Assembly: GCF_004123845.1 (NCBI RefSeq)
Contig: NZ_NBDP01000030.1
Span: 620,001-684,000, forward strand
Source: Allobosea sp. Tri-44
Lineage (GTDB): Bacteria > Pseudomonadota > Alphaproteobacteria > Rhizobiales > Beijerinckiaceae
DNA: 64,000 nucleotides
Direction: 5' to 3'
Shown here: in pieces, positions 1 through 64,000 of the stretch
How positions within the stretch are numbered: position 1 is the stretch's first letter
Layout: each line of letters starts with the position of its first letter
Notes under the pieces: model-generated
Seen by the model: the letters and a program-made list of their open reading frames with translations, nothing else
Told to the model about the DNA's origin: nothing
Databases searched by the model: none
Position numbers and translations under genes: made by a program

Positions 1-582
1 GCCCGCGGCAATCACGATGACACGCAACCTCACCTGCGAGGCGAGATTCTGCGCGCGCGCCGCAGCGATCCCGGCCTGCCGGTCGAGTTCGTCGCGCATG
101 GCCGAGGTCACCAGCATGATCTGGCGGACATTCTCCTTGGCGGCATCGGCTGAGGCCTCGATCAATGCCGCCTTCGGCGAGACCCTGCGGCCGATCTCGA
201 CGATGTCGCGCTGGAAATCGATGAAGGTCCGGATGCGCGCGCCCAGAGTCGCGTTGGATTGCAGTACATTTGCCGGCAAGGAAGACATCAGATTGGCGCG
301 AGCCGCGTCCACAAGCTCAACGGCCGCATCGAGCTGATCGAGTGCCTGCTCGACCGCGCGCGGCTCGGTCGCGTCCTCGAAGCGGCTGAGCAGCGAAGCC
401 TGCGCGACGCGGCTCGAGAGCAGCGCGGCCTTGTTGGCGAGCTGCTGCCCGCCAAAGGCCTCGCGGTCGATCTCGTGAACCGAATCGAGGCCGCGCACGG
501 CGCTGGCGAGACCGAGCGCCGCCGCGATCCCGAAGATCGCGAACAGCACCGTGATCTTCGCCGTCAACCCGAACCGTCGCAT
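1..582 (-). CDS. Methyl-accepting chemotaxis protein, N-terminal part (runs off the left edge)
   Basis: Reading the minus strand from the ATG at 582 gives 194 uninterrupted codons to the window edge. The product starts MRRFGLTAKITVLFAIFG, a short basic end followed by one membrane helix (about residues 8-27). Next come about 150 residues of mostly helical, Ala/Arg/Glu-rich sequence typical of a periplasmic four-helix sensor domain. A second hydrophobic stretch begins at the very end (LRVIVIAAG). This layout is that of a transmembrane chemoreceptor; the HAMP and signalling domains would lie outside the window, so the receptor call is inferred. A histidine kinase with the same sensor topology is the main alternative. 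Confidence 0.6.
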   Translation of the reverse strand, partial: MRRFGLTAKITVLFAIFGIAAALGLASAVRGLDSVHEIDREAFGGQQLANKAALLSSRVAQASLLSRFEDATEPRAVEQALDQLDAAVELVDAARANLMSSLPANVLQSNATLGARIRTFIDFQRDIVEIGRRVSPKAALIEASADAAKENVRQIMLVTSAMRDELDRQAGIAAARAQNLASQVRLRVIVIAAG

Positions 583-723
583 TGCTTCCACCGCCAAAGC
601 CGAGCGGCCGACTTCTCGCAGCTGCGAAGCAAACAGATACTTAACGGAGCCAGCTAACTACTTCAAATACCTTAAATTTTAAGCTTGACAACGCCCCCTG
701 CGCGAGTCCGCGATCATCGGCAC

Positions 724-1308
724 TCAGAGCGCGAACCGCATCAGCGGACGACCGGGCTTCTGCCGGGCAACCTCGACGAAACCGGCGCGCTGAAACACGC
801 TTTCTGGACCGACATAGAGCCCGTCGGCGCTGCGCTTGCCCTCATTGTCCATCGGCGCGGCCTCGACCAGGCGCGCGCCGCTCGCCCGTGCGAATTCCAC
901 CCCGCCGGAGAGCAACGCAGCCGTGACGCCCTGGCCACGAAAACCCTTGCGGACGAAGAAGCAGGACGCCGCCCAGTTGCGCTCGTCCTCGACCGGAGCA
1001 TCGGGCAAAGGCGTCGAAGCACGGCGCGGGTTATTCCACTCAGGGATATGCGCCCGCGGCCCGATCTGCAGCCAGCCGACCGCGATATCGCCGGCGAAGG
1101 CGAGCACGCCCGGTCGTGGGCCCTTTCTCACTCGCTCCTCGAAAAGCTGCCGCGCGCCCTCTCCCAGTAGCGGCTTGCGCAGCTTCGGCGGCATGCGGAA
1201 ATGAATGCACCAGCAGCCATAGCAAGGCCCCTGCGGGCCGAAGAGATCCTCCAGCGCCGGCCAATGCTCCGGCGTCAGTGGAACGACCTGGAAATCAGCC
1301 TTCGACAC
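724..1308 (-). CDS. GNAT family N-acetyltransferase
   Basis: This 194-residue protein probably transfers an acetyl group from acetyl-CoA to an unknown small molecule or protein. The acetyl-CoA pyrophosphate-binding loop is visible as RKGFRGQGVTAALL near residue 120, followed by a conserved helix and the C-terminal VFQRAGFVEVAR strand-turn typical of the fold. The start is a GTG at 1308, chosen because AGGAGG lies 7 bases upstream. The N-terminal half is Cys/Trp-rich (GPCYGCWCIHFR), as in a GNAT subgroup of unknown substrate. It is transcribed alone, opposite to the LysE-type gene downstream of its start. The family is sure, the substrate unknown. Confidence 0.85.
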   Translation of the reverse strand: MSKADFQVVPLTPEHWPALEDLFGPQGPCYGCWCIHFRMPPKLRKPLLGEGARQLFEERVRKGPRPGVLAFAGDIAVGWLQIGPRAHIPEWNNPRRASTPLPDAPVEDERNWAASCFFVRKGFRGQGVTAALLSGGVEFARASGARLVEAAPMDNEGKRSADGLYVGPESVFQRAGFVEVARQKPGRPLMRFAL

Positions 1309-1401
1309 GTCCGCCCTCCTCTCTCGACAGGCCAGCGCAAACAGGAGAGGAATGACGCGCCGCCTTAAAGGCGGCCGCCAAGCCGCCCGGAGGCTTCTTC
1401 C

Positions 1402-2019
1402 ATGTCATTCGAACTCTTCGCCGCCTATCTCGTCGCCTGCTTCGTCATCGTGATCGTGCCCGGCCCGACGGTGACGCTGATCATCGCCAACAGCCTGAAG
1501 CATGGTAGCCGCGCCGGGCTTCTCAACATGGCAGGAACCCAGGCCGGGCTGGTAATCATGATCGCGATCGTCGGCATCGGTCTGAGTTCGGTGATCGCCG
1601 CGATGGGCCACTGGTTCGACTGGGTCAGGCTCGCCGGCGCCGCCTATCTGATCTGGCTGGGCTGGAAGATGTATCGCAGCGCGGGCGAGATCACCGAGGG
1701 CGCGACCGAGGCGCGCCCGCCGCGTGGCGGCTTTTTCCTGCAGGGACTGTTGGTGGCGCTGAGCAACCCGAAGACGCTGGTCTTCTTCGGCGCCTTCTTC
1801 CCGCAATTCCTCGATCCGGCGCGCGACTATGCCACCCAGATCGCGATCATGGGTGCGATCGCGATGCTGTTCGCGGCTGTCAGCGACAGCGCCTATGCGA
1901 TCCTCTCCGGCCGGGCCGGACGCTTCCTGTCGCAGAAGCGCGTCCGGTTGATGTCGAAGTTCAGCGGCGGCTTCCTGATCGGCGGCGGGCTCTGGCTCGC
2001 CTCGACCCGCGGCAACTGA
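1402..2019 (+). CDS. LysE family amino-acid exporter (RhtB-like)
   Basis: A 205-residue integral membrane protein with about six hydrophobic segments, the normal size for LysE/RhtB exporters. The family signature is seen at the start: an N-terminal helix followed by VPGPTVTLIIANSLKHGSRAG, and later the conserved LLVALSNPKTLVFFGAFFPQF segment. Such proteins expel amino acids or their lactones across the inner membrane by proton exchange. A GGAGG site lies just before the ATG. Neighbours are a divergent GNAT gene and a convergent SDR gene, so there is no operon partner to suggest the substrate. Confidence 0.9.
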   Translation: MSFELFAAYLVACFVIVIVPGPTVTLIIANSLKHGSRAGLLNMAGTQAGLVIMIAIVGIGLSSVIAAMGHWFDWVRLAGAAYLIWLGWKMYRSAGEITEGATEARPPRGGFFLQGLLVALSNPKTLVFFGAFFPQFLDPARDYATQIAIMGAIAMLFAAVSDSAYAILSGRAGRFLSQKRVRLMSKFSGGFLIGGGLWLASTRGN

Positions 2020-2022
2020 GGC

Positions 2023-2718
2023 CTACCAGGGAATCGCCTCGCCCTTCCAGTTGCGAAAGCTATTGGTCTGGGCCATGCCCGAGGCGTCGATCGTCGCGAT
2101 CAATCCGGCGGCGCTCTCCGTCGGCGGGATATCGGCGCCGCCGCCGCCCATATCGGTGCGAACCCAGCCGGGATGGAAGAGCAGCACCGCGACCTCGCTG
2201 TCGCGCACGGCGTTACCGAAGCTGACCATGACCATGTTCACCGCGGCCTTCGAGGAGCGATAGGCGATCGCGCCGGACGGGTTGCGGCCGAGAGAGCCCA
2301 TCTGGCTCGAGATCGTCACGATCTTGCGGCCCGAGCCCGCCTCGACATTGGGCAGGAAGGCCTGCGCCACCCGCAGTGGCGCATAGACATTGACCTCGAA
2401 GACCTCGCGCCAGGCCTTGAAATCCATGTCGAGCGCCGATTGCCGGTCACGCGGGCCGTAGACGCCGGCATTGTTGACGAGCACGTCGATCGGCCGGCCA
2501 TCGAGCGCCTGCTTGGCCGCGGCGATGCTCCTGTCGGAGGTGACGTCGAGCTCGAGCGGGGTCAGCGTCCCGGCTTGCCCGCCGGCAACCTCAGCCAGAG
2601 CTCCGCCCCAGGGATCGCGCGCCGCGGCGACGACATGGTCCCCTCGCCGCAGCAATTCCATCGTCAACGCCAGGCCGATGCCGCGATTGGCACCGGTGAT
2701 CATCCAGGTCTGGGGCAT
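2023..2718 (-). CDS. SDR family NAD(P)-dependent oxidoreductase
   Basis: A 231-residue short-chain dehydrogenase/reductase. The Rossmann cofactor motif TGANRGIG is at residues 8-15, NNAG near residue 84, a catalytic Ser in VTISSQMG, and the YRSSK form of the YxxxK active site near residue 150. The Asn-Arg after TGA resembles the sepiapterin reductase/CsgA-like group of classical SDRs, which act on small carbonyl compounds. GGAGA precedes the ATG. It ends 3 bases from the end of the LysE-type gene in convergent arrangement. The substrate cannot be told from sequence. Confidence 0.9.
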   Translation of the reverse strand: MPQTWMITGANRGIGLALTMELLRRGDHVVAAARDPWGGALAEVAGGQAGTLTPLELDVTSDRSIAAAKQALDGRPIDVLVNNAGVYGPRDRQSALDMDFKAWREVFEVNVYAPLRVAQAFLPNVEAGSGRKIVTISSQMGSLGRNPSGAIAYRSSKAAVNMVMVSFGNAVRDSEVAVLLFHPGWVRTDMGGGGADIPPTESAAGLIATIDASGMAQTNSFRNWKGEAIPW

Positions 2719-2852
2719 GGTCGGTCTCCGTCTCAGAGCCTTCAGATAGGCGTGATGCGCGTCTTAGTCATCCGGCGGCGAACCCTGTAGTTCTGTGGCG
2801 CTTGCATGAATATGCGACAGATCCTATTTGAATATCCATCAGGAGACGATCC

Positions 2853-3098
2853 ATGCCGCTCTATATTCGCGACGATGCCGTGGATGCCCTGGCCGAGCGT
2901 GTACAACGGGCGACCGGCGTGCGTACCAAGACCGAAGCCGTTAAGGCCGCGCTAGAGAACGAGTTGGCACGCATCGAGGCGGACAAGCCACTGCGGCAAC
3001 GTCTCGCGCGCAGCCTCGCCCTCGCCGATGCCATGGGTGAGGCGCCGGGCGATTTCGACATGAAGCGCTTCACTGACGAGATGTGGGGCGAGCGCTGA
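2853..3098 (+). CDS. vapB: VapB-type antitoxin (Rv0623/PSK family)
   Basis: An 81-residue antitoxin. The N-terminal half (MPLYIRDDAVDALAERVQRATGVRTKTEAVKAAL) is a ribbon-helix-helix-like DNA-binding module of the PSK/Rv0623 type. The C-terminal half (FDMKRFTDEMWGER) carries the acidic/aromatic tail expected to wrap the toxin active site. An AGGAGA site precedes the ATG. Its stop overlaps the toxin start (TGATG), the usual translational coupling of toxin-antitoxin pairs. It should repress its own operon together with VapC. Confidence 0.85.
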   Translation: MPLYIRDDAVDALAERVQRATGVRTKTEAVKAALENELARIEADKPLRQRLARSLALADAMGEAPGDFDMKRFTDEMWGER

Positions 3099-3520
3099 TG
3101 TACCTAGACGCATCAGCGATCGTCGCGATCCTTGGTCGCGAATCCGACGCGGAAGCACTGATCGAGCAGATGGAAGCGGCCACAACTCCTCTGAGCGTGT
3201 CACCGCCAGGGCTGTTCGAAGCGATTCTCGGCCTCGCCGCAAAGAAGGCGCAAGCCACAGGCCGCGAGCTCGATGCGGAGACAATCACCCACGCCGAAGC
3301 GAGCGTCCGGCAGTTTGTCGCCGATCTCGACGCCGAGGAGATGTCCGTGACGCCGGACATCGGCCGCGCCGCGATCGAGGTAGCGAAGCGCTATAGCCGC
3401 GCGGTCGGCAACCCGGCCGCGCTCAATTTCGGCGACTGCTTTGCCTATGCCTGCGCCCGCAGCCGCGATTTGCCCCTGCTATACAAGGGCAACGATTTCG
3501 CGCAGACGGATCTGGCTTGA
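3098..3520 (+). CDS. vapC: VapC-type PIN-domain ribonuclease toxin
   Basis: A 140-residue PIN-domain toxin, start taken at the ATG overlapping the antitoxin stop (MYLDASAIVAIL). The acidic residues of the PIN active site are seen in order: Asp in YLDASA, Glu in PPGLFEAIL, Asp in LNFGDCFAYACA, and the final Asp in GNDFAQTDL. The GDCFAYACA and LLYKGNDF motifs are characteristic of VapC. When freed from VapB it would cleave RNA and halt growth. A second, unrelated PIN pair lies at 59475-60121. Confidence 0.9.
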   Translation: MYLDASAIVAILGRESDAEALIEQMEAATTPLSVSPPGLFEAILGLAAKKAQATGRELDAETITHAEASVRQFVADLDAEEMSVTPDIGRAAIEVAKRYSRAVGNPAALNFGDCFAYACARSRDLPLLYKGNDFAQTDLA

Positions 3521-3523
3521 GCC

Positions 3524-6500
3524 TCAACCCTTGCGCTTTCCATAGCCCCCGGCCGTCGGCGTGATCACGGTGACCGCTTCGCCCGCCTGGAGCAGCGTCT
3601 GGTCTGAGGGCTTGAGCTCCTCGACCGCGCCCGAAAGGCGTCGGACCAGCGTCCTGCCGAGTTCTCCCGGCTCGCCGCCCTTCATGCCGAAGGGCCTGAC
3701 CTTGCGGTGCGAGGCGAGGATGGCGCAGTCCATCGTCTTGAGGAAACGGATGGTGCGGCTGGTGCCGTCGCCGGCATTCCATTCGCCCTTGCCGCCCGAC
3801 CCCAGGCGGATGTGGAAATCCTCCAGCACGACCGGGAAGCGCGTCTCCAGGATCTCCGGGTCGGTCAGGCGCGAATTGGTCATGTGGACATGGACGCCCG
3901 AGGTGCCGTTGAAGCCCGGCCCGGCCGGCGAGCCCGAGCAGATCGTCTCATAATACTGGTACTGGTCGTTGCCGAAGGTCAGGTTGTTCATCGTGCCCTG
4001 CGAGGACGACATCGCCTCGAGCGCGCCGAACAGGGTGTTGGTCACGGCTTGGCTGACCTCGACATTGCCGGCGACCACGGCAGCCGGGTAGCGCGGCGCC
4101 AGCATCGAGCCCTCCGGCACGATCACCTTGATCGGCCTGAGGCACCCCGCGTTCATCGGGATCGCATCGTCGACCATGACGCGGAAGACATAGAGCACGG
4201 CGGCGCGGGTCACCGGCGCCGGCGCGTTGAAATTGTCCGGCCGCTGCGGCGAGGTGCCGGTGAAGTCGACGGTCGCCTCGCGCTTGTCGCGATCGATGGT
4301 GATCTTCACCTTGATCGCGCAGCCCTGATCCATCGGATAGGTGAACTCGGAATCATGCAGCCGGGTCAGCAGGCGGGCGACGCTCTCGGCGGCATTGTCC
4401 TGGACATGGCCCATATAGGCCTGGACGACGTCGAGGCCGAAGGAGCGGATCATCTTCTTCAGCTCCGCCACGCCCTTTTCGTTGGCGGCGATCTGCGCCT
4501 TCAGGTCGTTGACGTTCTGCACGACGTTGCGGACCGGATAGCGCGCCCCGGTCAGAAGCTTGACCAGATCCTCCTCGCAGAAGCGGCCCTGATCGACGAT
4601 CTTGAAATTGTCGATATAGACGCCTTCCTCCTCGATATTGGTCGCCAGCGGCGACATCGAGCCCGGCGCGGTGCCGCCGACATCGGCATGGTGGCCGCGG
4701 CTCGCGACCCAGAACAGGATCTGCTTGTCCTCATTGTCGAAGACCGGCGTGCAGACCGTGATGTCAGGCAGATGCGTGCCGCCATTATAGGGCGCGTTCA
4801 GGCAGTAGACGTCGCCGGGCTTGATCACCGGGTTGTTCTTGATGACGGTCTCGACCGACTTGTCCATCGAGCCGAGATGGACAGGCATATGCGGGGCGTT
4901 GGCGACAAGCGAGGCGTCCGACGCGAAGACTGCGCAGGAGAAGTCGAGCCGCTCCTTGATGTTCACCGAATAGGCGGTGTTCTGCAGCGTCACGCCCATC
5001 TGCTCGGCGATCGACATGAACAGGTTGTTGAAGATCTCGAGCATGACCGGATCGGCCCTGGTGCCGATCGCGGCGTTCTGGACCAGCGCCTTGCTACGGG
5101 TCAGGACGAGGTGGTCCTTCGCCGTCAGCTTGGCGGTCCAGCCATCCTCGACCACGACGGTCTGGTTCGGCTCGATCACGATGGCCGGGCCGGCGATGCC
5201 CTGCCCCCGTGCCATCGCCTCGCGCCGGACGATCGCCGCCTCGTGCCACTGCCCCTTGGAGAAGAAGCGGGTGCGCTCGGCGATTCCGGGCTCGCCGGCA
5301 TTCTCGGCGGCCGCAGCCTCCTCAAAACGGGCGCCGCCACCGACGGCCTCGACCTCGACCGCCTCGACGACCAGCGCCTTGGTCTCATCCATGAAGCCGA
5401 AGCGGGCCTTGTGCGACGCCTGGAAAGCGTCCTGCATCTCGGCGCGGCTGCCGAAGGGCGTCGCGATCGCGGTGTCGGTGCCGGCATAGCGGATATGGGC
5501 GCGGACATGGATGGCGATGTCGCCTGCGGGAACGCCCTGGCCGGCGACCTCGGCCGTGGTTTCGGCGCCCAGTCGCTCAGCAACGACGGCGACTGCCGCC
5601 TTGGCCTCTGCGTCGAGCGGCACGTCGAGCGCTGCGGTGCGGGTGGCACGGATCTCGGCGAGGCCCATGCCATAGGCCGAGAGCAGGCCGGAGAACGGGT
5701 GCAGCAGCACGGTCTTGATGCCGAGCGCATCGGCGACGAGGCAGGCATGCTGGCCGCCGGCGCCGCCGAAGGAGTTCAGCGCATAGCGCGTGATGTCGTA
5801 GCCGCGCTGGACCGAGATCTTCTTGATCGCCTCGGCCATGTTGGCGACGGCGATCTGGACAAAGCCGTCAGCGACCTCCTCGGGCGAGCGACCATCACCG
5901 ACCTGCGCCGCCAGCGTCGCGAATTTCCCGCGCACCGTTTCGACATCGAGCGCCTGGTCCTGGCCGGGACCGAAGATCGCCGGGAAATAGGACGGGATCA
6001 GCTTGCCGACCATGACGTTCGCGTCGGTCACGGCGAGCGGCCCGCCGCGGCGATAGGCGGCCGGGCCGGGATTGGCGCCGGCGGAATCGGGGCCGACGCG
6101 GAAGCGCGACCCGTCATAATGCAAAATGGACCCTCCACCTGCAGCAACGGTGTGGATCAGCATCATCGGGGCACGCATGCGCACGCCGGCGACCTCGGTC
6201 TCGAAGGCGCGCTCGTATTCGCCGTCGAAATGAGCGACGTCGGTCGAGGTGCCGCCCATGTCGAAGCCGATGACCTTGTCGAAGCCGGCCGAGCGACCGG
6301 TCTCGGCGAGGCCGACGACGCCGCCGGCCGGGCCGGACAGGATCGCGTCCTTGCCCTGGAACAGCTCGGCAGCGGTCAGGCCGCCCGAGGACATCATGAA
6401 CATCAGCCGCGCGCCGGTACGGGCGATGTCGAGCTCTTCCGAGACCTGCGCGACATAGCGGGCGAGGATCGGCGAGAGATAGGCGTCGACCACGGCGGTA

Positions 6501-7123
6501 TCGCCGCGCCCGACCAGCTTGATCAGCGGCGAGACCTCATGGCTGACCGAGACCTGCGGGAAGCCGATCTCGCGGGCGACCTTGGCGGCAAGCTGCTCAT
6601 GCGCCGGATAGCGGTAGCCGTGCATGAAGGCGATCGCGACGGCGCGGAAACCGGCATCGTATTGCGCCTGCAAGGCGGCGCGGATCGCGGCTTCGTCGGC
6701 GGCCTTCTCGACCGAGCCGTCGGCGAGCACGCGCTCCTCGACCTCGACCACGGCGTCGTAGAGCTGCTCGGGCTTGATGATCTCCTTGGCGAAGATATCG
6801 GGCCGGGCCTGGTAGCCGATGCGCAGCGCGTCGCGAAAACCCTTGGTGGTAACGAGCAGGGTGCGATCGCCCTTGCGCTCGAGCAGCGCGTTGGTCGCGA
6901 CCGTCGTGCCCATGCGGACTTCGCCGACCGTGCCGGCCGGGATCGGCTCGCCGGCCTTGAGGCCGAGATGGTCGCGGATACCCTGGACGGCAGCGTCGCG
7001 ATAGGCGCCGGGATTCTCGGAGAGCAGCTTGCGGGCATGTAACTTGCCTGCAGGATCGCGGCCGATCACGTCAGTGAAGGTGCCGCCACGGTCGATCCAG
7101 AAGTCCCAACGGCCGCTCGTCAT
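3524..7123 (-). CDS. Fused hydantoinase A/B, 5-oxoprolinase (ATP-hydrolysing) family
   Basis: A 1,199-residue cytoplasmic enzyme with the two hydantoinase/oxoprolinase subunits fused. The HyuA part covers about residues 8-690: DRGGTFTDV phosphate-binding loop at the start, [13 protein letters not shown], then [11 protein letters not shown]. The HyuB part covers about 700-1195 and contains [15 protein letters not shown] and the DFTGTSPQ motif. Fused proteins of this size normally hydrolyse 5-oxo-L-proline to glutamate with ATP. Other family members act on hydantoins or N-methylhydantoin, and acetone carboxylase is more distantly related. It is divergent from the TRAP transporter operon across a shared operator, so the transporter probably brings in its substrate. 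A long antisense open frame over this gene is a GC artefact. Confidence 0.9.
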
Positions 7124-7158
7124 CTGATCCCCCGATTATTGGCCATAGTGGCTCTTTG

Positions 7159-7189
7159 ACGTTTCATCGATAAATCGTCGATGAAACGT
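7159..7189. promoter_or_regulatory. Palindromic operator between oxoprolinase and TRAP operon
   Basis: Perfect 12-base inverted repeat, ACGTTTCATCGA (7159-7170) and TCGATGAAACGT (7178-7189), with a 7-base AT-rich spacer. It lies in the divergent promoter region and ends on the first base of the -35 box of the rightward promoter, so a bound repressor would block the TRAP promoter. The regulator may be the MarR-type protein encoded after the TRAP operon, but this is inference. Confidence 0.75.
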
Positions 7190-7216
7190 TGACAAGCTCA
7201 TTTCGCCGATTAGGAT
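7189..7216 (+). promoter_or_regulatory. Predicted sigma-70 promoter of the TRAP operon
   Basis: TTGACA at 7189-7194, a 16-base spacer, then TAGGAT at 7211-7216. It lies 139 bases before the start of the small permease gene and overlaps the end of the palindromic operator. Confidence 0.55.
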
Positions 7217-7354
7217 CGGCTTTGCGATCGGGACATGGCTGAGGGGCCGGGCCGATCTAGGGGAGGCTTTCATGACGGGACCGGTCCTGGCAACCGCTGC
7301 TTTGCGCATGACGCAATCGGCTGGCGCGGCGACATGCCGTCCGGAGGCGCGCGC

Positions 7355-7903
7355 ATGATCCGCCGCTTCCTCGACGCGCTCTACCTCTTCGCCGGCTACG
7401 CCGCCGGCCTCTTCCTGATCGCGATCCTCGTCCTGATGATGGGGCTGTCGATCGGCCGCGAGGTCGGCTTCAACATCCCGGCAGGCGACGATTTCGCGTC
7501 CTGGTGCATGGCGGCGATGGCCTTCCTCGGCCTCGCCCACACCTTCAAATCCGGCGAGATGATCCGGGTCGGCCTGCTGATCGATCACTTCCAGGGCCGC
7601 AAGCGCTGGCTCTTCGAGTGCTTTTCGCTGATCCTCGGCCTCGGCTTCGCCGGCTTCTTCGCCTGGCACGCCGTGGTGATGACCTGGCAGTCCTACGAGT
7701 TCAACGACGTCGCCGGCGGTGTCGTCGCCATGCCGATGTGGATCCCGCAGCTCGGCTATTCCGGCGGCCTCGTCATCCTGTTCATCGCCATGTTCGACGA
7801 GTTCGTCCATGTCGTGCTGCGTGGCCAGCCGCCGCGCTACGAGAAGCCGCCGCCGCAAACCGACGAGGAAATCGTCGAGCGCGCCATGGCGAGCGGGGTC
7901 TGA
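7355..7903 (+). CDS. TRAP transporter small permease (DctQ family)
   Basis: The 182-residue small membrane subunit of a tripartite ATP-independent periplasmic transporter. Four hydrophobic helices are visible, the first beginning MIRRFLDALYLFAGYAAGLF. The longer open frame upstream is not needed: GGAGG lies 7 bases before the ATG at 7355, and a hydrophobic DctQ start follows at once. It is the first gene of a DctQ-DctM-DctP operon, with 4 bases to the large permease. Together they use an ion gradient to import an organic acid or similar anion captured by the binding protein. Confidence 0.88.
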   Translation: MIRRFLDALYLFAGYAAGLFLIAILVLMMGLSIGREVGFNIPAGDDFASWCMAAMAFLGLAHTFKSGEMIRVGLLIDHFQGRKRWLFECFSLILGLGFAGFFAWHAVVMTWQSYEFNDVAGGVVAMPMWIPQLGYSGGLVILFIAMFDEFVHVVLRGQPPRYEKPPPQTDEEIVERAMASGV

Positions 7904-7907
7904 CACG

Positions 7908-9215
7908 ATGGCGATGATTGAAATCTCCGCGCTGCTGCTCGTCCTGCTCGTCGTCCTGCTGGCGGGTGGCGTCTGGATCGCGATCTCGCTGATGGCCTGC
8001 GGCTGGGTGGCAATGCAGTTCGTCGCCGGTGGCATCCCGGCCGGCTCGGTGCTCGCGACGACGATCTGGGGCAATAGCGCCTCGTGGACACTCGCCGCCC
8101 TGCCGCTCTTCATCTGGATGGGCGAGATCCTCTATCGAACACGGCTGTCGGAAGAGATGTTCCGCGGCCTCGCGCCCTGGCTGAACTGGCTGCCCGGCCG
8201 GCTGATGCACGTCAACGTGCTGGCCTGCGGCATCTTCGGCTCGGTATCAGGCTCCTCGGCTGCGACCTGCGCCACCGTCGCCAAGATCGCGCTCCCCGAG
8301 CTGAAGCGCCGCGGCTATGATGAGAAGCTCGCACTTGGCTCGCTCGCCGGCGCCGGCACGCTCGGCATCCTGATCCCGCCCTCGATCACCATGGTGGTCT
8401 ATGCGGTGGCGGCCAACGTCTCGATCATCCAGGTCTTCCTGGCCGGCTTCCTGCCGGGCCTGCTCGTGATGGCGCTCTATTCCGGCTACATCATCGTCTG
8501 GCACATGCTGCACCCCGACAAGGCACCGCCGGCCGAGCCGAAGATGGCGCTGCGCGACAAGCTCAGGGAATCGGCCAATCTCATCCCCTGCATGCTGCTG
8601 ATCGCGCTGGTCTTCCTGTCGCTGCTGCTAGGCTGGGCGACGGCGACGGAATGCGCCGCCTGGGGCGTGCTCGGCTCCTTCGGCATCGCCTGGTGGTCTG
8701 GCTCGCTGACCAAGGAAGCCTTCTGGCTGAGCGTAATGGGCACGACGCGGATCACCTGCATGATCATGCTGATCCTCGCCGGCGCCTCCTTCATGTCGAC
8801 CTCGATGGCCTATACCGGCATCCCGGCCGCGCTCGCCGCCTGGGTCGACTCGCTGCACCTGTCGCCCTATGCGCTGATCGCCGCGCTCACCGTGATGTAC
8901 ATCATCCTCGGCGCCGCGCTCGATGGCATCTCGATGATCGTGCTGACGACCGCGATCGTGCTGCCAATGATCAAGGCTGCCGGCTTCGACCTGGTCTGGT
9001 TTGGCATCTTCCTGGTGCTGATCGTCGAGATGGCGGAGGTCTCGCCGCCGGTTGGCTTCAACCTGTTCGTGCTGCAGACCATGTCGGGCAAGGATTCGAA
9101 CACGGTCGCGCTCGCCGCCCTGCCCTTCTTTTTTCTACTGGTCGCCGCTGTGGCGATCATTACGATCTTCCCGCAGATCGTGATGGTCCTGCCCGAACTC
9201 GCCTTTCCGAAATGA
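7908..9215 (+). CDS. TRAP transporter large permease (DctM family)
   Basis: A 435-residue polytopic membrane protein with 11-12 hydrophobic segments, the normal size for DctM. Family motifs include FGSVSGSSAATCATVAKIALPEL, GSLAGAGTLGILIPPSITMVVYAV and, near the end, EMAEVSPPVGFNLFVLQ. The open frame extends far upstream, but the ATG at 7908 follows the small permease stop by 4 bases and begins a typical hydrophobic DctM N-terminus (MAMIEISALLLVLLV). It forms the ion-coupled translocation path with the DctQ subunit. Confidence 0.92.
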   Translation: MAMIEISALLLVLLVVLLAGGVWIAISLMACGWVAMQFVAGGIPAGSVLATTIWGNSASWTLAALPLFIWMGEILYRTRLSEEMFRGLAPWLNWLPGRLMHVNVLACGIFGSVSGSSAATCATVAKIALPELKRRGYDEKLALGSLAGAGTLGILIPPSITMVVYAVAANVSIIQVFLAGFLPGLLVMALYSGYIIVWHMLHPDKAPPAEPKMALRDKLRESANLIPCMLLIALVFLSLLLGWATATECAAWGVLGSFGIAWWSGSLTKEAFWLSVMGTTRITCMIMLILAGASFMSTSMAYTGIPAALAAWVDSLHLSPYALIAALTVMYIILGAALDGISMIVLTTAIVLPMIKAAGFDLVWFGIFLVLIVEMAEVSPPVGFNLFVLQTMSGKDSNTVALAALPFFFLLVAAVAIITIFPQIVMVLPELAFPK

Positions 9216-9250
9216 CGCGCAACCACCACCAAGAGGGAACGGAGAACACA

Positions 9251-10246
9251 ATGAAGCGCAGCGATTTCATCAAGGGCATGCTCGTCGCCGGCGTCGCCGC
9301 CGCGAGCCTCTCACTCGCCGCCCCAGCCGCTTTCGCCCAGGCGAAATGGAACCTGCCGGCGGCCTACCCGTCGGACAATCCGCACAGCGAGAACCTCGCC
9401 ACCTTCGCCAAGGACGTCGAGGCGGCGACATCAGGCAAGCTCTCGATCACGGTCCACGCCAACGCCTCCCTGTTCAAGGCGCCGGAGATCAAGCGCGCCG
9501 TCCAGACCGGCCAGGCCCAGATGGGTGAGGTGCTGATGTCGCTGCACGAGAACGAGGATCCGATCTTCGGCATCGACGTCGTGCCGTTCCTGGCGACCTC
9601 CTTCACCGAGTCGAAGAAGCTCTATGCGGCCTCGAAGGCGGCGGTCGAGAAGAAGCTCGACAGCCAGGGCATCAAGCTCCTGTTCATGGTCCCCTGGGCG
9701 CCGCAGGGCGTCTACGCCAAGAAGGAGATCAACACGATCGAGGACATGAAGGGCCTGAAATGGCGGGCCTACAATGTCGGCACGACCCGCCTCGGCGAAA
9801 TCCTCGGCATGCAGTCGGTGACGATCCAGGCGGCCGAGCTGCCGCAGGCGCTGGCGACCGGCGTGGTCAACTCCTTCATGTCGTCGGGCGGCACCGGCTA
9901 TGATTCCAAGGCCTGGGAGACGCTGACGCATTTCTATGACGTCCAGGCCTGGATCCCGAAGAACGCCACCTTCGTCAACAAGGCGGCCTTCGCCGCGCTC
10001 GACAAGCCGACCCAGGACGCGATCCTCAAGGCCTCGGCCGACGCCGAGGCGCGCGGCTGGAAGACTTGGGAAGAGAAGACCAACTGGTATCTCGACCAGC
10101 TCAAGGCCAAAGGCATGAAGGTCAACGCACCGTCGCCCGCCCTCAAGGACGGCTTCAAGAAGGCCGGCGAGACCCTGACCGCCGACTGGCTGAAGAAGGC
10201 CGGCGCCGACGGCCAGGCCATCGTCGACGCCTACAAGAAGATGTGA
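9251..10246 (+). CDS. TRAP transporter substrate-binding protein (DctP family)
   Basis: A 331-residue periplasmic solute receptor. The N-terminus (MKRSDFIKGMLVAGVAAAS...AAFAQ) is a signal peptide, with cleavage likely after AFA-Q near residue 29. The mature part starts with AKWNLPAAYPSDNPHSENL, the usual first strand of DctP proteins, and carries the hinge-region motif KGLKWRAYN with the Arg that binds substrate carboxylates in this family. GGGAACGGAG lies before the ATG. It closes the three-gene TRAP operon. The neighbouring oxoprolinase suggests pyroglutamate or a related cyclic amide/acid as ligand, which is inference. Confidence 0.9.
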   Translation: MKRSDFIKGMLVAGVAAASLSLAAPAAFAQAKWNLPAAYPSDNPHSENLATFAKDVEAATSGKLSITVHANASLFKAPEIKRAVQTGQAQMGEVLMSLHENEDPIFGIDVVPFLATSFTESKKLYAASKAAVEKKLDSQGIKLLFMVPWAPQGVYAKKEINTIEDMKGLKWRAYNVGTTRLGEILGMQSVTIQAAELPQALATGVVNSFMSSGGTGYDSKAWETLTHFYDVQAWIPKNATFVNKAAFAALDKPTQDAILKASADAEARGWKTWEEKTNWYLDQLKAKGMKVNAPSPALKDGFKKAGETLTADWLKKAGADGQAIVDAYKKM

Positions 10247-10273
10247 GGCTGGCGACCGCTGTCACGGGCGAGT

Positions 10274-10424
10274 CGCCTCTTCCCTTCTCCCGGATGGGAG
10301 AAGGTGGCGCGGAGCGCCGGATGAGGGCCTGCCGTTTCCGCAGAAGGCGCGGCGGCAACGTTGTCGTCCAACCTTGAGAGGGCAGGCCCTCACCCCTGCC
10401 CCTCTCCCATCCGGGAGAGGGGAT
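10274..10424. repeat. Long imperfect inverted repeat (intergenic palindromic element)
   Basis: The left arm contains CTTCTCCCGGATGGGAGAAGG, then a segment with GATGAGGGCCTGCC. About 50 bases later come GGCAGGCCCTCACCC and then CCTCTCCCATCCGGGAGAGG, mirroring the left arm. It can fold into a long hairpin between the TRAP operon and the MarR-type gene. It resembles the dispersed palindromic repeats of Hyphomicrobiales; it could also end the TRAP transcript. Confidence 0.7.
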
Positions 10425-10446
10425 CCCGCGCTCCATTCGGCACCGC

Positions 10447-10968
10447 ATGATGCACCCCTCCGACGACCTCGGCCCGATCGTCTCATCCGGTCATCTCGCC
10501 TCCGGCGCGATGCCGGCGCTGTCGGAGTTCGAGTTCGCGCTGACGATGACCGTCAACGCCTTCCATCGCTGGATGCTGCGCGCCATGACGGCGGCGGGCG
10601 TGCCGGAGCTGACGCCGATGGACGTGCTCGTCCTGCACAACGTCAACCATCGCGGCAAGGCCAAGCGCCTCGCCGACATCTGCCTCGTCCTCAACATCGA
10701 GGACACGCATCTGGTGAATTATTCGCTGAAGAAGCTCGAGCGCCTGAAGCTCCTGAAAAGTGGGCGCAAGGGCAAGGAGAAGACGGTCGCGATCACGCCG
10801 GCGGGCGAAGAGGCCTGCAAGCGCTACGCCCAGATCCGCGAGCAGCTCCTGGTCAAATCGGTGCTCGCGACCGGGGTAGACCCGGCCCGGCTATCCGAGA
10901 TCGCCGCCGCGATGCGCTCGCTATCAGGCCAGTACGACCAGGCGGCGCGGGCTGCGGCGAGTCTGTGA
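10447..10968 (+). CDS. MarR-type winged-helix transcriptional regulator
   Basis: A 173-residue winged-helix protein. Residues about 35-125 follow the MarR layout: a long helix (ALTMTVNAFHRWMLRAM), a helix-turn-helix (LADICLVLNIEDTHLVNYSLKKLERLKLL) and a wing (KSGRKGKEKTVAITPAGEEAC). The C-terminal helices would dimerise it. The TPMDVLVLHNVNHRGKAKRLADI form is that of a MarR subgroup often annotated winged-helix DNA-binding protein and linked to TRAP or oxoprolinase loci. It is encoded in the same direction just after the TRAP genes and is a fair candidate to bind the palindrome at 7159-7189. Confidence 0.85.
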   Translation: MMHPSDDLGPIVSSGHLASGAMPALSEFEFALTMTVNAFHRWMLRAMTAAGVPELTPMDVLVLHNVNHRGKAKRLADICLVLNIEDTHLVNYSLKKLERLKLLKSGRKGKEKTVAITPAGEEACKRYAQIREQLLVKSVLATGVDPARLSEIAAAMRSLSGQYDQAARAAASL

Positions 10969-11111
10969 CGTCGGATCGCTCGCTTCTTTAACGCCAGATA
11001 CTCCGAGCGTCTCAGCGCAGTTTTGGCCTGCTGCGGTCAAAAGCAAAAAACTTATCCCCGGTGCGATTGCCGTGCTTAGTATCCGTGTCCGTCGCGGAGG
11101 TCAGCGCACGG

Positions 11112-11909
11112 ATGCTCAGCAGTCGATCGGTCACCGAAAGAAGTCGCACCGAAAGACTGCGACGCAACGCTCTCGCAAGCTACGTCGCCGGCGAGCGGAT
11201 GCTGGCGGCATTCGAGCGTTTGCGAACGCTGGCAGAAAAAGCCGGCTTCAACCCGGATCAGCCACGGATACCCGCAAACCAATTCGGCGGTGGCCGATGG
11301 GCAGATACCGGCGGCGGAGATGGCGTCATTCCGCTTCTGCCGGACTTGCTTTCGATCTTTCCGGAGGCAATCGAGGGCATCGCGACCGATTTCGATCGGA
11401 CGACGATCGGCGAATCGCCGGCAATCCCAATAGAGCGCCCATCCAATCCAGCTAAGCTGACCGAGGTTACAAGGAACTCGGCCCGCTGGCTGCAACAGGC
11501 CAAGACGTCGGGTGCATCAACGCAGGCGCGCGGCTTCATCGGGAAGCTGATGGGCACCGATTGGTTGCGAGGCTACCTGCCGCGGATCACCTCCTATCTG
11601 GACGAACCCAAGACCTTGCAGGAACTCGAGGCCGGCGTATCGTCACCTCGCGCCGGCTTCGATGTGCACCACCGCGCTGAACGGACTGCGGCTTTGGTGG
11701 ACGGTTACCCCAGAGCACTCGTCAACGGCCGCGCCAATCTCGTCCTGATCCCGACGCTGCGGCATTGGGAAATCACTGGCTGGTACATGACACGCAATGA
11801 AAGTTATCTGGGCTTGACGCCACGGGAGTATCTGAGAGGCAAGAACTGGGAAGAGCGTCTGCGTATCGGCAATCAGGCGATGAAGCTGCACGGAGTTCTC
11901 AAGCCATGA
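11112..11909 (+). CDS. Probable polymorphic toxin with C-terminal HH-type nuclease-like domain
   Basis: A 265-residue protein. The start is uncertain: the frame also opens at a GTG at 11061, but GGAGG lies upstream of the ATG at 11112. The middle contains NPDQPRIPANQFGGGRWADTGGG, a glycine-rich linker seen in alphaproteobacterial toxins. The C-terminal 85 residues (FDVHHRAER ... NLVLIPTLRHWEITGWYMTRN ... LTPREYLRGKNWEERLRIG) look like an HH/H nuclease-type toxin module: a paired His, a later IPxxxHxxITxWY, and a final helical part. The downstream gene overlaps it by 4 bases and encodes a DUF2019 protein, a family I associate with immunity. No signal peptide or secretion domain is seen. The function is inferred from motif and context. 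Confidence 0.55.
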   Translation: MLSSRSVTERSRTERLRRNALASYVAGERMLAAFERLRTLAEKAGFNPDQPRIPANQFGGGRWADTGGGDGVIPLLPDLLSIFPEAIEGIATDFDRTTIGESPAIPIERPSNPAKLTEVTRNSARWLQQAKTSGASTQARGFIGKLMGTDWLRGYLPRITSYLDEPKTLQELEAGVSSPRAGFDVHHRAERTAALVDGYPRALVNGRANLVLIPTLRHWEITGWYMTRNESYLGLTPREYLRGKNWEERLRIGNQAMKLHGVLKP

Positions 11910-12277
11910 AGAGCGCGGACCTTCGAGAAATGTCGCTTGAACAGCTGGTGCTTCGATTTGTGGAATTTGCCAAGCTGCGCGAGCAGGCCGAGCTCGGCTT
12001 CCAGATTGGGAAGCAGAACCGAGCAATTGGAGAAATCTGGCGAATAAACGCCGAGCTCAAGAGCCGACCTGGCGATCAACGGATTGCACTGACCAGCCTA
12101 TTCAATCATCCCAATCGACAGGTTCGCTGCCAAGCAGCGCTAGCAACGGCTTATGTCGCGCCTACAGCGTCCCGGCAGGTGCTCGAAACGATTATCAAGC
12201 TGGGTTGGGAGCCGCAGTCGTCACAAGCTAGGGAGCGGCTGATGGATCTCGATAGCGGCTTCTTCGTGCCATCCTAG
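11906..12277 (+). CDS. DUF2019 family protein, probable immunity partner
   Basis: A 123-residue soluble all-helical protein. The segment HPNRQVRCQAALATAYVAPTASRQVLETII matches the HEAT-like core of DUF2019 (VRxxAA followed by AxxVLxxI), with an N-terminal helix LEQLVLRFVEFAKLREQAEL typical of the family. It overlaps the preceding toxin-like gene by ATGA, so the two are translationally coupled. Given this pairing it probably neutralises that protein by binding it. The family assignment is good; the immunity role is inferred from gene order. Confidence 0.65.
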   Translation: MKSADLREMSLEQLVLRFVEFAKLREQAELGFQIGKQNRAIGEIWRINAELKSRPGDQRIALTSLFNHPNRQVRCQAALATAYVAPTASRQVLETIIKLGWEPQSSQARERLMDLDSGFFVPS

Positions 12278-12347
12278 AGTCTGTCTGCACATTCTCAGAG
12301 GCCTCCTGCTGAGGAGCCCTTCCGGGAAGAGGGAGACCCCTTCCCCC

Positions 12348-14021
12348 TCAACCTTCCACCAGCCGCCTCGCGATCACCTGCGCCTGGATCTCCGCGGCGC
12401 CCTCGAAGATGTTGAGGATGCGGGCGTCGCAGAGCACGCGGCTCACCGGGTATTCCAGCGCAAAGCCGTTGCCGCCATGGATCTGCAGCGCGTTGTCGGC
12501 CGCCGCCCAGGCGACGCGGGCACCGAGCAGCTTGGCCATGCCGGCCTCGAGGTCGCAGCGTCGCCCGGCGTCCTTTTCGCGGGCGGCGAAATAGGTGAGC
12601 TGGCGGGCGATGACGAGCTCGGCCGCCATCATGGCGAGCTTGTCGGCGACGCGCGGGAAAGCGATCAGAGGCTTGCCGAACTGGATGCGTTCCTGCGCAT
12701 AGCGCAGGCCGAGATCGAAGGCGCATTGCGCGACGCCAAGCGCCCGCGCCGCGGTCTGTATGCGGGCTGCCTCGAAGGTCTGCATCAACTGCTTGAAGCC
12801 CTGGCCCTCGACGCCGCCGAGCAAATTCTCGCCCTTGACCTCGAAACCGTCGAAGGCGAGCTCGTATTCCTTCATGCCGCGATAGCCGAGCACCTCGATC
12901 TCGCCGCCGGTCAGGCCCGCGACCGGGAACGGGTCGGCGTCGGTGCCGCGCGGCTTCTCGGCGATCAGCATGGAGAGGCCGCGATAGCCCGGCGCATCGG
13001 GGTCGGTGCGGACCAGCAGCGTCATGATGTCGGCGCGGACGGGGTGGGTGATCCAGGTCTTGTTGCCATGGACCTTCCAGACATCACCGTCCTTCACCGC
13101 CTTGGTACGCAGCGAGGCCAGATCGGAGCCGGTGTTGGGCTCGGTGAAGACGGCGGTCGGCAGGATCTCGCCCGAGGCGATCTTCGGCAGCCAATAGGCC
13201 TTCTGCTCGTCCGTACCGCCATTCAGGATCAGTTCGGCGGCGATCTCCGAGCGGGTGCCGAGCGAGCCGACGCCGATATAGCCGCGCGAGAGTTCCTCGG
13301 AGACGACGCACATCGAGACCTTCGACAGGCCCATGCCGCCGAATTCCTCGGGGATAGTCAGGCCGAAGACGCCGAGCTCGGCCATCTGCTCGACCACCGG
13401 CATCGGGATGTATTCGTTCTGCAAGTGCCATTCATGCGCATGCGGCGTGACCTGCTGCTCGCAGAAGCGGCGCATCTCGGAGCGGATCGCCTCCAGCGTC
13501 TCGTCGAGGCCGGGATCGCCGACGCTGGCGAGCCCCTGGCTCTGGCTGAACAGGGAAACGAAGCGGGCACGGTTTTCAGGCGTGTTGCCCTCGGCGATCA
13601 GCGCCTCGGCCGCATCCGAGCAGGCGGCGGCGACAGCCTTGGCCGTGAGGCCGAGCGACGGTAGCCGGACGATCTCGCCTTGGCTCATCGGGATGCCGCC
13701 GAAGATCTGGGCGGCATATTCGCCGGCGCCGATCCTGATGGCGTAGTCCTCGATCGCGCCGTAGCGGTCTTCGCCCTGGAGCCGCTCGCCATAGGCTTTC
13801 AGCTCGCGCAGCGCCATCACGTAGGTGGCGAGCCAGGAGAGGCCATGGGCGGCGTGCTGCTCCTGCTCCAGCTTCGCCGAGGAGATGCGGCCATCGACCA
13901 GCACTTTTTGCCTGACGGCAGCGACCGCCTCCTCCAGCAAAGCCTCGAAACCGGGCAAGGCGGCAGCGATCAGCGCGACGGCATTGGCTTCGGAATCGGC
14001 CTTGAGGGCGGTGGCATTCAT
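12348..14021 (-). CDS. mcd: (2S)-methylsuccinyl-CoA dehydrogenase
   Basis: A 557-residue flavin-dependent acyl-CoA dehydrogenase with an extra N-terminal domain of about 160 residues (including HGLSWLATYVMALRELKAYGERL). That extension separates methylsuccinyl-CoA dehydrogenase from ordinary 380-residue enzymes. The dehydrogenase core has the FAD/substrate loop AVFTEPNTGSDLASL, FGKPLIAFPRVADKLAMM, and LQIHGGNGFALEYPVSRVLCDARI with the C-terminal INGGxG-like turn. The enzyme oxidises (2S)-methylsuccinyl-CoA to mesaconyl-CoA in the ethylmalonyl-CoA pathway of acetate and C1 assimilation. The other pathway genes are not in this window. A generic acyl-CoA dehydrogenase is the fallback. Confidence 0.82.
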   Translation of the reverse strand: MNATALKADSEANAVALIAAALPGFEALLEEAVAAVRQKVLVDGRISSAKLEQEQHAAHGLSWLATYVMALRELKAYGERLQGEDRYGAIEDYAIRIGAGEYAAQIFGGIPMSQGEIVRLPSLGLTAKAVAAACSDAAEALIAEGNTPENRARFVSLFSQSQGLASVGDPGLDETLEAIRSEMRRFCEQQVTPHAHEWHLQNEYIPMPVVEQMAELGVFGLTIPEEFGGMGLSKVSMCVVSEELSRGYIGVGSLGTRSEIAAELILNGGTDEQKAYWLPKIASGEILPTAVFTEPNTGSDLASLRTKAVKDGDVWKVHGNKTWITHPVRADIMTLLVRTDPDAPGYRGLSMLIAEKPRGTDADPFPVAGLTGGEIEVLGYRGMKEYELAFDGFEVKGENLLGGVEGQGFKQLMQTFEAARIQTAARALGVAQCAFDLGLRYAQERIQFGKPLIAFPRVADKLAMMAAELVIARQLTYFAAREKDAGRRCDLEAGMAKLLGARVAWAAADNALQIHGGNGFALEYPVSRVLCDARILNIFEGAAEIQAQVIARRLVEG

Positions 14022-14253
14022 GTCTCTCTCCCTTTGTTGCGGCGCAGCATAAGGGAAATTCCGCCGATCGCGAAAGCCGTCTTTTGGCGGAGACCGGCCG
14101 TGGCGGGCGCCGCCGCGTTAACCCCGCTTCAACCCTGACACGGGATTATCCAACTGTCGCGAATTTGCATCATCTCTATTCGCGGTCGCTCATCTTTCGT
14201 CTTTCGGATACGAGGGCCTGGGTCAGTTGCGTCTGCGTCGGCGATCGAAGCGA

Positions 14254-15522
14254 ATGGGCTGGCAGCGCCTGCGCTGGGCGCTGGCGACGGTGGCGCCCTG
14301 GGCGCTCTCGGCCGGCATGCTGGTCTCCTTCACCGCCTCGGCCGGACAGAATCCCGACGCCTCCGGCCCGCCAGGCTCGCTGATCGCGCGCACTGCGCCC
14401 GGCCCGCTCTCCGATCTCGCCGATGGCCCGTCGCTCCTCGTCGCCAGCAGCGCCTTCCGCCTGCCCGAGCGCGCCTATTCACGCCTGATCCAGCCGGCCC
14501 GCCACTCCTTCGAGCAGCCCGAGAACACCTTCGCGATCGATCCGCGCCGGCCGCGCGAGGACATGAAGCGCAGCGCCAGCGCCTTCCCGCAGGTCGACCG
14601 AAGCAGCAAGGGCGACCCGCTGCTGGCCCTGCGCCCGACCCTGACCCGCAACGGCCCGCCGGGCGAGCTCGAACGCGTCGTCTTCGGCGACACCCAGCCG
14701 GGGCTGATCTCGGGCGGCTTCTCGCTCGACGCGCTGGAAAGCCCGGACGAGCCGCCGATCGGCTTCGAACCCTTCCTGCGCGACGAGGGCGTCACCGACC
14801 CCGCCCTGTCCGATTCCTCGCCGATAGCTGTCCCGAAGAGCATCGGCTCGCCGCGCCATGGCGAACTCGCCCCGGACAATCTCGACGGCGCGACGCCGAC
14901 CGTCTCCGCAACGCTCGGCCAGTCCTCCAGCACGCCGGCGGCCACAGGCATGGCCGCCGCCACCTCGGCCACGCCGATGCAGCTGGCGCCCATCGCCGCC
15001 GAACCCGAATCGCGCAGCCGCGTCGCCAAATCGGAGCGCGGGACGACCACGGACCTGCGCACTGTCGATCCCGCCGAGAAGCAGATCTACACCAGCCTGA
15101 TCGCGCCCGAGAACATGGCCAAGGAGCAGCGCTGCCTGGCCGAAGCCGTCTATTTCGAGGCGCGCTCGGAAGGCGAGCAGGGCCGCGCCGCAGTGGCGCA
15201 GGTGGTGCTCAACCGGGTCAAGAGCGGGCTCTACCCGAACACGGTCTGCGGCGCGGTCTACCAGAACGCCAGCCGCCACCTCGCCTGCCAGTTCACCTTC
15301 GCCTGCGAGGGCAAGTCGCTGCGCATCACCGAGCCCGGCCCCTGGCGCGACGCCACCCGCATCGCCCGCGAGGTCTATGACGGCACGACCTATCTGGCCG
15401 AAGTCGGCGCCTCGACGCATTACCACGCCGACTATGTCCGGCCGTACTGGGCCCGCAAGCTCAAGAAGATGGATACGATCGGCCGGCACGTCTTCTACAA
15501 GCTGCGGCCGGGGCAGACGTAG
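14254..15522 (+). CDS. Cell wall hydrolase, SleB-like (Hydrolase_2 domain)
   Basis: An exported peptidoglycan hydrolase of about 422 residues. The N-terminus has a basic start and a hydrophobic segment (LRWALATVAPWALSAGMLVSF), followed by about 260 residues of Pro/Ser-rich, probably disordered linker. The catalytic domain is the last 140 residues: CLAEAVYFEARSEGEQGRAAVAQVVLNRV, CGAVYQNASRHLACQFTFACEG, and GASTHYHADYVRPYWARKL. This is the SleB/CwlJ fold with the catalytic Glu in YFEARSE. The start could also be the TTG at 14227. Its stop codon is immediately followed by the 5-bp target duplication of the transposable prophage, so the element landed just past the gene without damaging it. Confidence 0.85.
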   Translation: MGWQRLRWALATVAPWALSAGMLVSFTASAGQNPDASGPPGSLIARTAPGPLSDLADGPSLLVASSAFRLPERAYSRLIQPARHSFEQPENTFAIDPRRPREDMKRSASAFPQVDRSSKGDPLLALRPTLTRNGPPGELERVVFGDTQPGLISGGFSLDALESPDEPPIGFEPFLRDEGVTDPALSDSSPIAVPKSIGSPRHGELAPDNLDGATPTVSATLGQSSSTPAATGMAAATSATPMQLAPIAAEPESRSRVAKSERGTTTDLRTVDPAEKQIYTSLIAPENMAKEQRCLAEAVYFEARSEGEQGRAAVAQVVLNRVKSGLYPNTVCGAVYQNASRHLACQFTFACEGKSLRITEPGPWRDATRIAREVYDGTTYLAEVGASTHYHADYVRPYWARKLKKMDTIGRHVFYKLRPGQT

Positions 15523-15527
15523 GCGGT

Positions 15528-15573
15528 TGTAGCGCGAAAAACCAAATGGCACTGAGCGAACGATCAAATGGCA
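15528..15573 (+). repeat. Left terminus of the prophage: two transposase-site repeats
   Basis: Two direct copies of an 18-bp motif with a 22-bp period: GCGAAAAACCAAATGGCA at 15534-15551 and GCGAACGATCAAATGGCA at 15556-15573. The terminal TGT begins at 15528. The same pair recurs at 38183-38222, and inverted at the right end. The period and end position match Mu/Tn7-type transposase binding sites. Confidence 0.85.
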
Positions 15574-15633
15574 ACAGGTTGATATTCTGGGTCGAAAGGG
15601 CAGTGCCCCTCTCCGACATGGCGCCAGCGGCTG

Positions 15634-17565
15634 TCAGCTCTCTAGAAAGGGGCGACTGTGATGATGCAATGCCCAGATGGTCTTGCCACCTGTCTCAAGG
15701 GTTAGCTCAAATCGTATCGGTGAATTCTCATCGCGATTTTCGACGGGTGTCTCGTGCAGCGTCAGCCCCTCTGGAAGGAGGTTCGCCAGCAGGTGTGCGG
15801 TGATTTCCTCAACTGCACAGCAAATTCGATTCAACTGTCGATCGACGTACGACAGAACCGGTTCGCCTTCGATCTCCGGGGCAATCACCTCGATCTGACC
15901 CTCGGTGCGCTGGTAAGTCGCCAGCGGCAATCGCCAGGAATGGTGGTCAACCGCATTTCGTCGATCAACGACCTGCTCGGACCAGCTACAACGCGCCGCC
16001 ACGAGATATGCGGCCAAGCCAGGATCGTCCTTGGCCAAGGCTTCAACGCCAGCCAGGAACGCCTCTTCCTTTTTGAACCAGAATCCGATGTCGGTGCCTA
16101 GGCACTTCGCCAGCTCCTGCAAGCTGACTTTGATCACATTGACGGCGGCCCGAAGGAAGTCCGCGCAGATCCGATTGAGATCTCGATCCGCGAGATGCTC
16201 GACTTGAAGCGTCGTTCCCTCCATACGCACGCCGACGCCGTTCGCCACGCTGCTTTGAAGCGAAGACCAGGTTTCCGTTAGCGCGCGAGCCGCGTCGCGG
16301 AGGTCAGTGACCGCGGTCGTCAGCCCGTGGAAAATAGCGTCGAATTCATTCGTCTTGTGCTCATCCTGGATAGCACTTCCTCGCAAGTGAAGTAGACCGA
16401 GGAAGAGTCGGGCCACGTAGGGCGAACTCGTTCCCTCGTTCGATACCAGCCGTTTCTCAAAGGTGGGCTCGACAATGGTCACCCGCATATTGGAGCGCTG
16501 CTCGAAGCGCTTGAGCAAGCTGACGAAGCCGTCGTGCTGGAGCGGTAGCACCTGCGATAGCTGAAGGTCACCGGGTCTTCGCGTGACCCGCCGCCCCCCT
16601 TCCTGTGACACCTCCAAAAGGGCAAGCAATGCTTCGAGCGGAAATGGCCCCCGAAGCATGACGACGCCACCGTCTTGCCACGGCAATAGATCGATTGACC
16701 CTAGCGTCTTAGCGCCCTGAACGATGTGGAAAGCGCGACGGGGAAGATATTGGGCGAACAACTGCTCCGCTGGCATTGCCCGCAACTCGCCGTCGAGCGC
16801 GAAGGAATAGGCTCCCCGGCGCAAAAACGACGTGGTTGCCCCCCTTCCCATGACCTCCGCGGGGAGCGGAGGACGGTAACCGGGGGAGAAGAACGCCAGC
16901 TGTCCGGCAAGCAGAAACGCCAGTCGATTTAGAGCGTCGGCAGCTCCATGCCGGATGACCGGCACTATAAAAATCGGCGGTGGACAACCGACACGCCCCC
17001 GTCCGGGCGGCAGGCTGCCACCCATTATTTTGGAATCGCCTGGATACTGGACCGCATAGCTTAAAATTCCAGTCGACCCGACCAACAGCGCGTCGACCCA
17101 ACCATCCAACGGAACCGAAGCGTTCAGCCTTTCCAACTCGGCTACTAAATTCTCGAACGGAAGATCGGTCGTTTGAGCGTAAATGATTCCCTGAGTTGTG
17201 GTGCTGATGTGAACGGCACCAACTTTGGGCACTTTGCCCTTCTCGAGCATTTTGGCGGTGGCAATGCGGCGATGGCAACGGCCAAGCTCTTCGATATTGA
17301 GCTTGGGAACGGCGTCAATCACGGCCGCGCAAGCATCAGCCGCTATTATCGCTGGCCTGGCTTCATCGCGATTACCCGATAATGTGTGCGCCACCACTTC
17401 GAATGGCCCGACGCTGCTCTTTCCGTCAGATACTGTGCCGGTGGATACGCATATCGGCCACTGCTCCAGAAAGGCCAACGCGGTGCGAAGAGACGAGCCA
17501 AGCTCGGCCGCCGGCGCCTGAGCGGCCGCTTGGCCATCTCGTTTGATACGTTCCGAAAGCGACAC
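15634..17565 (-). CDS. Uncharacterised 643-residue protein with C-terminal RNxxxH motif (prophage cargo)
   Basis: I do not recognise a named family. The protein is soluble, starts at a GTG (VSLSERIKRDGQAAAQ), and has two parts. The N-terminal 160 residues include WPICVSTGTVSDGKSSVGPFEVVAHTL and later LDGWVDALLVGSTGILSYAVQYPG, which faintly recall the DUF6602 nuclease-like domain without its catalytic residues. The C-terminal third is helical and holds VVDRRNAVDHHSW near residue 535, an RNxxxH pattern like that of HEPN ribonucleases. It lies just inside the element terminus, divergent from a membrane-protein gene 77 bases away. The setting suggests phage-defence or other accessory cargo. The HEPN reading rests on one motif and is weak. 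Confidence 0.5.
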   Translation of the reverse strand: MSLSERIKRDGQAAAQAPAAELGSSLRTALAFLEQWPICVSTGTVSDGKSSVGPFEVVAHTLSGNRDEARPAIIAADACAAVIDAVPKLNIEELGRCHRRIATAKMLEKGKVPKVGAVHISTTTQGIIYAQTTDLPFENLVAELERLNASVPLDGWVDALLVGSTGILSYAVQYPGDSKIMGGSLPPGRGRVGCPPPIFIVPVIRHGAADALNRLAFLLAGQLAFFSPGYRPPLPAEVMGRGATTSFLRRGAYSFALDGELRAMPAEQLFAQYLPRRAFHIVQGAKTLGSIDLLPWQDGGVVMLRGPFPLEALLALLEVSQEGGRRVTRRPGDLQLSQVLPLQHDGFVSLLKRFEQRSNMRVTIVEPTFEKRLVSNEGTSSPYVARLFLGLLHLRGSAIQDEHKTNEFDAIFHGLTTAVTDLRDAARALTETWSSLQSSVANGVGVRMEGTTLQVEHLADRDLNRICADFLRAAVNVIKVSLQELAKCLGTDIGFWFKKEEAFLAGVEALAKDDPGLAAYLVAARCSWSEQVVDRRNAVDHHSWRLPLATYQRTEGQIEVIAPEIEGEPVLSYVDRQLNRICCAVEEITAHLLANLLPEGLTLHETPVENRDENSPIRFELTLETGGKTIWALHHHSRPFLES

Positions 17566-17642
17566 CGTTCAGCCCCCCTTGGCCGGTGGCAGATTAGCCG
17601 CACGTTGCTATACCTCGCTACCGAGCTCTGGGGCTTAACCAC

Positions 17643-18437
17643 ATGACTGCAAAACCGGCCAATCCATCGAAATTTGCGCCACTTCGCCGCTGGGCGTGGA
17701 AACATTCTGCCGGAATAATCGCCGTCGCCGTCATGGTGGCCTGCTGGATCGTCTATTTTTTTCCACTGCCTGCGCCTTTTGCAATCGATCCCGGGCTGAC
17801 AGGTAACTTTTTCACCGAGAGCTGTGGCATCGCGCTGACCGTGGTGCTGTTGGAGCGGTTGCTGAGGTCCGAGGAGAGCCTGCGCAACCAGCGGGCGCTA
17901 CGCCTCGCAAATTCCGAGTTCACCCTGATCTTCAACCGCTGCGTCGATCTCTGGGCGACATTCGCAGATGCCGTTGCTGACAAGGATGGGGCGGTTCCAA
18001 TCTTCGATCCCTCGGTTCCGCGCCGCATGCGCTCAACCAACATCTTTGGGCCAGCACATGTCCATCCGGTCAGGCCCATCAACGTCTATGCGAGCCAGCA
18101 GTTGAAGCAGCTCGAGAAGTTTATCCAACAAGCGATGCTTCGATATTTTCAGTCCGCCGATATGGAGACTTTGGAGGCGCTGCAAAAAATCGAGCGTAGC
18201 GTGTTCCTGCATATGGCGGAGCTTGCCACAGTGATCGCTGAGGGCTCCAGAGAACGCGGCCAGTTTCCAGGCTTTGCTGCCCCCGATGACCAGCTGGAAG
18301 AAATACTGCCGATCGAGCAGTTCCGCCAGGCGATCAACCTAAGCCGCGCTCGGTTGGCGCCTCCGGAACCGCCACTCAGCCCGCCGATGCTGCGGTTTCG
18401 CCAGCCTCGCGTCGGCAATGGTGGGAGAGCGAACTAG
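17643..18437 (+). CDS. Uncharacterised two-helix membrane protein (prophage cargo)
   Basis: A 264-residue protein. A basic N-terminus is followed by two predicted membrane helices (about residues 24-44, AGIIAVAVMVACWIVYFFPLP, and 55-75, ending TVVLLERLL). About 190 residues of helical, cytoplasm-type sequence end in a Pro-rich tail. No catalytic motif is visible. It starts 77 bases from the divergent 643-residue protein gene and converges with the Dam gene, overlapping it by 4 bases. In typical prophages the Dam gene would be near the end, so this pair looks like an addition between the late operon and the terminus. A membrane-anchored partner of the divergent gene is possible but unproven. 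Confidence 0.55.
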   Translation: MTAKPANPSKFAPLRRWAWKHSAGIIAVAVMVACWIVYFFPLPAPFAIDPGLTGNFFTESCGIALTVVLLERLLRSEESLRNQRALRLANSEFTLIFNRCVDLWATFADAVADKDGAVPIFDPSVPRRMRSTNIFGPAHVHPVRPINVYASQQLKQLEKFIQQAMLRYFQSADMETLEALQKIERSVFLHMAELATVIAEGSRERGQFPGFAAPDDQLEEILPIEQFRQAINLSRARLAPPEPPLSPPMLRFRQPRVGNGGRAN

Positions 18438-19231
18438 GCGCGCGGTCCAGCGATCAGCACCTCGCGCACCCGCTTCGTGTGCTCCGCACCGCCCGCCTGA
18501 TAACTGAGCTCGACAGTCTCGATCGAGGCCCAGGCAAACAGCTCGCGCACCTCGGGCACGTCGTTCAACGATAGGATGAAGCGGCCTTGAAGCGCTTGTA
18601 AAGCGGCGCTGAGCTCGATGAACTGCGCACGGCCAAACATCCCCCGGCCGTAATAGTGCTCGGTGCCCCAGTAGGGCGGGTCGAGATAGAATAGCGTGCT
18701 CGGCCGATCCCAGCGCCGGATAAACTCCTGCCAGGGCAAACAGTCGACCCAGACGCCGGCGAGGCGCTCGTGCACGGCCTCGAGCATCGGCACCAGGCGT
18801 GTGATGTCGAAGCGGGCTGGTCCGTTGGTCGAGATGCCGAACGAACGCCCGGCGACCTTGCCGCCGAAGCTCAGGCGCTGGAGATAGAGGAAGCGGGCGG
18901 CGCGCTCTAGATCGGTCAACGTGTCGGGATCCTGGCCGGCCAGGCGCTCGAACTCGGCGCGGCTGGTCACCTGCCATTTCAGCATGTCGAGGAACGCCTG
19001 GTAGTGGCGCTGCAGGATGCGGAAGAAGATCGCGACGTCGCGCGACGCGTCGTTGATCGCCTCGACCTTCGGCCGGCCTGGCCGGCGCAGGAAGACGCCG
19101 CCCATACCGACGAAGGGTTCGGCATAGATCGCGTGCTCAACTTCGGCGATGCGGGCGATGATGCGGCGCGCGAGTTGCTTCTTGCCGCCGACGTAAGGGG
19201 CGACGGGGTTAACCGGTCTGACGGATTCCAT
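18434..19231 (-). CDS. DNA adenine methyltransferase, D12 class (phage Dam)
   Basis: A 265-residue N6-adenine methyltransferase from the ATG at 19231; the frame continues 27 codons upstream to 19312. The AdoMet-binding motif is VAPYVGGKKQLARRI with AEPFVGMGGVFL, and the catalytic DPPY is at STLFYLDPPYWGTEHYYG, in the order of the D12/Dam class. A late LSLNDVPEVREL segment completes the family pattern. Mu-like phages of this order often carry such an enzyme beyond the tail-fibre genes, where it may mask restriction sites. It is the last gene of the retained late operon. Confidence 0.85.
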   Translation of the reverse strand: MESVRPVNPVAPYVGGKKQLARRIIARIAEVEHAIYAEPFVGMGGVFLRRPGRPKVEAINDASRDVAIFFRILQRHYQAFLDMLKWQVTSRAEFERLAGQDPDTLTDLERAARFLYLQRLSFGGKVAGRSFGISTNGPARFDITRLVPMLEAVHERLAGVWVDCLPWQEFIRRWDRPSTLFYLDPPYWGTEHYYGRGMFGRAQFIELSAALQALQGRFILSLNDVPEVRELFAWASIETVELSYQAGGAEHTKRVREVLIAGPRA

Positions 19232-19381
19232 TTGTGCTGAGGTCCAGATTCGTCGCCCTTGCGCGCGCGGCCTCGCGGCCGCCGTGGCGGGCGATGTGAT
19301 TTCGACCCTCATCGGGCGGCTTGAACTTCCCAGGACCGGCCGCCGGAGCCCTCGGGCTCCCCTGTCACGTCACCACTGGTG

Positions 19382-19918
19382 TCAGATGTTGGGCGGCCAG
19401 TCCGCTGCGTCGATCGCCTCGATGGTCGAGATCGTGCCGGTCTCAACGCCTGTGATCAGTTCGTCCTGAAGCACGAAGCAGGCCTGCACATGGGCCAGCA
19501 CGCCATCGGAGACGGCGATCACGCCGGCGGCGTCGAGCTGGTGGCCGACGCCGTCCAGGTCGGACCATGGCGTCGTGAAGGTCTCAGGCATCGCCATCGC
19601 GGCGATGCGGGCGCCGAGCAGCATGGTCTTGGCGCGATCGTCGGTCGCGATCTTGATGCCGTTGACGAGCACGCCGCCATTCTCGACCTGCCAGCGCTTG
19701 GTCCGGACGTAGGCCTTGAGGCCTTCGTTCAGCGCCTCGGCCAACAACGCGGCGAATTCTTCCTGGGTCGGTTGCGGCGCCCCGATGGCGTCGGCGTCCC
19801 AGGCCGTGATGCGGGGCGTGGTGAGCCCATCCTCGCCATAGACATTCTCGATCGTGAAATTGCCGCCGCTGTTGTCGAAGCGGGCGCCCGGATAGTGCTT
19901 CAGGATCGTGTTGATCAT
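19382..19918 (-). CDS. DUF4376 domain phage tail-associated protein
   Basis: A 178-residue protein (MINTILKHYPGARFDNSGG...), start at 19918 immediately after the tail-fibre gene. The C-terminal 110 residues match DUF4376: KRWQVENGGVLVNGIKIATDDRAKTMLLGAR, then TPWSDLDGVGHQLDAAGVIAVSDGVLAHVQACF, and a final ISTIEAIDAADWP. Proteins with this domain sit beside tail fibres in Mu-like and lambdoid phages and are thought to help fibre assembly. The much longer overlapping frame upstream belongs to the fibre gene's shadow. Confidence 0.75.
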   Translation of the reverse strand: MINTILKHYPGARFDNSGGNFTIENVYGEDGLTTPRITAWDADAIGAPQPTQEEFAALLAEALNEGLKAYVRTKRWQVENGGVLVNGIKIATDDRAKTMLLGARIAAMAMPETFTTPWSDLDGVGHQLDAAGVIAVSDGVLAHVQACFVLQDELITGVETGTISTIEAIDAADWPPNI

Positions 19919-19920
19919 CG

Positions 19921-20823
19921 TTACGTCGCCTTCAGGAAGGAACCGGAGAACGTCGTCGAGAACCCGTCGATCTGGTCGGTGCCGCCGGCGCTGGCGTAGA
20001 ATTCGACGTAGTCGCCGATCGCGAGCTTGGCCAAGGTCGCCACCGTGACGGTGCCCTGGGTGTATGCGGCCTGCGGTCCGCCCTGCGAGGTGAGGTTGAC
20101 GGAGCCATTCTTGCGCAAGCCAGCGCCGAGGAAGGCGGCGCCTGACGCGGACACGATCGAGCCGAACAGCATGTACCAGCCGGGCACAGTTGCGGTGAAC
20201 TTCGTCAAGCCAGCGCCGAGTGTCATCGTGGGGCTTGATCCGGCCTCGGCTGCGTCGAGCTGGATCACGGTCACGCCGCTGCCGACGTTGCGGTTTGCGG
20301 TTGGCCAGGCGCGCCAGTTGATGTCCGGCTCCGGCACCTGCGCGGTGGCCGTAAGCTGCATCGCCACGCCGGTCCAAATGGCCGTTGTGAAGGTGTCCTG
20401 CTTCAAATCGCCCGGCAGCAGGACGGCGCCGCGGGGGCTGCGGAAATAGACCAGTCCGGGCCCGAGGTTGATGGTCGAATCTCCGGTGTTGGTAGCCGGG
20501 ATCCAGAAGTGAAGCTCCGTGCCGACGATTAGATCAGCATAGCTCGCGATCACCGGATTGAGCGTGCCGGCATAGGCGTTGGCCGGGCCAGTGCACAAAA
20601 CGTAATTCAGGCGCTGAGAGCGGATGCCGATCGCAAGCTGGTTGAGCTTGGCGCCGTTCGGCGCCTGGGTGGTCGATTCGATAAAACCGACGATCTCCTC
20701 CTGCTCCGCATTCAGATGCGTCGCGGTGACGACGGTACCGGGAATCCCCGCCTCGGTGTCTTTGCTGCGGAACTGGCGCTTGCCGCCGATGATCACGGCT
20801 GAGGAATGAGCGATGCGGTCCAT
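19921..20823 (-). CDS. Phage tail fibre protein with C1q-like tip
   Basis: A 300-residue fibre. The N-terminal part (MDRIAHSSAVIIGGKRQFRSKDTEAG) would attach to the baseplate. The middle is beta-rich and Gly/Thr-rich, and the last 110 residues (AGLTKFTATVPGWYMLFGSIV ... LAKLAIGDYVEFYASAGG ... STTFSGSFLKA) follow the C1q/TNF-like jelly-roll pattern seen at receptor-binding tips. It overlaps or abuts gp48 upstream and the DUF4376 gene downstream. Short for a fibre, but no break is visible. Confidence 0.75.
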   Translation of the reverse strand: MDRIAHSSAVIIGGKRQFRSKDTEAGIPGTVVTATHLNAEQEEIVGFIESTTQAPNGAKLNQLAIGIRSQRLNYVLCTGPANAYAGTLNPVIASYADLIVGTELHFWIPATNTGDSTINLGPGLVYFRSPRGAVLLPGDLKQDTFTTAIWTGVAMQLTATAQVPEPDINWRAWPTANRNVGSGVTVIQLDAAEAGSSPTMTLGAGLTKFTATVPGWYMLFGSIVSASGAAFLGAGLRKNGSVNLTSQGGPQAAYTQGTVTVATLAKLAIGDYVEFYASAGGTDQIDGFSTTFSGSFLKAT

Positions 20824-20824
20824 G

Positions 20825-21421
20825 TCAGAGGCTCCCGTAGTCGAACACGACCTGGGTATGCGCTGGCTTCAGCCGGCGAATGTCGCAGTCGATGTCGCTG
20901 ATGGTCAGGTCGTAGAGGCGATCGCCTGCCTGGCCTTCGTCGGCCTCGAACAAGCTCTCCTCGGTGAAGGCGAGATGGACGATCCAGATGAACTGCTGCG
21001 GCCAATCGACGAGCTCGTCGCCGGCGACCATCTCACCGGCATAGGTGACGCGATTCTCGCTGATGGTGATTGCGACGCCGCGCTTGGCGGCCAGCTCGAT
21101 GAAGTATGCCCGGCTGGCGCCACCGCGCGCCGTCCAGCGCTGATGCGCGAGCTGGCGGCGATCGCCGAGCGACATGGCCGATCTATCGCGACCGCACAGA
21201 TCGGGTCCGAGCACGCGCTCGAAATCGGTCAGACAGACTGATGCCAGGCGCGGATCGACCTCGCGCAGCATCGCCTCGGCCACCGCTTCGACCTCGGCAA
21301 TGCCGCCGGCGAGCGGTGTGAGCAGCGCGGCAATGACGCTGTCGCGATCGCGCCGCCAGATCCAGCCGGGCGGCAGGTTCGACAGCAGCTCGTCCAGGAC
21401 CTGGTCCTCGCTCCGGCTCAT
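20825..21421 (-). CDS. Phage tail protein gp48-like (YmfQ/DUF2313 family)
   Basis: A 198-residue baseplate-wedge protein of the Mu gp48 type. The start LDELLSNLPPGWIWRRDRDSVIAALLTPLAGGIAEVEAVAEAMLREVDPRLAS is the family's N-terminal signature (LLPPGxxW, then a long helix). It goes on with CLTDFERVLGPDLCG and LAHQRWTARGGASRAYFIELAAKRG. In Mu it joins the baseplate to the fibre. It overlaps the baseplate J gene by 4 bases. Confidence 0.85.
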   Translation of the reverse strand: MSRSEDQVLDELLSNLPPGWIWRRDRDSVIAALLTPLAGGIAEVEAVAEAMLREVDPRLASVCLTDFERVLGPDLCGRDRSAMSLGDRRQLAHQRWTARGGASRAYFIELAAKRGVAITISENRVTYAGEMVAGDELVDWPQQFIWIVHLAFTEESLFEADEGQAGDRLYDLTISDIDCDIRRLKPAHTQVVFDYGSL

Positions 21422-22521
21422 GGCGGCGGATCCCAGGTCGTGAGCCCAGGAACCGGCAGCGCGTCGCGATTGGGCACGACATCGCCGGCCGGCAGCACGA
21501 GGTAGTGACGGTACTCGCCACTGGCTGCGCTGATCGCCTCCGAGAGGCGCGAGCGGGCGAAGCGCTCGCCAATCTCGGCCTCCGCCGCGAAATGAGCAGC
21601 GGATGCGCCCTGCACGGCGGCGCGCACCGGCAGCGTGTCCGGTACGACGGCAAGCTGCATCGGCACCGGCAACAGCACCACCGGCCGGACGTAGACCTCG
21701 GCCGTCACCGGCCGGAGCACATCGAGATGAGCGGCCATGGCGTCGAGCTCGGCCGGGATCGGCGGCGTCGGCGCGACGGCCGTTCCCATGGCGACGACGA
21801 CGCCGACCGAGCCAGGGCCGACCCAGAGTGGCACGGTCGCGACCTTGGCGACGGCGAAGCTGTTCTGGATCCAGAGGCGATAATCGTGCTTGGCGCCGCC
21901 ATGACCGGGCTCGCGGATCTCGGCGAGGACGCGCGCCAACAGCGACTCGTCCGTCTCCTCCTCGGCGCCGCCAGCCATGCCGTTGGCATCGAGCAACGCA
22001 GCTTGGGGATCGAGCCCGGCCTGGACGGTGACGATCGGCAGGCTGGCGCCGCCGGCAGTGTTGCCGAGGACGCCGCCCTCGGCCGCCTCGAGCGCGATCG
22101 TCGCGTCGCCGGCGCCATTCAGGACGCCGCCGGCCGAGGTGAGGGCCAAACCGCCGCCCGGCAGGCGCAGGTCGAGGCCGGCCGGCACGGCCGTGGTCGC
22201 CACGCCGGTGAAGAGAGCCAGGCCAACGGCTTTGGTCGCCGGCCGGCGGAATACGCCCCAGATCGAGGCGTGACGGATCAGGAATTCGGCCTCGGCCGTA
22301 TCCGGCATCAGCTGCTGGACATTCCAGCTGAGATGCAGATGCGCGCCGTAGAGCCCGGTCGCCTGCGCCCGCACGATCGCGGCGAGCAGGCCTTTTTCCG
22401 AGCGGACGGCCCGGGCGATCGCCGCCGGGCTCGCGTCCGGCCGGATGCGCTTCAAGGAGGTTTCAAGTCTGGCCTCGGCCCGGCGCGTCAATTCCTCGGG
22501 CGTGGGCAGCGGCGCCGGCAT
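21418..22521 (-). CDS. Phage baseplate assembly protein J (gp47-like)
   Basis: A 367-residue baseplate J protein, the usual size for Mu gp47. Visible features are an N-terminal helical region (LTRRAEARLETSLKRIRPD), AEFLIRHASIWGVFRRPATKAVGLALFTGV, and the conserved DESLLARVLAEIREPGHGGAKHDYRLWIQNSF. The last is the hallmark of this family (a Gly-Gly followed by an YxxW segment). It builds the wedge ring of a contractile tail. It overlaps gp46 and gp48 by 1-4 bases, in standard Mu order. Confidence 0.9.
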   Translation of the reverse strand: MPAPLPTPEELTRRAEARLETSLKRIRPDASPAAIARAVRSEKGLLAAIVRAQATGLYGAHLHLSWNVQQLMPDTAEAEFLIRHASIWGVFRRPATKAVGLALFTGVATTAVPAGLDLRLPGGGLALTSAGGVLNGAGDATIALEAAEGGVLGNTAGGASLPIVTVQAGLDPQAALLDANGMAGGAEEETDESLLARVLAEIREPGHGGAKHDYRLWIQNSFAVAKVATVPLWVGPGSVGVVVAMGTAVAPTPPIPAELDAMAAHLDVLRPVTAEVYVRPVVLLPVPMQLAVVPDTLPVRAAVQGASAAHFAAEAEIGERFARSRLSEAISAASGEYRHYLVLPAGDVVPNRDALPVPGLTTWDPPP

Positions 22522-22985
22522 CAGGCGGCCTGCTGCATCAGCTCGAGCTCGGTCTCGCCGACGCGGCAGACCAGAGCAAGCCAGCCGCGGCGCGGCCAGC
22601 TGGTCGAGATCTGCGCCGGCGCCTCGGTCTCGACGCCGACCCAGCGCAGCGCCTCCCTAGCAGCGTCCTGGACGAAGAGCTCGGTGAGCTCGTGCTGCTT
22701 GGCGCGCTCGAGCAGCCAGAGGCGCGAGCCGGTGCAGCGGCCATAGGCGTCGAGCGCATCACCAACCGCGCCGCGACGAGTGACGAAGGAGGAGGAGACG
22801 TTGAGGGCGTCGCGGCCTTGCGGCAGCTCATCGTCCGGACGGGCCCGCCGGTCGGAGCCGAGCGAGATCAGCATGGGGGTAAGTGCTGTCTCGTCGAGCA
22901 GCAGATCGCCGTCCTCGCCCAGCTCGGCGTCAGCCGTGCGGGTGTCCGGATCGAAGATCAGCGCAACGTCGAGGAAGTCGGCCAT
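22521..22985 (-). CDS. Phage gp46-like baseplate protein
   Basis: A 154-residue GP46-family protein from the ATG at 22985 (MADFLDVALIFDPDTRTADAELGEDGDLLLDETALTPMLISLGSDRRA). The family traits are the early DxxxxxADxxLxxDGDL strand pair and the following LISLxxDRRA helix with RG-W later. In Mu-like phages this gene directly follows gp45; here two foreign genes separate them. The frame could start 9 codons earlier. Confidence 0.8.
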   Translation of the reverse strand: MADFLDVALIFDPDTRTADAELGEDGDLLLDETALTPMLISLGSDRRARPDDELPQGRDALNVSSSFVTRRGAVGDALDAYGRCTGSRLWLLERAKQHELTELFVQDAAREALRWVGVETEAPAQISTSWPRRGWLALVCRVGETELELMQQAA

Positions 22986-23020
22986 AGCGCGGACAATGTC
23001 GCGCGCGCGCAAGCCGGGAC

Positions 23021-23040
23021 ACGACCCGAGCTCGGGTCGT
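23021..23040. repeat. Perfect 20-bp palindrome at the cargo boundary
   Basis: ACGACCCGAG followed at once by its reverse complement CTCGGGTCGT. It lies between the gp46 start and the protease stop codon, next to the 8-bp repeat GTCAGACG. It may be a transcript end or a recombination scar. Confidence 0.7.
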
Positions 23041-23047
23041 CAGACGA

Positions 23048-23860
23048 TTATAGGGCAATGTACTCGTCCAACGCTCGACGGATATGACGAGCACTGTAGA
23101 TCATGAACCGACCGTTTCTGGCGCTCGTAATCATGCCTAAGAAGCTGAGGTGACACTGCCAGTCCTCAGATCGCCAAACGCAAAAAACGGGCGCGCCGCT
23201 CATCCCGTCCGGCCTATCCAGCGGCCGCTGCAGCGCGAGCGGGTCCTGCACCATGGGTAGACGATTTTCCTCGTCCATCAGTGCCGGCGCCGCATCTGTC
23301 AGATACAGCCGGAGCCACCCGACCCGTATGTTAACTCCACCCCCTTCAAGAGGATCAGAGTATTCAACTGCTGAGGTTGGATAGCCGATTGCCGCAGACG
23401 CGATGATCGATCCGGCGTCCAAATCCTCTCGAGTCGTCGCCAAATCAATCTGAAGGAAGTGGCGCCTTAGCTCCCGGCCATTGCGCGGCGAGCGGTATTC
23501 GAACAATGCAATATCGTCGAGGTTTGCCTGATGAGGAGGCTGAGCTTGAGCCTCTCCGATCGCATCGGGTGGCAAGCCAATGAACCGGCCATTTGGCTGT
23601 TGCAGCATGATGCTGAATTGGTCGGCATCAAAGGCAGCAATCTGGTGTCGGCAGCACAAGGCGAAATTGCATTCGCGATAACGAAGTAGGAAAGCCGAAC
23701 CAGATTTGCTGACGTCGAAGTCAGGCTCTCCGGCGTTGTATAGGTAAGCCGGAACGCAAAAGCGTTGGACAGCAAGCGGAACGTCTTTGAATGCTACAAG
23801 CACTCCATTCACGGGCACCGAAGCAAACAAGCGGGCTCGGATCAGTCTTGGCAGTCGCAA
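23048..23860 (-). CDS. Trypsin-like serine peptidase (cargo between gp46 and gp45)
   Basis: About 250-270 residues; there is no in-frame ATG, so the start is a TTG at 23860 or one of the GTGs about 15 codons later. A chymotrypsin-like triad can be read in order: SAFLLRYRECNFALCCRHQ with His72, NLDDIALFEY with Asp115/116, and RPDGMSGAPVF with Ser221 in the GxSGxP form. No signal peptide is visible, so it should act in the cytoplasm. Cytoplasmic trypsin-like domains are common in bacterial conflict systems, where they cut and activate or inactivate a partner. It is divergent from a PIN-nuclease gene, and both sit inside the phage tail operon. The substrate is unknown. Confidence 0.7.
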   Translation of the reverse strand: MRLPRLIRARLFASVPVNGVLVAFKDVPLAVQRFCVPAYLYNAGEPDFDVSKSGSAFLLRYRECNFALCCRHQIAAFDADQFSIMLQQPNGRFIGLPPDAIGEAQAQPPHQANLDDIALFEYRSPRNGRELRRHFLQIDLATTREDLDAGSIIASAAIGYPTSAVEYSDPLEGGGVNIRVGWLRLYLTDAAPALMDEENRLPMVQDPLALQRPLDRPDGMSGAPVFCVWRSEDWQCHLSFLGMITSARNGRFMIYSARHIRRALDEYIAL

Positions 23861-24012
23861 GTTTTTCCCCCGGCGAAGTCGACAACCTCACCCTAGCATG
23901 GCGCCTTCCCATGCGTCCGGGTCTGGATCAGGTCCCGCGTTCGGTGCGACGTGATCGACCCGCTTCCGTCTCAGCTCCGAGGAATGGTATGCCGCCTTAA
24001 CTCGAGGACGCG

Positions 24013-25107
24013 ATGCCGATGATAGAACAGCCCAAATCTGCGCCGGTTCGTCTTAGGACGCATCATGTGTTTCTCGACACCCAGGTCTACCGGAAGCTCG
24101 GGCATAATCCAGCCGCGCCCCCGTTGGTTGCTCTCAAGGAGCTGCTATCGAGCGGTCGTCTAGTATTGCATATCACCGACGTCATATTTCAAGAAGTCGA
24201 GCGGCAGCTGCACGACTTCGTTGGCGAAACAACGTCAGCGCTCAAAGGGGCGAAGCGACACTTGGGAAGATGGGTTCAACGGTACCCTAAACTCGTTACG
24301 ACCCTGCCTGAATTCGATCAAGCAGCCATCTCGATGGCTGCGTTCCGGGATTTTTCTTCGTTCATAAGATCGGTTCGCGCAATTGAGCATGGCATCGACA
24401 CAGTGCCGCCATCGATAGTTTTTGAGCGCTATTTCAAGCGCGAACCTCCGTTTCACAAGCTAGGCAGCAAAGAATTCCCTGACGCCTTCAACATCGCGAT
24501 GCTTGAAGCTTGGTGCGACAGTATGAAGGAAACGATTTACGTGGTCGGCGCTGACAAGGCCGTCTGTCAGGCTGTCGACCAATCTGAACATTTGCTGGCA
24601 ATGAACTCGCTGGAGGATCTCCTCGCGTCGGTTGCCGCGATGGATGAACCTCAACTTGTCGCCGAAGCCCGGACCATTTTCACCAGTTCGCCGGTTCAGG
24701 CGCAACTCGAGGCCGCTATCGAAGCTCAGATTGGCGATCTGATTCCCATATACGTGGGCGGTGATCTTCCGGAGGGCGAAGTCATCGAGCATCAGCTTGA
24801 TGGAGAAATATCGATTGGCGAGTTCAAGGTTCTTGCGACGTCGGCGACGGGGCTCCGCGTCGTCGTTCCCGTCAACATCCCATTGGTTGTCGATGTTTCA
24901 TATGAGGACCGATCCGATGCGATCTACGATAGCGAGGACGGCAAGTACCTCTTCGCGGAATCTGCGACCAAGGAAATCAGGGCTGATCCTACGATCCGCT
25001 TTTTTGCTCGTGTGTTTCGAGACCCATCAAGCAAAGACGTAGTCGTGGAAGCTCAGCCAGTGAACGTCCTGTTCCGGGTCAACGATGAGTTCGAAAATTA
25101 TAAGTGA
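24013..25107 (+). CDS. PIN-domain protein, DUF4935 type (cargo between gp46 and gp45)
   Basis: A 364-residue protein with an N-terminal PIN domain of the DUF4935 type. The four acidic active-site positions are present: Asp22 (VFLDTQVYRKL), Glu61 (DVIFQEVERQL), Asp157 (KEFPDAFNIAML) and Asp181 (VVGADKAV). About 165 C-terminal residues follow, beta-rich with acidic patches (EISIGEFKVLATSATGLRVVVPVNIPLVVDVSYEDRSDAIYD), of unknown role. Such enzymes are predicted ribonucleases and occur in phage-defence loci. Base composition is visibly more AT-rich than the flanking phage genes. It faces against the late operon, 152 bases from the divergent protease gene, implying its own promoter. Confidence 0.75.
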   Translation: MPMIEQPKSAPVRLRTHHVFLDTQVYRKLGHNPAAPPLVALKELLSSGRLVLHITDVIFQEVERQLHDFVGETTSALKGAKRHLGRWVQRYPKLVTTLPEFDQAAISMAAFRDFSSFIRSVRAIEHGIDTVPPSIVFERYFKREPPFHKLGSKEFPDAFNIAMLEAWCDSMKETIYVVGADKAVCQAVDQSEHLLAMNSLEDLLASVAAMDEPQLVAEARTIFTSSPVQAQLEAAIEAQIGDLIPIYVGGDLPEGEVIEHQLDGEISIGEFKVLATSATGLRVVVPVNIPLVVDVSYEDRSDAIYDSEDGKYLFAESATKEIRADPTIRFFARVFRDPSSKDVVVEAQPVNVLFRVNDEFENYK

Positions 25108-25118
25108 AACGATGACGG

Positions 25119-25688
25119 TCAGACGCCCGGCTCCGGGTCCGAGCCGACCACCGGCGCGACCGAGCAGACGATGCCGCTGGCGTTCAAGACCAGCCAGTGG
25201 GCGCCGAAGCGCAACTTGACATATTCGGGGCGGATCACGACGCGCGGCGCGTTCGCCGCCGCGCCAAGTTTGGCGATGATCCGGTCCTCGAGCACCTCGA
25301 CGGTGGCGTCCTTGACCTTTGACTTCACGCGCTTACGGCTGGTGCTCTCGATCGAGCCGTCCTTCTTCACATGAACGCGGTCGCCCTTGAGGTTGTGGAC
25401 GGCGACCTCGCCTTCTTCGAGCCCGCCCATGCGGTTGCCGGGCGCCTGGAGCGGCAGTGCGACAAGGTCGCCCTGATCGCCACCGACCGCCAGCACGATC
25501 GCCTCGCCGCCGGCGGGCGGCCTGGTCGAGACGCCGGAAACGCCGAGCACCTCGACATCGGTCCGCTCGACATGGCGATGCACCTCGACCGTAGCGGTCT
25601 GGCTGCCCCCCTTATCGTTGGTCGATCGCACCGCAGCGCGGGCGACGACGCCGCGATAGGCGTGAGCCGTTTCAGCGTCGGCCGACAT
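25119..25688 (-). CDS. Phage baseplate assembly protein V (gp45-like spike)
   Basis: A 189-residue spike protein; the ATG at 25688 is preceded by AGGAGG. The OB-fold start (AYRGVVARAAVRSTNDKGGSQTATVEVH) is followed by PPAGGEAIVLAVGGDQGDLVALPL and a beta-helical tip (AVHNLKGDRVHVKKDGSIESTSRKRVKSKVKDATVEVLEDRIIAKLG). This is as in Mu gp45/P2 gpV, which pierce the outer membrane. Its last codons overlap the 8-bp repeat that marks the cargo insertion. Confidence 0.88.
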   Translation of the reverse strand: MSADAETAHAYRGVVARAAVRSTNDKGGSQTATVEVHRHVERTDVEVLGVSGVSTRPPAGGEAIVLAVGGDQGDLVALPLQAPGNRMGGLEEGEVAVHNLKGDRVHVKKDGSIESTSRKRVKSKVKDATVEVLEDRIIAKLGAAANAPRVVIRPEYVKLRFGAHWLVLNASGIVCSVAPVVGSDPEPGV

Positions 25689-25698
25689 GGGCGCCTCC

Positions 25699-26958
25699 TC
25701 AGAGCGGCTTGGCGGTGCTGTCGAGCCCACCTGGTTTGCTGCCGCCCTTCTTCTTGGCGGACTTTTTCTGCGAGCGGCGGTCGCCGACCGGCATGAGGTC
25801 GAAGGCCTCGCGCCCGGTGACGCGCAGGCGGGTCATCTCGCCGCGTTCGTCATAGGAGATCGAGACGCCAGCGATCAGCTGCTCGGAAGAGAGGCCGGCA
25901 TAGTCGTCCTCGACGAAGGCGACCGTATTCATCTGCCAGGGCTTCTGGCCGGGCCCGCCGGTGATGCCGCGATAGCTGTAATCCATCTTGTCGCCCTTGG
26001 CCCGGCGGGTGCGCATCTCCCATTCCGCCTGCTTCTGGGCGTCGACATCCTTCGCCTGCGTGCGCGACATCGCGATGTGCGGCCGCCAGCGGGTGACGTC
26101 CGGATCCTTGGCATGGCCCATGACATGGGCGCCGGCGCCGCCCGGCTTGTCGAGCGGGGAATCCGTCGCCGGCGCCGGCTGATCGGGCGCCTCGTCCTTC
26201 GGCTCCTCGTCGACGCTGAGCGCGGCCTTGTCCGGGCGACGCCCGCCGTTCTTCTCGCTCTGCCCCTTCACGAAATAGTCGCTGAAGCGCTCGCGGGCCG
26301 AGAAGGTGGCGCGCACCCTGGTGACGTTGCCGGGAAAGTGGATCTCGTCGATCGCCTTCTGCTTGCCGGAGCGGGTGATCAGGATGCCGCCGACGCGGTC
26401 GCTGGTGATGATAACGGCGCGCTGCTTGGCGTATTTGGCGAGGCACGAGATCACCGTCTCGCCAGCCTCGACCGTCGCCTTGTCGAGCACCGGGCTGGTG
26501 TCGACATCACATTTGACCTTGATGCCGAAGGGCTCGCAGATTTTCTTGGCGAACTCCTCGAGCTTGATCTTCTTGTACTCGTGCTTGCCGCGCGGATCGG
26601 GCGGGCAGTCGACCAGATCGCCGGTCTTGTCGCGGCCGGAGATCGTGACATAGCCGCCGCCCTGCTCGCCCACCTCGGAGCAGACGTCATCGATCCAGCC
26701 GACCAGCCAGGTCTTCTTGTCGATCGTGATCTCAGCCTTGCGGCCCCAATTCATCGGCTCGCCATCACCAGCCGGCGTCGTCCACTCCCAGGCGACCTTG
26801 GCGCGCTCATCGTCATGTACGGTGAGCTCGAAGGACGCTGCGAGCTCGCCCATGTCGTGGTCGAGCTGCACCTTGGTCCAGCGGTCAATGATCTTGCCGT
26901 CGATCTTCAGCGCGATCCGGCGCGTCGGGATCTTCGCCGGGAGATAGACCTGGCTCAC
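25699..26958 (-). CDS. Phage baseplate hub, late control gene D-like (Mu gp44)
   Basis: A 419-residue hub protein. The N-terminal half (RIALKIDGKIIDRWTKVQLDHDMGELAASFELTV ... VGWIDDVCSEVGEQGGGYVTISGRDKTGDLVDCPPD) has the beta-rich VgrG/gpD pattern. The middle contains EFAKKICEPFGIKVKCD, and the C-terminal domain has HIAMSRTQAKDVDAQKQAEWEMRTRRAKG and a final YDERGEMTRLRVTGREAFD, standard for Mu-type hub proteins. It overlaps the remnant of the DNA-circularisation gene by 4 bases. Confidence 0.88.
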   Translation of the reverse strand: MSQVYLPAKIPTRRIALKIDGKIIDRWTKVQLDHDMGELAASFELTVHDDERAKVAWEWTTPAGDGEPMNWGRKAEITIDKKTWLVGWIDDVCSEVGEQGGGYVTISGRDKTGDLVDCPPDPRGKHEYKKIKLEEFAKKICEPFGIKVKCDVDTSPVLDKATVEAGETVISCLAKYAKQRAVIITSDRVGGILITRSGKQKAIDEIHFPGNVTRVRATFSARERFSDYFVKGQSEKNGGRRPDKAALSVDEEPKDEAPDQPAPATDSPLDKPGGAGAHVMGHAKDPDVTRWRPHIAMSRTQAKDVDAQKQAEWEMRTRRAKGDKMDYSYRGITGGPGQKPWQMNTVAFVEDDYAGLSSEQLIAGVSISYDERGEMTRLRVTGREAFDLMPVGDRRSQKKSAKKKGGSKPGGLDSTAKPL

Positions 26959-27188
26959 GGCTTCAGCACCTCGATCGGGCCGGCGCCGAGCATGGCCGGA
27001 TGGCGCAGGCGATTGCGCCGGACGATGTCATGCAGCATCGGCACCACCTGGCTGGGATCGTCGCCGGCATAGTGCTGGGCGAGCAGCCAGGCGCCGGCGC
27101 GCAGCGGCTCGATCCGGATCACCGGCTGCAGCCGGCCGATCACCTCGGACATGTCGATGGCGAGGCGGCCACTCGTCTCCTCGAGCGC
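26955..27188 (-). pseudogene. 3' remnant of the phage DNA-circularisation protein gene (Mu gpN-like)
   Basis: Only the last 75 or so codons remain, reading ALEETSGRLAIDMSEV... and ending DIVRRNRLRHPAMLGAGPIEVLKP. That ending matches the conserved RNRIRHPGF-PLEVL tail of Mu DNA-circularisation proteins, which are normally several hundred residues long. Upstream the sequence runs into the transposase gene in another frame. The remnant keeps its 4-base overlap with the hub gene. The exact junction is somewhere near 27150-27210. Confidence 0.7.
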
Positions 27189-28965
27189 TTGCCAGGTCGA
27201 GCACGGTGCGGCTGGTGATCTTGCGGCGCTCGGCCCGCATGCTGGCAGTGCGGTCGTCGATCAGGCGCTTCTGTGCAGCCGCCACTTCGGCGCGTATGGC
27301 TGCCGGATCCTCGCCCAGTAGCTCAGGACAGCGGCCTTCGCCGAGCAGTGCGTCGGTGTCGGGATCAAGACACCAGATGCGGCCCTTGTCCGCGGGATCG
27401 AGGCGGATAAACACACGCGTCCCAACGGAAACGCCGGCAGCGAGATAGTGATGGCCGTCGATGCGGACGCCGCGCTTACCGACGGTACGGATGCCGTCGC
27501 CGCCAGGGGCAGGCATCAGCAGGACGGTGAGAGCTTGGGCGTCGACGCGACGGATGGCCTGTGTCCAGCTCGCTGCCTTGGCGAATGGGCTCATTCCAAG
27601 GGCGCCATGGCCGCGCCGGCCATACTGAGCGTCTGCCCAGGTATCGCACTCGGCCTGCAGTTGCTCGCCGCTGAGCTCGACAGCGAAGGCCTTGGCGTCA
27701 TCGGTGCCCAGACGGGAGGCGAAGGCGCGCCGAGCCTCGATCACCTTGCGATCGCTGACACTGTGCCCGATGAAACCCGGCAATGTCCGACCGAGATCAG
27801 TCTGGAAGGTGCGGATCACCCGCTCCACCGGGCCCTTCTGCCAGGGGGAGAAGGCGGTCGAGGTCACATGCTCGATCTGCAGTGCGGCGAAGAGCCGGCG
27901 TGTCGCCTTCGCGACGAAGTCCGAACCATTGTCGGTCTTCACTTGCTCGGGCACGCCCCAAGCCGCCAGTGCTTTGCGCAGAAGGAGCTGGACGGCTTCG
28001 GAGCGCGGGGTCTTCGATACGTGCAGGATCAGCCGGCGCGACCAGATATCGATGCAGGCATAGACCGAGTGGCGACCGTCCAGGCAAAGGGCGTCGACTG
28101 GTGAAGCGTCGATCTGCCAGAGCTCGTTCAACCGTGTGGTCAGGTGCGTATAGGAGCCTGAGACACGCGTGCGCGAGACGAAGGCATCGGGATTGGTCAG
28201 CGCCATGAGCTCGGTTTGAAGCTCGGATTTCCAGCGCTTCAACGCGACTTCAAACGCACGCTGGCCCGGCAGCGCTCGCATCTCGCCGTCCAGGGCGACG
28301 CCCTCCGGATAGCGCCCGCGACAGGCCTCGTAGATTTGTCGGGCGGTATAGAGTGGGTTCTGCGCCACAAGGGCGAGCATGAAGGCCTTCAACTGGCCAT
28401 CGGCGCCGGCGTCAAGCAGGCCCTTGCCTCTGCGAGAAGCTCCGCGATCGACCGCGAGCCGCTGCACTTCGCCATCGCTCGCGACGGAGAGCCAGCGCAA
28501 CAGCGTCCGCGAAGACAGCCGCCGGACGCGCTCACGCACCCAAGCCGGAATGTCGACTCTGTGGAGATTGTAGAGATCAGCAAAATGAGTGATCGCCACG
28601 GTCTGCGTGAGATCTGCCGCCCTCTGAAAAGCGCGGAGCGCCCCAAGGATGGCGATGCGAGCATCGAGCTGTTCGCCAGCCGCTGCGGCCGGCACCGAGA
28701 CGTCTGGCGCCGCTTGAAGCGCGGTTGAAGCGGCTTCGGCGATCGCGCTCTGGCCTGCGCGCCCGAAATAGGCAGCACGCGCCGCGGCCGGCAGCAGATT
28801 GACGTGATACTCGACGCCGCCGCCGCGGCCTGCGCGGGCGCGGCACAGACTGGAAAAACCCGCCCATCCCTCTCGCTCGGCCAGATCGCGCAGGCCGCGA
28901 TCGGTCGCGGGCAAGCCTGGAAGCGCGAGGGCGGCGAGCTCGGATGCTGTCAGCCAGAGCTTCAC
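27028..28965 (-). CDS. Mu-like DDE transposase, 3' end replaced by a deletion junction
   Basis: A 645-codon frame. The N-terminus (MKLWLTASELAALALPGLPATDRGLRDLAEREGW) is the MuA-type winged end-binding domain. An RNase H-like core follows, with Asp286 (WQIDASPVDAL), Asp345 (VKTDNGSDF) and Glu381 (KGPVERVIRTF), so all three catalytic acids are present with D-35-E spacing. A beta-barrel domain (KRGVRIDGHHYLAAGV, GTRVFIRLDPAD) is next. After RRKITSRTVLDLAS the frame continues into about 50 Arg/Pro-rich residues that are the off-frame reading of the tail-gene remnant, so the native C-terminus, needed for ATPase and remodelling partners, is missing. No MuB-like ATPase follows. Probably immobile on its own. 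Confidence 0.8.
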   Translation of the reverse strand: MKLWLTASELAALALPGLPATDRGLRDLAEREGWAGFSSLCRARAGRGGGVEYHVNLLPAAARAAYFGRAGQSAIAEAASTALQAAPDVSVPAAAAGEQLDARIAILGALRAFQRAADLTQTVAITHFADLYNLHRVDIPAWVRERVRRLSSRTLLRWLSVASDGEVQRLAVDRGASRRGKGLLDAGADGQLKAFMLALVAQNPLYTARQIYEACRGRYPEGVALDGEMRALPGQRAFEVALKRWKSELQTELMALTNPDAFVSRTRVSGSYTHLTTRLNELWQIDASPVDALCLDGRHSVYACIDIWSRRLILHVSKTPRSEAVQLLLRKALAAWGVPEQVKTDNGSDFVAKATRRLFAALQIEHVTSTAFSPWQKGPVERVIRTFQTDLGRTLPGFIGHSVSDRKVIEARRAFASRLGTDDAKAFAVELSGEQLQAECDTWADAQYGRRGHGALGMSPFAKAASWTQAIRRVDAQALTVLLMPAPGGDGIRTVGKRGVRIDGHHYLAAGVSVGTRVFIRLDPADKGRIWCLDPDTDALLGEGRCPELLGEDPAAIRAEVAAAQKRLIDDRTASMRAERRKITSRTVLDLASARGDEWPPRHRHVRGDRPAAAGDPDRAAARRRLAARPALCRRRSQPGGADAA

Positions 28966-29843
28966 GCCGTTTCGCCCTTTTTGGTACGGGCGGGCTGGGC
29001 GAGCGGCTCCGTCGCCTTCAGTCGAAGGTCGACCATGGTGCGCAGGTCGAGCAACTGCTGGCGCGAGAGGCGCTGGATGATCGGTTCCAGCTTTACGAGC
29101 GGCCGGTCGTCCTTTCGCACTGCGCCGCCCTCCGGCACGATACCGGCGCCGACGCGAGCTTTGGCGACGGAGGTGGCCCGTCCTGCGGCGAACTCGCGAG
29201 CGACTTTGAGCTGCTGCTCCCCATCAAGCGCCGCGAGCGCCTGCAACTGAGCCTGGTTGTCCGCAATCTTGGTGCCGCGGATCAATGCGACGGCATCAGG
29301 CGACAGTTTGCCAGCCAATTCGATCGAAAGACGGATTGTACGCGGCGCCAAATCCGTCTGCTTGGCAGCCTCCTTCGCGAAGGACAGGAAAGTGGCAAAG
29401 TTTGCCACTTTCCCCTCGTTCCTCTTCGACTTCCTGGCCTTCCCGTGCGCGGTCTGGGGGTGCAGTGCCTCGTATACCCGCTTACGCTCTGCCAGAAATT
29501 GGGCTCGCTCCAGCGCGGTGAGCTCCTTGCGAGCAAGGTTTTCGTCAATCTCAATCTGACGCGCCTGATCGTCGCTGCACTCGATCGCTACCGCGTCGAT
29601 TTCATCCCATCCGTTGATCTCGCCAGCTCGATGGCGATGACCGCCGACAACAAGCTTCCAGCCGCTGCCAGCAGGATGAACGCGCAACACGACGGGTTGG
29701 ATCTGACGCCCCTCATTCATGGAGGCAGCGATCAGTTGCGCGTGAGCCTCATCGACTGGCCGCAGGCGGCCCGAGGTGTCGATATCGGCAAGGCGGACGC
29801 GGAAGACTGGAGAACTGGTGGTGAGCGTGGCGAGCAGGCTCAT
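28962..29843 (-). CDS. ParB/RepB-like nuclease-fold protein of Mu-like phage early region
   Basis: A 293-residue protein. Residues 15-110 form the ParB N-terminal fold: VRLADIDTSGRLRPVDEAHAQLIAASMNEGRQIQPVVLRVH, VVGGHRHRAGEINGW and DEIDAVAIECSDDQARQIEIDENLARKELTALERAQF. A helix-turn-helix-like segment follows (LAPRTIRLSIELAGKL). In Mu-like phages of Hyphomicrobiales a ParB-like gene commonly stands between the Ner-like gene and the transposase, as here, with 1- to 4-base overlaps on both sides. A role in early regulation or DNA binding is inferred. Confidence 0.82.
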   Translation of the reverse strand: MSLLATLTTSSPVFRVRLADIDTSGRLRPVDEAHAQLIAASMNEGRQIQPVVLRVHPAGSGWKLVVGGHRHRAGEINGWDEIDAVAIECSDDQARQIEIDENLARKELTALERAQFLAERKRVYEALHPQTAHGKARKSKRNEGKVANFATFLSFAKEAAKQTDLAPRTIRLSIELAGKLSPDAVALIRGTKIADNQAQLQALAALDGEQQLKVAREFAAGRATSVAKARVGAGIVPEGGAVRKDDRPLVKLEPIIQRLSRQQLLDLRTMVDLRLKATEPLAQPARTKKGETA

Positions 29844-30088
29844 CAGGCTGCCCTCTCGCGAGTGAGCAAGCCCCGGCGCGCACCCGTTGCATCATAATGT
29901 TCGGGCCAAATGTCGTGAGGCTGCTTGCCCAAGGCCTCAGAAATGAGGTTCGCCACCTTGGGATAGGGCTGCTCCAACGCACCATAGATGGTGAAGCGGC
30001 TGATCTCCGCCTTCTCGGCGATTGCGGCGACAGTCGTGCCGCTTTCGCGAAGCGCGAAAAGGATTTGCTGCTTGGTCCAGTTCGACAT
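29843..30088 (-). CDS. Ner/Nlp-like phage DNA-binding regulator
   Basis: An 81-residue helix-turn-helix protein (WTKQQILFALRESGTTVAAIAEKAEISRFTIYGALEQPYPKVANLISEALGKQPHDIWPEHY). The pattern, with the final PxxIWPxxY, is the Ner/Nlp family that shuts down early transcription in Mu. It is the first gene of the leftward early operon and divergent from the repressor over a 128-base control region. Confidence 0.85.
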   Translation of the reverse strand: MSNWTKQQILFALRESGTTVAAIAEKAEISRFTIYGALEQPYPKVANLISEALGKQPHDIWPEHYDATGARRGLLTRERAA

Positions 30089-30124
30089 GGGCTCCGTCTC
30101 GTCACGTCACCTTTGATGTGTTAA

Positions 30125-30149
30125 CCACACTTGTGGGCGGCACTTGTGG
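30125..30149. promoter_or_regulatory. Candidate operators between repressor and early operon
   Basis: CACTTGTGG occurs twice in direct order, at 30128-30136 and 30141-30149 (13-base period). The first copy is part of the inverted repeat CCACA-CT-TGTGG. The placement, 36 bases upstream of the Ner-like start in the divergent region, fits binding by the repressor or Ner-like protein. Confidence 0.5.
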
Positions 30150-30216
30150 CGAGATCATCAGATATGCGAGGCAGTGTCAACGCAAATCTGGCGATTAACT
30201 GCAGTAAGGATCAAAT

Positions 30217-30891
30217 TTGCTGATTGACCCGGCAAAAATGGCGGAAAGGCTTTCTGATGCAATCAATCGTGCCGGCGGTCGCGGCAGGGTCGCTTCGCTG
30301 ACGGAAATTCCGCAATCTTCGATCGATAGATACTGCCGCAATCAGTCGGAGATCCCGGCTCTGCGCATGGGCGAGATCGCACGCGCTTGCGCAGTGACGA
30401 CCGACTACCTCATTTATGGGGAGGATTTTTCGGCAGATCTGGTGAGAGCCGAACTCGCCGCGTCACCGGTCAACGACAACGTCGTGATGATTCCCATGCT
30501 AGACGTCATCGCCTCGGCCGGACCGGGCATCGAAAACGCCAGGCCCTATGAGATTGGCAAGTTGCCATTCCCGCGCACTTGGTTGCTCGAGTTGGGCTTG
30601 CCAGAGAAGTTCGCGCGGTTCGCGGACAGCCGCGGTGACAGCATGACTCCGACGATCCCTGACGGCGCGATTTGCCTGATCGACATCCGGATCGACAGGC
30701 CGCGCAAGGATGGAATCTACGTGCTGGTCGATGGCAACAATGTTCGGATCAAGCGCATCGCAATAGGCTGGCAGGGGGCGATCCAGCTGCTGAGCGACAA
30801 TGAACGCTATGCGGCCGAGACGCTTGCTGCTCCGGACGCTGAAGCCCTGCGGGTTGCCGGCCGGGTGGTTTGGGCTGGCGGTGAGATCTAG
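30217..30891 (+). CDS. S24-type phage repressor (CI/LexA-like)
   Basis: A 224-residue repressor. An N-terminal helix-turn-helix (MAERLSDAINRAGGRGRVASLTEIPQSSIDRYCRNQSEIPALRMGEIARA) is joined to an S24 peptidase domain. Self-cleavage features are visible: a cleavage-type Ala-Gly in DVIASAGPG near residue 107, Ser in RGDSMTPTIPDG, and Lys in NVRIKRI. DNA damage should therefore trigger its autocleavage. The start is a TTG at 30217, chosen because AAGGA precedes it; the ATG at 30238 lacks a site. It faces away from the early operon, as in Mu. Confidence 0.88.
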   Translation: MLIDPAKMAERLSDAINRAGGRGRVASLTEIPQSSIDRYCRNQSEIPALRMGEIARACAVTTDYLIYGEDFSADLVRAELAASPVNDNVVMIPMLDVIASAGPGIENARPYEIGKLPFPRTWLLELGLPEKFARFADSRGDSMTPTIPDGAICLIDIRIDRPRKDGIYVLVDGNNVRIKRIAIGWQGAIQLLSDNERYAAETLAAPDAEALRVAGRVVWAGGEI

Positions 30892-30900
30892 GGAGCAAAT

Positions 30901-31278
30901 ATGAGGACGACGGCGATAATCCTCGCGCATCTGCTGATAAGCGGCGCTAGCCCCGCTTTGGCGCAAGAGCGGCACCCGCTGGTGACGAAATTCATCGAGC
31001 TTCGCGTAGCTGCCCGCGTCGTCTCTGACAAATGCGAAGGCTGGTCTCTCAATCCAGCCGTTGGCGCCCTAATGAGCACGGTGATTGGCTTTGCTGGGCT
31101 CGCTCATCAGGTCGAGCGCATCGATGAAGCGGAGATTGCCGGAATCGCGGATCGCTCGATCGCAGAACACTGGCAGTCAGATCGGGTTGCTGAGCAATGC
31201 GAAGCGGCACGCACTTTGACGATGCCGAACCCGGTGAAGCCAGAAGAGACACTCCCGCTCTTCGTCCAGGCGCGGTAG
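30901..31278 (+). CDS. Small exported protein of unknown function (prophage)
   Basis: A 125-residue protein with a clear signal peptide (MRTTAIILAHLLISGASPALAQ, cleavage after ALA). The mature part has two Cys residues (DKCEGW and EQCEA), which could form a disulphide. It lies 9 bases after the repressor gene in the same direction, so it may be expressed from the prophage during lysogeny. No family recognised. Confidence 0.6.
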   Translation: MRTTAIILAHLLISGASPALAQERHPLVTKFIELRVAARVVSDKCEGWSLNPAVGALMSTVIGFAGLAHQVERIDEAEIAGIADRSIAEHWQSDRVAEQCEAARTLTMPNPVKPEETLPLFVQAR

Positions 31279-31306
31279 AAGGCGGCCTTTCGGCCGCCTT
31301 CCAGAT

Positions 31307-31636
31307 TCAAGCCACTTTCAAGTCGCGCTCGCCGATATCCCAGCGCTCGAAATCAGCATCATCCTCGTTGCGCAGGCCGTCCACATCGGCCGGCAGCTTG
31401 CCGTGGCGGGCAATGATGGTGGCATCGTCCCAGTCGCCAGTCGTCGGGTTGCCGGTGCGGTAAAAAGCAACGACGCCAGCTCGCGACGACGTGTATCGCT
31501 CAAATAGTCGCTGGGCATGATCCCGATCGCGTGCCGGCATCGGATCATCAGCCGAAATGCCGTTCCGACCCGCCATCTGGTAGGTTTGCACGACGTAGTA
31601 GGTCAGTTTCTCGACGACTTCATAAGGCCCGTTCAA
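31307..31636 (-). CDS. Small hypothetical protein (prophage)
   Basis: A 109-residue soluble acidic protein (MNGPYEVVEKLTYYVVQTYQMAGRNGISADDPMPARDRDHAQRLFERY...), convergent with the small exported protein gene. An AGGAGCG-like site stands upstream on the minus strand. No domain is recognised; coding potential is supported by codon bias and a clean frame. Confidence 0.45.
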   Translation of the reverse strand: MNGPYEVVEKLTYYVVQTYQMAGRNGISADDPMPARDRDHAQRLFERYTSSRAGVVAFYRTGNPTTGDWDDATIIARHGKLPADVDGLRNEDDADFERWDIGERDLKVA

Positions 31637-31747
31637 GATAGACGCTCCTGTTAGGCCTCATTCCCTATCGGGAGGCCCAACCTAGGATTGCTTGCCTATC
31701 AGAACGAAACAAGAACACTTCCTGACGCCACGAGTCAGGAGGGGTCA

Positions 31748-32134
31748 ATGGTCAAACGCAAAGGCGAGGTTACCAACAAGCACAAGAACCGCTCGCATCC
31801 TTTCCAGGTCGAGATAGTCATTCCGGGCCGCGGGCTCGGGAACGCAATTGGGATCATGTATCGCTGGGCCGTTCACTACGACCACGAGACCACGGAGCTG
31901 AGCGAGCCAGGCCGCCGCGAAATAAGGCTGATGCGATGGTGCTTCTGCAGCCGGGAGGTGGCGGATGCCTTTGCCACGGACTTTGGCGGGCGGCGTGTCG
32001 ATCTAGCGGTCGATCATTGTGCGCTGAAGATCGACAAACCCGACGCTCAAGAGCTTGCCCGGCGTGCCAAGGCGCAGACTTTCGGCCTTTATGAGCTCGG
32101 GATTTCAGGCTGTCACAACGTGGCAGACCGCTGA
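31748..32134 (+). CDS. Hypothetical protein (prophage)
   Basis: A 128-residue basic protein. The frame opens at 31688, but AGGAGGGG lies just before the ATG at 31748, so that start is chosen (MVKRKGEVTNKHKNRSHPFQVEI). It contains LMRWCFCSREVADAFATDFGGRRVDLA, compatible with a small alpha/beta fold. It overlaps the next gene by ATGA. No family recognised. Confidence 0.55.
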   Translation: MVKRKGEVTNKHKNRSHPFQVEIVIPGRGLGNAIGIMYRWAVHYDHETTELSEPGRREIRLMRWCFCSREVADAFATDFGGRRVDLAVDHCALKIDKPDAQELARRAKAQTFGLYELGISGCHNVADR

Positions 32135-32484
32135 TGCCCGCTCTGATCCTGCGCCGAACCTGCCCTGACCACCACGACGAGAAGAAGCGTAACGAGTTCT
32201 GGTCGGTGGATTGCGTGGACGTCCGGGTAGGCACCATCGTGCTGCACCAAGGGCGATCCGATAGCGCGCCGGTTTGGCAATGGGTCATCCACCTGCATGC
32301 TGGTCGGCACCAGAACGGTATGCGCGGAACTGATGGCTCCGCCGGATCGCGAGAGGAGGCGATGGTGGCGTTTCGCCATTCTTTCGAGCAGTGTCTGGCG
32401 CACATCGGTAGCGAAGGCTGGCATCGCCATCTCTGTCATATGGCGCTGGTCAGCGCGCGTGCCGCGGGACCAAAGAGGTATTGA
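32134..32484 (+). CDS. Hypothetical protein (prophage)
   Basis: A 116-residue His/Cys-containing protein (MPALILRRTCPDHHDEKKRNEFWSVDCVDVRVGTIVLHQG...), translationally coupled to the preceding gene by a 1-base TGATG overlap. Its VRVGTIVLHQGRSDSAPVWQWVIHLHAG region resembles a small beta-barrel domain, but no family is recognised. It ends 79 bases before the large STAND gene. Confidence 0.5.
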   Translation: MPALILRRTCPDHHDEKKRNEFWSVDCVDVRVGTIVLHQGRSDSAPVWQWVIHLHAGRHQNGMRGTDGSAGSREEAMVAFRHSFEQCLAHIGSEGWHRHLCHMALVSARAAGPKRY

Positions 32485-32563
32485 TCGCTATGGTCCCGCG
32501 CCTGCGCTCGCCGCTGTGGCCGGTTAGCTTGACGGCCGACCGCGGGGTACGCACAACTCGGCA

Positions 32564-35500
32564 ATGTCCGGCGAAGAGGTTGACAACGAAGAAGAAGAGC
32601 GTGGGTCAAGCCCGGCCGCTCGCGGAGGCGCCGGCGTCTACATAGAAGGCGAACTGGGCGCCTTCTATCTGCTCGCTATGCTCGCCCGCAGCGAGCCACG
32701 GGGATTGAAGAATACTCGGATCGAACGGGTACGCTTTCAGGGCGTCGAGTTGGGGTATGCCCTTGACGACCTGATTGTTCACGCTAGCAACGCCGCAGGC
32801 GAGAGCCTCCTCGAAATTCAGTCCAAGCGGACAATCACCTTCGCGCCCAAAGATCCCGTCTTCCGAGAGGTCTGCGCGCAGATCGCAACAAGCACAAACG
32901 CATCGTGCCCCGAAGAGCGCCATTTCCTCGGCGTAGCCACCCAAAGGACCAGCAACGCCATATCCGGCGCGTATCAGGACGTGCTCCAGTGGGCGGACAT
33001 GGCCGGCACCAGTGCCGATTTCTTCCGGCGCTTGTCTGCGAAAGGCGTCGCGAGCAAATCCATGCGCGACTTTGTTGCGACGTTCCGCGCTAACCTCGTC
33101 GCGGAAGGGGTCGATGAGAATGACGACGCCATTTGGCGCATCCTTCGCCGGTTTCTGATCCTTGAATTCGACTTCGAGTCGAGCTCGCCAGTCGCGCGGA
33201 CGCTCGGGCTCGTCCTGGCGGGACAAGTGCTGTCCGACGAGGATACGCCGCGCGCTGGCGCGTTGTGGAGCACCCTCATCGAAATTTCCATCGCGACCAG
33301 CAAGGCTGGCGGATCTCTCGATCTCCAAACATTGTCGGAAGAACTGCGCAACCGTGGCTTCCGCCTGGCCGGCGATCGGAATTTTTCGCTGGCTAGAGCT
33401 AGGCTCAAAGAAATGGCCGGCATGGCGTTGGCCAACATTGGCAACACGATCGCAGGTCTGCACTTGCCGCGGCTCGACGCGATCGCCGCGGTCGATTCCG
33501 CGCTGGAGAGTCACCGGCTCATCGAAATCCGCGGAGGTCCGGGCGTCGGCAAATCAGGGGTGCTTCGCCACTTGGCTGAGCGCCACCTAAGGCAGTCGCA
33601 CGTCATTGTGCTCGACCCGGTGGGCACACCCGATGGCGGATGGATCGCGTACGCCCAATCGATTGGGGTGTCGGCCACGGCGAAGGCGTTTCTGAGCGAT
33701 CTTGCCGCCAGCGGCGGCGGTGTTCTTTTCATCGACAGCCTGGAGATGTTCGCCGAGCCCGGGCGACAGCGGACGGTCAACGACCTGCTGCTCGAGGTCA
33801 GCAGGATCGAAGGATTTACCGTCATAGCGACCGCCCGTTCCGAGTTCGGGAAGGATGGAGAAACCTGGCTGGCGGATGATGCCCTTGCCGCCCTCGGAGC
33901 CGGCCAAACGGTTAGCGTCGGGGAGCTTCAGGACGCCGAAGTCGAGATGCTCAGCGATCATGCGCCGGCGCTTCGCGCGCTGCTTGCCACCGGTCACCCC
34001 GCGGCTCCTATCGCCCGTAACCTTTATCGCCTCTCCCGTCTGCTCAAGGTGCCCAGCTCGGCCACCATCCGGACCGAGGCCGCACTCGCGGATTATTGGT
34101 GGCGGACCGCTGACGGCGCTTCCGCCGACGTAGTGCGCGCAGCTCAGCGGATACTCGCCGATCTGGTCGACAAATCCCTCACTGGGGGAGACGCGCTGGA
34201 GCTGAAAAGCGACTCGACCGCCCGGTCGCACCTCTTGCGATCGCTGACGCTACGCGAGGGTAGGCGCGACCATCTCGGCTTCTATCACGACGTCCTGCGC
34301 GATTGGGCCGTCGCATGCCGTATCCACGAGGACCGCAGTCACCTAACAACCCTCGATCTGACTGCTCCCGTTTCGCCGCGCATTGCGCGCGGCATCGAGT
34401 TTGCCGGGCGGTTGTCCCTTGAGATGCAGAACGGGTGCGACTCTTGGCTGGAGATCCTCACCCTTCTGTCGCCTGCGGGCTCTCACGGTTCATGGAGGCG
34501 CCAGGCGCTACTAGCGATCGTGCGATCCGAGCTGGGACTAAGCCTGCTCGATCGCTGCGGTGTGGCTCTGCTCGCACAAGGAGGCTCGCTATTCCGGGAG
34601 CTATGCAGGGCCATCGTCGCGGTCGAAACGGTTGCGACCGCGGATCTTCTCAAAAGCGTAGATCAGGGCGGAACTCAGCCTGTCGTGCCAAGGTCGCTGC
34701 GAACCAACACCACTGGGTCCGCCGCGGTGCTTTTGCTGTGGTGCGCGAGCCACTCGAAGAATATCCCCCTGCAGGCGATTGGTGCAGTCATCGACCTCGT
34801 CGAGATCCAGTATGTCATCCTGATGGGTTCTCCGACCCTGGCAAAGTCCGTCGCTAAGATGCTATTTGACTGGCTGCTGCAGCTGGACGTTCGAGACGCT
34901 CTCAGGACAATACCCAGTAGCAAGATGGCGGGTAACGTCGACCGGCAGGCGGGCGATCGGCTGGTGGAAGATCTGCGAATGTGGTCGCTTTTGCTTACCG
35001 TCCACGCGCCCGATGACGCCAAAGCCTACCTCCGTGCAGTCGCCGCTGAGCCTGGCACCCACAAAGTGAAGGCGATTCGATCGTTCAGCAGCTTTCTCGT
35101 ACATGCTGCGCCGAGCGAGCTTGCCGCGTTGATCGTCGGCAGTCTGATCGAGCACAAGGAGCGTGAATCTCCAAATGGCCGATCTCGCGACCGTGAGTTC
35201 AGCTTCGCCGATTCGGACTACCTTCCGCCATCGCCCGCGCAGCCACCCTTCTTCGATTTGCTCCAGGCCTCGCCCCAGATTGGGCTCGGTCTGATCCGAA
35301 AGCTAACGCTGGAGGCGATCTCTCACGGTTCGCGCGGCGCCGGTGCCAGCGCCGACGGTTTCACACTCGTGTTCGAGAACGGGCCGCGCTTCTTCCCCTG
35401 GAAGCAGAGTTATTTTTGGTCGAGGGACCAGGCTCGAGAATATTCCGTCGCATCTGGTCTCAAAGCGCTCGAAGCATGGGGACACGCTCGGCTCGATGCC

Positions 35501-37654
35501 GGCGAGCCAATCGACGCGGTGCTCCCCGACATCCTCGGCCCTGATGGTAGTTGTGCCGCTTATCTCCTCGTGGCCGTCGACCTGCTGATCTCCCACTGGC
35601 CGGCAAGCCGCGAGGCGCTTGTGCCATTCATGGCGTGTCCTGAGCTCCTCGCCACCGAACACTCGCGCCATTCCCTTGACCTGATGGACGATGGGTCATT
35701 TTCGGGCCGCGAGCCTTCCGGCAAGGTGCTGCTCGCCGATCTGGCGGCACGTCCTTCCCGCAGCATACCACTCGCAAACATGGTGGTTGGTTGTCTCGCC
35801 GATGATGCGCTTGCGAACCGGCTGCGCACTCAGCTCAAAGCCGCGGTCGACGCGCTCGGCCGCTTCGACGAGCGTGCCAATTTTAGCGATCCAGCGTTCA
35901 TGGGAGCGTATGTGCTGAACATGCTGCACCCGGAAAACTGGGTCGCGGCCGAAAGGGGACGTGCTTATCGGTCGCCGCTTGCGAAAGCCGAGCACCTCGA
36001 GCGGTTGAGCAAGCGGTCCGATCAACTGGTCCGATCAAGCGAAGTCGAAGCAAAAATCAATCTTGCCATTGGCGATGCCGCCCGAGCTTCGCCCGAAGTT
36101 GCCCGCGAAGCGGCAGACTATGCGGCCGGAGAACTGCCAGGCGACAGCGATACCGGCGCGTCGAAAATGCGATCGACACAGTTAGTAGCCACCGCGATGC
36201 TGATAGCACGCGACGGCGACGAAATCTTACTCGACACGCAAGAGCATTGGGTGCGTTCGGCAATCGATCGTGCCCTAGCCGAGAGCGTCGACGGAGGTGC
36301 AGGGTCGGGCGACAAACTCCGGTACAACCGGCCGGCGCTTGCAATCTGCGCCCTCGTCCATCTGTGGCTTCGTAAGCGCACGCCGGGGGATCGCGAAACC
36401 CTGATCGCGAGCGCTGCCCGTAGGGACCGCTCGGCTCCTACGGCATTCGCGGCTGCCTTAGATGCAATTCTCGCTGACGATCCCAGGCTTTTGAAAGCCG
36501 CCGTCCGTGCCGCCTTCGCGAGTTGCACATACCGCTGGCGTCCTAGCAACGAGGACGCATCGGCGCAGGCGCGGTTCGAGCATGAAAAGGCCGCCAAGGA
36601 CGCGCGCGCCGCGGCGGCCGAGATGGAATGGCTAGATGGCGGACCTGAGCCTGAGTGGCCGGCGTTTCCGGACGAATGTCGTGGCATTGCGCCGCTAGCG
36701 GATGACGAGCTGACCGATCCGTTGGTCGACTCTGTGACCGGCGACGCGACGATCCGGACCGACAGCCAATTGGCCGCGCGATGGTTGCGATTGCTCACCG
36801 GCAAAGCAGGGTCCGCGATCGAGTGGCGCGGCGAGATTGTCGATGCCTATGCTACCTGGTCAGCCGAAGTAAACGGCCATGGCCTCCCGCCGGCGACAGA
36901 GATTGAGGGGCGCAAGCACGAGTGGAACGAACAGTTCTACGCGCTACTCGGAATAGCCATGATGGACATGACTCCGCCACGCTTCGCGGAGCAGTTGAGG
37001 CTAGTCACGGGTCTGCCGGATAAATCGTTCGGCGACGTGGCCGAACCACTTATTCACGCGGCTGACGTCCTCTATTTCAACGACCCACAGCGCAATTCGG
37101 AGCGCGCGGTTGAGCTGCGCACGCTGCTTACTCAGCGGACGCTGGCGCTGCGCAGATGGACCTGGTCGCGCCGCCCCGGAGATTTGTCGATTGACCGGGA
37201 AACTGCGCGGATCGTCGCAAAGGTCCTAATGAACACTCACGATTCATTCGCTGGAACGCAGAGCTATTTGGTGCAGGGTGTCTTCGATCGTGTCGATCCG
37301 CTGCTCGATGTGCTGCGTCCGCTTCTTCCCGGCGGCCCGACCGCTTTCATCGCTCGATGCACGATGAACATGCTCCTCGTGGCGCCGCGCGCTCGCCATA
37401 TCGACTTCCTCCTCTCGGGTGTCGAGGCTTGGCTCAAGCACTTGCCAACAGATCAGGCGATGTGGGTTACGTTAGGGATCGGTCGGAAGGTCATCGGCTG
37501 GTTCGAAAAGGCAATCATCGATGAACCTGGACTGCTCGGCCTCGAGCATCCCCACCACGATCGTATCGATGCAGCGTTGGGTCGCCTCGTGGATCTTGGG
37601 GTGCCCGAGGCCCACGAGATGGAGAAGCTGGTCGAATATGCCCGTGGTCCGTAA
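32564..37654 (+). CDS. Avs-like antiviral STAND NTPase with N-terminal Cap4/DUF4297-like nuclease
   Basis: A 1,696-residue protein. Residues about 25-200 look like a Cap4/DUF4297-type nuclease: GAGVYIEGELGAFYLLAML, then LDDLIVHAS with Asp69 and LLEIQSKR with Glu84, Gln86 and Lys88, the ExQxK form of the PD-(D/E)xK site. A STAND-type ATPase follows, with Walker A GGPGVGKS at residues 324-331 and Walker B VLFIDS at about 387-392, then a sensor ATARSEFG. The last 1,000 residues are helical repeats expected to sense a ligand. The order nuclease-ATPase-repeats and the size match Avs proteins, which recognise phage proteins and cut DNA. It lies between the repressor block and the prophage end, a cargo position. 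The target is unknown. Confidence 0.72.
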   Translation: MSGEEVDNEEEERGSSPAARGGAGVYIEGELGAFYLLAMLARSEPRGLKNTRIERVRFQGVELGYALDDLIVHASNAAGESLLEIQSKRTITFAPKDPVFREVCAQIATSTNASCPEERHFLGVATQRTSNAISGAYQDVLQWADMAGTSADFFRRLSAKGVASKSMRDFVATFRANLVAEGVDENDDAIWRILRRFLILEFDFESSSPVARTLGLVLAGQVLSDEDTPRAGALWSTLIEISIATSKAGGSLDLQTLSEELRNRGFRLAGDRNFSLARARLKEMAGMALANIGNTIAGLHLPRLDAIAAVDSALESHRLIEIRGGPGVGKSGVLRHLAERHLRQSHVIVLDPVGTPDGGWIAYAQSIGVSATAKAFLSDLAASGGGVLFIDSLEMFAEPGRQRTVNDLLLEVSRIEGFTVIATARSEFGKDGETWLADDALAALGAGQTVSVGELQDAEVEMLSDHAPALRALLATGHPAAPIARNLYRLSRLLKVPSSATIRTEAALADYWWRTADGASADVVRAAQRILADLVDKSLTGGDALELKSDSTARSHLLRSLTLREGRRDHLGFYHDVLRDWAVACRIHEDRSHLTTLDLTAPVSPRIARGIEFAGRLSLEMQNGCDSWLEILTLLSPAGSHGSWRRQALLAIVRSELGLSLLDRCGVALLAQGGSLFRELCRAIVAVETVATADLLKSVDQGGTQPVVPRSLRTNTTGSAAVLLLWCASHSKNIPLQAIGAVIDLVEIQYVILMGSPTLAKSVAKMLFDWLLQLDVRDALRTIPSSKMAGNVDRQAGDRLVEDLRMWSLLLTVHAPDDAKAYLRAVAAEPGTHKVKAIRSFSSFLVHAAPSELAALIVGSLIEHKERESPNGRSRDREFSFADSDYLPPSPAQPPFFDLLQASPQIGLGLIRKLTLEAISHGSRGAGASADGFTLVFENGPRFFPWKQSYFWSRDQAREYSVASGLKALEAWGHARLDAGEPIDAVLPDILGPDGSCAAYLLVAVDLLISHWPASREALVPFMACPELLATEHSRHSLDLMDDGSFSGREPSGKVLLADLAARPSRSIPLANMVVGCLADDALANRLRTQLKAAVDALGRFDERANFSDPAFMGAYVLNMLHPENWVAAERGRAYRSPLAKAEHLERLSKRSDQLVRSSEVEAKINLAIGDAARASPEVAREAADYAAGELPGDSDTGASKMRSTQLVATAMLIARDGDEILLDTQEHWVRSAIDRALAESVDGGAGSGDKLRYNRPALAICALVHLWLRKRTPGDRETLIASAARRDRSAPTAFAAALDAILADDPRLLKAAVRAAFASCTYRWRPSNEDASAQARFEHEKAAKDARAAAAEMEWLDGGPEPEWPAFPDECRGIAPLADDELTDPLVDSVTGDATIRTDSQLAARWLRLLTGKAGSAIEWRGEIVDAYATWSAEVNGHGLPPATEIEGRKHEWNEQFYALLGIAMMDMTPPRFAEQLRLVTGLPDKSFGDVAEPLIHAADVLYFNDPQRNSERAVELRTLLTQRTLALRRWTWSRRPGDLSIDRETARIVAKVLMNTHDSFAGTQSYLVQGVFDRVDPLLDVLRPLLPGGPTAFIARCTMNMLLVAPRARHIDFLLSGVEAWLKHLPTDQAMWVTLGIGRKVIGWFEKAIIDEPGLLGLEHPHHDRIDAALGRLVDLGVPEAHEMEKLVEYARGP

Positions 37655-38169
37655 GGCACGATCAAGCCCGGCTAGAACCATGGCAAATTGTTTGCTGGGT
37701 TGTATGCGCACATCAGGGTTGCCTGACAGCCAACGCCCGCAGAGTCAGATAAGAGCCATTTTCGGCTGTAGCGTGAGTGGACGGCTGGTGTCCGAATTGG
37801 TCAGGAACCAGATGTCGAGCAGCCTAATGGAGTTCCGAGTTACTTGGCAGCGCCTCGCGGCGTAGGAGCGACGTTGCTCTTTGAAAACGTTCGCTAAAAT
37901 AGAACTCGGAAGGAGCGGCCGACCCTGTCCTGATTCTTCCGAGTTTAAAGGGCTCCCTCAAGCTTTTCGGGGCTTCTGGCGACCGTCTGGGCATTGCGAT
38001 CGACGGCTATTGCCATTTGGTCATTCGCTCGGAAGCGCAGCCTGGCCTGTCCATGTCATACGCGAGGGCGCTTAAGTACTTGCAGCACTGCGCCTTTCCG
38101 CCCGATCCCAGCTAATCCCGCCTGATCCCGCCTATCCCCTGCCATTGCCATCTGATCGTTCGTTTCACA
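37655..38169. other. Non-coding terminal segment of the prophage
   Basis: 515 bases without a convincing gene. They contain the internal transposase site at 38011-38028 and the terminal site at 38146-38163. GATCCCGCCT-like units are repeated near 38105-38135. Short open frames here lack ribosome sites and codon bias. Confidence 0.6.
38011..38169 (-). repeat. Right terminus of the prophage: two inverted transposase sites
   Basis: On the minus strand, GCGAATGACCAAATGGCA (38011-38028) and ACGAACGATCAGATGGCA (38146-38163) are inverted with respect to the left-end sites. The last base of the element is 38169 (CACA), 6 bases outside the outer site as at the left end. Confidence 0.82.
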
Positions 38170-38176
38170 GCGGTGT

Positions 38177-38222
38177 TGTAGCGCGAACAACCAAATGGCA
38201 CCTAGCGAACGATCAAATGGCA
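38177..38222 (+). repeat. Orphan second copy of the left terminus, outside the prophage
   Basis: Begins TGTAGCGCGAAC at 38177, with sites GCGAACAACCAAATGGCA (38183-38200) and GCGAACGATCAAATGGCA (38205-38222), in the same 22-bp period and 6-bp offset as at 15528. It stands only 2 bases past the GCGGT duplication. No matching inverted end is found further right in the window. Confidence 0.8.
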
Positions 38223-38295
38223 ACAGATCGCATTTCTGAGAATGGCCAGGTTCTCCAATGATGCAGCCCGACCGCCTCTCCTCGGAACGTGGCCG

Positions 38296-38853
38296 TTATT
38301 TCACCAAGCTTTCGAGATGCGCCTTGACGCGAGGGTGAGTGGCAGCGTGCTCCTGATAGCGGCGCATGCGCTCGCGGTCCGCTTGAGTGAAGTTCAATTC
38401 GGCCGATCGGCCAAATTTTTCGGCCGCCCGCTCCTTAAAAAAGTCAATCGCACCTCCTAGTATGTCTTCCCAAAAGGCCGCGCGCTCTATGAATTTCAGC
38501 AGAAATTCGCGCCCGCCTTGGCGTTGGGGGTGACCTCCCACGCTCATCCCGAAAGCACGATAGTAGTCGTGGGCGATGAAATTCCGATCTTGATAGAACG
38601 TCACTAGATCTGGCGTACGAATAAATAGCGCGTCTCCAAACGCCTCCACGAGCTGGCCGAGAGTGGCCTTAAGCTCGCTTGGATCACCTCGAAGAAACTT
38701 CTCCGGCGTAAGGTCTCGGAATCGACGCTCTTTCTGCCCTTCGGGAGAATGCGCAATATGGGATGCAAGGCCATAAAGCGCGAACTCGACGCGTTGAGCA
38801 ACGACCAGCGCTAGACCAAGCAAAGGATAGTCCTCGAGGGGAAGGTCGCGCAT
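38296..38853 (-). CDS. HEPN-like protein of unknown function
   Basis: A 185-residue all-helical protein (MRDLPLEDYPLLGLALVVAQRVEFALYGLASHIAHSPEG...). In the middle is FYQDRNFIAHDYYRAF, an RNxxxH motif in the position and helical setting of HEPN-type ribonucleases and MNT-HEPN toxins. The C-terminus is basic (QADRERMRRYQEHAATHPRVKAHLESLVK). No adjacent nucleotidyltransferase partner is seen. It lies just outside the prophage, after the orphan terminus and before a truncated SOS-associated gene. HEPN-like is inferred from one motif. Confidence 0.6.
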   Translation of the reverse strand: MRDLPLEDYPLLGLALVVAQRVEFALYGLASHIAHSPEGQKERRFRDLTPEKFLRGDPSELKATLGQLVEAFGDALFIRTPDLVTFYQDRNFIAHDYYRAFGMSVGGHPQRQGGREFLLKFIERAAFWEDILGGAIDFFKERAAEKFGRSAELNFTQADRERMRRYQEHAATHPRVKAHLESLVK

Positions 38854-38905
38854 TTTAGAGATCCTGAAATCACTAGATGGAAGGGCCGACGATCTGGAGC
38901 GCTCG

Positions 38906-39170
38906 CTAAAATAGTGAACCCTGCTTTGGCGTATCCGGAGGGGGCGGAGGCGGTTCGGGCTCGACCGGCGCAGCGGTCGCTGGGTCGTCGTCGCCGACGC
39001 CGGTCTTGTTCATACGCCGGTTGACGATCCACTCCTGCAGCTCTGGCGGCGCCTTCATCAGGATCTCCTTGCCGGCCGAGCCGTCGAGCCAGGCATCGAA
39101 GTCGTCGGGGTGCAGCATCGCCGGCATGCGGTTGTGGATACTTTCCGTGAGCCACGCCGCCGCTCGGGCG
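38906..39170 (-). pseudogene. Truncated SOS response-associated peptidase (SRAP/YedK), C-terminal part
   Basis: The minus strand reads AAAWLTESIHNRMPAML, then HPDDFDAWLDGSAGKEILMKAPPEL and a Pro-rich tail ending KQGSLF, the C-terminal third of SRAP proteins (IHxRMPxxL...WL). The N-terminal two thirds, including the catalytic Cys2, are absent upstream of about 39170. SRAP enzymes shield abasic sites in single-stranded DNA; this remnant cannot. Confidence 0.75.
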
Positions 39171-39315
39171 CTTTAAATGCAATCCATGGGCTGGCCGTCG
39201 TGAGACGCCCCGTCAGCTCCCTCACCTACCTGGCGCGGCCCTTATTTTCTAGAACGCCTTGTCGAATGCGTCGGACCGTCTCAGCTTGTCCCGCAATCCT
39301 CCCGGGCCGACGGGG

Positions 39316-41121
39316 TCATACGAACAGGAAGTCGCTCTGATGCAGCAGCGCGAGGTTGACATTCTGCAACGTCAGCGAGGTGCCGGCGTCGAATGCAAAA
39401 ACCACATCTGCCCCGGACTGGCTCGCAAAGCTCATCAGCTTCGCAAACGAATCGGCCAGGACCGGATCAATCTGCACGACATCGGCATCGGCAATGCCCG
39501 CACCTTCGAAATCGCCGATCACGTCGTGCCCATAGCCTGATCTGAAGACGAAAGTGTCCTTGCCGCCGAAACCGAACAGCAGATCGTTGCCGGCTCCTCC
39601 CGACAGCACGTTGTTCAAGCTGTTCCCGCCGATTCCGTTGTCGAGGGCGTTGCCAATGCCAGTGACGGCGGTGTCCTGCAGGTTCAAGGCCTCGACATTG
39701 TCCGGCAGAACATAGCTGACGCTCGAATAGATGCGGTCATAGCCCTGGTCCTGATCCTCGACCACCGCTGCCGAGGCTGTGCTGACAAAATAGGTATCAT
39801 TCCCCCGGCCGCCGTAGAGGCTGCCGCCAGCGCGGCTGACAATCGTGTCGTCGCCGTCGCCACCATCAAAAATGGCAGTATCCGTCGCGCCGATCAGGAC
39901 GTCGTCGAAGCGACTGCCCCGAACACCGTCGATGCTGGAAAAGGTATCCCCTGCCGCTTCGCCCGTATTGGCCACGGCCCCCGAAAGGCTCACCCGCACA
40001 GCTTCGGTTGCGTTTTCATAGGTCGCCCAATCGAAGCCGCGGCCGCCCACCAACTGGTCCGCCCCGGTCCCTCCCTCCAGAATTTTGAAGCCGAACGGGC
40101 CGGAGAGCGTGTCGTTGCCCGCGCCGCCTCGCAGAATACTGCCATGCCCACCTGAAAGCACGTCGTCGCCGTCGCCACCTTCCATAAGAGTAAACGAACT
40201 TCCGATCAGTCTATCGTTGCCCGCCCCGCCATATAGCTTGTCTCCGTCTCCCCACGCCGACAAGACGTCGTTACCATCCAGGCCGTACAGAACGTCCTCG
40301 CCATTGCCGCTCGCGATTGAATTGTTCCCATTGTCGCCGATGAGAACATCGTTGCCTGACGAGCCGACCAGCGCCTCGATCGATAGGAACACGTCGCCTG
40401 CGGCATCGCCTGTATTAAGTTCGGGGGCGCCGAGGTGCACGAAAACCGGCGCGTAAAAGAGTGCCGTGTCGAAGCCTTCGCCTCCGTTCAGGATGTCGGC
40501 GCCCCAGCCCCCATAGAGAGTGTCATTCCCCTGTCCGCCGGCGAGATAGTCGTTCCCCGCGCCGCCATCCAGCGTATCGTTGCCTTCGCCACCGTCGAGA
40601 TGATCCGCGTGGCTGCCTCCGCGAACGGCGTCATCGCCTGCCCCCGCCGCCACATAGTTCATTCCGTCTCCAGCGACGATATCGTCGATACCTGTCCCGC
40701 CGATGATGTAGTCGTCGCGACTGCCGGTCGTAATCTCGTTGACGCGGTCGTAAAAGCCCTGTGTGGTGTAGACCGTCGATGCGCGGTTGGTCGGATCAAT
40801 TACATCCGTGATCGTATAGCGCAGTTGATCACCATAATATTCAGCGATCGATGTGATTTCCGTCCGATCGAATGTACCGGCATAGGAGCCGCCATAATTT
40901 CGAACGACATGCGCAACCGTATGAGTTCCGTCAGGATTGGCGAATGTCACGTCCCAATTCTGGATTGTGTGTGATCCGCGATTGACCATAACGAATGTCT
41001 CGCTACGGAAATTTGATCTCGTTCCTGAATCCAGCGCCTGGAAGCCCCGGCCATAAAGCGCAGTCAGATCAAATTCCAGTGCGCGAAGCGTGAAGGCGTC
41101 GGCCACGGTCAGGATCGGCAT
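39316..41121 (-). CDS. RTX-type calcium-binding repeat protein
   Basis: A 601-residue protein. The first 130 residues (MPILTVADAFTLRALEFDLTALYGRGFQALDSGTRSNF...) have no recognised domain. From about 135 to 540 there are many nonapeptide repeats of the GGxGxDxLx type (for example DGGEGNDTLDGGAGNDYLAGGQGNDTLYGG), which fold into Ca-loaded beta-rolls. The C-terminus (VVQIDPVLADSFAKLMSFASQSGADVVFAFDAG) is like the uncleaved type I secretion signal of RTX proteins. It is presumably secreted; no type I transporter genes are in the window. Confidence 0.85.
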   Translation of the reverse strand: MPILTVADAFTLRALEFDLTALYGRGFQALDSGTRSNFRSETFVMVNRGSHTIQNWDVTFANPDGTHTVAHVVRNYGGSYAGTFDRTEITSIAEYYGDQLRYTITDVIDPTNRASTVYTTQGFYDRVNEITTGSRDDYIIGGTGIDDIVAGDGMNYVAAGAGDDAVRGGSHADHLDGGEGNDTLDGGAGNDYLAGGQGNDTLYGGWGADILNGGEGFDTALFYAPVFVHLGAPELNTGDAAGDVFLSIEALVGSSGNDVLIGDNGNNSIASGNGEDVLYGLDGNDVLSAWGDGDKLYGGAGNDRLIGSSFTLMEGGDGDDVLSGGHGSILRGGAGNDTLSGPFGFKILEGGTGADQLVGGRGFDWATYENATEAVRVSLSGAVANTGEAAGDTFSSIDGVRGSRFDDVLIGATDTAIFDGGDGDDTIVSRAGGSLYGGRGNDTYFVSTASAAVVEDQDQGYDRIYSSVSYVLPDNVEALNLQDTAVTGIGNALDNGIGGNSLNNVLSGGAGNDLLFGFGGKDTFVFRSGYGHDVIGDFEGAGIADADVVQIDPVLADSFAKLMSFASQSGADVVFAFDAGTSLTLQNVNLALLHQSDFLFV

Positions 41122-41713
41122 GAAAACTTTCCAGTCTCGCCAACGGGGCCATTCTATCGGCAGTTGTGCCCTCCACCATGCCTCCAGGCAAGGCGAAACG
41201 CCTTCCGCCTCAAAGCCTCAACCCATCGTTGTCCAATGACGGCCGCCGGATCTTGGCTGGCCTAAGCCTCGCTCATATCCGCTCTGGCGGTGGCCTTGAG
41301 CTTCGATGTCTCGGGCCTGTCATCTCGGCTTGCTTTCGATCCACTCCCCGGGGCCCATGACTGGCGACGCTGCGTTTGGATGAATTTGATCGCCGAAGGG
41401 CGTCGTTCAGGCCTTGTCTTCGGCAACCACTGGATTCCTGCAAGACCGAGCGCAAGGAGGCCCATTTGTCGTCCCGTCGCGCCATCCCTCGGTCTTCTGC
41501 CTGAAAATCTGAGGCTCGCTGATCTGCACCTCTGCGAATTCCAGCGCGCGGCCGCTTTCGCCACGCAACTTCGCCTCTCGGCTGATGTCCTGCCGTGCTC
41601 ACGGCCTTGTCCTGTAAGGCCAGTCGCCTATGACAGTCGACAACCATAGGATTCCGACATAACTGCTTGATTGCGCCGTCTTCCGGTTAGCGAGGAAGGC
41701 GCGCGTTCTCTCA
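41122..41713. other. Gene-free segment holding a degenerate methyltransferase copy
   Basis: No intact gene. Bases 41365-41432 resemble 43961-44027, and 41433-41590 resemble about 44515-44680, joined head to tail with the intervening 490 bases missing. The rest shows nothing recognisable. Confidence 0.65.
41365..41590. pseudogene. Composite decayed fragment of both neighbouring methyltransferase genes
   Basis: The shared runs include TGATCGCCGAAGGGC and CCCATTTGTCGTCCCG, with scattered substitutions and single-base indels elsewhere. The first part matches the inside of the plus-strand methyltransferase, the second the inside of the minus-strand one. Confidence 0.7.
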
Positions 41714-42820
41714 ATGAGGCCAGGCAGCGTATTAATGTTGGATCGCAATCGCAGCCTCGATGGCCTCAGAGGCGTCGCAGTCATTCTCACATTTCTTGTT
41801 CATTATTGGGGAACATATATGGCGACCTTTCGGGGAGGAAACCCGAATGTCGTACGCTTTGCTGAGTGGAACAACCCATTCGATAGGGTACTTTACTGGA
41901 TTTTTCATTCCCATCACGGTGTATATATTTTCTTTATGCTCAGCGGATTTCTCATCTGCCGCATCGCGTTGAAGACGTCCTTTAACTATGCCGCATTTGT
42001 CGGCAAGCGTGTGGTTCGTGTCTACCCTGCGTTCTTGCTGGCATTGATCATTTGCGCTGCATTGAGTCCCTTTCTGCTCATCCCGCCGCCGACATGGCAA
42101 ACCGTCGGCCTGAATCTTCTTTTTCTGAATGGCGTGCCGCAGCTCGGTGTGCCCGGCATCGTGTTCAACAATGTCACGTGGTCTCTCTTCTATGAGATGG
42201 CGTTTTATCTTGTTTTCCCGCTGGTCGTCGTAGTTGGGCGACGAGTCGGCGTTCCTATCGTGCCGGCGATCGTTCTAGCGGGCATAATCGCAGCATATTT
42301 GCCGGGTGTGATGGGGTTCTACGCCGAGTTCTTTCTGTTCCTGTTCGCGGGTGCACTGGTCGCAACCTTTAGCCAGTCGGCGGTTAAAGCTGTCGCCGAG
42401 GCCTTCCCGGACTATGCGGTGATTGCGCTCTATCTTCTCATAACGAGCTTCTTCACAGTCGGTTTGTTGACGACATCGCAGTTCGTCTGGGCATTCGCCG
42501 GGTGCGGTTCGGTTATCCTCTGCAAAGCGATCGATGGGCAGAGTGCTATTGCCCGTGCGCTAGCCTGGAAGCCTCTGTCCGAACTCGGCCGGATCTCGTA
42601 CTCATTCTATTTGCTGCACTCGGTCGCCATCAGCCTCGTCTTCAAGGAATGGTGGCTGCTGTACATTCAACGCGCCGGCACCATACCTAACGCAATCTAT
42701 CTCGGAGCGGCGGCCTTCGCTGGCTCGACTTTTCTGGCCTGGGTTTCCTATCAGCTTGCCGAGCGTTTCTACTTCAAGAGCCATGCCCCCGTTGACGTGC
42801 GGGCTCTTGAGCCGGCCTGA
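41714..42820 (+). CDS. Acyltransferase 3 family membrane protein (OafA-like)
   Basis: A 368-residue polytopic membrane acyltransferase. The start is either the ATG at 41714 or that at 41735 (MLDRNRSLDGLRGVAV). Family motifs are RSLDGLRGVAVILTFLVHYWG with the catalytic-type His, FFMLSGFLICR, RVYPAFLLAL and, near the end, GRISYSFYLLHSV. Such enzymes add acetyl or other acyl groups to O-antigen, exopolysaccharide or lipids at the inner membrane. The neighbouring methyltransferases hint at a surface-glycan or lipid modification locus. Confidence 0.88.
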   Translation: MRPGSVLMLDRNRSLDGLRGVAVILTFLVHYWGTYMATFRGGNPNVVRFAEWNNPFDRVLYWIFHSHHGVYIFFMLSGFLICRIALKTSFNYAAFVGKRVVRVYPAFLLALIICAALSPFLLIPPPTWQTVGLNLLFLNGVPQLGVPGIVFNNVTWSLFYEMAFYLVFPLVVVVGRRVGVPIVPAIVLAGIIAAYLPGVMGFYAEFFLFLFAGALVATFSQSAVKAVAEAFPDYAVIALYLLITSFFTVGLLTTSQFVWAFAGCGSVILCKAIDGQSAIARALAWKPLSELGRISYSFYLLHSVAISLVFKEWWLLYIQRAGTIPNAIYLGAAAFAGSTFLAWVSYQLAERFYFKSHAPVDVRALEPA

Positions 42821-42998
42821 CGGTTGAATAGAGCGGTGAAGAGGCGATGTGCGGTGCGGTTTACCCGCGCGGCGCGCCGACCCGAGAAGGTGGGCGAGCG
42901 CAAATATTCAGGCTCTGGCGATTGTTCCAGCCACCGCAGCGTTTTCCGCCCTGACGGCCGCAAGTTGCATGGCGATCTGCTGTGCTGGAGCGCCCCTC

Positions 42999-43190
42999 AT
43001 GGACCACGACAGAATTCGACAGGCTCAGGACTTGCGTGTGAAAGCGTTCAAGTGCCGCCGTTGGGCCGTTACGGCCTGCGATGATGAGGCCGCGGCCCGC
43101 CTGACGGCCATGGCGAGCGCCTACGAGGCGCAAGCGGAAGCCCTCGAACAGGACGTTGCTCCACCCGGCCGGGCGCAGCAGGGACGATAG
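42999..43190 (+). CDS. Small hypothetical helical protein
   Basis: A 63-residue protein (MDHDRIRQAQDLRVKAFKCRRWAVTACDDEAAARLTAMASAYEAQAEALEQ). Two helices with a central Ala/Glu-rich stretch recall the abundant small RAxEC-type proteins of Hyphomicrobiales, whose role is unknown. The longer frame upstream is not supported by codon pattern. Confidence 0.5.
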   Translation: MDHDRIRQAQDLRVKAFKCRRWAVTACDDEAAARLTAMASAYEAQAEALEQDVAPPGRAQQGR

Positions 43191-43457
43191 GCGCCGGCTT
43201 ACGCCAGGGTTCGGCCGATTGAGGTGCCGTCGCCGGTTGCATTGGCAGGACCCGGCCATGGCAGCTGCTGAGGTTGCCTTGTCCAAATGCGGCTCCTGGT
43301 GACGACTCGCCGTACGGCGCCGAGGAGCGACGCTCCACCTAGTAAACTGAGCTCGCTCCCGCGACCGAACGGTGATCGATTTCGCCGTCGTTTTCACCCC
43401 TGGGTTGCGTGCTTTGGTGACCGCTCTAAATTCCAAGCGGTCGCGGGGCGCGATACG

Positions 43458-44246
43458 ATGGACAAAAGCTTCTCGGATAAGGACTACGCCGGATGGCGCG
43501 AACGTAGTGCGCGTCCTCCGAAGAGGAAGTATCCGCTGGATCGTGCTGTCGCGAGGGTATCGAGCTGGGAGCCGTTCGGCGCGCTCTCCGTCAACTCCCT
43601 GCGTCCATACCGGAGCACCTATCGGTTTCACACCGCTTTCGACGCGGGCCACCGCGCTCTTCGCAGCTGTGCAATGGGCAGGTTCGGGCTACCGTTCCTG
43701 ATCGACATCGGCATCGACGGCTTCTTGCTGAAGGCTGATGCGTTGAAACTTCATGAGATGACGCGCCGCTCGTCGGGCAACATTTTGGAGTTGGGGACTC
43801 ACAAGGGCCTGTCGACGTCGATCATGGCCAAGGCGCTGAACGCTCGCGGTTCCGGCCAGCTGGAAACAGTGGACATCGACGCGGACGCCAACGCTGTCGC
43901 CCGCACAAATGTCGCAGCTCGAGAAGGCGCCGAACGTGTGACCTTCACCTTGAAAGACGCGACGCTGCGCTTGGATGAGTTGATCGCCGAAGGGCATCGT
44001 TTCGGCTTTGTCTTCGTCGACCACTGGCACGGCTACCAGGCCACCCACGAAGCAGCCTCACGAATGGCATCGGTACTGGAGCCCGGCGGCTTCGTCTTCT
44101 TCCATGACTACCTCGGCGCCGGGAATGCGGATCCCGGTCACGTCTACGGGGTGTATCAGGCCGTGCTCGACACGATCTGCGAGGATGAGCGTTTCGCCTT
44201 CTACGGCAATTTCGGGTGCTGTGGACTGTACCGGTACTTGCCGTAG
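43458..44246 (+). CDS. Class I SAM-dependent methyltransferase
   Basis: A 262-residue methyltransferase. The AdoMet-binding motif I is NILELGTHKGLSTSIMAKAL near residue 110, followed by LETVDIDADANAV (acidic end of strand 2) and FVFVDHWHGYQATHEAASRM with the DHWH metal/substrate-type residues. The VFFHDYLG segment resembles the Methyltransf_24 group acting on glycan or lipid-linked substrates. The ATG at 43458 is chosen over the longer frame because family homology starts near it. A decayed fragment of it lies at 41365. Confidence 0.8.
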   Translation: MDKSFSDKDYAGWRERSARPPKRKYPLDRAVARVSSWEPFGALSVNSLRPYRSTYRFHTAFDAGHRALRSCAMGRFGLPFLIDIGIDGFLLKADALKLHEMTRRSSGNILELGTHKGLSTSIMAKALNARGSGQLETVDIDADANAVARTNVAAREGAERVTFTLKDATLRLDELIAEGHRFGFVFVDHWHGYQATHEAASRMASVLEPGGFVFFHDYLGAGNADPGHVYGVYQAVLDTICEDERFAFYGNFGCCGLYRYLP

Positions 44247-44286
44247 GAGTGGCCGAAAGTCAGGCTGGCGGCTAAAATTTCCGAGG

Positions 44287-45267
44287 CTATCGCTTGGTGA
44301 AGATCCCACACCCCGCCATAGGCAGATCCCGGAGTTGATCAGCCGAAAAGGTGTGGTGGTCATAGCGATCAAAGATGGCCCAGGCCCACTTGGGCAACTC
44401 GGCTTGATCGATGTCGCGGTAGGCCTTCATCTGATAGGCAAAATGCTGCGTGAACTGCCCGACATTGTCATGAATGGGGTACACGCGAAGGTCCGCCCCC
44501 GCCGCATCGGCCAGATCTTGCAAGACCGAGCGCGGGAATGCCCATTTGTCGTCCCGGTCGCGCCATCCCTCAGTCTTCTGCCGGAAAATCTGAGGCTCGA
44601 GCTCGCTGATCTGCGCTTCTGCGAATTTCAGCGCCCGCCCGCTTTCGCGGCGCAACTTCGCCTCGCGGGTAATTTCCTGGCAGATCAGCCTCAAGATGGC
44701 GTTTCCTGCTTCAAAGGGCTCGAAGAAGAACGCAGAGGCGCCCGGTTTGAGCATCCGCATCGCCATATCGATGAACGGCCCCGGCTCCGCGAGGTGATGC
44801 AAGATGGCCGCGCCGAATACGCAGTCGGCTATGCCCTCGTTCAGGTAAGGCTTTTGAGCATCCATCGCGACCGGCAAGCATCGGTCGTTGAGCCCGCGCG
44901 AATCCAGCAGCCGCTTCAAGATCGCCAGTAGGTTTGGGCTAATGTCCGTCGCTACCAGCCGCGCGCCCGGATGCAAATCCAGCATCGGCAACGTCGCGTT
45001 CCCAAATCCGCACCCTACTTCGACAATTAGCTTTGGATCTTTCAGCCCGATCCGTTCACCAGCCTCACGACAGAGTCCGTGCCAATAGTTGAAGCCCTGA
45101 TAGCGCCGGTAATAATCCTCGGCGTTCTCAAGGAAGACGGCGTTGACCCCTTCGCGGGCGGCACCCACTTCGCCTTTTGGTGAAAGCACGCCGCTGAAAG
45201 CGGGACTTTCGTGCAGTCCCAAATCGAGCAGGGCCTCCCTGAAAATCCCCTCAGCATTGAACACCAT
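44287..45267 (-). CDS. Class I SAM-dependent methyltransferase
   Basis: A 326-residue methyltransferase from the ATG at 45267, which has AGGTGAG upstream; a GTG at 45276 is possible. AdoMet motif I is LIVEVGCGFGNATLPML, then ARLVATDISPNLL and ADCVFGAAILHHLAEPGPFIDMAMRMLKPGASAFFFEPF, the full Methyltransf_11/25 pattern. A C-terminal 120-residue extension probably binds the substrate. It converges with the preceding methyltransferase 40 bases away. The substrate is unknown. Confidence 0.85.
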   Translation of the reverse strand: MVFNAEGIFREALLDLGLHESPAFSGVLSPKGEVGAAREGVNAVFLENAEDYYRRYQGFNYWHGLCREAGERIGLKDPKLIVEVGCGFGNATLPMLDLHPGARLVATDISPNLLAILKRLLDSRGLNDRCLPVAMDAQKPYLNEGIADCVFGAAILHHLAEPGPFIDMAMRMLKPGASAFFFEPFEAGNAILRLICQEITREAKLRRESGRALKFAEAQISELEPQIFRQKTEGWRDRDDKWAFPRSVLQDLADAAGADLRVYPIHDNVGQFTQHFAYQMKAYRDIDQAELPKWAWAIFDRYDHHTFSADQLRDLPMAGCGIFTKR

Positions 45268-45513
45268 TGGCCTCACCTGATTGGATGCGCAACCATAGAG
45301 AGCATCGAACTGATGACAAGGCCACCCTGACTGCTGGATAATGCCGTTTTTTGGAACTTGGTCTGGATGGCGAACGCCAGCTTGGCGTGTCCGCTCGCCA
45401 CTATGTCCAGGCCCTCACTCGCAGAATCACTGGATTCCAGCCCGACGTAGGTGTGCCGGCGGTCGTCGAGGCCGGCATGAAGGCAGACCGGTCCCCCCAC
45501 CGCACCGCCAGCC

Positions 45514-46443
45514 TTACAAACCGAATTGGTAAGTCAGCCCGAGGCCTGCCTTGAACTGGTCCTTCGAGCCGCCGGGCCCGGTCACCAACGGGGATTTGGC
45601 GGCGTCGCTGACAATCCTTGTATAGCTGCCGAAGGCGGTCGCGGAGAGGTTTTCGGTGATGCGGTAGCGGGCGCTGCCGCCGACGCCGACTTCGGCGACG
45701 CCGGCTTTCGCCTTGTAGGGTCGGTAGCCGGATGCCAGCGCCTGGTTGGCTGTGATCCCATAGGCGGATTCGGCGTATTCCTTGTCGAAGAAGCTGACGC
45801 GGGGGCCGACCGACAGGTGCAGCCGGTTGTCGAAGAGCGGCAGCCGCGCATCGGCGCTCCAGTCGATGCGCGTGCCGAGATTGCCTTCGGTTTTCTCCAG
45901 CAAGCCCAGGGCATTGATCTTGTTCTTGCTGTCGCCGAACGAAACGATGCCTTTGCTGAGCGTGATCTGCGTCGAGAAGAACCGCCCGTAGTCGTATTTG
46001 ACGAAGGCGCCTGCGGCGAGCGCAGGATCGATGTCGCCGAGGCCGGTCAGATAGCGCCTGCTCTCCTTGACCTCGCGCCCTGGCCGGAGATTCACGAACG
46101 CTCCCACCGTGAAGCCGTTTGCCGAAAAGAGGTTTACACCGATGCCCTTGTCGAGAGAGGCAAAGGCGATGTCCCTGTATTTGATGGATACATAGGGGAG
46201 CGCAGAGAATTTGGAGTCTTTGGCGCCGAAGAACTTTGGCGAGAACAAGCCAAATGCGCCGAGCTCGACGGTCCAGTCAGGCTTTTTCAGCGCGGTATCC
46301 GGGATGGCCTGAGCGGCAGGCCTGGCGAGCTCCGCTGCGGACGCCGCCGACATCGGGAACACGATGGCAAATCCTGCCATCCGGACCCGGCCGCCAAATC
46401 GCTGCCGCCTGGGCCTGGCGCTGCCGGCAAATCCGGCCGGCAT
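45514..46443 (-). CDS. MipA/OmpV family outer-membrane protein
   Basis: About 290-310 residues; the start may be the ATG at 46443 or at 46380. The N-terminus holds a signal sequence (MAGFAIVFPMSAASAAELA). The mature part is all-beta with alternating aromatic residues: WTVELGAFGLFSPKFFGAKDSKFSALPYVSIKYRD, TRIDWSADARLPLFDNRLHLSVGPRVSFFDKEYAESAYGIT, and the C-terminal KDQFKAGLGLTYQFGL with a terminal hydrophobic/aromatic strand. This is the MipA/OmpV pattern, an outer-membrane barrel linked in some species to MltA-type hydrolases. Confidence 0.82.
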   Translation of the reverse strand: MPAGFAGSARPRRQRFGGRVRMAGFAIVFPMSAASAAELARPAAQAIPDTALKKPDWTVELGAFGLFSPKFFGAKDSKFSALPYVSIKYRDIAFASLDKGIGVNLFSANGFTVGAFVNLRPGREVKESRRYLTGLGDIDPALAAGAFVKYDYGRFFSTQITLSKGIVSFGDSKNKINALGLLEKTEGNLGTRIDWSADARLPLFDNRLHLSVGPRVSFFDKEYAESAYGITANQALASGYRPYKAKAGVAEVGVGGSARYRITENLSATAFGSYTRIVSDAAKSPLVTGPGGSKDQFKAGLGLTYQFGL

Positions 46444-46889
46444 CTGATCGGGCACTGCGATCAGAGAGGCATGAACCGGGAGGGCTCCTGGCGCGTTTTC
46501 ACGGGACGCTCTAGCTATTCTGTCCGGCCGGCCGCAGTAACGCATTTCAAAGCTCCAATCGCATGTCGTCTTGACGGCAAGGCCATGCAGCCGCGGCTGC
46601 GTGCAGGCGCAGGGCGTTCCGCCCAGTCCATCTGCTCGCTGTAAAGATCGTTGATTGCGCCAGGATTGCCACGGCGGACGACCGCCGCTGATCATCAGGC
46701 CGGAGGCTGTCTGGTAGCCTCCGGCGTCCCGCACGCGGGGCAAACTGTCCTGCGGCTACTTCATAAATGGCGGCGAGGCTTTGCCGGCGAGCCGGCCCGC
46801 TGCCTGGCTTCCGCCTGATCACTTGCGATCGAACCATTCCGCCGCCGGCGCGTTGTTTCAGTACACCATTCAGAACAGGAGGATGTCCG
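46444..46889. other. Intergenic segment with one hairpin
   Basis: No supported gene. A perfect 10-base inverted repeat, GCCGGAGGCT (46699-46708) and AGCCTCCGGC (46716-46725) with a 7-base loop, has no T-run, so it is not a clear terminator. Confidence 0.5.
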
Positions 46890-47096
46890 ATGGACTGGAA
46901 CCGCGTCGAAGGGAACTGGAAGCAACTCAAGGGCAAGGTCAAGGAGCAGTGGGGCAAGCTGACCGATGACGATCTCGATGTCATCGCCGGCAAGCGCGAC
47001 CAGCTCGAGGGCAAGATTCAGGAGCGCTACGGCATCGAGAAGGACAAGGTCCGGACCGATGTCGACGACTGGTACGGCCGCCAGACCTGGCACTGA
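46890..47096 (+). CDS. CsbD family stress-response protein
   Basis: A 68-residue protein, MDWNRVEGNWKQLKGKVKEQWGKLTDDDLDVIAGKRDQLEGKIQERYG, which is the whole CsbD pattern. AGGAGG at 46877 gives the start. CsbD proteins are small, hydrophilic and induced by general stress; their molecular function is not known. A terminator hairpin follows at 47146. Confidence 0.93.
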   Translation: MDWNRVEGNWKQLKGKVKEQWGKLTDDDLDVIAGKRDQLEGKIQERYGIEKDKVRTDVDDWYGRQTWH

Positions 47097-47145
47097 GCAC
47101 TCGCGGTCGCCTCACGCTGCAAGTCGGGCGTGACCGTTGAAAAAA

Positions 47146-47173
47146 GGCCCCGTCGGCTCTCGCCGGCGGGGCC
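47146..47173 (+). terminator. Rho-independent terminator after the CsbD gene
   Basis: GGCCCCG at 47146 pairs with CGGGGCC ending at 47173, followed by TTT. A run of A before the stem would give a weaker hairpin on the opposite strand. Confidence 0.7.
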
Positions 47174-47276
47174 TTTCGTTTGCCCGGACCGCCCCGTCAT
47201 CGCAGCGTCACTGCGCCGCCCTAGCGTAACTCTGTTGATCTTGCCCCTTTGCGGGCCCGACAGGGTGGATAGACGC

Positions 47277-48320
47277 ATGAAGCTCCTGGCCAGGCTGGCT
47301 GTCGCCAGCGTCCTTCTTGCCTCGTCGGTGGCGCCTGCCTATGCCGAGCCGATCACTGGCGCGGGTTCGAGCTTCGCCTTCCCGGTCATCGGCAAATGGG
47401 CGCAGAGCTATCGCGTCGCCAAGTCCGACGGCGCCGAGATGACCCCGCTCGATATCGGCGTCGATTACGAGCCGATCGGCTCGCTCGGCGGCGAGGTCCG
47501 CGTCACGCAGCGCGCCGCCGATTTCGGCACCTCCGACCGGCCGCTCTCCTCCGAGGAGTTGCAGCGCTCGGCCCTGATCCAGTTCCCGATCGTCATGGGC
47601 GGCATCGTCCCCGTGGTGAACCTCGACGGCGTCGGCCCCGGCCAGATCAGGTTCACCGGCGCACTCCTCGCCGACATCTATCTCGGCAAGATCAAGCTCT
47701 GGTCCGATCCGGCGATCAAGGCGGCCAATCCCGAGCTGAAGCTGCCCGACGCCCCGATCAGCGTGATCTATCGTGCCGATGGCTCGGGCACGAGCTTCAA
47801 CTGGACCGACTATCTCGCCAAGGCGAGCCCGGAATGGCGCGAGAAGATCGGCGTCAATACGCAAGTCGCCTGGCCGGTCGGGAAGGGCGCCGAGCGCAGC
47901 CAGGGTGTGACGGAGGCGGTGAAGCGGACGAAGAACGCGATCGGCTATGTCGAGTTCGGCCAGGTCGTGCGCGCCGGCCTCGCCTATGCCCAGGTGCAGA
48001 ACAAGGCCGGCGCCTTCGTCAAGCCGGATCCGGCGAGCTTCACCGCTGCCGCGGCCAGCGCCGAATGGGCCACGGCCAAGGATTTCGGGCTGATGCTGAC
48101 CGACGCGCCGGGTGCCGACGCCTATCCGATCGTCGCCACCACCTTCGCCCTGGTGCCGAAGCCGCGGACGCGCCGCACACAGGAGGTGCTCGACTTCTTC
48201 CGCCTCTCCTTCGAGAGCGGCGCGGCTGATGCGACCACGCTCGGCTATGTCCCGCTGCCCGCGACACTGGTCAAGCAGGTCAAGGATTACTGGGCCGCCA
48301 GCATGAAGGCCGGCAGCTAA
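47277..48320 (+). CDS. pstS: Phosphate ABC transporter substrate-binding protein PstS
   Basis: A 347-residue periplasmic phosphate-binding protein. The signal peptide MKLLARLAVASVLLASSVAPAYA is followed by EPITGAGSSFAFPVIGKWAQSY with the phosphate-binding GAGSSF loop. Next come DFGTSDRPLSSEEL, IYRADGSGTSFNWTDYL (second phosphate-contact loop) and the usual VEFGQVVRAGLAYAQVQN. The ATG at 47277 begins the signal peptide. It is single here; the pstCAB and phoU genes are not adjacent. It would bind inorganic phosphate for high-affinity import. Confidence 0.93.
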   Translation: MKLLARLAVASVLLASSVAPAYAEPITGAGSSFAFPVIGKWAQSYRVAKSDGAEMTPLDIGVDYEPIGSLGGEVRVTQRAADFGTSDRPLSSEELQRSALIQFPIVMGGIVPVVNLDGVGPGQIRFTGALLADIYLGKIKLWSDPAIKAANPELKLPDAPISVIYRADGSGTSFNWTDYLAKASPEWREKIGVNTQVAWPVGKGAERSQGVTEAVKRTKNAIGYVEFGQVVRAGLAYAQVQNKAGAFVKPDPASFTAAAASAEWATAKDFGLMLTDAPGADAYPIVATTFALVPKPRTRRTQEVLDFFRLSFESGAADATTLGYVPLPATLVKQVKDYWAASMKAGS

Positions 48321-48482
48321 ACTGAGGCAACCTACCGGCTGTCTCACATTCGGCGCTGTGATGCGATCTTCCGCGTCACAGCCAACACGAACACCGCGCT
48401 CAGGCACCGTTCATCGAACGGCCCTTATCCTGGTCTCCAATGATCTACACTCGGCTGCGGTCGAGAGACCAGGAGGACAGGC

Positions 48483-48803
48483 ATGATCAGGACACTCGCT
48501 CTCGCTGCCCTCATCGGCACCGCCATCTCGTCGATCACGAGCGCAAACGCCCAGTATTACGATCCCTATTATCGATCGGCGCCGCGCTATGATTACGACA
48601 GGCCGCCGCCACCCTATGGCTACGACCGCCCGCGTTACCGCGATGACGGCCCGCGCTATGGCTATGACCGGCCCCAGCGCCGCCGCTTCGGCGATGTCTG
48701 CCTGACCTCGCGCGGCTCATGCGCGGCCGAGCCCGCGCCAAGGAACTCGTCCTGCGGCTGCTATATCGAAGGCTTCGGCATGAAGCGGGGCGCGATCGAG
48801 TGA
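48483..48803 (+). CDS. Small exported Tyr/Pro/Arg-rich protein
   Basis: A 106-residue protein with a signal peptide (MIRTLALAALIGTAISSITSANA). A low-complexity YDRPPPPYGYDRPRYRDDGPRYGYDRPQ segment follows, then a Cys-rich end (VCLTSRGSCAAEPAPRNSSCGCYIEGFG) with four Cys. GGAGGACAGGC precedes the ATG. It is probably a periplasmic or surface protein; function unknown. Confidence 0.7.
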   Translation: MIRTLALAALIGTAISSITSANAQYYDPYYRSAPRYDYDRPPPPYGYDRPRYRDDGPRYGYDRPQRRRFGDVCLTSRGSCAAEPAPRNSSCGCYIEGFGMKRGAIE

Positions 48804-49027
48804 GGCCAGCCTCGGCTGAGCCGCTCGGCCGCGCTTCCGACCAGTCTCGGTGTCACCAAATACTGGTTTCGCCAAGCGTTCCAGCTGCGGGATAGGCCGC
48901 CCGCAGCTGAGCCAGACTGGTTAATTTTACCTTGTTTCGCAGTTAACCTTGTCTTCATAGATCATATCAGGCTTTCTCTCCCCAACGACGCAGCGGCATC
49001 GCGGCGCAATGCAGGGTTGAGTCAGCT

Positions 49028-49648
49028 ATGACGTTCAAGCTTCTTTCGCTTTCGGCGCTCGCCACCACGGCCCTCGTCGGCCTCGCCGCCCCGGCTGTGG
49101 CCGGCGGCTGCGGCGGCTCTTCCTGCTACAGCGCGCCCGTCAGCAACTGCGGTGGCGGCTCCTGCTACAAGCTGGTCTCGAAGCCGCCGGTCTACGGCGC
49201 GGTCGACGAGAGTTATGTCGTGCGTCCCGAGCGCACCTTCTCCAAGGTCATCCCGGCCGAATACGATACCGTCACCGAGAAGGTGGTGGTCCAGCCGGAG
49301 CGCCGCATCGCCCGCCACATCCCGGCCCAGTACAAGACCGTCTCCGAGAAGGTCCTGATCTCGCCGGCGACCAAGCGCTGGGACGTCAGCCGCGATGCTT
49401 ACGGCCGGACAACCGGCTGCTGGGTGTATGTCCCGGCGCAGTACGGCTATCAGCAGCGTACCGTCGAAGTGGCGCCGGCCTCGGTCGATTACGACGTCGT
49501 TCCCGCCGTCTATGGCCAGCGCAGCAGGCGCGTGATGGTCAGCGCAACGCGTGTCGTGCACGAGACCGTGCCCGCCGAATACGCGACCCGTCAGCGCCAG
49601 GTCCTGGTCAGCCCCGGCTCGCAGTACTGGGCCAAAAGCGGCTACTGA
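49028..49648 (+). CDS. Exported repeat protein with VPAxY-type repeats
   Basis: A 206-residue protein with a signal peptide (MTFKLLSLSALATTALVGLAAPAVAGG), a Gly/Cys-rich linker and then tandem repeats of about 22 residues: KVIPAEYDTVTEKVVVQPE, RHIPAQYKTVSEKVLISPA, VYVPAQYGYQQRTVEVAPA, VVPAVYGQRSRRVMVSAT and TVPAEYATRQRQVLVSPG. The alternating pattern suggests short beta-hairpins in the periplasm or on the surface. No enzyme motif. A strong terminator follows. Confidence 0.75.
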   Translation: MTFKLLSLSALATTALVGLAAPAVAGGCGGSSCYSAPVSNCGGGSCYKLVSKPPVYGAVDESYVVRPERTFSKVIPAEYDTVTEKVVVQPERRIARHIPAQYKTVSEKVLISPATKRWDVSRDAYGRTTGCWVYVPAQYGYQQRTVEVAPASVDYDVVPAVYGQRSRRVMVSATRVVHETVPAEYATRQRQVLVSPGSQYWAKSGY

Positions 49649-49699
49649 GTTTTCTGGGTTTTCTACGTAGTACCTGTCACCACGTAACAAGCACCTCAC

Positions 49700-49726
49700 G
49701 CCCCGGCTTCGGCCGGGGCTCTTTTT
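49700..49726 (+). terminator. Rho-independent terminator after the repeat protein
   Basis: Perfect 8-bp stem GCCCCGGC-TTCG-GCCGGGGC (49700-49719) with a stable TTCG loop, then TCTTTTTTG. Confidence 0.92.
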
Positions 49727-49865
49727 TGTGCTGATGCGAATAGAGCGCGCGTCATACTCGGGCTTGACCCGAGCATCTCAGGCCGGATGAAGCTCGGATC
49801 AGCGCCTTCTCGTCAGGAGATTCCCGGCTCTCAGCTTCGCTGCAGCCGAGCATGGCGGCGTTAGC

Positions 49866-50135
49866 TCACGCCAGCCCGCCGGTCAGCAGGATCAGCACGC
49901 CGATGCCGAGCGCGAAGGCGAGGATACGGGCGGGCATAGAGAAGAGCGTGCCCGGCGCCTGCTTGGTGACGAAGCCGGCGACGACCTCGACCAGCGCCAA
50001 TGCCAGAAGCACATAGACGAAGGGCGGGAAGCTGCCGCCCTTGGCGATCCAGCCATTGTTGACGGCCAGCGAGGCGAATGCGCCCAGCCCGACGCCGGCA
50101 GCGGCGAAATACTGCTCGGGCCGGCTGAAGCGCAT
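49866..50135 (-). CDS. Small membrane protein of unknown function
   Basis: An 89-residue protein with three hydrophobic segments (about residues 10-24, 40-56, 67-88; ending ARILAFALGIGVLILLTGGLA). A longer frame upstream is less likely since the ATG at 50135 starts the membrane protein directly. It lies downstream of infA, in the same direction. No family recognised. Confidence 0.65.
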   Translation of the reverse strand: MRFSRPEQYFAAAGVGLGAFASLAVNNGWIAKGGSFPPFVYVLLALALVEVVAGFVTKQAPGTLFSMPARILAFALGIGVLILLTGGLA

Positions 50136-50200
50136 CAGCGCGCTTTCCGTTCTGCCGGAATCGGCCGAACGACAAGAATTCGCGCAGAATCAAAAAAGTC

Positions 50201-50249
50201 GAGCATGTCCGCATCGCAAAAGCGGTGCCCACTTTTGCGGGACATGCTC
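50201..50249. repeat. Dispersed palindromic repeat downstream of infA
   Basis: GAGCATGTCCGC at 50201 pairs with GCGGGACATGCTC ending at 50249 around a partly palindromic centre. This sequence type is a widespread intergenic repeat in Hyphomicrobiales and may help end the infA transcript. Confidence 0.75.
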
Positions 50250-50252
50250 ATG

Positions 50253-50522
50253 TCAGCGCCGGCGGAAGTTCTGCGGGCGAGGCGGCATCGGGCCGGGGCT
50301 CGCGGTCTTCTGGCGGAAATTGATGCGGCCGCGATCGAGATCGTAGGGCGACATCTCGACGACGACGCGGTCGCCGGCGATGGTGCGGATGCGGTTCTTC
50401 TTCATCTTGCCGGCGGCATAGGCCAGGATGACGTGATCATTGTCGAGCTTCACCCGATAGTTGCCGTCGGGAAGCACCTCGACCACGGTGCCGTCGAATT
50501 CGAGCAGTTCTTCTTTCGCCAT
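50253..50522 (-). CDS. infA: Translation initiation factor IF-1
   Basis: An 89-residue protein. [67 protein letters not shown] is the complete IF-1 OB fold. The C-terminal extension of about 17 residues, basic and Pro-rich, is longer than the 72 residues of the E. coli protein but usual in this order. It binds the 30S A site during initiation. An upstream pair of palindromes separates it from the helicase gene. Confidence 0.96.
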
Positions 50523-50590
50523 TCGCTGATCCTTCGTCTTGTCTGCGGCGGGAGGGCCAAGCCTTGTCGGCTCGGCCCCAGAGCCGGATC

Positions 50591-50683
50591 CGATCAGGTT
50601 GGATCAACCTGATCGGTGAATCCGTCTCTCACTTTGAGTTTAGAGACCGTTTTACCAATCAGCTTGCGATGCAAGCTGATTGG
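50591..50683. repeat. Two perfect palindromes upstream of infA
   Basis: CCGATCAGGTT-GGATC-AACCTGATCGG at 50591-50617 and CCAATCAGCTTGC-GAT-GCAAGCTGATTGG at 50655-50683. Their arms are related in part (ATCAG). They lie between the helicase stop and the infA start. Confidence 0.8.
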
Positions 50684-50710
50684 AACGGGCTCTAGCGGCT
50701 CTAGCGCGTA

Positions 50711-52258
50711 TCAGTTCGGGCGCCGCCGTCCGCCGCCGGTGCGTCGTTGTTCCGTTCTTTGCTGCAAGAACGCCACGCCGCCAAGCCCTTCCTTGCCGGA
50801 AACCGCTTCTTTTCGCGCGCCGCCCGCCTCATGGCGCGGAGCGGGGCGCTCATGGCGCGGCTGCTCCTGTCGCGCCTGATGCGGCCGCGGCTGCTCGCGA
50901 CGCTGCTCCTGCCGCTCGCCCTGCTCCGGGCGCTGGGCGTTGCGGCCCTGCCCGCCCCTGCCGTCGCGGCGTTGGCCCTGCCCTGCCCCGTTATGGGCTT
51001 GCGGCCGGCCCTGCCCCTGGCTGCGACCACCGCGGTTCTGTGGCGGCTTCTTCGGGGTACGGCCGTCCCAATGCGGCACGTCGCCGATCGGGGTGAGCGC
51101 AACCTTGGTCAGCTTCTCGATCGCGGCGAGATCGCCGCGCTCTTCCGGCGTGCAGAAGGCGATGGCCACGCCCGATGCTCCGGCACGCGCGGTACGGCCG
51201 ATGCGGTGAACATAGGTCTCGGCCACGTTAGGCAGGTCGAAATTGACGACATGGCTGATGCCGTCGACATCGATGCCGCGCGCGGCGATATCGGTCGCGA
51301 CGAGGATGAGAAGCTCGCCGTCGCGGAAGGCACCGAGGGCACGCTCGCGCTGGCCCTGGCTCTTGTTGCCATGGATCGCGGCGGACTTGATGCCGGCGAG
51401 CTCGAGCTGGCGCACGACCTTGTCGGCGCCATGCTTGGTGCGGGTGAAGACGATGGCGCGCTCCATCTCGGGAACGCTCAAGGTCTTCGCCAGCAAGGCC
51501 GGCTTCTGGCCCGCTTCCGTGAAGATGACGCGCTGGTCGACCTTCTCGGCGGTGGTCGCGACGGGCGCAACCGCGACCTCGACCGGATCGGTCAGGTAGG
51601 CGGAGGCGATCTCGCGGATCGCCTTCGGCATCGTCGCCGAGAACAGCAGAGTCTGGCGCTGCTTCGGGATCAGGGTCGCGATCTTGCGCAGGGCGTGGAT
51701 GAAGCCGAGGTCGAGCATCTGGTCGGCTTCGTCCAGCACCAGGAACTCGATCTCGCGCAGCGAGACGGCGCGCTGGTCGACGAGGTCGAGCAGGCGGCCC
51801 GGGGTCGCGACGAGAATGTCGATATGCTGGCCGAGCGCGCGGATCTGCTTGCCGACCGGCACGCCACCGAAGATCACCGTCGACTTCAGCGGGGTGAACT
51901 GAGCGTAGGTGCGGATGCTCGCCTCGATCTGGGCTGCAAGCTCGCGGGTCGGCGACAGGATGAGCGCGCGCACGGAACGCGGCTGCATGCGCCGCGGCTG
52001 GTTCATCAGCCGGTGCAGCATGGGCAGCGAGAAGGCAGCCGTCTTGCCGGTGCCGGTCTGGGCGGCGCCGAGCAGGTCACGACCGTCGCGAATGGAAGGG
52101 ATCGCCTGCGCCTGGATCGGCGTCGGCGTCTCGTAACCTTCGGCGGCGAGCGCTTTGAGAAGCGGCTCGGCCAGGCCGAGGTCGGTGAACTTTGTCAAAT
52201 CAGGTCTTTCTGAGCCGGATGACAGGGGCGCACGTGGTGAACGGAAGCGCCTCGGCAT
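50711..52258 (-). CDS. DEAD-box ATP-dependent RNA helicase (RhlE type)
   Basis: A protein of about 515 residues, start taken at the ATG at 52258. All helicase motifs are visible in order: Q motif YETPTPIQAQAIP, motif I AQTGTGKT, PTRELA, TPGR, DEAD (LVLDEADQML), SAT, the C-terminal lobe VFTRTKHGADKV, ATDIAARGIDVDGISHVVNFDLP, and HRIGRTARAG. The last 140 residues are a low-complexity Arg/Gln/Gly/Pro-rich tail for RNA binding. Likely roles are ribosome assembly and RNA turnover, especially in the cold; a cold-shock gene follows upstream in the same direction. Confidence 0.93.
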   Translation of the reverse strand: MPRRFRSPRAPLSSGSERPDLTKFTDLGLAEPLLKALAAEGYETPTPIQAQAIPSIRDGRDLLGAAQTGTGKTAAFSLPMLHRLMNQPRRMQPRSVRALILSPTRELAAQIEASIRTYAQFTPLKSTVIFGGVPVGKQIRALGQHIDILVATPGRLLDLVDQRAVSLREIEFLVLDEADQMLDLGFIHALRKIATLIPKQRQTLLFSATMPKAIREIASAYLTDPVEVAVAPVATTAEKVDQRVIFTEAGQKPALLAKTLSVPEMERAIVFTRTKHGADKVVRQLELAGIKSAAIHGNKSQGQRERALGAFRDGELLILVATDIAARGIDVDGISHVVNFDLPNVAETYVHRIGRTARAGASGVAIAFCTPEERGDLAAIEKLTKVALTPIGDVPHWDGRTPKKPPQNRGGRSQGQGRPQAHNGAGQGQRRDGRGGQGRNAQRPEQGERQEQRREQPRPHQARQEQPRHERPAPRHEAGGARKEAVSGKEGLGGVAFLQQRTEQRRTGGGRRRPN

Positions 52259-52432
52259 GCCATCTCGGTCTACGCATGGTCTCTTTCCGCCCGGCGAACC
52301 GCTAGCCACTGCGCCGGGGGATATGGTGTAACAGGCATGGCACGCCCCATCGTTCGGCCATTAGGCCGAGGACAGGCGTGCCAGCCCGATCTTGGAACGG
52401 ACGGACCGGAACAGTCCGCCCGGATCGTATCG

Positions 52433-52642
52433 TCAGGCGACGGCGAGATTGCCGGCGGAAGACTTGCCGGTCTTGCGATCGGCGATCAGCTCGTACGAGA
52501 CGACCTGGCCCTCGCGCAGCTCGCGCAGGCCGGCCCGCTCGACGGCGGAAATGTGGACGAAGATGTCCTGACCGCCGTTCTCAGGGGTGATGAAGCCATA
52601 GCCCTTGGTGGCGTTGAACCACTTGACGGTGCCCTTGTTCAT
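52433..52642 (-). CDS. Cold-shock protein (CspA family)
   Basis: A 69-residue protein, [39 protein letters not shown]..., with both RNA-binding motifs (KGYGFI and DIFVHI). It binds single-stranded nucleic acid and melts RNA structure. The 289-base gap upstream probably contains its promoter and a long 5' leader. The adjacent DEAD-box helicase, same strand, is a natural functional partner. Confidence 0.95.
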
Positions 52643-52931
52643 AACGGGACTAATCCTTGCACTTCAGATCCGCGTATTCGTGAAACCCAGGACCGGACGC
52701 GCGGACGCCTTGCCATGGTCTTGTAGCGACGTGTGGTGGATCTGAAGTGGCCCGCCGGCTGGAATACCCGCGCGGAGGATTGGCCAGAACCGGCCGCATC
52801 TCGTCTTACATCGGTCGATCTAGCATAAATTGCAAGGCCGGTCCAGCAGAGCGGGTTTTCCTCATCACCGCGGCCCATTGAACAACCGTGCGTCGAGCTG
52901 GTTGTGGTCGGTAAACCATCGGAGGCTAGCG

Positions 52932-53426
52932 ATGCCGATCACGCTGAAAGGTTCCTGTCGCTGCGGCAAGGTGAGCTTCACAGCCGACAGTCACACGCCG
53001 GTGCCATACCAGCTCTGCTACTGCTCGATCTGCCGCAAGACCGCGGGCGGTGGCGGCTTCGCGATCAACATCATGGCGGATGCGGCGACCCTCGATATCG
53101 AAGGCGAAGACTTGATCGGCATCTTTCACGCCGAAATCCGGGACGATGCGGGCCGCTGTGAAAGATCGCGCGGCGAGCGACGCTTCTGCAAAGGCTGCGC
53201 GACAGCTTTATGGGTCTACGATCCCGCCTGGCCGGAACTCATTCACCCCTTTGCGTCCGCAATCGACAGCGAGCTTCCGAAAGCCAGCGAGAAGACCCAC
53301 TTGCTGCTCCGCTTCAAGGCAGCTTGGGTCGAACCCCACATCGGACCCCGCGATCAACGCTTCGACGGCTACCCCGAGGAATCGATCGAAGACTGGCATC
53401 GCAAACGCGGGCTCTGGGTCGATTAG
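52932..53426 (+). CDS. GFA family protein (glutathione-dependent formaldehyde-activating type)
   Basis: A 164-residue zinc-binding protein, start at 52932 after GGAGG. The Cys pairs of the family are all present: GSCRCGKV, CYCSICRKTAGGGG, and RRFCKGCATALWV. Only some relatives bind glutathione and formaldehyde; most have no proven function. It stands alone, convergent with the decayed HAD fragment. Confidence 0.9.
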   Translation: MPITLKGSCRCGKVSFTADSHTPVPYQLCYCSICRKTAGGGGFAINIMADAATLDIEGEDLIGIFHAEIRDDAGRCERSRGERRFCKGCATALWVYDPAWPELIHPFASAIDSELPKASEKTHLLLRFKAAWVEPHIGPRDQRFDGYPEESIEDWHRKRGLWVD

Positions 53427-53437
53427 GACAGCGAAGC

Positions 53438-53556
53438 TCAGCCGAGTTCGCGCACCGGATCGACCAGCCCGCCGAGATCGGAGAGCTTGCGCAGGTACGA
53501 CGTCCCGGTCGGCTCCTCTGCATGCTCCAGTACCCCAGCGAGATCGTGAAACACTG
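53438..53556 (-). pseudogene. C-terminal fragment of a HAD hydrolase paralogue
   Basis: The minus strand reads VFHDLAGVLEHAEEP, then TGTSYLRKLSDLGGLVDPVRELG and a stop. It closely parallels the end of the intact HAD protein encoded at 54499 (VPHDLTWALEHAEEP ... RKLADLSGL). Only about 40 codons remain, with no start. Confidence 0.75.
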
Positions 53557-53573
53557 CCGCAGTCTACGAGGCG

Positions 53574-54515
53574 TCAGTCGATCGCGATATCGAACGTCAC
53601 CGGGTAGTGGTCCGAGCCATAGCTGCCGGCGCCATAGCGTACATCGACCGCCCTGACGTTGGGGCTCGCCAGCAGATTATCGAGCAGGACGACAGGTGTG
53701 AAACGGTCTGCGGGCCATGATGCGCCCAATGTCGCGTGGCGGCGCAAATTCGCCCGGAATGCCAGAGTGTTGAGCTTGAGCGAAAAGGGGGTGAGGTTGA
53801 AATCGCCGACCAATATCTGCGTGTCGCTTGCCTGCCGCAAGCGCTCGGCGAGCCAATCCATCTGATCGACCTGCATCGCCGGTTGAAACGGATAGGCGAG
53901 ATGCAGACCGGTGATCACATAGGGCCGGCCCGCACCGGCAAAGCGCGCCCAGACGATCGGCGGAGCCAGGCGCGTGCGATCCGAAAATCCGGCGTCGAGC
54001 CAGCCAAGCTTCGACAGCAGGACGAGACCGCAATTGCGCCGGGCACAGGAAACCACATGCGGATATTTGTCCCTGAGCTGCGGGACGATCTCCTGTTCCA
54101 GACGGCTGCCGATCTCCTGAAGCACGACGACATCCGCATCGGTCTCACGCAGGAAGCCGACCACCGCCTGTGGTTCGCGATTGTGGATCCAGAGATTGAA
54201 GGTCGTCACGCGCAAGGTCGACCGAGGGGCCGACGAGGCCTGGGCCATGAGTGGCAGCGACGCCAGCACGAGGTTGGCGATCAGGACTGAAGCACTGATG
54301 CGAAGCAGCGCACGACCACCCGCCCACCAGGCCGCAGCCACGACCAGGCTTGAAACAGCGAGCAGCAGCCAGCGGAAATGATTGATCAGCTCCAGATAGG
54401 GGAATGCTCCTGCGAATAGACCGAGCAAGGTAGCAACCGCAGTGGCGATGGCGGCAAGCCCGATCAGATATCGCGCGACGCGGCGCAGGCGAGTGACCTC
54501 AGGACTCGATGTCAT
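53574..54515 (-). CDS. Endonuclease/exonuclease/phosphatase family membrane protein
   Basis: A 313-residue protein. Three N-terminal membrane helices (about residues 14-40, 48-66, 72-92) are followed by an EEP domain on the periplasmic side. Catalytic motifs are TTFNLWIHN (Asn), VVLQEIG (Glu), GLHLAYPF (His), VGDFNLTPFS (Asp/Asn) and YGSDHYPVTF (Asp/His). Such membrane-tethered EEP proteins hydrolyse phosphodiesters of lipids or nucleotides; the substrate is not known. It overlaps the HAD gene upstream by 17 bases, so the two form an operon. Confidence 0.87.
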   Translation of the reverse strand: MTSSPEVTRLRRVARYLIGLAAIATAVATLLGLFAGAFPYLELINHFRWLLLAVSSLVVAAAWWAGGRALLRISASVLIANLVLASLPLMAQASSAPRSTLRVTTFNLWIHNREPQAVVGFLRETDADVVVLQEIGSRLEQEIVPQLRDKYPHVVSCARRNCGLVLLSKLGWLDAGFSDRTRLAPPIVWARFAGAGRPYVITGLHLAYPFQPAMQVDQMDWLAERLRQASDTQILVGDFNLTPFSLKLNTLAFRANLRRHATLGASWPADRFTPVVLLDNLLASPNVRAVDVRYGAGSYGSDHYPVTFDIAID

Positions 54516-55200
54516 GCAGCACCGACGTCAATCCGCTGAGATCGGCCAGCTTGCGGTAACGCGCATGGCCGGCCGGCTCCTCGGCATGCTCCAGCGCCCA
54601 GGTCAGATCATGCGGCACATGGACGGCCCAGGCGCCGGCGGCGAGCGCCGGCACGATGTCCGACTTCAGCGAGTTGCCGACCATCAGAGCCCGCTCCGGC
54701 CCATCGCCATGGCGCGCGAACAGCTTCGCATAGGTCACTGCGCTCTTCTCGCTGACGATCTCGACCGCATCGAAGAAATCGCCGAGGCCGGACTGCGCCA
54801 GCTTGCGCTCCTGGTCGAAGAGATCGCCCTTGGTGATCAACACCAGCCGGTAGCGGCCGGCGAGAGCGGCGAGCGCGTCCTGCGCATGCGGCAGGGTCTC
54901 GACCGGGTGGGTCAGCATCTCGCGCCCGGCGGCGAGGATCTCGCCGATAACCGACTGCGGGACCTGGCCGCGGGTGACCTCGAGCGCGGTCTCGATCATC
55001 GAGAGCGTGAAGCCCTTGATGCCGAAACCGTAGAAGGCGAGGTTGCGCTTCTCCGCCTCGAGCAGCTTGCCGGAGATCTCGGCCGCCTCGCCATGCTCGC
55101 CGAGCAGCGCGACGAAGCGGTCCTCCGTCAGCCGGAAGAACTGCTCGTTCTGCCAGAGCGTGTCGTCGGCATCGAAGCCGATGGTGGTGAGGGTCTTCAC
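54499..55200 (-). CDS. HAD family hydrolase
   Basis: A 233-residue haloacid-dehalogenase-type hydrolase. Motif I is TIGFDADDTLWQNE with the nucleophile Asp, motif II LVLITKGD, a Lys in SEKSA, and motif IV VGNSLKSDIVPALAAGAWAVHVP. The cap is helical and inserted after motif I (C1 type). It probably hydrolyses a small phosphate ester. First of a two-gene unit with the EEP gene. Confidence 0.92.
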   Translation of the reverse strand: MKTLTTIGFDADDTLWQNEQFFRLTEDRFVALLGEHGEAAEISGKLLEAEKRNLAFYGFGIKGFTLSMIETALEVTRGQVPQSVIGEILAAGREMLTHPVETLPHAQDALAALAGRYRLVLITKGDLFDQERKLAQSGLGDFFDAVEIVSEKSAVTYAKLFARHGDGPERALMVGNSLKSDIVPALAAGAWAVHVPHDLTWALEHAEEPAGHARYRKLADLSGLTSVLHDIES

Positions 55201-55213
55201 AGCAAGTTTCCGT

Positions 55214-55294
55214 CATTGCGAGCGAAGCGAAGCAATCCAGCGGTCTCGCTCAGCGGCCCCTAGATTGCTTCGTCACTTCGCTCCTCGCAATGAC
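55214..55294. repeat. Palindromic intergenic repeat (GTCATTGCGAGCGAAGCG type)
   Basis: GTCATTGCGAGCGAAGCGAA and its partner near 55270-55294 (TTCGCTCCTCGCAATGAC) can form a hairpin across about 80 bases, between the HAD and ppdK genes. This REP-like sequence is common in alphaproteobacteria. Confidence 0.82.
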
Positions 55295-55304
55295 GAGGAG
55301 CGCC

Positions 55305-57989
55305 TCAGGCGTCCTTCGCCTTGATCGCCCCCAGCGCCGCCTGCGCGGCGGCAAGGCGCGCGATCGGCACGCGGAAGGGCGAGCAGGAGACGTAGTCGAG
55401 TCCGACGCTCTCGCAGAAGCCGATCGAGGCGGGGTCACCGCCATGCTCGCCGCAGATGCCGAGCTTGATGTCCGGCCGGGCCTTGCGGCCACGCTCGACG
55501 GCGATCCTGACCAGCTCGCCCACGCCATCCTGGTCGATCGTGACGAAGGGATCGGATTCGAGCAGGCCACGCGCCGTGTAGGCACCGAGGAAGGAGCCGG
55601 CATCGTCGCGGCTGATGCCGAGCGCGGTCTGCGTCAGGTCGTTGGTGCCGAAGGAGAAGAATTCGGCGCTCCTGGCAATCTCCTCCGCCCGCAGCGCGGC
55701 GCGCGGCAGTTCGATCATGGTGCCGACCTGATAGGTCAGTTCGCTGCCGCTCTCCTTGCGGACCGCCTCGGCCATCGCATCGATCCGGCCCTTGACCAGG
55801 TCGAGCTCGGGCGCGCCCATGACGAGCGGCACCATCACCTCGGGGATGACCGGATGGCCGGTCTCCTTGGCAGCGATCACCGCTGCCTCGAAGATGGCCC
55901 TGGCCTGCATCTCGGCGATCTCGGGATAGGCGACCGCGAGGCGCACGCCGCGGAAGCCGAGCATCGGGTTGATCTCGTGCAGTTCAGCGGCACGGCGTTT
56001 CAGCTTGTCGATGGTCGTGCCCATCGCCGAGGCGACCTCGGCGATCTCGTCATCGGTGTGCGGCAGGAACTCGTGCAATGGCGGATCGAGCAGGCGGATC
56101 GTCACCGGCAGGCCCTGCATGATGGCGAAGAGCTCGACGAAGTCCTGGCGCTGCATCGGCAGGAGCTTGGCGAGCGCAGCGCGCCTGCCCTTCTCGTCCT
56201 CGGCCAGGATCATCTCGCGGACGGCGAGGATGCGGCCGGCGTCGAAGAACATGTGTTCGGTACGGCAGAGCCCGATACCCTCGGCGCCGAACTCGCGCGC
56301 CGCCTTGGCGTCACGCGGGGTCTCGGCATTGGCGCGGATCTTGAGACGCCGCACCTTGTCGGCCCAGCCCATCAGGGTCCTGAAGTCGCCGGAGAGCTCC
56401 GGCTGCTGCATCTTGACCTCACCGAGCAGGACCTGGCCGCTGCTGCCGTCGATGGTGATGAAATCGCCGGCCTTCAGCGTCGTCGGCCCGACGGTCATCG
56501 TGCCCTTGGCGTAGTCGACGCGGATCTGGCCGGCACCGGAGACGCAGGGCTTGCCCATGCCGCGCGCCACGACCGCCGCATGCGAGGTCATGCCGCCGCG
56601 CGTGGTCAGGATGCCTTCGGCGGCGTGCATGCCGTGAATGTCCTCCGGGGACGTCTCGACGCGCACAAGGATGACCTTCTTGCCGCCCTTCTTGGCGGCT
56701 TCGGCCGCCTCGGAGGTGAAGACGATCTCGCCGGCAGCGGCGCCGGGCGAGGCCGGCAGGCCACCGGTCAGCACGCGCCGCTCGGCCTTGGTGTCGATGG
56801 TCGGATGCAGCAGTTGGTCGAGCGCGCCGGGCTCGACACGGCCGACCGCTTCCTTCTCGCTGATCAGGCCTTCGTGGGCGAGCTCGACCGCGATCCTGAG
56901 CGCCGCCTTGGCGGTGCGCTTGCCGGAACGGGTCTGCAGCATCCAGAGCTTGCCCTCCTGGATGGTGAACTCCATGTCCTGCATATCGCGATAGTGCTTC
57001 TCGAGGATGCCGTAGATGCGGCAGAGCTCGGCATAGGCCTCCGGCATCGCCTTTTCCATCGAAGGCTTGTCGGAGCCGGCCAGGGCCTTGGCCACCTCGG
57101 TGATGTCCTGCGGGGTGCGGATGCCGGCGACGACGTCCTCGCCCTGGGCGTTGATCAGGAACTCGCCATAGAGCGCGTTCTCGCCGGTCGAGGGATTGCG
57201 GGTGAAGGCGACGCCGGTCGCCGAGGTCTCGCCCATATTGCCGAAGACCATCGACTGGACGTTGACCGCCGTGCCCCAGGAGGCGGGGATGCTGTTGAGC
57301 TCGCGGTACTTGATGGCGCGGGCGTTCATCCAGGAGGAGAAGACGGCGCCGACCGCGCCCCAGAGCTGCTCCTGCGGATCCTGCGGAAAGTCGGAGCCGA
57401 GCTCCTTCTTCACGATGTCCTTGTACTTGCCGACCAGCACTTTCCAGTCGTCGGCCGAAAGGTCGGTGTCGAGATTGTAGCCCTTGCGCTCCTTGTAGTC
57501 CTCGAGCGCCTCCTCGAAATGGCCGTGGTCGATGTCGAGCACGACGTTGGAATACATGGTGATGAAGCGGCGATAGCTGTCGAAGGCGAAGCGGGCATCG
57601 CCCGAGGCCTTGGCGACGGCTTCGACGGTGACGTCGTTGAGCCCGAGATTGAGGACGGTGTCCATCATGCCCGGCATCGAGGCGCGCGCCCCCGAGCGAA
57701 CCGAGACGAGCAGGGGATTGGCCGGATCGCCGAAGGTCTTGCCGGTGAGCTTGGCCATGCCGCCCAGTGCCGCCTTGACCTCAGCGTCGAGCGCCGCCGG
57801 GAAGTTCTTGCCGTTGTCGTAGTACCAGGTGCAGACCTCGGTGGTGATGGTAAAGCCCGGAGGCACCGGAAGTCCGAGATTGCTCATCTCGGCCAGGTTC
57901 GCGCCCTTGCCGCCGAGCAGGTTCTTCATGCCTGCCTCGCCCTCGGCCTTGCCGTCGCCGAAGGTGTAGACCCACTTCTCGCCTGCCAT
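55305..57989 (-). CDS. ppdK: Pyruvate, phosphate dikinase
   Basis: An 894-residue enzyme that interconverts pyruvate + ATP + Pi and phosphoenolpyruvate + AMP + PPi. The start is the ATG at 57989 (MAGEKWVYTFGDGKAEG), preceded by GGGAAAGGCAGG. The nucleotide-binding domain opens with LLGGKGANLAEMSNLGLPVPPGFTI. The swivelling phosphohistidine is in TTRGGMTSHAAVVARGMGKPCVSG. The C-terminal PEP/pyruvate barrel has GFRGVRLAV, VMVPLV, FSFGTNDLTQTALGISRDD and GICGEHGGDP. It feeds gluconeogenesis, which suits growth on organic acids via the ethylmalonyl-CoA pathway. The long antisense frame is a shadow. Confidence 0.96.
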   Translation of the reverse strand: MAGEKWVYTFGDGKAEGEAGMKNLLGGKGANLAEMSNLGLPVPPGFTITTEVCTWYYDNGKNFPAALDAEVKAALGGMAKLTGKTFGDPANPLLVSVRSGARASMPGMMDTVLNLGLNDVTVEAVAKASGDARFAFDSYRRFITMYSNVVLDIDHGHFEEALEDYKERKGYNLDTDLSADDWKVLVGKYKDIVKKELGSDFPQDPQEQLWGAVGAVFSSWMNARAIKYRELNSIPASWGTAVNVQSMVFGNMGETSATGVAFTRNPSTGENALYGEFLINAQGEDVVAGIRTPQDITEVAKALAGSDKPSMEKAMPEAYAELCRIYGILEKHYRDMQDMEFTIQEGKLWMLQTRSGKRTAKAALRIAVELAHEGLISEKEAVGRVEPGALDQLLHPTIDTKAERRVLTGGLPASPGAAAGEIVFTSEAAEAAKKGGKKVILVRVETSPEDIHGMHAAEGILTTRGGMTSHAAVVARGMGKPCVSGAGQIRVDYAKGTMTVGPTTLKAGDFITIDGSSGQVLLGEVKMQQPELSGDFRTLMGWADKVRRLKIRANAETPRDAKAAREFGAEGIGLCRTEHMFFDAGRILAVREMILAEDEKGRRAALAKLLPMQRQDFVELFAIMQGLPVTIRLLDPPLHEFLPHTDDEIAEVASAMGTTIDKLKRRAAELHEINPMLGFRGVRLAVAYPEIAEMQARAIFEAAVIAAKETGHPVIPEVMVPLVMGAPELDLVKGRIDAMAEAVRKESGSELTYQVGTMIELPRAALRAEEIARSAEFFSFGTNDLTQTALGISRDDAGSFLGAYTARGLLESDPFVTIDQDGVGELVRIAVERGRKARPDIKLGICGEHGGDPASIGFCESVGLDYVSCSPFRVPIARLAAAQAALGAIKAKDA

Positions 57990-58304
57990 AGCCTGCCTTT
58001 CCCAACGTTGGTGACCGGCATTGAACGCCGGCGCGCCCGCATGGTTTCGCATTTGCGGCAGCGCCTGCTGCAACGCACCGCGCGGCGTGGTCATGCCGAA
58101 AACCGCATGAACAATCAATGATCATGCGGTTGAGCCATCTCGGCGCCCAGCAATATCAGGCCGGGCGTCGACGGGCGGCGCAATATGGCCAAGGCCGGCG
58201 CCGCGCGATAGGGTGCAGTCCCGCCTTGAAAAGCGGCAGCGGCGGCCGATCCAATGGTTGCCAGCGCCGCCCCTCGCCTGCCCAGAACGACGCCGAAGCG
58301 AACG

Positions 58305-59450
58305 ATGCGCCTGAACGACTGCCACAACTTCCACGACTTCCGTACCCTTGCCAGGAAGCGACTGCCGGGCCCGATCTTCAACTACATCGACGGCGGCGCC
58401 GATGACGAGGTTACCCTCCGGCGGAACTCCGAGAGCTTCGAGCGCTGCGACCTCGTTCCTAACGTCCTGCGCGGCGTGAGCAGCGTCGACACCTCGGTCA
58501 CGGTGATGGGCCAGAAGCTCGCCGTGCCGTTCTACTGCTCGCCAACGGCCCTGCAGCGCCTGTTCCATCACCAGGGCGAGCGCGCGGTCGCCGCGGCTGC
58601 GGCGCGCTATGGCACCATGTTCGGGGTCTCGTCGCTCGGCACTATCAGCCTGGAGGAGTTGCGAAAGACCCATAGCGGCCCGCAGGTCTACCAGTTCTAC
58701 TTCCACAAGGACCGCGGCCTGAACCGGGCAATGATGGAGCGCGCCAAGGAGGCCGGCGTGAACGTGATGATGCTGACGGTCGACAGCATTACCGGCGGCA
58801 ACCGCGAGCGCGACCTGCGCACCGGCTTCTCGATCCCGTTCCGGCTCAACCTCGCCGGCATGACGCAGTTCGCAATCAAGCCGCAATGGGCGCTGAACTA
58901 TCTCACCCATGAGAAATTCAGCCTGCCGCAGCTCGACACACATGTGGACATGGGTGGCGGCGTCATGTCGATCAGCCGCTATTTCACCGAGATGCTCGAC
59001 CCGGCGATGACCTGGGACGACGTCGCCGAGATGGTCAGGCTCTGGTCCGGGCAATTCTGCCTGAAGGGCATCATGTCGGTGGCCGATGCGAAGCGCGCGG
59101 TCGAGATCGGCTGCACCGGCATCATCCTGTCCAACCATGGCGGCCGGCAGCTCGATGGCTCGCGCGCGGCCTTCGACCAGCTCGCCGAGATCGTCGATGC
59201 TGTCGGCGACCGCATCGACGTGATCATGGATGGCGGCATCCAGCGCGGCTCGCATGTGCTGAAAGCCCTGTCGCTCGGCGCCAAGGCCGTCGGCGTCGGG
59301 CGCTACTATCTCTACCCGCTCGCAGCCGCCGGACAGCCCGGCGTCGAACGCGCCCTCGGTCAGCTCAAGACCGAAGTCGAGCGCGGCATGAAGCTGATGG
59401 GCGTGACCGGGCTCGATCAGCTGTCACGCGAGAATTTGCGGTTCAGATAG
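58305..59450 (+). CDS. FMN-dependent alpha-hydroxy acid dehydrogenase (LldD-like)
   Basis: A 381-residue flavoenzyme. The start at 58305 (MRLNDCHNFHDFRTLARKRLPGPIFNYIDGGADDEVTLRRN) fits the family. Catalytic and FMN-binding motifs are SPTALQRLFHHQGERAVAAAA, YQFYFHKDRG, MLTVDS, GCTGIILSNHGGRQLDGS with the proton-abstracting His, and DVIMDGGIQRGSHVLKALSLGAKAVGVGR. It oxidises an L-2-hydroxy acid such as L-lactate or glycolate, passing electrons on. It is divergent from ppdK, consistent with lactate-to-PEP metabolism, though the substrate is not fixed by sequence. Confidence 0.92.
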   Translation: MRLNDCHNFHDFRTLARKRLPGPIFNYIDGGADDEVTLRRNSESFERCDLVPNVLRGVSSVDTSVTVMGQKLAVPFYCSPTALQRLFHHQGERAVAAAAARYGTMFGVSSLGTISLEELRKTHSGPQVYQFYFHKDRGLNRAMMERAKEAGVNVMMLTVDSITGGNRERDLRTGFSIPFRLNLAGMTQFAIKPQWALNYLTHEKFSLPQLDTHVDMGGGVMSISRYFTEMLDPAMTWDDVAEMVRLWSGQFCLKGIMSVADAKRAVEIGCTGIILSNHGGRQLDGSRAAFDQLAEIVDAVGDRIDVIMDGGIQRGSHVLKALSLGAKAVGVGRYYLYPLAAAGQPGVERALGQLKTEVERGMKLMGVTGLDQLSRENLRFR

Positions 59451-59474
59451 AGGCGACCCAAAAATGCCGACGTT

Positions 59475-59885
59475 TCACCGGTCCGGAGCGATCACCGGCA
59501 AACCGGGGAAATATGTCCGATAGCGCGATGCGTCGCGTGTGATCAGCGTGTAGCCGGCGACCGCCGCATGCGCGCCGATGAAAAAATCGGGAAGCGGCGA
59601 TTGCTTCACTCCGCCTCGGCTCTTGTAGGCAAGGAAGCACTTGCCGGCCAGAAATGCAGCGGCAAATGGAATCGGCTCCCGCTCCAGCATCGTCGTGGGG
59701 AGGGCGGCATCCAAATCCTCAACCCGTGAATAATGGGTCGAGATTTCGGCGTAGACCATCGCGTTGATCACAAGCCGCTGCCGATCAGCGGCCTCGGATA
59801 GGGCTCGCGCCGACCAGGCGGACCAGCGGGTGTCCTGCGTCAGAACGTCGAGCAGGACATTGCTGTCGACGAGAACTGCGCTCAT
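59475..59885 (-). CDS. PIN-domain ribonuclease toxin (VapC-like)
   Basis: A 136-residue PIN protein. The acidic positions are Asp in LVDSNVLLDVL, Glu in MVYAEISTHY, Asp in LPDFFIGAHAAV and the final ITRDASRYRTYFP. Its ATG overlaps the antitoxin stop by 4 bases. It would cleave RNA when released from the AbrB-type antitoxin. Confidence 0.9.
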   Translation of the reverse strand: MSAVLVDSNVLLDVLTQDTRWSAWSARALSEAADRQRLVINAMVYAEISTHYSRVEDLDAALPTTMLEREPIPFAAAFLAGKCFLAYKSRGGVKQSPLPDFFIGAHAAVAGYTLITRDASRYRTYFPGLPVIAPDR

Positions 59886-60121
59886 TCGGGCTCGCGCGTC
59901 AGCGCCATGATCTCATCGGTCGTCATGGCGATATCGCCCTTGCTGCGGCGCAGATGCGCAACAAGCCTGTCACCACGCCCCGGTTTGCGGTGCGCCATCG
60001 CCGGCATAATCCGAACAACCTTGCCGTCGAACTCGAAATCCACCTCGGTCTCAGGCAGAAGCCCCGCCCGCTCGCGAATATCGGCAGGAATGGTCACCTG
60101 GCCCTTGGACGTGATACGCAT
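59882..60121 (-). CDS. AbrB-type antitoxin
   Basis: A 79-residue protein, MRITSKGQVTIPADIRERAGLLPETEVDFEFDGKVVRIMP, an entire SpoVT/AbrB swapped-hairpin DNA-binding domain. A C-terminal tail (KGDIAMTTDEIMALTRE) binds the toxin. The ATG at 60121 starts the domain exactly and lies 10 bases from a near-perfect palindrome, the likely autoregulatory operator. Confidence 0.92.
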   Translation of the reverse strand: MRITSKGQVTIPADIRERAGLLPETEVDFEFDGKVVRIMPAMAHRKPGRGDRLVAHLRRSKGDIAMTTDEIMALTREPE

Positions 60122-60130
60122 AGGAGCCCC

Positions 60131-60154
60131 CTTACTCTTACACGTAAGAGTAAG
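60131..60154. promoter_or_regulatory. Palindromic operator of the AbrB/PIN toxin-antitoxin operon
   Basis: CTTACTCTTAC (60131-60141) and its exact reverse complement GTAAGAGTAAG (60144-60154), separated by 2 bases, just upstream of the antitoxin start. The AT-rich inverted repeat suits binding by AbrB-type dimers. Confidence 0.85.
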
Positions 60155-60192
60155 ACTTGGGCCGGGACACGGCAAGCTACGCCGGCACGTTC

Positions 60193-60687
60193 TTATCGCT
60201 GACGCCCGCGCGCCGCCTTCGGCCAGCGCAGCGGCCAATTGACGATGCGCTCGACGATCTCGTCCTCGGCGACCTCGTCCTCATTGGCGTAGACGCGATT
60301 TCTGACAGACACCCCTGCGGCGACGACCGTCTGCGGATCGCCCGAGACGAGCGGATGCCACCAGGGCAGGTCCCTGCCCTCGCCAACGAGCTTGTAGGCG
60401 CAGGTCGGTGGCAGCCAGGACAGTGTGCGCACCGCGTCCGGCGTCAGCGTGACGCAATCGGGAACGGTCTTCGAGCGGTTGGCGTAGTCATGGCAGCGGC
60501 AGGTCGATGCGTCGAACAGGCGGCAGCCAATATCGGTGGCGTGGAGCCGGCCGGTGTCGTCGTCCTCGAGCTTGACCAGGCAGCAGCGACCGCAACCGTC
60601 GCAGAGCGATTCCCACTCCGCCTCGGTCATCTCCTCGAGCGTCTTGGTGCGCCAGAAGGGCGCGCTATCGATCTTCGGGTCGGCCAT
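60193..60687 (-). CDS. YcgN/UPF0260 family cysteine-cluster protein
   Basis: A 164-residue protein with the YkgJ/YcgN cysteine cluster: [39 protein letters not shown], and CAYKL. The N-terminal [27 protein letters not shown] is the UPF0260 signature. It probably binds a metal or Fe-S cluster; the function is unknown. Confidence 0.9.
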
Positions 60688-60749
60688 GGCCGCTTATGCC
60701 CTGTCGCGGCGGCAGAGGGAAGCGTGCGAGCGTCGCAGCATGCGTGGTG

Positions 60750-60810
60750 CGTGCCTATATCTTAAATTCATTCTAATCTTTGTTTAGAGAAATTATAATC
60801 TATGAAAATT
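60750..60810. promoter_or_regulatory. AT-rich region before the iron importer, possible iron-responsive operator
   Basis: This short AT-rich stretch contains ATTCTAAT and TTTAGAGAAATTATAATC, with TTCTAA and TTAGAGAA as imperfect inverted halves. It resembles an Irr/Fur-type operator in composition and place, but the match is loose. Confidence 0.3.
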
Positions 60811-60869
60811 GACCGAATACTCGGATCGGCCTAACGGGAGGAAGAATTTCCCTGCTTGCGAGCTTCCCG

Positions 60870-62012
60870 ATGCTGACCCGCCGACATCTGCTGCGCGCCT
60901 TTGCCGTGACCGCAAGCCTTGCCATTACGGCCCTGCCCGCGCTGGCCGACAAGGTCACGGTGACCGACATCGTCGGGCGCAAGGTCGAGGTCGAGGCCCC
61001 GGTCAAGCGGATCATCCTCGGCGAGGGCCGGCAGATGTATTTCGTCGGCGCACTCGACAAGGACGAGCCGTTCAAGCGTGTCGTCGGCTGGCGTGACGAT
61101 CTCGGCAAGGCCGACCCCGAGACCTACCGCCACTATGAAAAGCGCTATCCGCAGATCGCCAAGTTGCCGACCTTCGGCGGCATGAAGGAAGGCGCCTTCG
61201 ACATCGAGCAGGCGATCGCGCTCAAGCCCGACGTGCTCTTCCTCAACATCGAGGCCAAGATCGCCAGCGACGAGGCCAAGCTGGTCGAGAAGCTCGCCTC
61301 GGTCGGCATTCCGGTCGTCTATGTCGACTTCCGCGAGAAGCCGTTCGAGCATACCGAGCCGTCGATGCGGCTGATCGGCAAGCTCTTCGGCAAGGAGCAG
61401 ATCGCCGAGGACTTCATCACGTTCCGCGCCGAGCAGATCAAGGTCGTGACCGATCGCCTTGCCAAGGCGACCGATCTCAAGCGCCCACTGGTCATGGTCG
61501 AGCGCGCCGGTGGCTATTCCGACGATTGCTGCATGTCCTTCGGCAACGAGAACTTCGGCAAGATGGTCGAGTTCGCCGGCGGCCGGAACCTGGCGGCTCC
61601 GCTGATCCCCGGCACCTTCGGCACGGTCAATGCCGAGCAGATCGTCGCGTCCAACCCCGATGTCGTGATCGTCACCGGCAGCAATTGGGACGGCTATGTC
61701 CCCGGCGGCAACTGGGTCGGCCTGGGCTACGGCGCCAACATGACCGAGGCGCGCCGCAAGCTAACCAATCTGATGAAGCGCCCGGCCTTCTCGCAGACTG
61801 CGGCGGTCAAGAACGGCCGCGTCCACGGCATCTGGCACCAGTTCTACAACAGCCCCTACCAGTTCGTGGCAATCCAGGAGATCGCGAAGTGGCTGCACCC
61901 CGATCTGTTCCAGGACGTCGATCCGGGCGCCACCATGAAGGTCCTCCACGAGCGCTTCCTGCCGCTGCCCTATGAGCCTGGCCTGTGGGTCTCGCTCGAG
62001 CCCGGCAAGTGA
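60870..62012 (+). CDS. Iron-siderophore-type ABC transporter substrate-binding protein
   Basis: A 380-residue periplasmic binding protein of the FecB/BtuF type. The N-terminus is a signal peptide with a basic start (MLTRRHLLRAFAVTASLAITALPALA). The mature part begins KVTVTDIVGRKVEVEAPVKRIILGEG, as in ferric-siderophore binders, and has AIALKPDVLFLNIEA, PVVYVDF, FAGGRNLAA and SNPDVVIVTGSNWDG. It overlaps the permease gene by 4 bases (GTGA). It delivers a ferric complex, haem or cobalamin-type ligand; which one is unresolved. Confidence 0.87.
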   Translation: MLTRRHLLRAFAVTASLAITALPALADKVTVTDIVGRKVEVEAPVKRIILGEGRQMYFVGALDKDEPFKRVVGWRDDLGKADPETYRHYEKRYPQIAKLPTFGGMKEGAFDIEQAIALKPDVLFLNIEAKIASDEAKLVEKLASVGIPVVYVDFREKPFEHTEPSMRLIGKLFGKEQIAEDFITFRAEQIKVVTDRLAKATDLKRPLVMVERAGGYSDDCCMSFGNENFGKMVEFAGGRNLAAPLIPGTFGTVNAEQIVASNPDVVIVTGSNWDGYVPGGNWVGLGYGANMTEARRKLTNLMKRPAFSQTAAVKNGRVHGIWHQFYNSPYQFVAIQEIAKWLHPDLFQDVDPGATMKVLHERFLPLPYEPGLWVSLEPGK

Positions 62013-63112
62013 GCCTTGCTCCGGCCAGCGCCGACGAGATCGTGACCGAGCCGGCGGAGGTTGCCCGGAGCGCGGCCCAGGGCCGCGATGCCTACCGGGC
62101 TCTGTCGCTGCGCCGCAAGCTGATCCTCGTCGGCTTTGCGCTCGTGCTGCTGGCCTGCCTGATCGTCGATCTCATGCTTGGACCGGCGCGCTACAGCGTA
62201 GCCGAGGTCGTCAACGCGCTGATCTCGCCCTCGACCGCCCCGGCCGCGGTTAGGGTCGTGATCTGGGATATCCGCCTGCCGGTCGCGCTGATGGCCGTCG
62301 TCACGGGCGCGTCGCTGGCGATCGCCGGCGCGCAGATGCAGACGGTGCTGAACAACCCGCTCGCCAGCCCGTTCACGCTCGGCATCTCGGCCGCCGCAAG
62401 CTTCGGGGCAGCGCTGGCGCTGGTCTTCGGCGTCGCGATCGTGCCGCTCGCGATCGACTACATCGTGCCGCTCAACGCCTTCATCATGGCGATGGGCGCC
62501 TCCATGCTGATCCATGCGCTGAGCCAGCGCCGCGGCGTCACGACCGAGACTGTGGTGCTGCTCGGCATCGCGCTGGTCTTCACCTTCAACGCCCTGCTCT
62601 CACTGCTGCAGTTCTTCGCCTCCGAGCAGGCGCTTGGCGCCGTCGTCTTCTGGATGATGGGCTCGCTGACCAAGGCGAATTGGCACAAGCTGGCGATCAC
62701 CTCGACCGTGCTCGTCCTCTGCATCCCGCTGTTCGCGCGCCGGGCCTGGGCCCTGACGACGCTGCGGCTCGGCGACGAGAAGGCGGCGAGCTTCGGCATT
62801 GACGTCAGGTATTTGCGGCTCGAGACTATGCTGCTCGTCGCCCTGCTCGCGGCGGTGCCGGTCGCCTTTGTCGGCACGATCGGCTTCATCGGCCTGGTCG
62901 GCCCGCACATCGCCCGGATGGTGATCGGCGAGGACCAGCGCTTTTTCCTGCCGGCCTCGGCGCTGGCCGGCGCGGCGATCCTGTCGGCCTCCTCCGTGGT
63001 CAGCAAGTCGCTGATCCCCGGCCTGATCTTCCCGATCAGCATCGTCACGGCGCTGGTCGGCGTGCCGTTCTTCTTCAGTCTGATCCTGACCAGCCGGAGG
63101 CGCTCATGGTGA
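62009..63112 (+). CDS. FecCD family ABC transporter permease
   Basis: A 367-residue membrane permease with 9-10 helices. It starts at the GTG of the GTGA overlap with the binding protein gene. Family motifs are VVIWDIRLPVALMAVVTGASLAIAGAQMQTVLNNPLASPFTLGISAAASFGAALAL and VGTIGFIGLVGPHIARMVIGEDQRFFLPASALAGAAIL, the FecCD signature. It overlaps the ATPase gene by 7 bases. It pairs with itself and the ATPase to import the ligand. Confidence 0.93.
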   Translation: MSLAPASADEIVTEPAEVARSAAQGRDAYRALSLRRKLILVGFALVLLACLIVDLMLGPARYSVAEVVNALISPSTAPAAVRVVIWDIRLPVALMAVVTGASLAIAGAQMQTVLNNPLASPFTLGISAAASFGAALALVFGVAIVPLAIDYIVPLNAFIMAMGASMLIHALSQRRGVTTETVVLLGIALVFTFNALLSLLQFFASEQALGAVVFWMMGSLTKANWHKLAITSTVLVLCIPLFARRAWALTTLRLGDEKAASFGIDVRYLRLETMLLVALLAAVPVAFVGTIGFIGLVGPHIARMVIGEDQRFFLPASALAGAAILSASSVVSKSLIPGLIFPISIVTALVGVPFFFSLILTSRRRSW

Positions 63113-63906
63113 AGCGCCTGATGCTCAACGATGTCGGCGTCGCCTATGGCAAGCGCCAGATCCTCAGCGGGATCAGCACGCCCGAGATGACGGGCGGCGA
63201 AATCGTCGCCGTGATCGGTCCCAACGCCGCCGGCAAATCGAGCCTGTTTCGCCGCATCGCCGGACTGATCCCGGGTGCCGGCTCGGTCGAAGTCGTCAGC
63301 GCCCACGGCAAGACGCCCTGCTACCTGCCGCAGGATACGGCGGTGAATGCGGTGCTGACCGTCTACGAATCGATCCTGCTCGCCCGCAAGCAGGGCGGCT
63401 CCTGGAGTGTCGGTGACGATGAGCTCGCAGCCATCGACGAAGCCCTGCACGCACTCGACATCGCCGACCTCGCCTTCCGCGGCCTCGGCGAGCTCAGCGG
63501 CGGCCAGCGCCAGCTCGTCTCGATCGCCCAGACGCTGGTGCGCCGGCCCGAGATCATGCTGCTCGACGAGCCGACCAGCGCGCTCGACCTGCACCGCCAG
63601 TTCGAGGTGCTGAGCCTTGTCTCACGGCTGGCGCGCGAGCGGCAGGTCTGCGTGCTGATCGCGATCCACGATCTCAACCAGGCGCTGCGCATCGCCGACA
63701 AGGTGATGGTGCTGGCCAAGGGCCGCCTCGCCGCCTTCGGCGACCCGCGCGAGATCATTACGCCGGCTTTGCTCGAAGAGGTCTATGGCGTCGTCGCGCG
63801 GGTCGAGGCGAACGAGGGCGAGACGCCCTTCGTCGTCGTCCATGGCTCGGCGCGCAGGCATAGCCGCAGCGATACGCAGCTTGCCGCCGCCAGACCGGCA
63901 GCATAG
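63106..63906 (+). CDS. ABC transporter ATP-binding protein of the iron importer (FecE-like)
   Basis: A 266-residue ATPase: Walker A GPNAAGKSS near residue 40, signature LSGGQRQLVSIAQTL near 130, Walker B EIMLLDEPTSALD and switch His in AIHDLNQALRIADKVMVLAKGRLAAFGDPREII. It energises the FecCD-type permease in the same operon. Confidence 0.95.
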   Translation: MVKRLMLNDVGVAYGKRQILSGISTPEMTGGEIVAVIGPNAAGKSSLFRRIAGLIPGAGSVEVVSAHGKTPCYLPQDTAVNAVLTVYESILLARKQGGSWSVGDDELAAIDEALHALDIADLAFRGLGELSGGQRQLVSIAQTLVRRPEIMLLDEPTSALDLHRQFEVLSLVSRLARERQVCVLIAIHDLNQALRIADKVMVLAKGRLAAFGDPREIITPALLEEVYGVVARVEANEGETPFVVVHGSARRHSRSDTQLAAARPAA

Positions 63907-63930
63907 TTCCATCCCAGTTTCGCACGGCGA

Positions 63931-64000
63931 ATGCCAATGCCCGATAGCAGCCTCTCCACCCCCGGCGCCAATTTCTCCCTCAAGGAGGAAATCCGGTCCT
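63931..64000 (+). CDS. Start of the next gene in the iron importer operon (cut by the window end)
   Basis: An ATG at 63931 (or in-frame at 63937) opens a frame of 23 codons, MPMPDSSLSTPGANFSLKEEI, to the edge. It is in the same direction 24 bases after the ATPase, so it probably belongs to the operon. Too little is visible to name it. Confidence 0.4.
   Translation, partial: MPMPDSSLSTPGANFSLKEEIRS

Follow-up and report, generated by a model that had tools for sequence, protein, structure and literature searches.

A protease gene and a PIN_12 gene as probable cargo at a gp45/gp46 hotspot of Mu-like prophages

The tail operon of a Mu-like prophage in Allobosea sp. Tri-44 carries, between gp45 and gp46, one gene for a predicted serine protease and one for a predicted PIN-domain protein, and this locus raises the question of how the two genes came to lie there, whether they belong together and what they may serve. 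The original prediction offered, as a hypothesis, a two-gene defence or addiction module with the nuclease under the control of the protease. The stretch analysed, referred to here as the window, comprises 64,000 nt (GCF_004123845.1 NZ_NBDP01000030.1:620001-684000). The basic arrangement was found as predicted, with two divergent ORFs in the tail operon at the expected positions and on the expected strands, and with flanking genes that match the gp45 and gp46 families:

20825..22521, minus strand, gp47 (Baseplate_J) and gp48 (Phage_Mu_Gp48)
22521..23012, minus strand, gp46 (GP46, PF07409, 1e-21), the ATG at 22985 being its likely true start
23047..25117, the insert, 2,071 bp, GC 0.55
23048..23860, minus strand, predicted chymotrypsin-fold serine protease, 270 aa, TTG start, triad H72/D116/S221
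23861..24012, divergent intergenic region, presumed from its position only to hold the promoters of both genes
24013..25107, plus strand, predicted PIN_12 (DUF4935) protein, 364 aa, acidic residues D22/E61/D157/D181
25119..25730, minus strand, gp45 (Phage_Mu_Gp45, PF06890, 5e-15)
25699..26958, minus strand, gp44-like baseplate hub

The insert contains these two ORFs only, 152 bp apart, and is foreign in composition, its GC being 0.55 as compared with 0.67-0.69 (about 0.68) in the surrounding DNA; the values of the two genes are alike (0.54 and 0.56). Both borders carry the octamer GTCAGACG:

23039..23046, plus strand, duplication copy GTCAGACG, including a copy of the gp45 stop
25118..25125, plus strand, duplication copy GTCAGACG, including the gp45 stop codon in use

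The octamer occurs twice in the whole window, at the insert borders only, and it is this placement that matters, as the copy number alone is unremarkable (2 seen vs 2.67 expected). Comparison with relatives established that the repeat noticed originally is a true 8-bp duplication. Close relatives (L072, L067, and L093) have empty gp45/gp46 sites, and that of L072, which has one copy, aligns to window positions 25118-27194 and 20537-23046 in two alignments overlapping by exactly 8 bases (L072 6576-6583), so that the pair represents one ancestral octamer doubled. When the border sequences were shuffled, unaligned and with the known position unused, a repeat of at least 8 bp appeared in 10 of 500 trials. 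Because the octamer contains the gp45 stop codon, the end of gp45 and the region upstream of gp46 were both kept. The single duplication around both genes, together with their similar GC, fits a joint arrival and is no proof of it. An exact 8-bp duplication and gene ends at most 12 bp from the borders could also indicate a small transposon or cassette formed by the genes together with their borders; however, the insert lacks any gene for a transposase or recombinase, inspection of its ends showed no terminal inverted repeats and no comparable duplication surrounds other cargo at this site, all of which renders that origin most improbable.

The 20-bp palindrome reported beside the duplication is also real, but it is not an end of the insert: the empty sites of relatives carry the same element, which therefore belongs to the phage backbone. 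Two elements precede gp46 in this region:

22999..23012, minus strand, conserved TTGCGCGCGCGCGA element between the hairpin and the gp46 start
23021..23040, minus strand, phage hairpin ACGACCCGAGCTCGGGTCGT with a stem of 8 pairs, phage backbone outside the insert

At empty sites the order is gp45, the hairpin directly after it, [A/G]TG, about 10 bases, GCGCGCGCG and the gp46 start, and a covarying hairpin followed by GCGCGCGCG before gp46 is a feature of Mu-like phages of Alphaproteobacteria (84 junctions in relatives). In 16 sequences picked for one shared register, the subset that the covariation figures describe, 128 of 128 cells pair and 21 two-sided changes were counted against a shuffled mean of 6, and sliding brings a sharp drop. 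Across 74 distinct junctions the hairpin recurs often but not at every one (median z -1.7 vs composition shuffles). The hairpin/GCGCGCGCG element has no Rfam family, and the pattern CATGA-N-GCGCGCG shows no meaningful recurrence within the window. We infer that these elements form a transcription-unit border, in which a terminator-like hairpin is followed by a putative promoter or translation element. A search for promoters of the insert genes found no sigma-70 consensus; one weak terminator-like site lies within the protease gene and the hairpin is situated 3' of that gene.

Both proteins retain complete active-site residues, as had been claimed. All 35 aligned protease homologues share H72 and S221, at least 90% of them have D116, and no family in Pfam, NCBIfam, PHROG, or PADLOC matches the protein. 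Its AlphaFold2 model (pLDDT 88.8) adopts a two-barrel chymotrypsin fold for which the nearest structures are DegS/HtrA (Z 16-17; for DegS, Z 17.4 over 189 residues, rmsd 4.5), with a Foldseek match at E 5e-7; the family profile found no solved structure by sequence. The modelled chymotrypsin fold stands and no named sequence family can be assigned. The protease would thus resemble DegS/HtrA in its fold and His-Asp-Ser triad, and it differs from them in sequence (16% identity) and in having no PDZ domain within its 270 aa. The PIN protein scores 73.5 bits against PF16289 (3.5e-20; curated cut-off 32) and D22, E61, D157, and D181 are invariant among 11 homologues, so that by score and acidic residues it is classified as a PIN_12 member. 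Its single-sequence structure model is unusable (pLDDT 33.8), its family profile found no solved structure by sequence and no characterised member of the PIN_12/DUF4935 subfamily was found. PIN defence proteins have been described elsewhere (DS-3 and DS-5; PMC13092281).

A two-gene addiction or defence module, in which a PIN toxin would be cleaved and silenced by the protease, or activated by it on infection, accords with adjacent, divergent genes inside one 8-bp duplication, with their similar foreign GC and with the catalytic residues retained in both proteins. Elsewhere, however, the families are found apart. Protease homologues were collected from 37 loci (one genome per species), 6 viral contigs and 5 plasmids, with 3 more besides that of the window from an order-level sample, these sets partly overlapping; a PIN_12 gene was present at 0 of about 43 of these loci (fetched flanks, mostly 6 kb). 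Among 397 genomes of the order, the protease, scored where a short peptide conserved at its catalytic serine was present, occurs in 4 and the PIN protein in 8, and only the genome of the window has both. No such protease was seen at the sampled loci of PIN homologues, whose neighbours are unrelated to one another. Moreover, a lone PIN_12 gene (L186, 898-2022) is flanked by Mu F and by the Mu I protease/scaffold gene in a Mu-like head operon, and a lone trypsin-like protease with marginal similarity to the window protease profile (E 0.0097) occupies the gp45/gp46 site itself in L112. Single-sequence protein searches with either protein gave no matches in genomes and viral contigs; an alignment search retrieved protease homologues from both, and the corresponding PIN search of viral contigs gave none. 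Deposited phages match neither protein and PADLOC holds no model for the pair. The genes of a toxin-antitoxin pair normally run in one direction as a single operon; the present genes, divergent, separated and without recurrent adjacency, do not have the type II form. The outcome named in advance as counting against the module, that the families never occur together elsewhere or that one gene is mostly present without the other, is largely what was observed: the foreign cargo and a plausible defence role stand, the fixed pair and the control of the nuclease by the protease lack support, and the module is decidedly improbable.

A looser association was also considered, in which members of the protease family act as a defence sensor or switch whose nuclease partner can vary (PIN in the window, HEPN-type or restriction enzymes at other loci). 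Several protease neighbours match PADLOC models, one protease comes after an XcyI restriction enzyme gene (L006), and others adjoin proteins with a weak HEPN match (L025, 0.0017), a weak ApeA_NTD1 match (L021, 0.0058) or an RNxxxH motif (homologous proteins of 224-240 aa with 33% identity; L024, 4957-5679, and L031, 7052-7726). As a raw count these cases come to no more than about 5 among some 33 independent loci, defence islands can bring such genes together by chance, and most protease loci have unrelated neighbours; at about six loci (L028, L029, L030, L032, L037, and L009), apparently on rhizobial-type plasmids, the protease gene has a ParB-like gene on one side and a 1,700-aa gene for a helicase/methylase on the other. 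The association is accordingly rated as unlikely, and its extension, that an uncharacterised cytoplasmic protease family of Alphaproteobacteria switches interchangeable RNases or nucleases in anti-phage defence and Mu-like phages spread such genes via the hairpin-marked gp45/gp46 site, would be quite doubtful. The protease and the PIN protein are probably separate passengers and not a fixed partnership. As observations in their own right, the RNxxxH proteins, each beside a protease of the family found in the window, are uncharacterised, and the protease neighbour in L034 was tried as a PIN-like protein and rejected (0.5% probability in profile comparison, no PIN_12 in the genome and no solved relative).

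The site has a clearer pattern than the pair. The original prediction had proposed examining whether insertion recurs between the same two phage genes, and it does, with different cargo. Gaps of more than 300 bp occur at 18 of 93 gp45/gp46 junctions; among 259 control junctions of these operons there are 3 (gp44/gp45, 0/87; gp46/gp47, 1/90; gp47/gp48, 2/82). The excess has a Fisher p of 7e-9, or 4e-5 once one duplicate and all gaps shorter than 500 bp, with short structural genes such as PAAR-like ones, are removed, these values being approximate as the 93 junctions may still include near-identical contigs. The cargo is varied and includes a response regulator (L068), a DUF2806 protein (L087, 9e-26), a DUF2971 protein that matches the PADLOC candidate PDC-S31 at 2e-37 (L095/L107), an Mrr-type endonuclease (L106, Mrr_cat 8e-7), an M41-like peptidase (L077), the lone protease of L112, which has a weak LmuA match (5e-6), a protein of 221 aa (L071), one of 207 aa that has an R-x4-H motif (L108) and a group of homologues sharing an NRxAxxHG motif (L069, L094, and L188); a HEPN-like reading of L108 and of the latter group relies on motifs spotted by eye. 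Matches to defence families thus comprise one strong candidate (PDC-S31), Mrr_cat and LmuA, and the rest are motifs or DUFs. Cargo sits on the gp45 side of the hairpin, with the exception of a short gene after the hairpin in L081. Several cargo genes are oriented against the late operon, as genes expressed during lysogeny often are.

With constant flanks, varied cargo and more insertions than the neighbouring junctions, gp45/gp46 is a cargo hotspot. Insertion there disrupts neither gene, because the site falls between the gp45 stop and the hairpin with its GCGCGCGCG element. No description of this hotspot was found in the open-licence literature, and one elsewhere is possible. The lone PIN_12 gene of L186 may mark a second cargo site, in the head operon of another Mu-like prophage. 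Phage morons are recognised as extra DNA between genes that are adjacent in relatives and by a composition unlike that of their neighbours, and both features are present in the window. The reading preferred here, with a probability of about 0.62, is that the insert is prophage cargo (a moron) at the gp45/gp46 hotspot, consisting of independent accessory genes which share one insertion and are probably anti-phage.

Whom such cargo could serve is related to the state of the prophage, the left end of which contains the following genes:

27028..28965, minus strand, MuA transposase, its C-terminal end fused to tail-gene DNA, with a deletion junction near 27195
28962-29843, minus strand, ParB-like gene
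30217-30891, plus strand, S24 repressor

The window prophage is defective. Head genes and most tail genes are absent from the expected place, homology to the tails of intact relatives stops at 27194/27195, and the last MuA codons run into DNA that corresponds to the 3' part of the tail gene preceding gp44 in relatives; the MuA ORF retains recognisable catalytic domains and about all head and tail-tube genes have been deleted. Since the prophage is defective, the protease and the PIN protein could now serve only the host cell. In two genomes of the same genus (L187 and L188) the chromosomal flanks match window positions 12343-15525 and 45505-48318 at 83-93%, and between them are only a C-terminal stub of gp45, cargo, the hairpin and an N-terminal stub of gp46, together with a short methylase fragment in L187. 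These remnants (L187 5559-8348, L188 5434-7230) are inverted relative to the prophage of the window, and their cargo ORFs (one of 240 aa in L188, two of 270 and 519 aa in L187) are open where the phage genes are broken, which suggests that cargo outlives the phage.

The same loci are relevant to the view that the insert is neutral passenger DNA, taken up by chance and with no function for phage or host. A defective host prophage and a pair seen once are in line with it; against it, neither gene is disrupted and both keep full active sites, many relatives carry cargo at the site and cargo has remained intact where the prophage decayed to stubs, so that neutrality seems quite improbable.

The window has no tRNA marking the chromosomal site. 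Other genes in this region deserve mention for themselves. Beside the prophage (32564-37654) is a gene, possibly for an NTPase with a defence role, whose 1,696-aa product matches nSTAND3 weakly (0.0055); the same island encodes a 601-aa protein with RTX calcium-binding repeats (39316-41121). Two genes of low GC, 0.59 (15634-18437; 643 and 264 aa), with no Pfam match, sit between a host gene and the Dam-type methylase of the prophage.

Under the preferred reading of independent cargo, a Mu-like contractile-tail phage of Alphaproteobacteria would have acquired the insert at the gp45/gp46 hotspot, where different phages hold different cargo, several pieces of it homologous to known or candidate defence families. 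The PIN protein would most likely be an RNase that halts growth or degrades RNA during infection, acting on host or phage RNA, and the protease a stand-alone cytoplasmic effector or sensor with the same general purpose, cleaving a host or phage protein. Both genes may be expressed in the lysogen from their shared intergenic region, and the phage has lost its head and most tail genes by the MuA-to-tail deletion. That one or both of the genes are anti-phage is judged about as likely as not.

Many new anti-phage systems have come from prophage hotspots. The gp45/gp46 site has a fixed position in a widespread group of Mu-like phages, is easy to find and has a hairpin that marks the border, which would allow simple collection of unknown defence candidates from Alphaproteobacteria, and the cargo recorded here includes several families without described function. 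The locus also provides a caution, namely that a two-gene insert need not mean a toxin-antitoxin pair.

Comparable sites are known in other phages. Mu-like phages of Pseudomonas aeruginosa possess plasticity regions or morons (PMC4378225; Tab, PMC10884400) where, likewise, single accessory genes of foreign GC lie between Mu-like genes and some have anti-phage or anti-CRISPR roles; those phages differ in their siphovirus tails, unlike that of Mu, and in that the regions are located mainly in the left arm. Defence hotspots have also been described in P2-like prophages and P4-like satellites (Rousset 2022, PMC9122126), with a second hotspot in P2 (Vassallo 2022, PMC9519451). Unlike these, the gp45/gp46 site belongs to Mu-like contractile-tail phages of Alphaproteobacteria, is adjacent to a conserved hairpin and has a putative defence role; like them, it is a fixed spot between conserved phage genes which accommodates variable cargo, often of one or two genes, including known or, in the present case, candidate defence genes.

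Follow-up and report, generated by a model that had tools for sequence, protein, structure and literature searches.

The Mu-Like Element

The window analysed here is a stretch of 64,000 nucleotides from the genome of Allobosea sp. Tri-44 (contig NZ_NBDP01000030.1, positions 620,001 to 684,000); coordinates below are positions within it. It contains a Mu-like element of 22,642 bp, running from 15528 (TG) to 38169 (CA), with a 5-bp duplication (GCGGT) on both sides. The ends were placed by comparing homologous ends in other genomes; a relative in genome G301 has the same ends and its own duplication (GCGGC) on both sides. The main features of the element are:

15523–15527: target-site duplication GCGGT, right-end side
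15528–15589: right end, TGTAGCGCGAA..., with two transposase-site-like repeats (same end in G301)
18434–19312, minus strand: DNA methyltransferase of the element (phrog_56, E 9e-72)
20825–26958, minus strand: surviving baseplate genes, comprising wedge genes (20825–23012) and hub (25699–26958) (PHROGs matches)
27193–27195: junction of the ~27-kb deletion spanning MuB to tape measure, by comparison with G301 C46
27028–28965, minus strand: MuA-like transposase (phrog_310, E 3.3e-95), its last ~56 codons past the deletion junction
28962–29843, minus strand: ParB-like protein (phrog_3264, E 3.8e-54)
29843–30088, minus strand: Ner-like regulator (phrog_769, E 4.7e-18)
30217–30891, plus strand: repressor c, with helix-turn-helix and S24 peptidase domain (phrog_4, E 3.6e-37; PF00717)
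32564–37654, plus strand: predicted STAND immune nuclease gene, 1,696 amino acids (intact ORF, 66-row family alignment, two structure models with pLDDT 88 and 86)
38090–38169: left end, ...CGTTTCACA (homologous ends in L062, L067, L068, and L070)
38170–38174: target-site duplication GCGGT, left-end side

The element shares with Mu and the Mu-like phages RC1 / RS1 a MuA transposase (42% identical to that of RC1 / RS1), Ner-like and c regulators, baseplate genes, TG/CA ends, and the 5-bp duplication; unlike them, it lacks MuB and the packaging, head, sheath, and tape-measure genes, and it carries a large cargo at its left end. Compared with the G301 element, ~27 kb are missing at the deletion junction. 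PHROGs matches to the genes tested in this G301 stretch include a DNA transposition protein (MuB), terminase, portal, minor head protein, head protease, tail sheath, and tape measure, and the source element has no MuB, packaging, head, sheath, or tape-measure gene from the MuA junction up to the hub. The prophage is defective; with these genes missing, autonomous spread is unlikely, and no particles are expected from the element by itself. Both ends and the MuA-like ORF are kept, but the central genes are lost and no second MuA of the element's family was found in the source genome, so the element is at best mobilisable. An earlier note on this DNA had described a defence gene on a transposable phage that would spread by transposition; a Mu-like element is borne out here, and its spread by transposition is, given the losses described above, not supported as the note put it.

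The STAND gene lies, as the same note had placed it, between repressor c and the left end of the element. Seven related Mu-like elements whose left end could be placed have 1,268–2,914 bp, filled with small genes, between c and that end; an eighth (L066), whose left end was unresolved, was left out of the comparison. The corresponding distance here is about 7.3 kb, which identifies the STAND gene as an addition at the left margin of the element. The right margin is also variable cargo, as the G301 element has other genes there: two genes of unassigned function (15634–18437) lie immediately inside the right end, one encoding a 643-amino-acid protein with a marginal CARF/HEPN-type PADLOC match (E 0.0074). 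A 2.1-kb cargo insert (23044–25122), absent from the G301 element, separates two baseplate genes; it contains, on the opposite strand, a gene with a PIN_12 domain (24013–25107, E 3.5e-20), together with an ORF that had no matches. Past the left end of the element, a 601-amino-acid protein encoded at 39316–41121 contains RTX calcium-binding repeats (PF00353, E 1.4e-38). No equivalent of a Mu-like prophage carrying defence cargo was found in a literature search, among the titles and beginnings of abstracts listed.

Insertion behind a Conserved Host Gene

Of 67 genomes of the genus, 66 contain the host gene that adjoins the right end (14227–15522; a SleB-like cell-wall hydrolase, judged by eye). 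Across the 67 genomes the right-end pattern of the element family was counted 26 times, spread over 19 genomes. An element end starts 3–17 bp after the stop codon of the SleB-like gene in 14 of the 66 genomes, in both orientations: ten are right ends (G000, the source, together with G011, G110, G189, G233, G286, G306, G341, G349, and G350) and four are left ends (G084, G300, G328, and G351). Up to two mismatches were allowed in matching the ends, and the left end in G328, with one mismatch, is less sure; inspection by eye of G310 showed no element end behind the gene. The Mu-like family repeatedly inserts behind one conserved host gene, a preference reminiscent of Tn7 and unexpected for a Mu-type phage. 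No report of such a preference was seen in a search of titles and the beginnings of abstracts, which is not proof of its absence.

Two bases behind the left-side duplication lies another right end of this element family (38177–38238), followed by a decayed-looking second element; this position suggests that one site was hit twice. Direct repeats of 64 bp, at 15526 and 38175, were considered as possible insertion-sequence remnants, an idea ruled out by end comparison across relatives, in which both repeats are Mu-like right ends.

The STAND Protein

The gene begins with ATG and runs for 1,696 codons with no internal stop, exactly over the interval and at nearly the size (about 1,700 residues) that had been noted from the sequence. 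It is the sole match to itself within the 6.05-Mb source genome. Homologues align with the ORF end to end over ~1,690 residues, which argues that it is not a chance frame. The GC3 of the gene is 0.70, as against about 0.85–0.92 in many flanking host genes. The predicted domains are:

32615–33373, plus strand: PD-(D/E)xK nuclease domain of Cap4/Avs3 type, residues 18–270 (structure match; conserved residues)
32768–32770 and 32813–32827, plus strand: nuclease motif, D69 and E84-Q86-K88
33374–34093, plus strand: STAND NTPase, residues 271–510, with Walker A around 324–331 and Walker B around 388–391 (Avs4 structure and profile match)
34241–37651, plus strand: end of winged-helix region and helical-repeat sensor, residues 560–1696 (structure match to Avs4, 8dgf)

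The catalytic residues named in the earlier note (Asp69 and an ExQxK motif at 84–88) are present and invariant or nearly so in the 66-row full-length family alignment: Asp69 and Gln86 occur in all 66 rows, Lys88 in 65 (with Arg once), and Glu84 in 63. Residues Gly324, Gly329, and Lys330 of Walker A and Asp391 of Walker B are each found in 66/66 rows. Mean column conservation is 0.61 in the nuclease and 0.48–0.53 in the sensor, which is the least conserved part of the protein.

Two structure models were compared with the PDB, one of residues 1–660 (66 alignment rows, mean pLDDT 88.3) and one of residues 560–1696 (pLDDT 86.3); helical repeats are predicted after residue ~600, in keeping with the long repeat region remarked on earlier. 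The best match of the nuclease part (residues 18–270, VIA-align) was to Avs3 (8dgc, Z 13.8 over 208 residues), followed by Cap4 (6wan, Z 13.3), LmuA (13.0), and Hachiman (12.8); the Avs4 nuclease gave no row of its own among these PDB matches. For the NTPase (residues 271–510), Avs4 (8dgf) was the top match (Z 16.7 over 217 residues); lower rows included NLRC4 and NLRP-type NACHT proteins. The sensor half matched Avs4 with Z 21.7 (rmsd 6.2, 977 aligned residues, 10% identity), model residues 4–1132 corresponding to chain residues 449–1587, and the next PDB row had Z 11.0, a gap of 10.7, to be read with the caveat that helical repeats readily yield high Z scores. Avs3 is absent from the PDB matches listed for the sensor model, which says nothing against it.

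Profile comparisons agree with the structural ones: the family sequence profile matches Avs4 (8dgf) with E 6.4e-15 over residues 274–1044, a profile match to Avs4 for the NTPase has E 5.7e-6, and hhalign to an Avs4 pair gave 97.7% (E 2.4e-12); a search of the PDB with the single protein sequence produced just a chance match. On the predicted structures and these profiles together, the protein resembles Avs4 from the NTPase through to its C-terminus, and its effector resembles Cap4/Avs3. The structure prediction and comparison proposed in the earlier note thus found an Avs3/Cap4 match at the N-terminus and an Avs4 match in the centre, as its description of an Avs-like nuclease-STAND protein implied.

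Avs4 (AVAST type 4, solved with the portal of phage PhiV-1) resembles the protein in the STAND NTPase, the entire C-terminal sensor, and similar length; the STAND protein falls far below the Avs4 family cut-off, and its nuclease resembles that of Cap4/Avs3, whereas the N-terminal nuclease of Avs4 is Mrr-like. Avs3 (solved with the terminase of phage PhiV-1) is alike in the nuclease domain, but it is the longer protein (its solved chain has 2,028 residues), and the match to the sensor half comes from Avs4. The nuclease fold is also that of Cap4 of CBASS, LmuA of Lamassu, and Hachiman, nucleases that work with partner proteins or SAVED domains, whereas a STAND receptor is fused to the nuclease in the present protein. 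It is set apart from CBASS Cap4 because the nuclease is followed by STAND, and no SAVED family appeared among Pfam matches up to E 1. Avs1, Avs2, and Cap4 were not adopted as whole-protein identities, because the sensor half is best matched by Avs4.

Relatives and Distribution

No curated model in Pfam, PADLOC, or NCBIfam spans the protein. Pfam nSTAND3 matches below its family cut-off (E 0.0055). The best match in the defence library is the PADLOC candidate PDC-M54A (E 3.1e-13), a model of similar length whose aligned part is the first fifth only (residues 17–349 of 1,696); some family members match Avs4 or other models in place of it. The PADLOC Avs4 model gave E 0.041, and the NCBIfam Avs4 model (NF041815) gave 18.3 bits against a cut-off of 1,500 (E 2.5e-4, residues 298–437 only), values that indicate large sequence divergence from Avs4.

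Searches with an alignment as query succeeded where single-sequence scans of genome contigs and viral contigs found no relative: 207 loci were detected in genome contigs, of which the best 80 were kept, and relatives were found on 5 viral contigs. Among 72,556 plasmid records, 27 contain relatives, and in 8 of these the match extends across at least 80% of the query; tblastn of the STAND protein against 50,697 phage records gave no match. The gene is rare in the source's own bacterial family, with relatives in 4 of 298 genomes, source included. In a maximum-likelihood tree the nearest neighbour is from a Marinobacter MAG (support 99), and the surrounding clade mixes alpha-, beta-, and gammaproteobacteria, which fits a horizontally moving gene. 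The family is mobile and patchy across phyla, and many members are on megaplasmids or chromosomes. PADLOC families at 1e-10 numbered 156 among 150 near-neighbour proteins (loci up to L118 among 68 usable) and 26 among 105 far ones, an enrichment that is suggestive only, since PADLOC families overlap and families rather than proteins were counted. The Avs4-like receptors to which the protein belongs form an uncurated branch of at least 207 genome loci, and the gene is probably horizontally acquired cargo.

Distant relatives were seen in several other settings. In L156 the gene lies behind a tape-measure gene. In L154/L155 relatives are found beside a Zot-like gene and an integrase; in L154 (3851–14358), on a contig classed as viral, the integrase is of the tyrosine type. 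In L030 (3883–12800), from the source's bacterial family, a relative lies at the end of an apparent other prophage with tail and lysozyme-like genes (by eye) and a methylase, adjoining an arsenic-resistance-like cluster (by eye).

Predicted Function

The protein is probably a one-protein antiphage receptor, resident on a defective Mu-like remnant, that would sense a portal-type protein, cut DNA, and kill or stall the cell. By analogy with Avs4, the sensor would bind a conserved late structural protein of an infecting phage, most likely the portal; the NTPase would then drive oligomerisation of the receptor, the clustered Cap4-type nuclease domains would cut DNA, and the infected cell would die or stall before phage release. 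The Mu-like prophage, its own portal and head genes lost, would persist as a resident defence-carrying remnant. The models and conserved residues combine nuclease, STAND NTPase, and large helical sensor in one chain, and the proposal of DNA cutting after binding of a late protein follows from analogy with Avs1–Avs4, whose nucleases are described in a Mol Cell paper (PMC12931631) as cleaving phage and host DNA after recognising the terminase large subunit, the portal, or another phage protein. The likeness of the modelled sensor to Avs4 over its whole length points to portal-type ligands and argues against a wholly new trigger; the earlier note had suggested that a new phage protein may be recognised.

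Large sequence divergence and a sensor identity of 10% indicate that ligand specificity may have changed relative to Avs4, and a receptor of the same kind whose sensor recognises something other than the portal (the terminase, some other capsid or tail component, or a host protein that infection disturbs) is a serious, if less favoured, possibility. The low identity speaks for it, as do the several triggers reported for Avs-type proteins in PMC12931631; against this, the fold match from model residue 4 to 1132 covers nearly the whole of the Avs4 sensor.

We regard it as unlikely that the protein serves the prophage instead of the cell, through superinfection exclusion or inter-element competition against Mu-like or tailed phages. 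The gene lies in a prophage and adjoins its lysogeny genes, and the distant members L156 and L030 are also beside phage genes; however, tblastn of the flanks of 95 other STAND-bearing loci, over the stretch available, found no MuA (the matches obtained were a ParB-like one and a weak one to a methylase, and three further loci gave one methylase match), and the many relatives on megaplasmids or chromosomes also stand against it. That the gene is an unexpressed, decaying passenger of a wholly defective element, as the 27-kb deletion, the second right end at 38177, and the 2-kb insert between baseplate genes might imply, is very doubtful given 1,696 codons without a stop and the retention of all catalytic and Walker residues.

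If the portal is the trigger, as in the portal-sensing receptor favoured here, an intact phage carrying the STAND gene would be in danger of setting off the receptor in its own lytic cycle; the source element itself has no portal gene. We hypothesise that portal loss is tied to carriage of the STAND gene; ordinary decay of the prophage may just as well account for the deletion. In a broader and distinctly improbable version, the element is a Mu-like phage turned site-preferring defence transposon, in which a self-toxic portal sensor could be kept thanks to loss of the portal and head genes, and Tn7-like insertion behind a conserved gene would make its carriage harmless; were this true, the portal of intact relatives such as that in G301 would trigger the STAND protein.

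Implications

The intact gene encodes an Avs4-like receptor of an uncurated branch with a Cap4-type nuclease, carried on a defective Mu-like element; the receptor would sense the portal and probably kills infected cells. This large branch carries a Cap4-type nuclease as a swapped effector, and such an exchange hints at modular evolution of sensor and effector. The preferred insertion of the element family bears on the question whether a defined attachment site is possible for Mu-type phages. If the portal is indeed what the receptor senses, a prophage that has lost its own would offer a clean test of phage-borne immunity directed against phage structural proteins.
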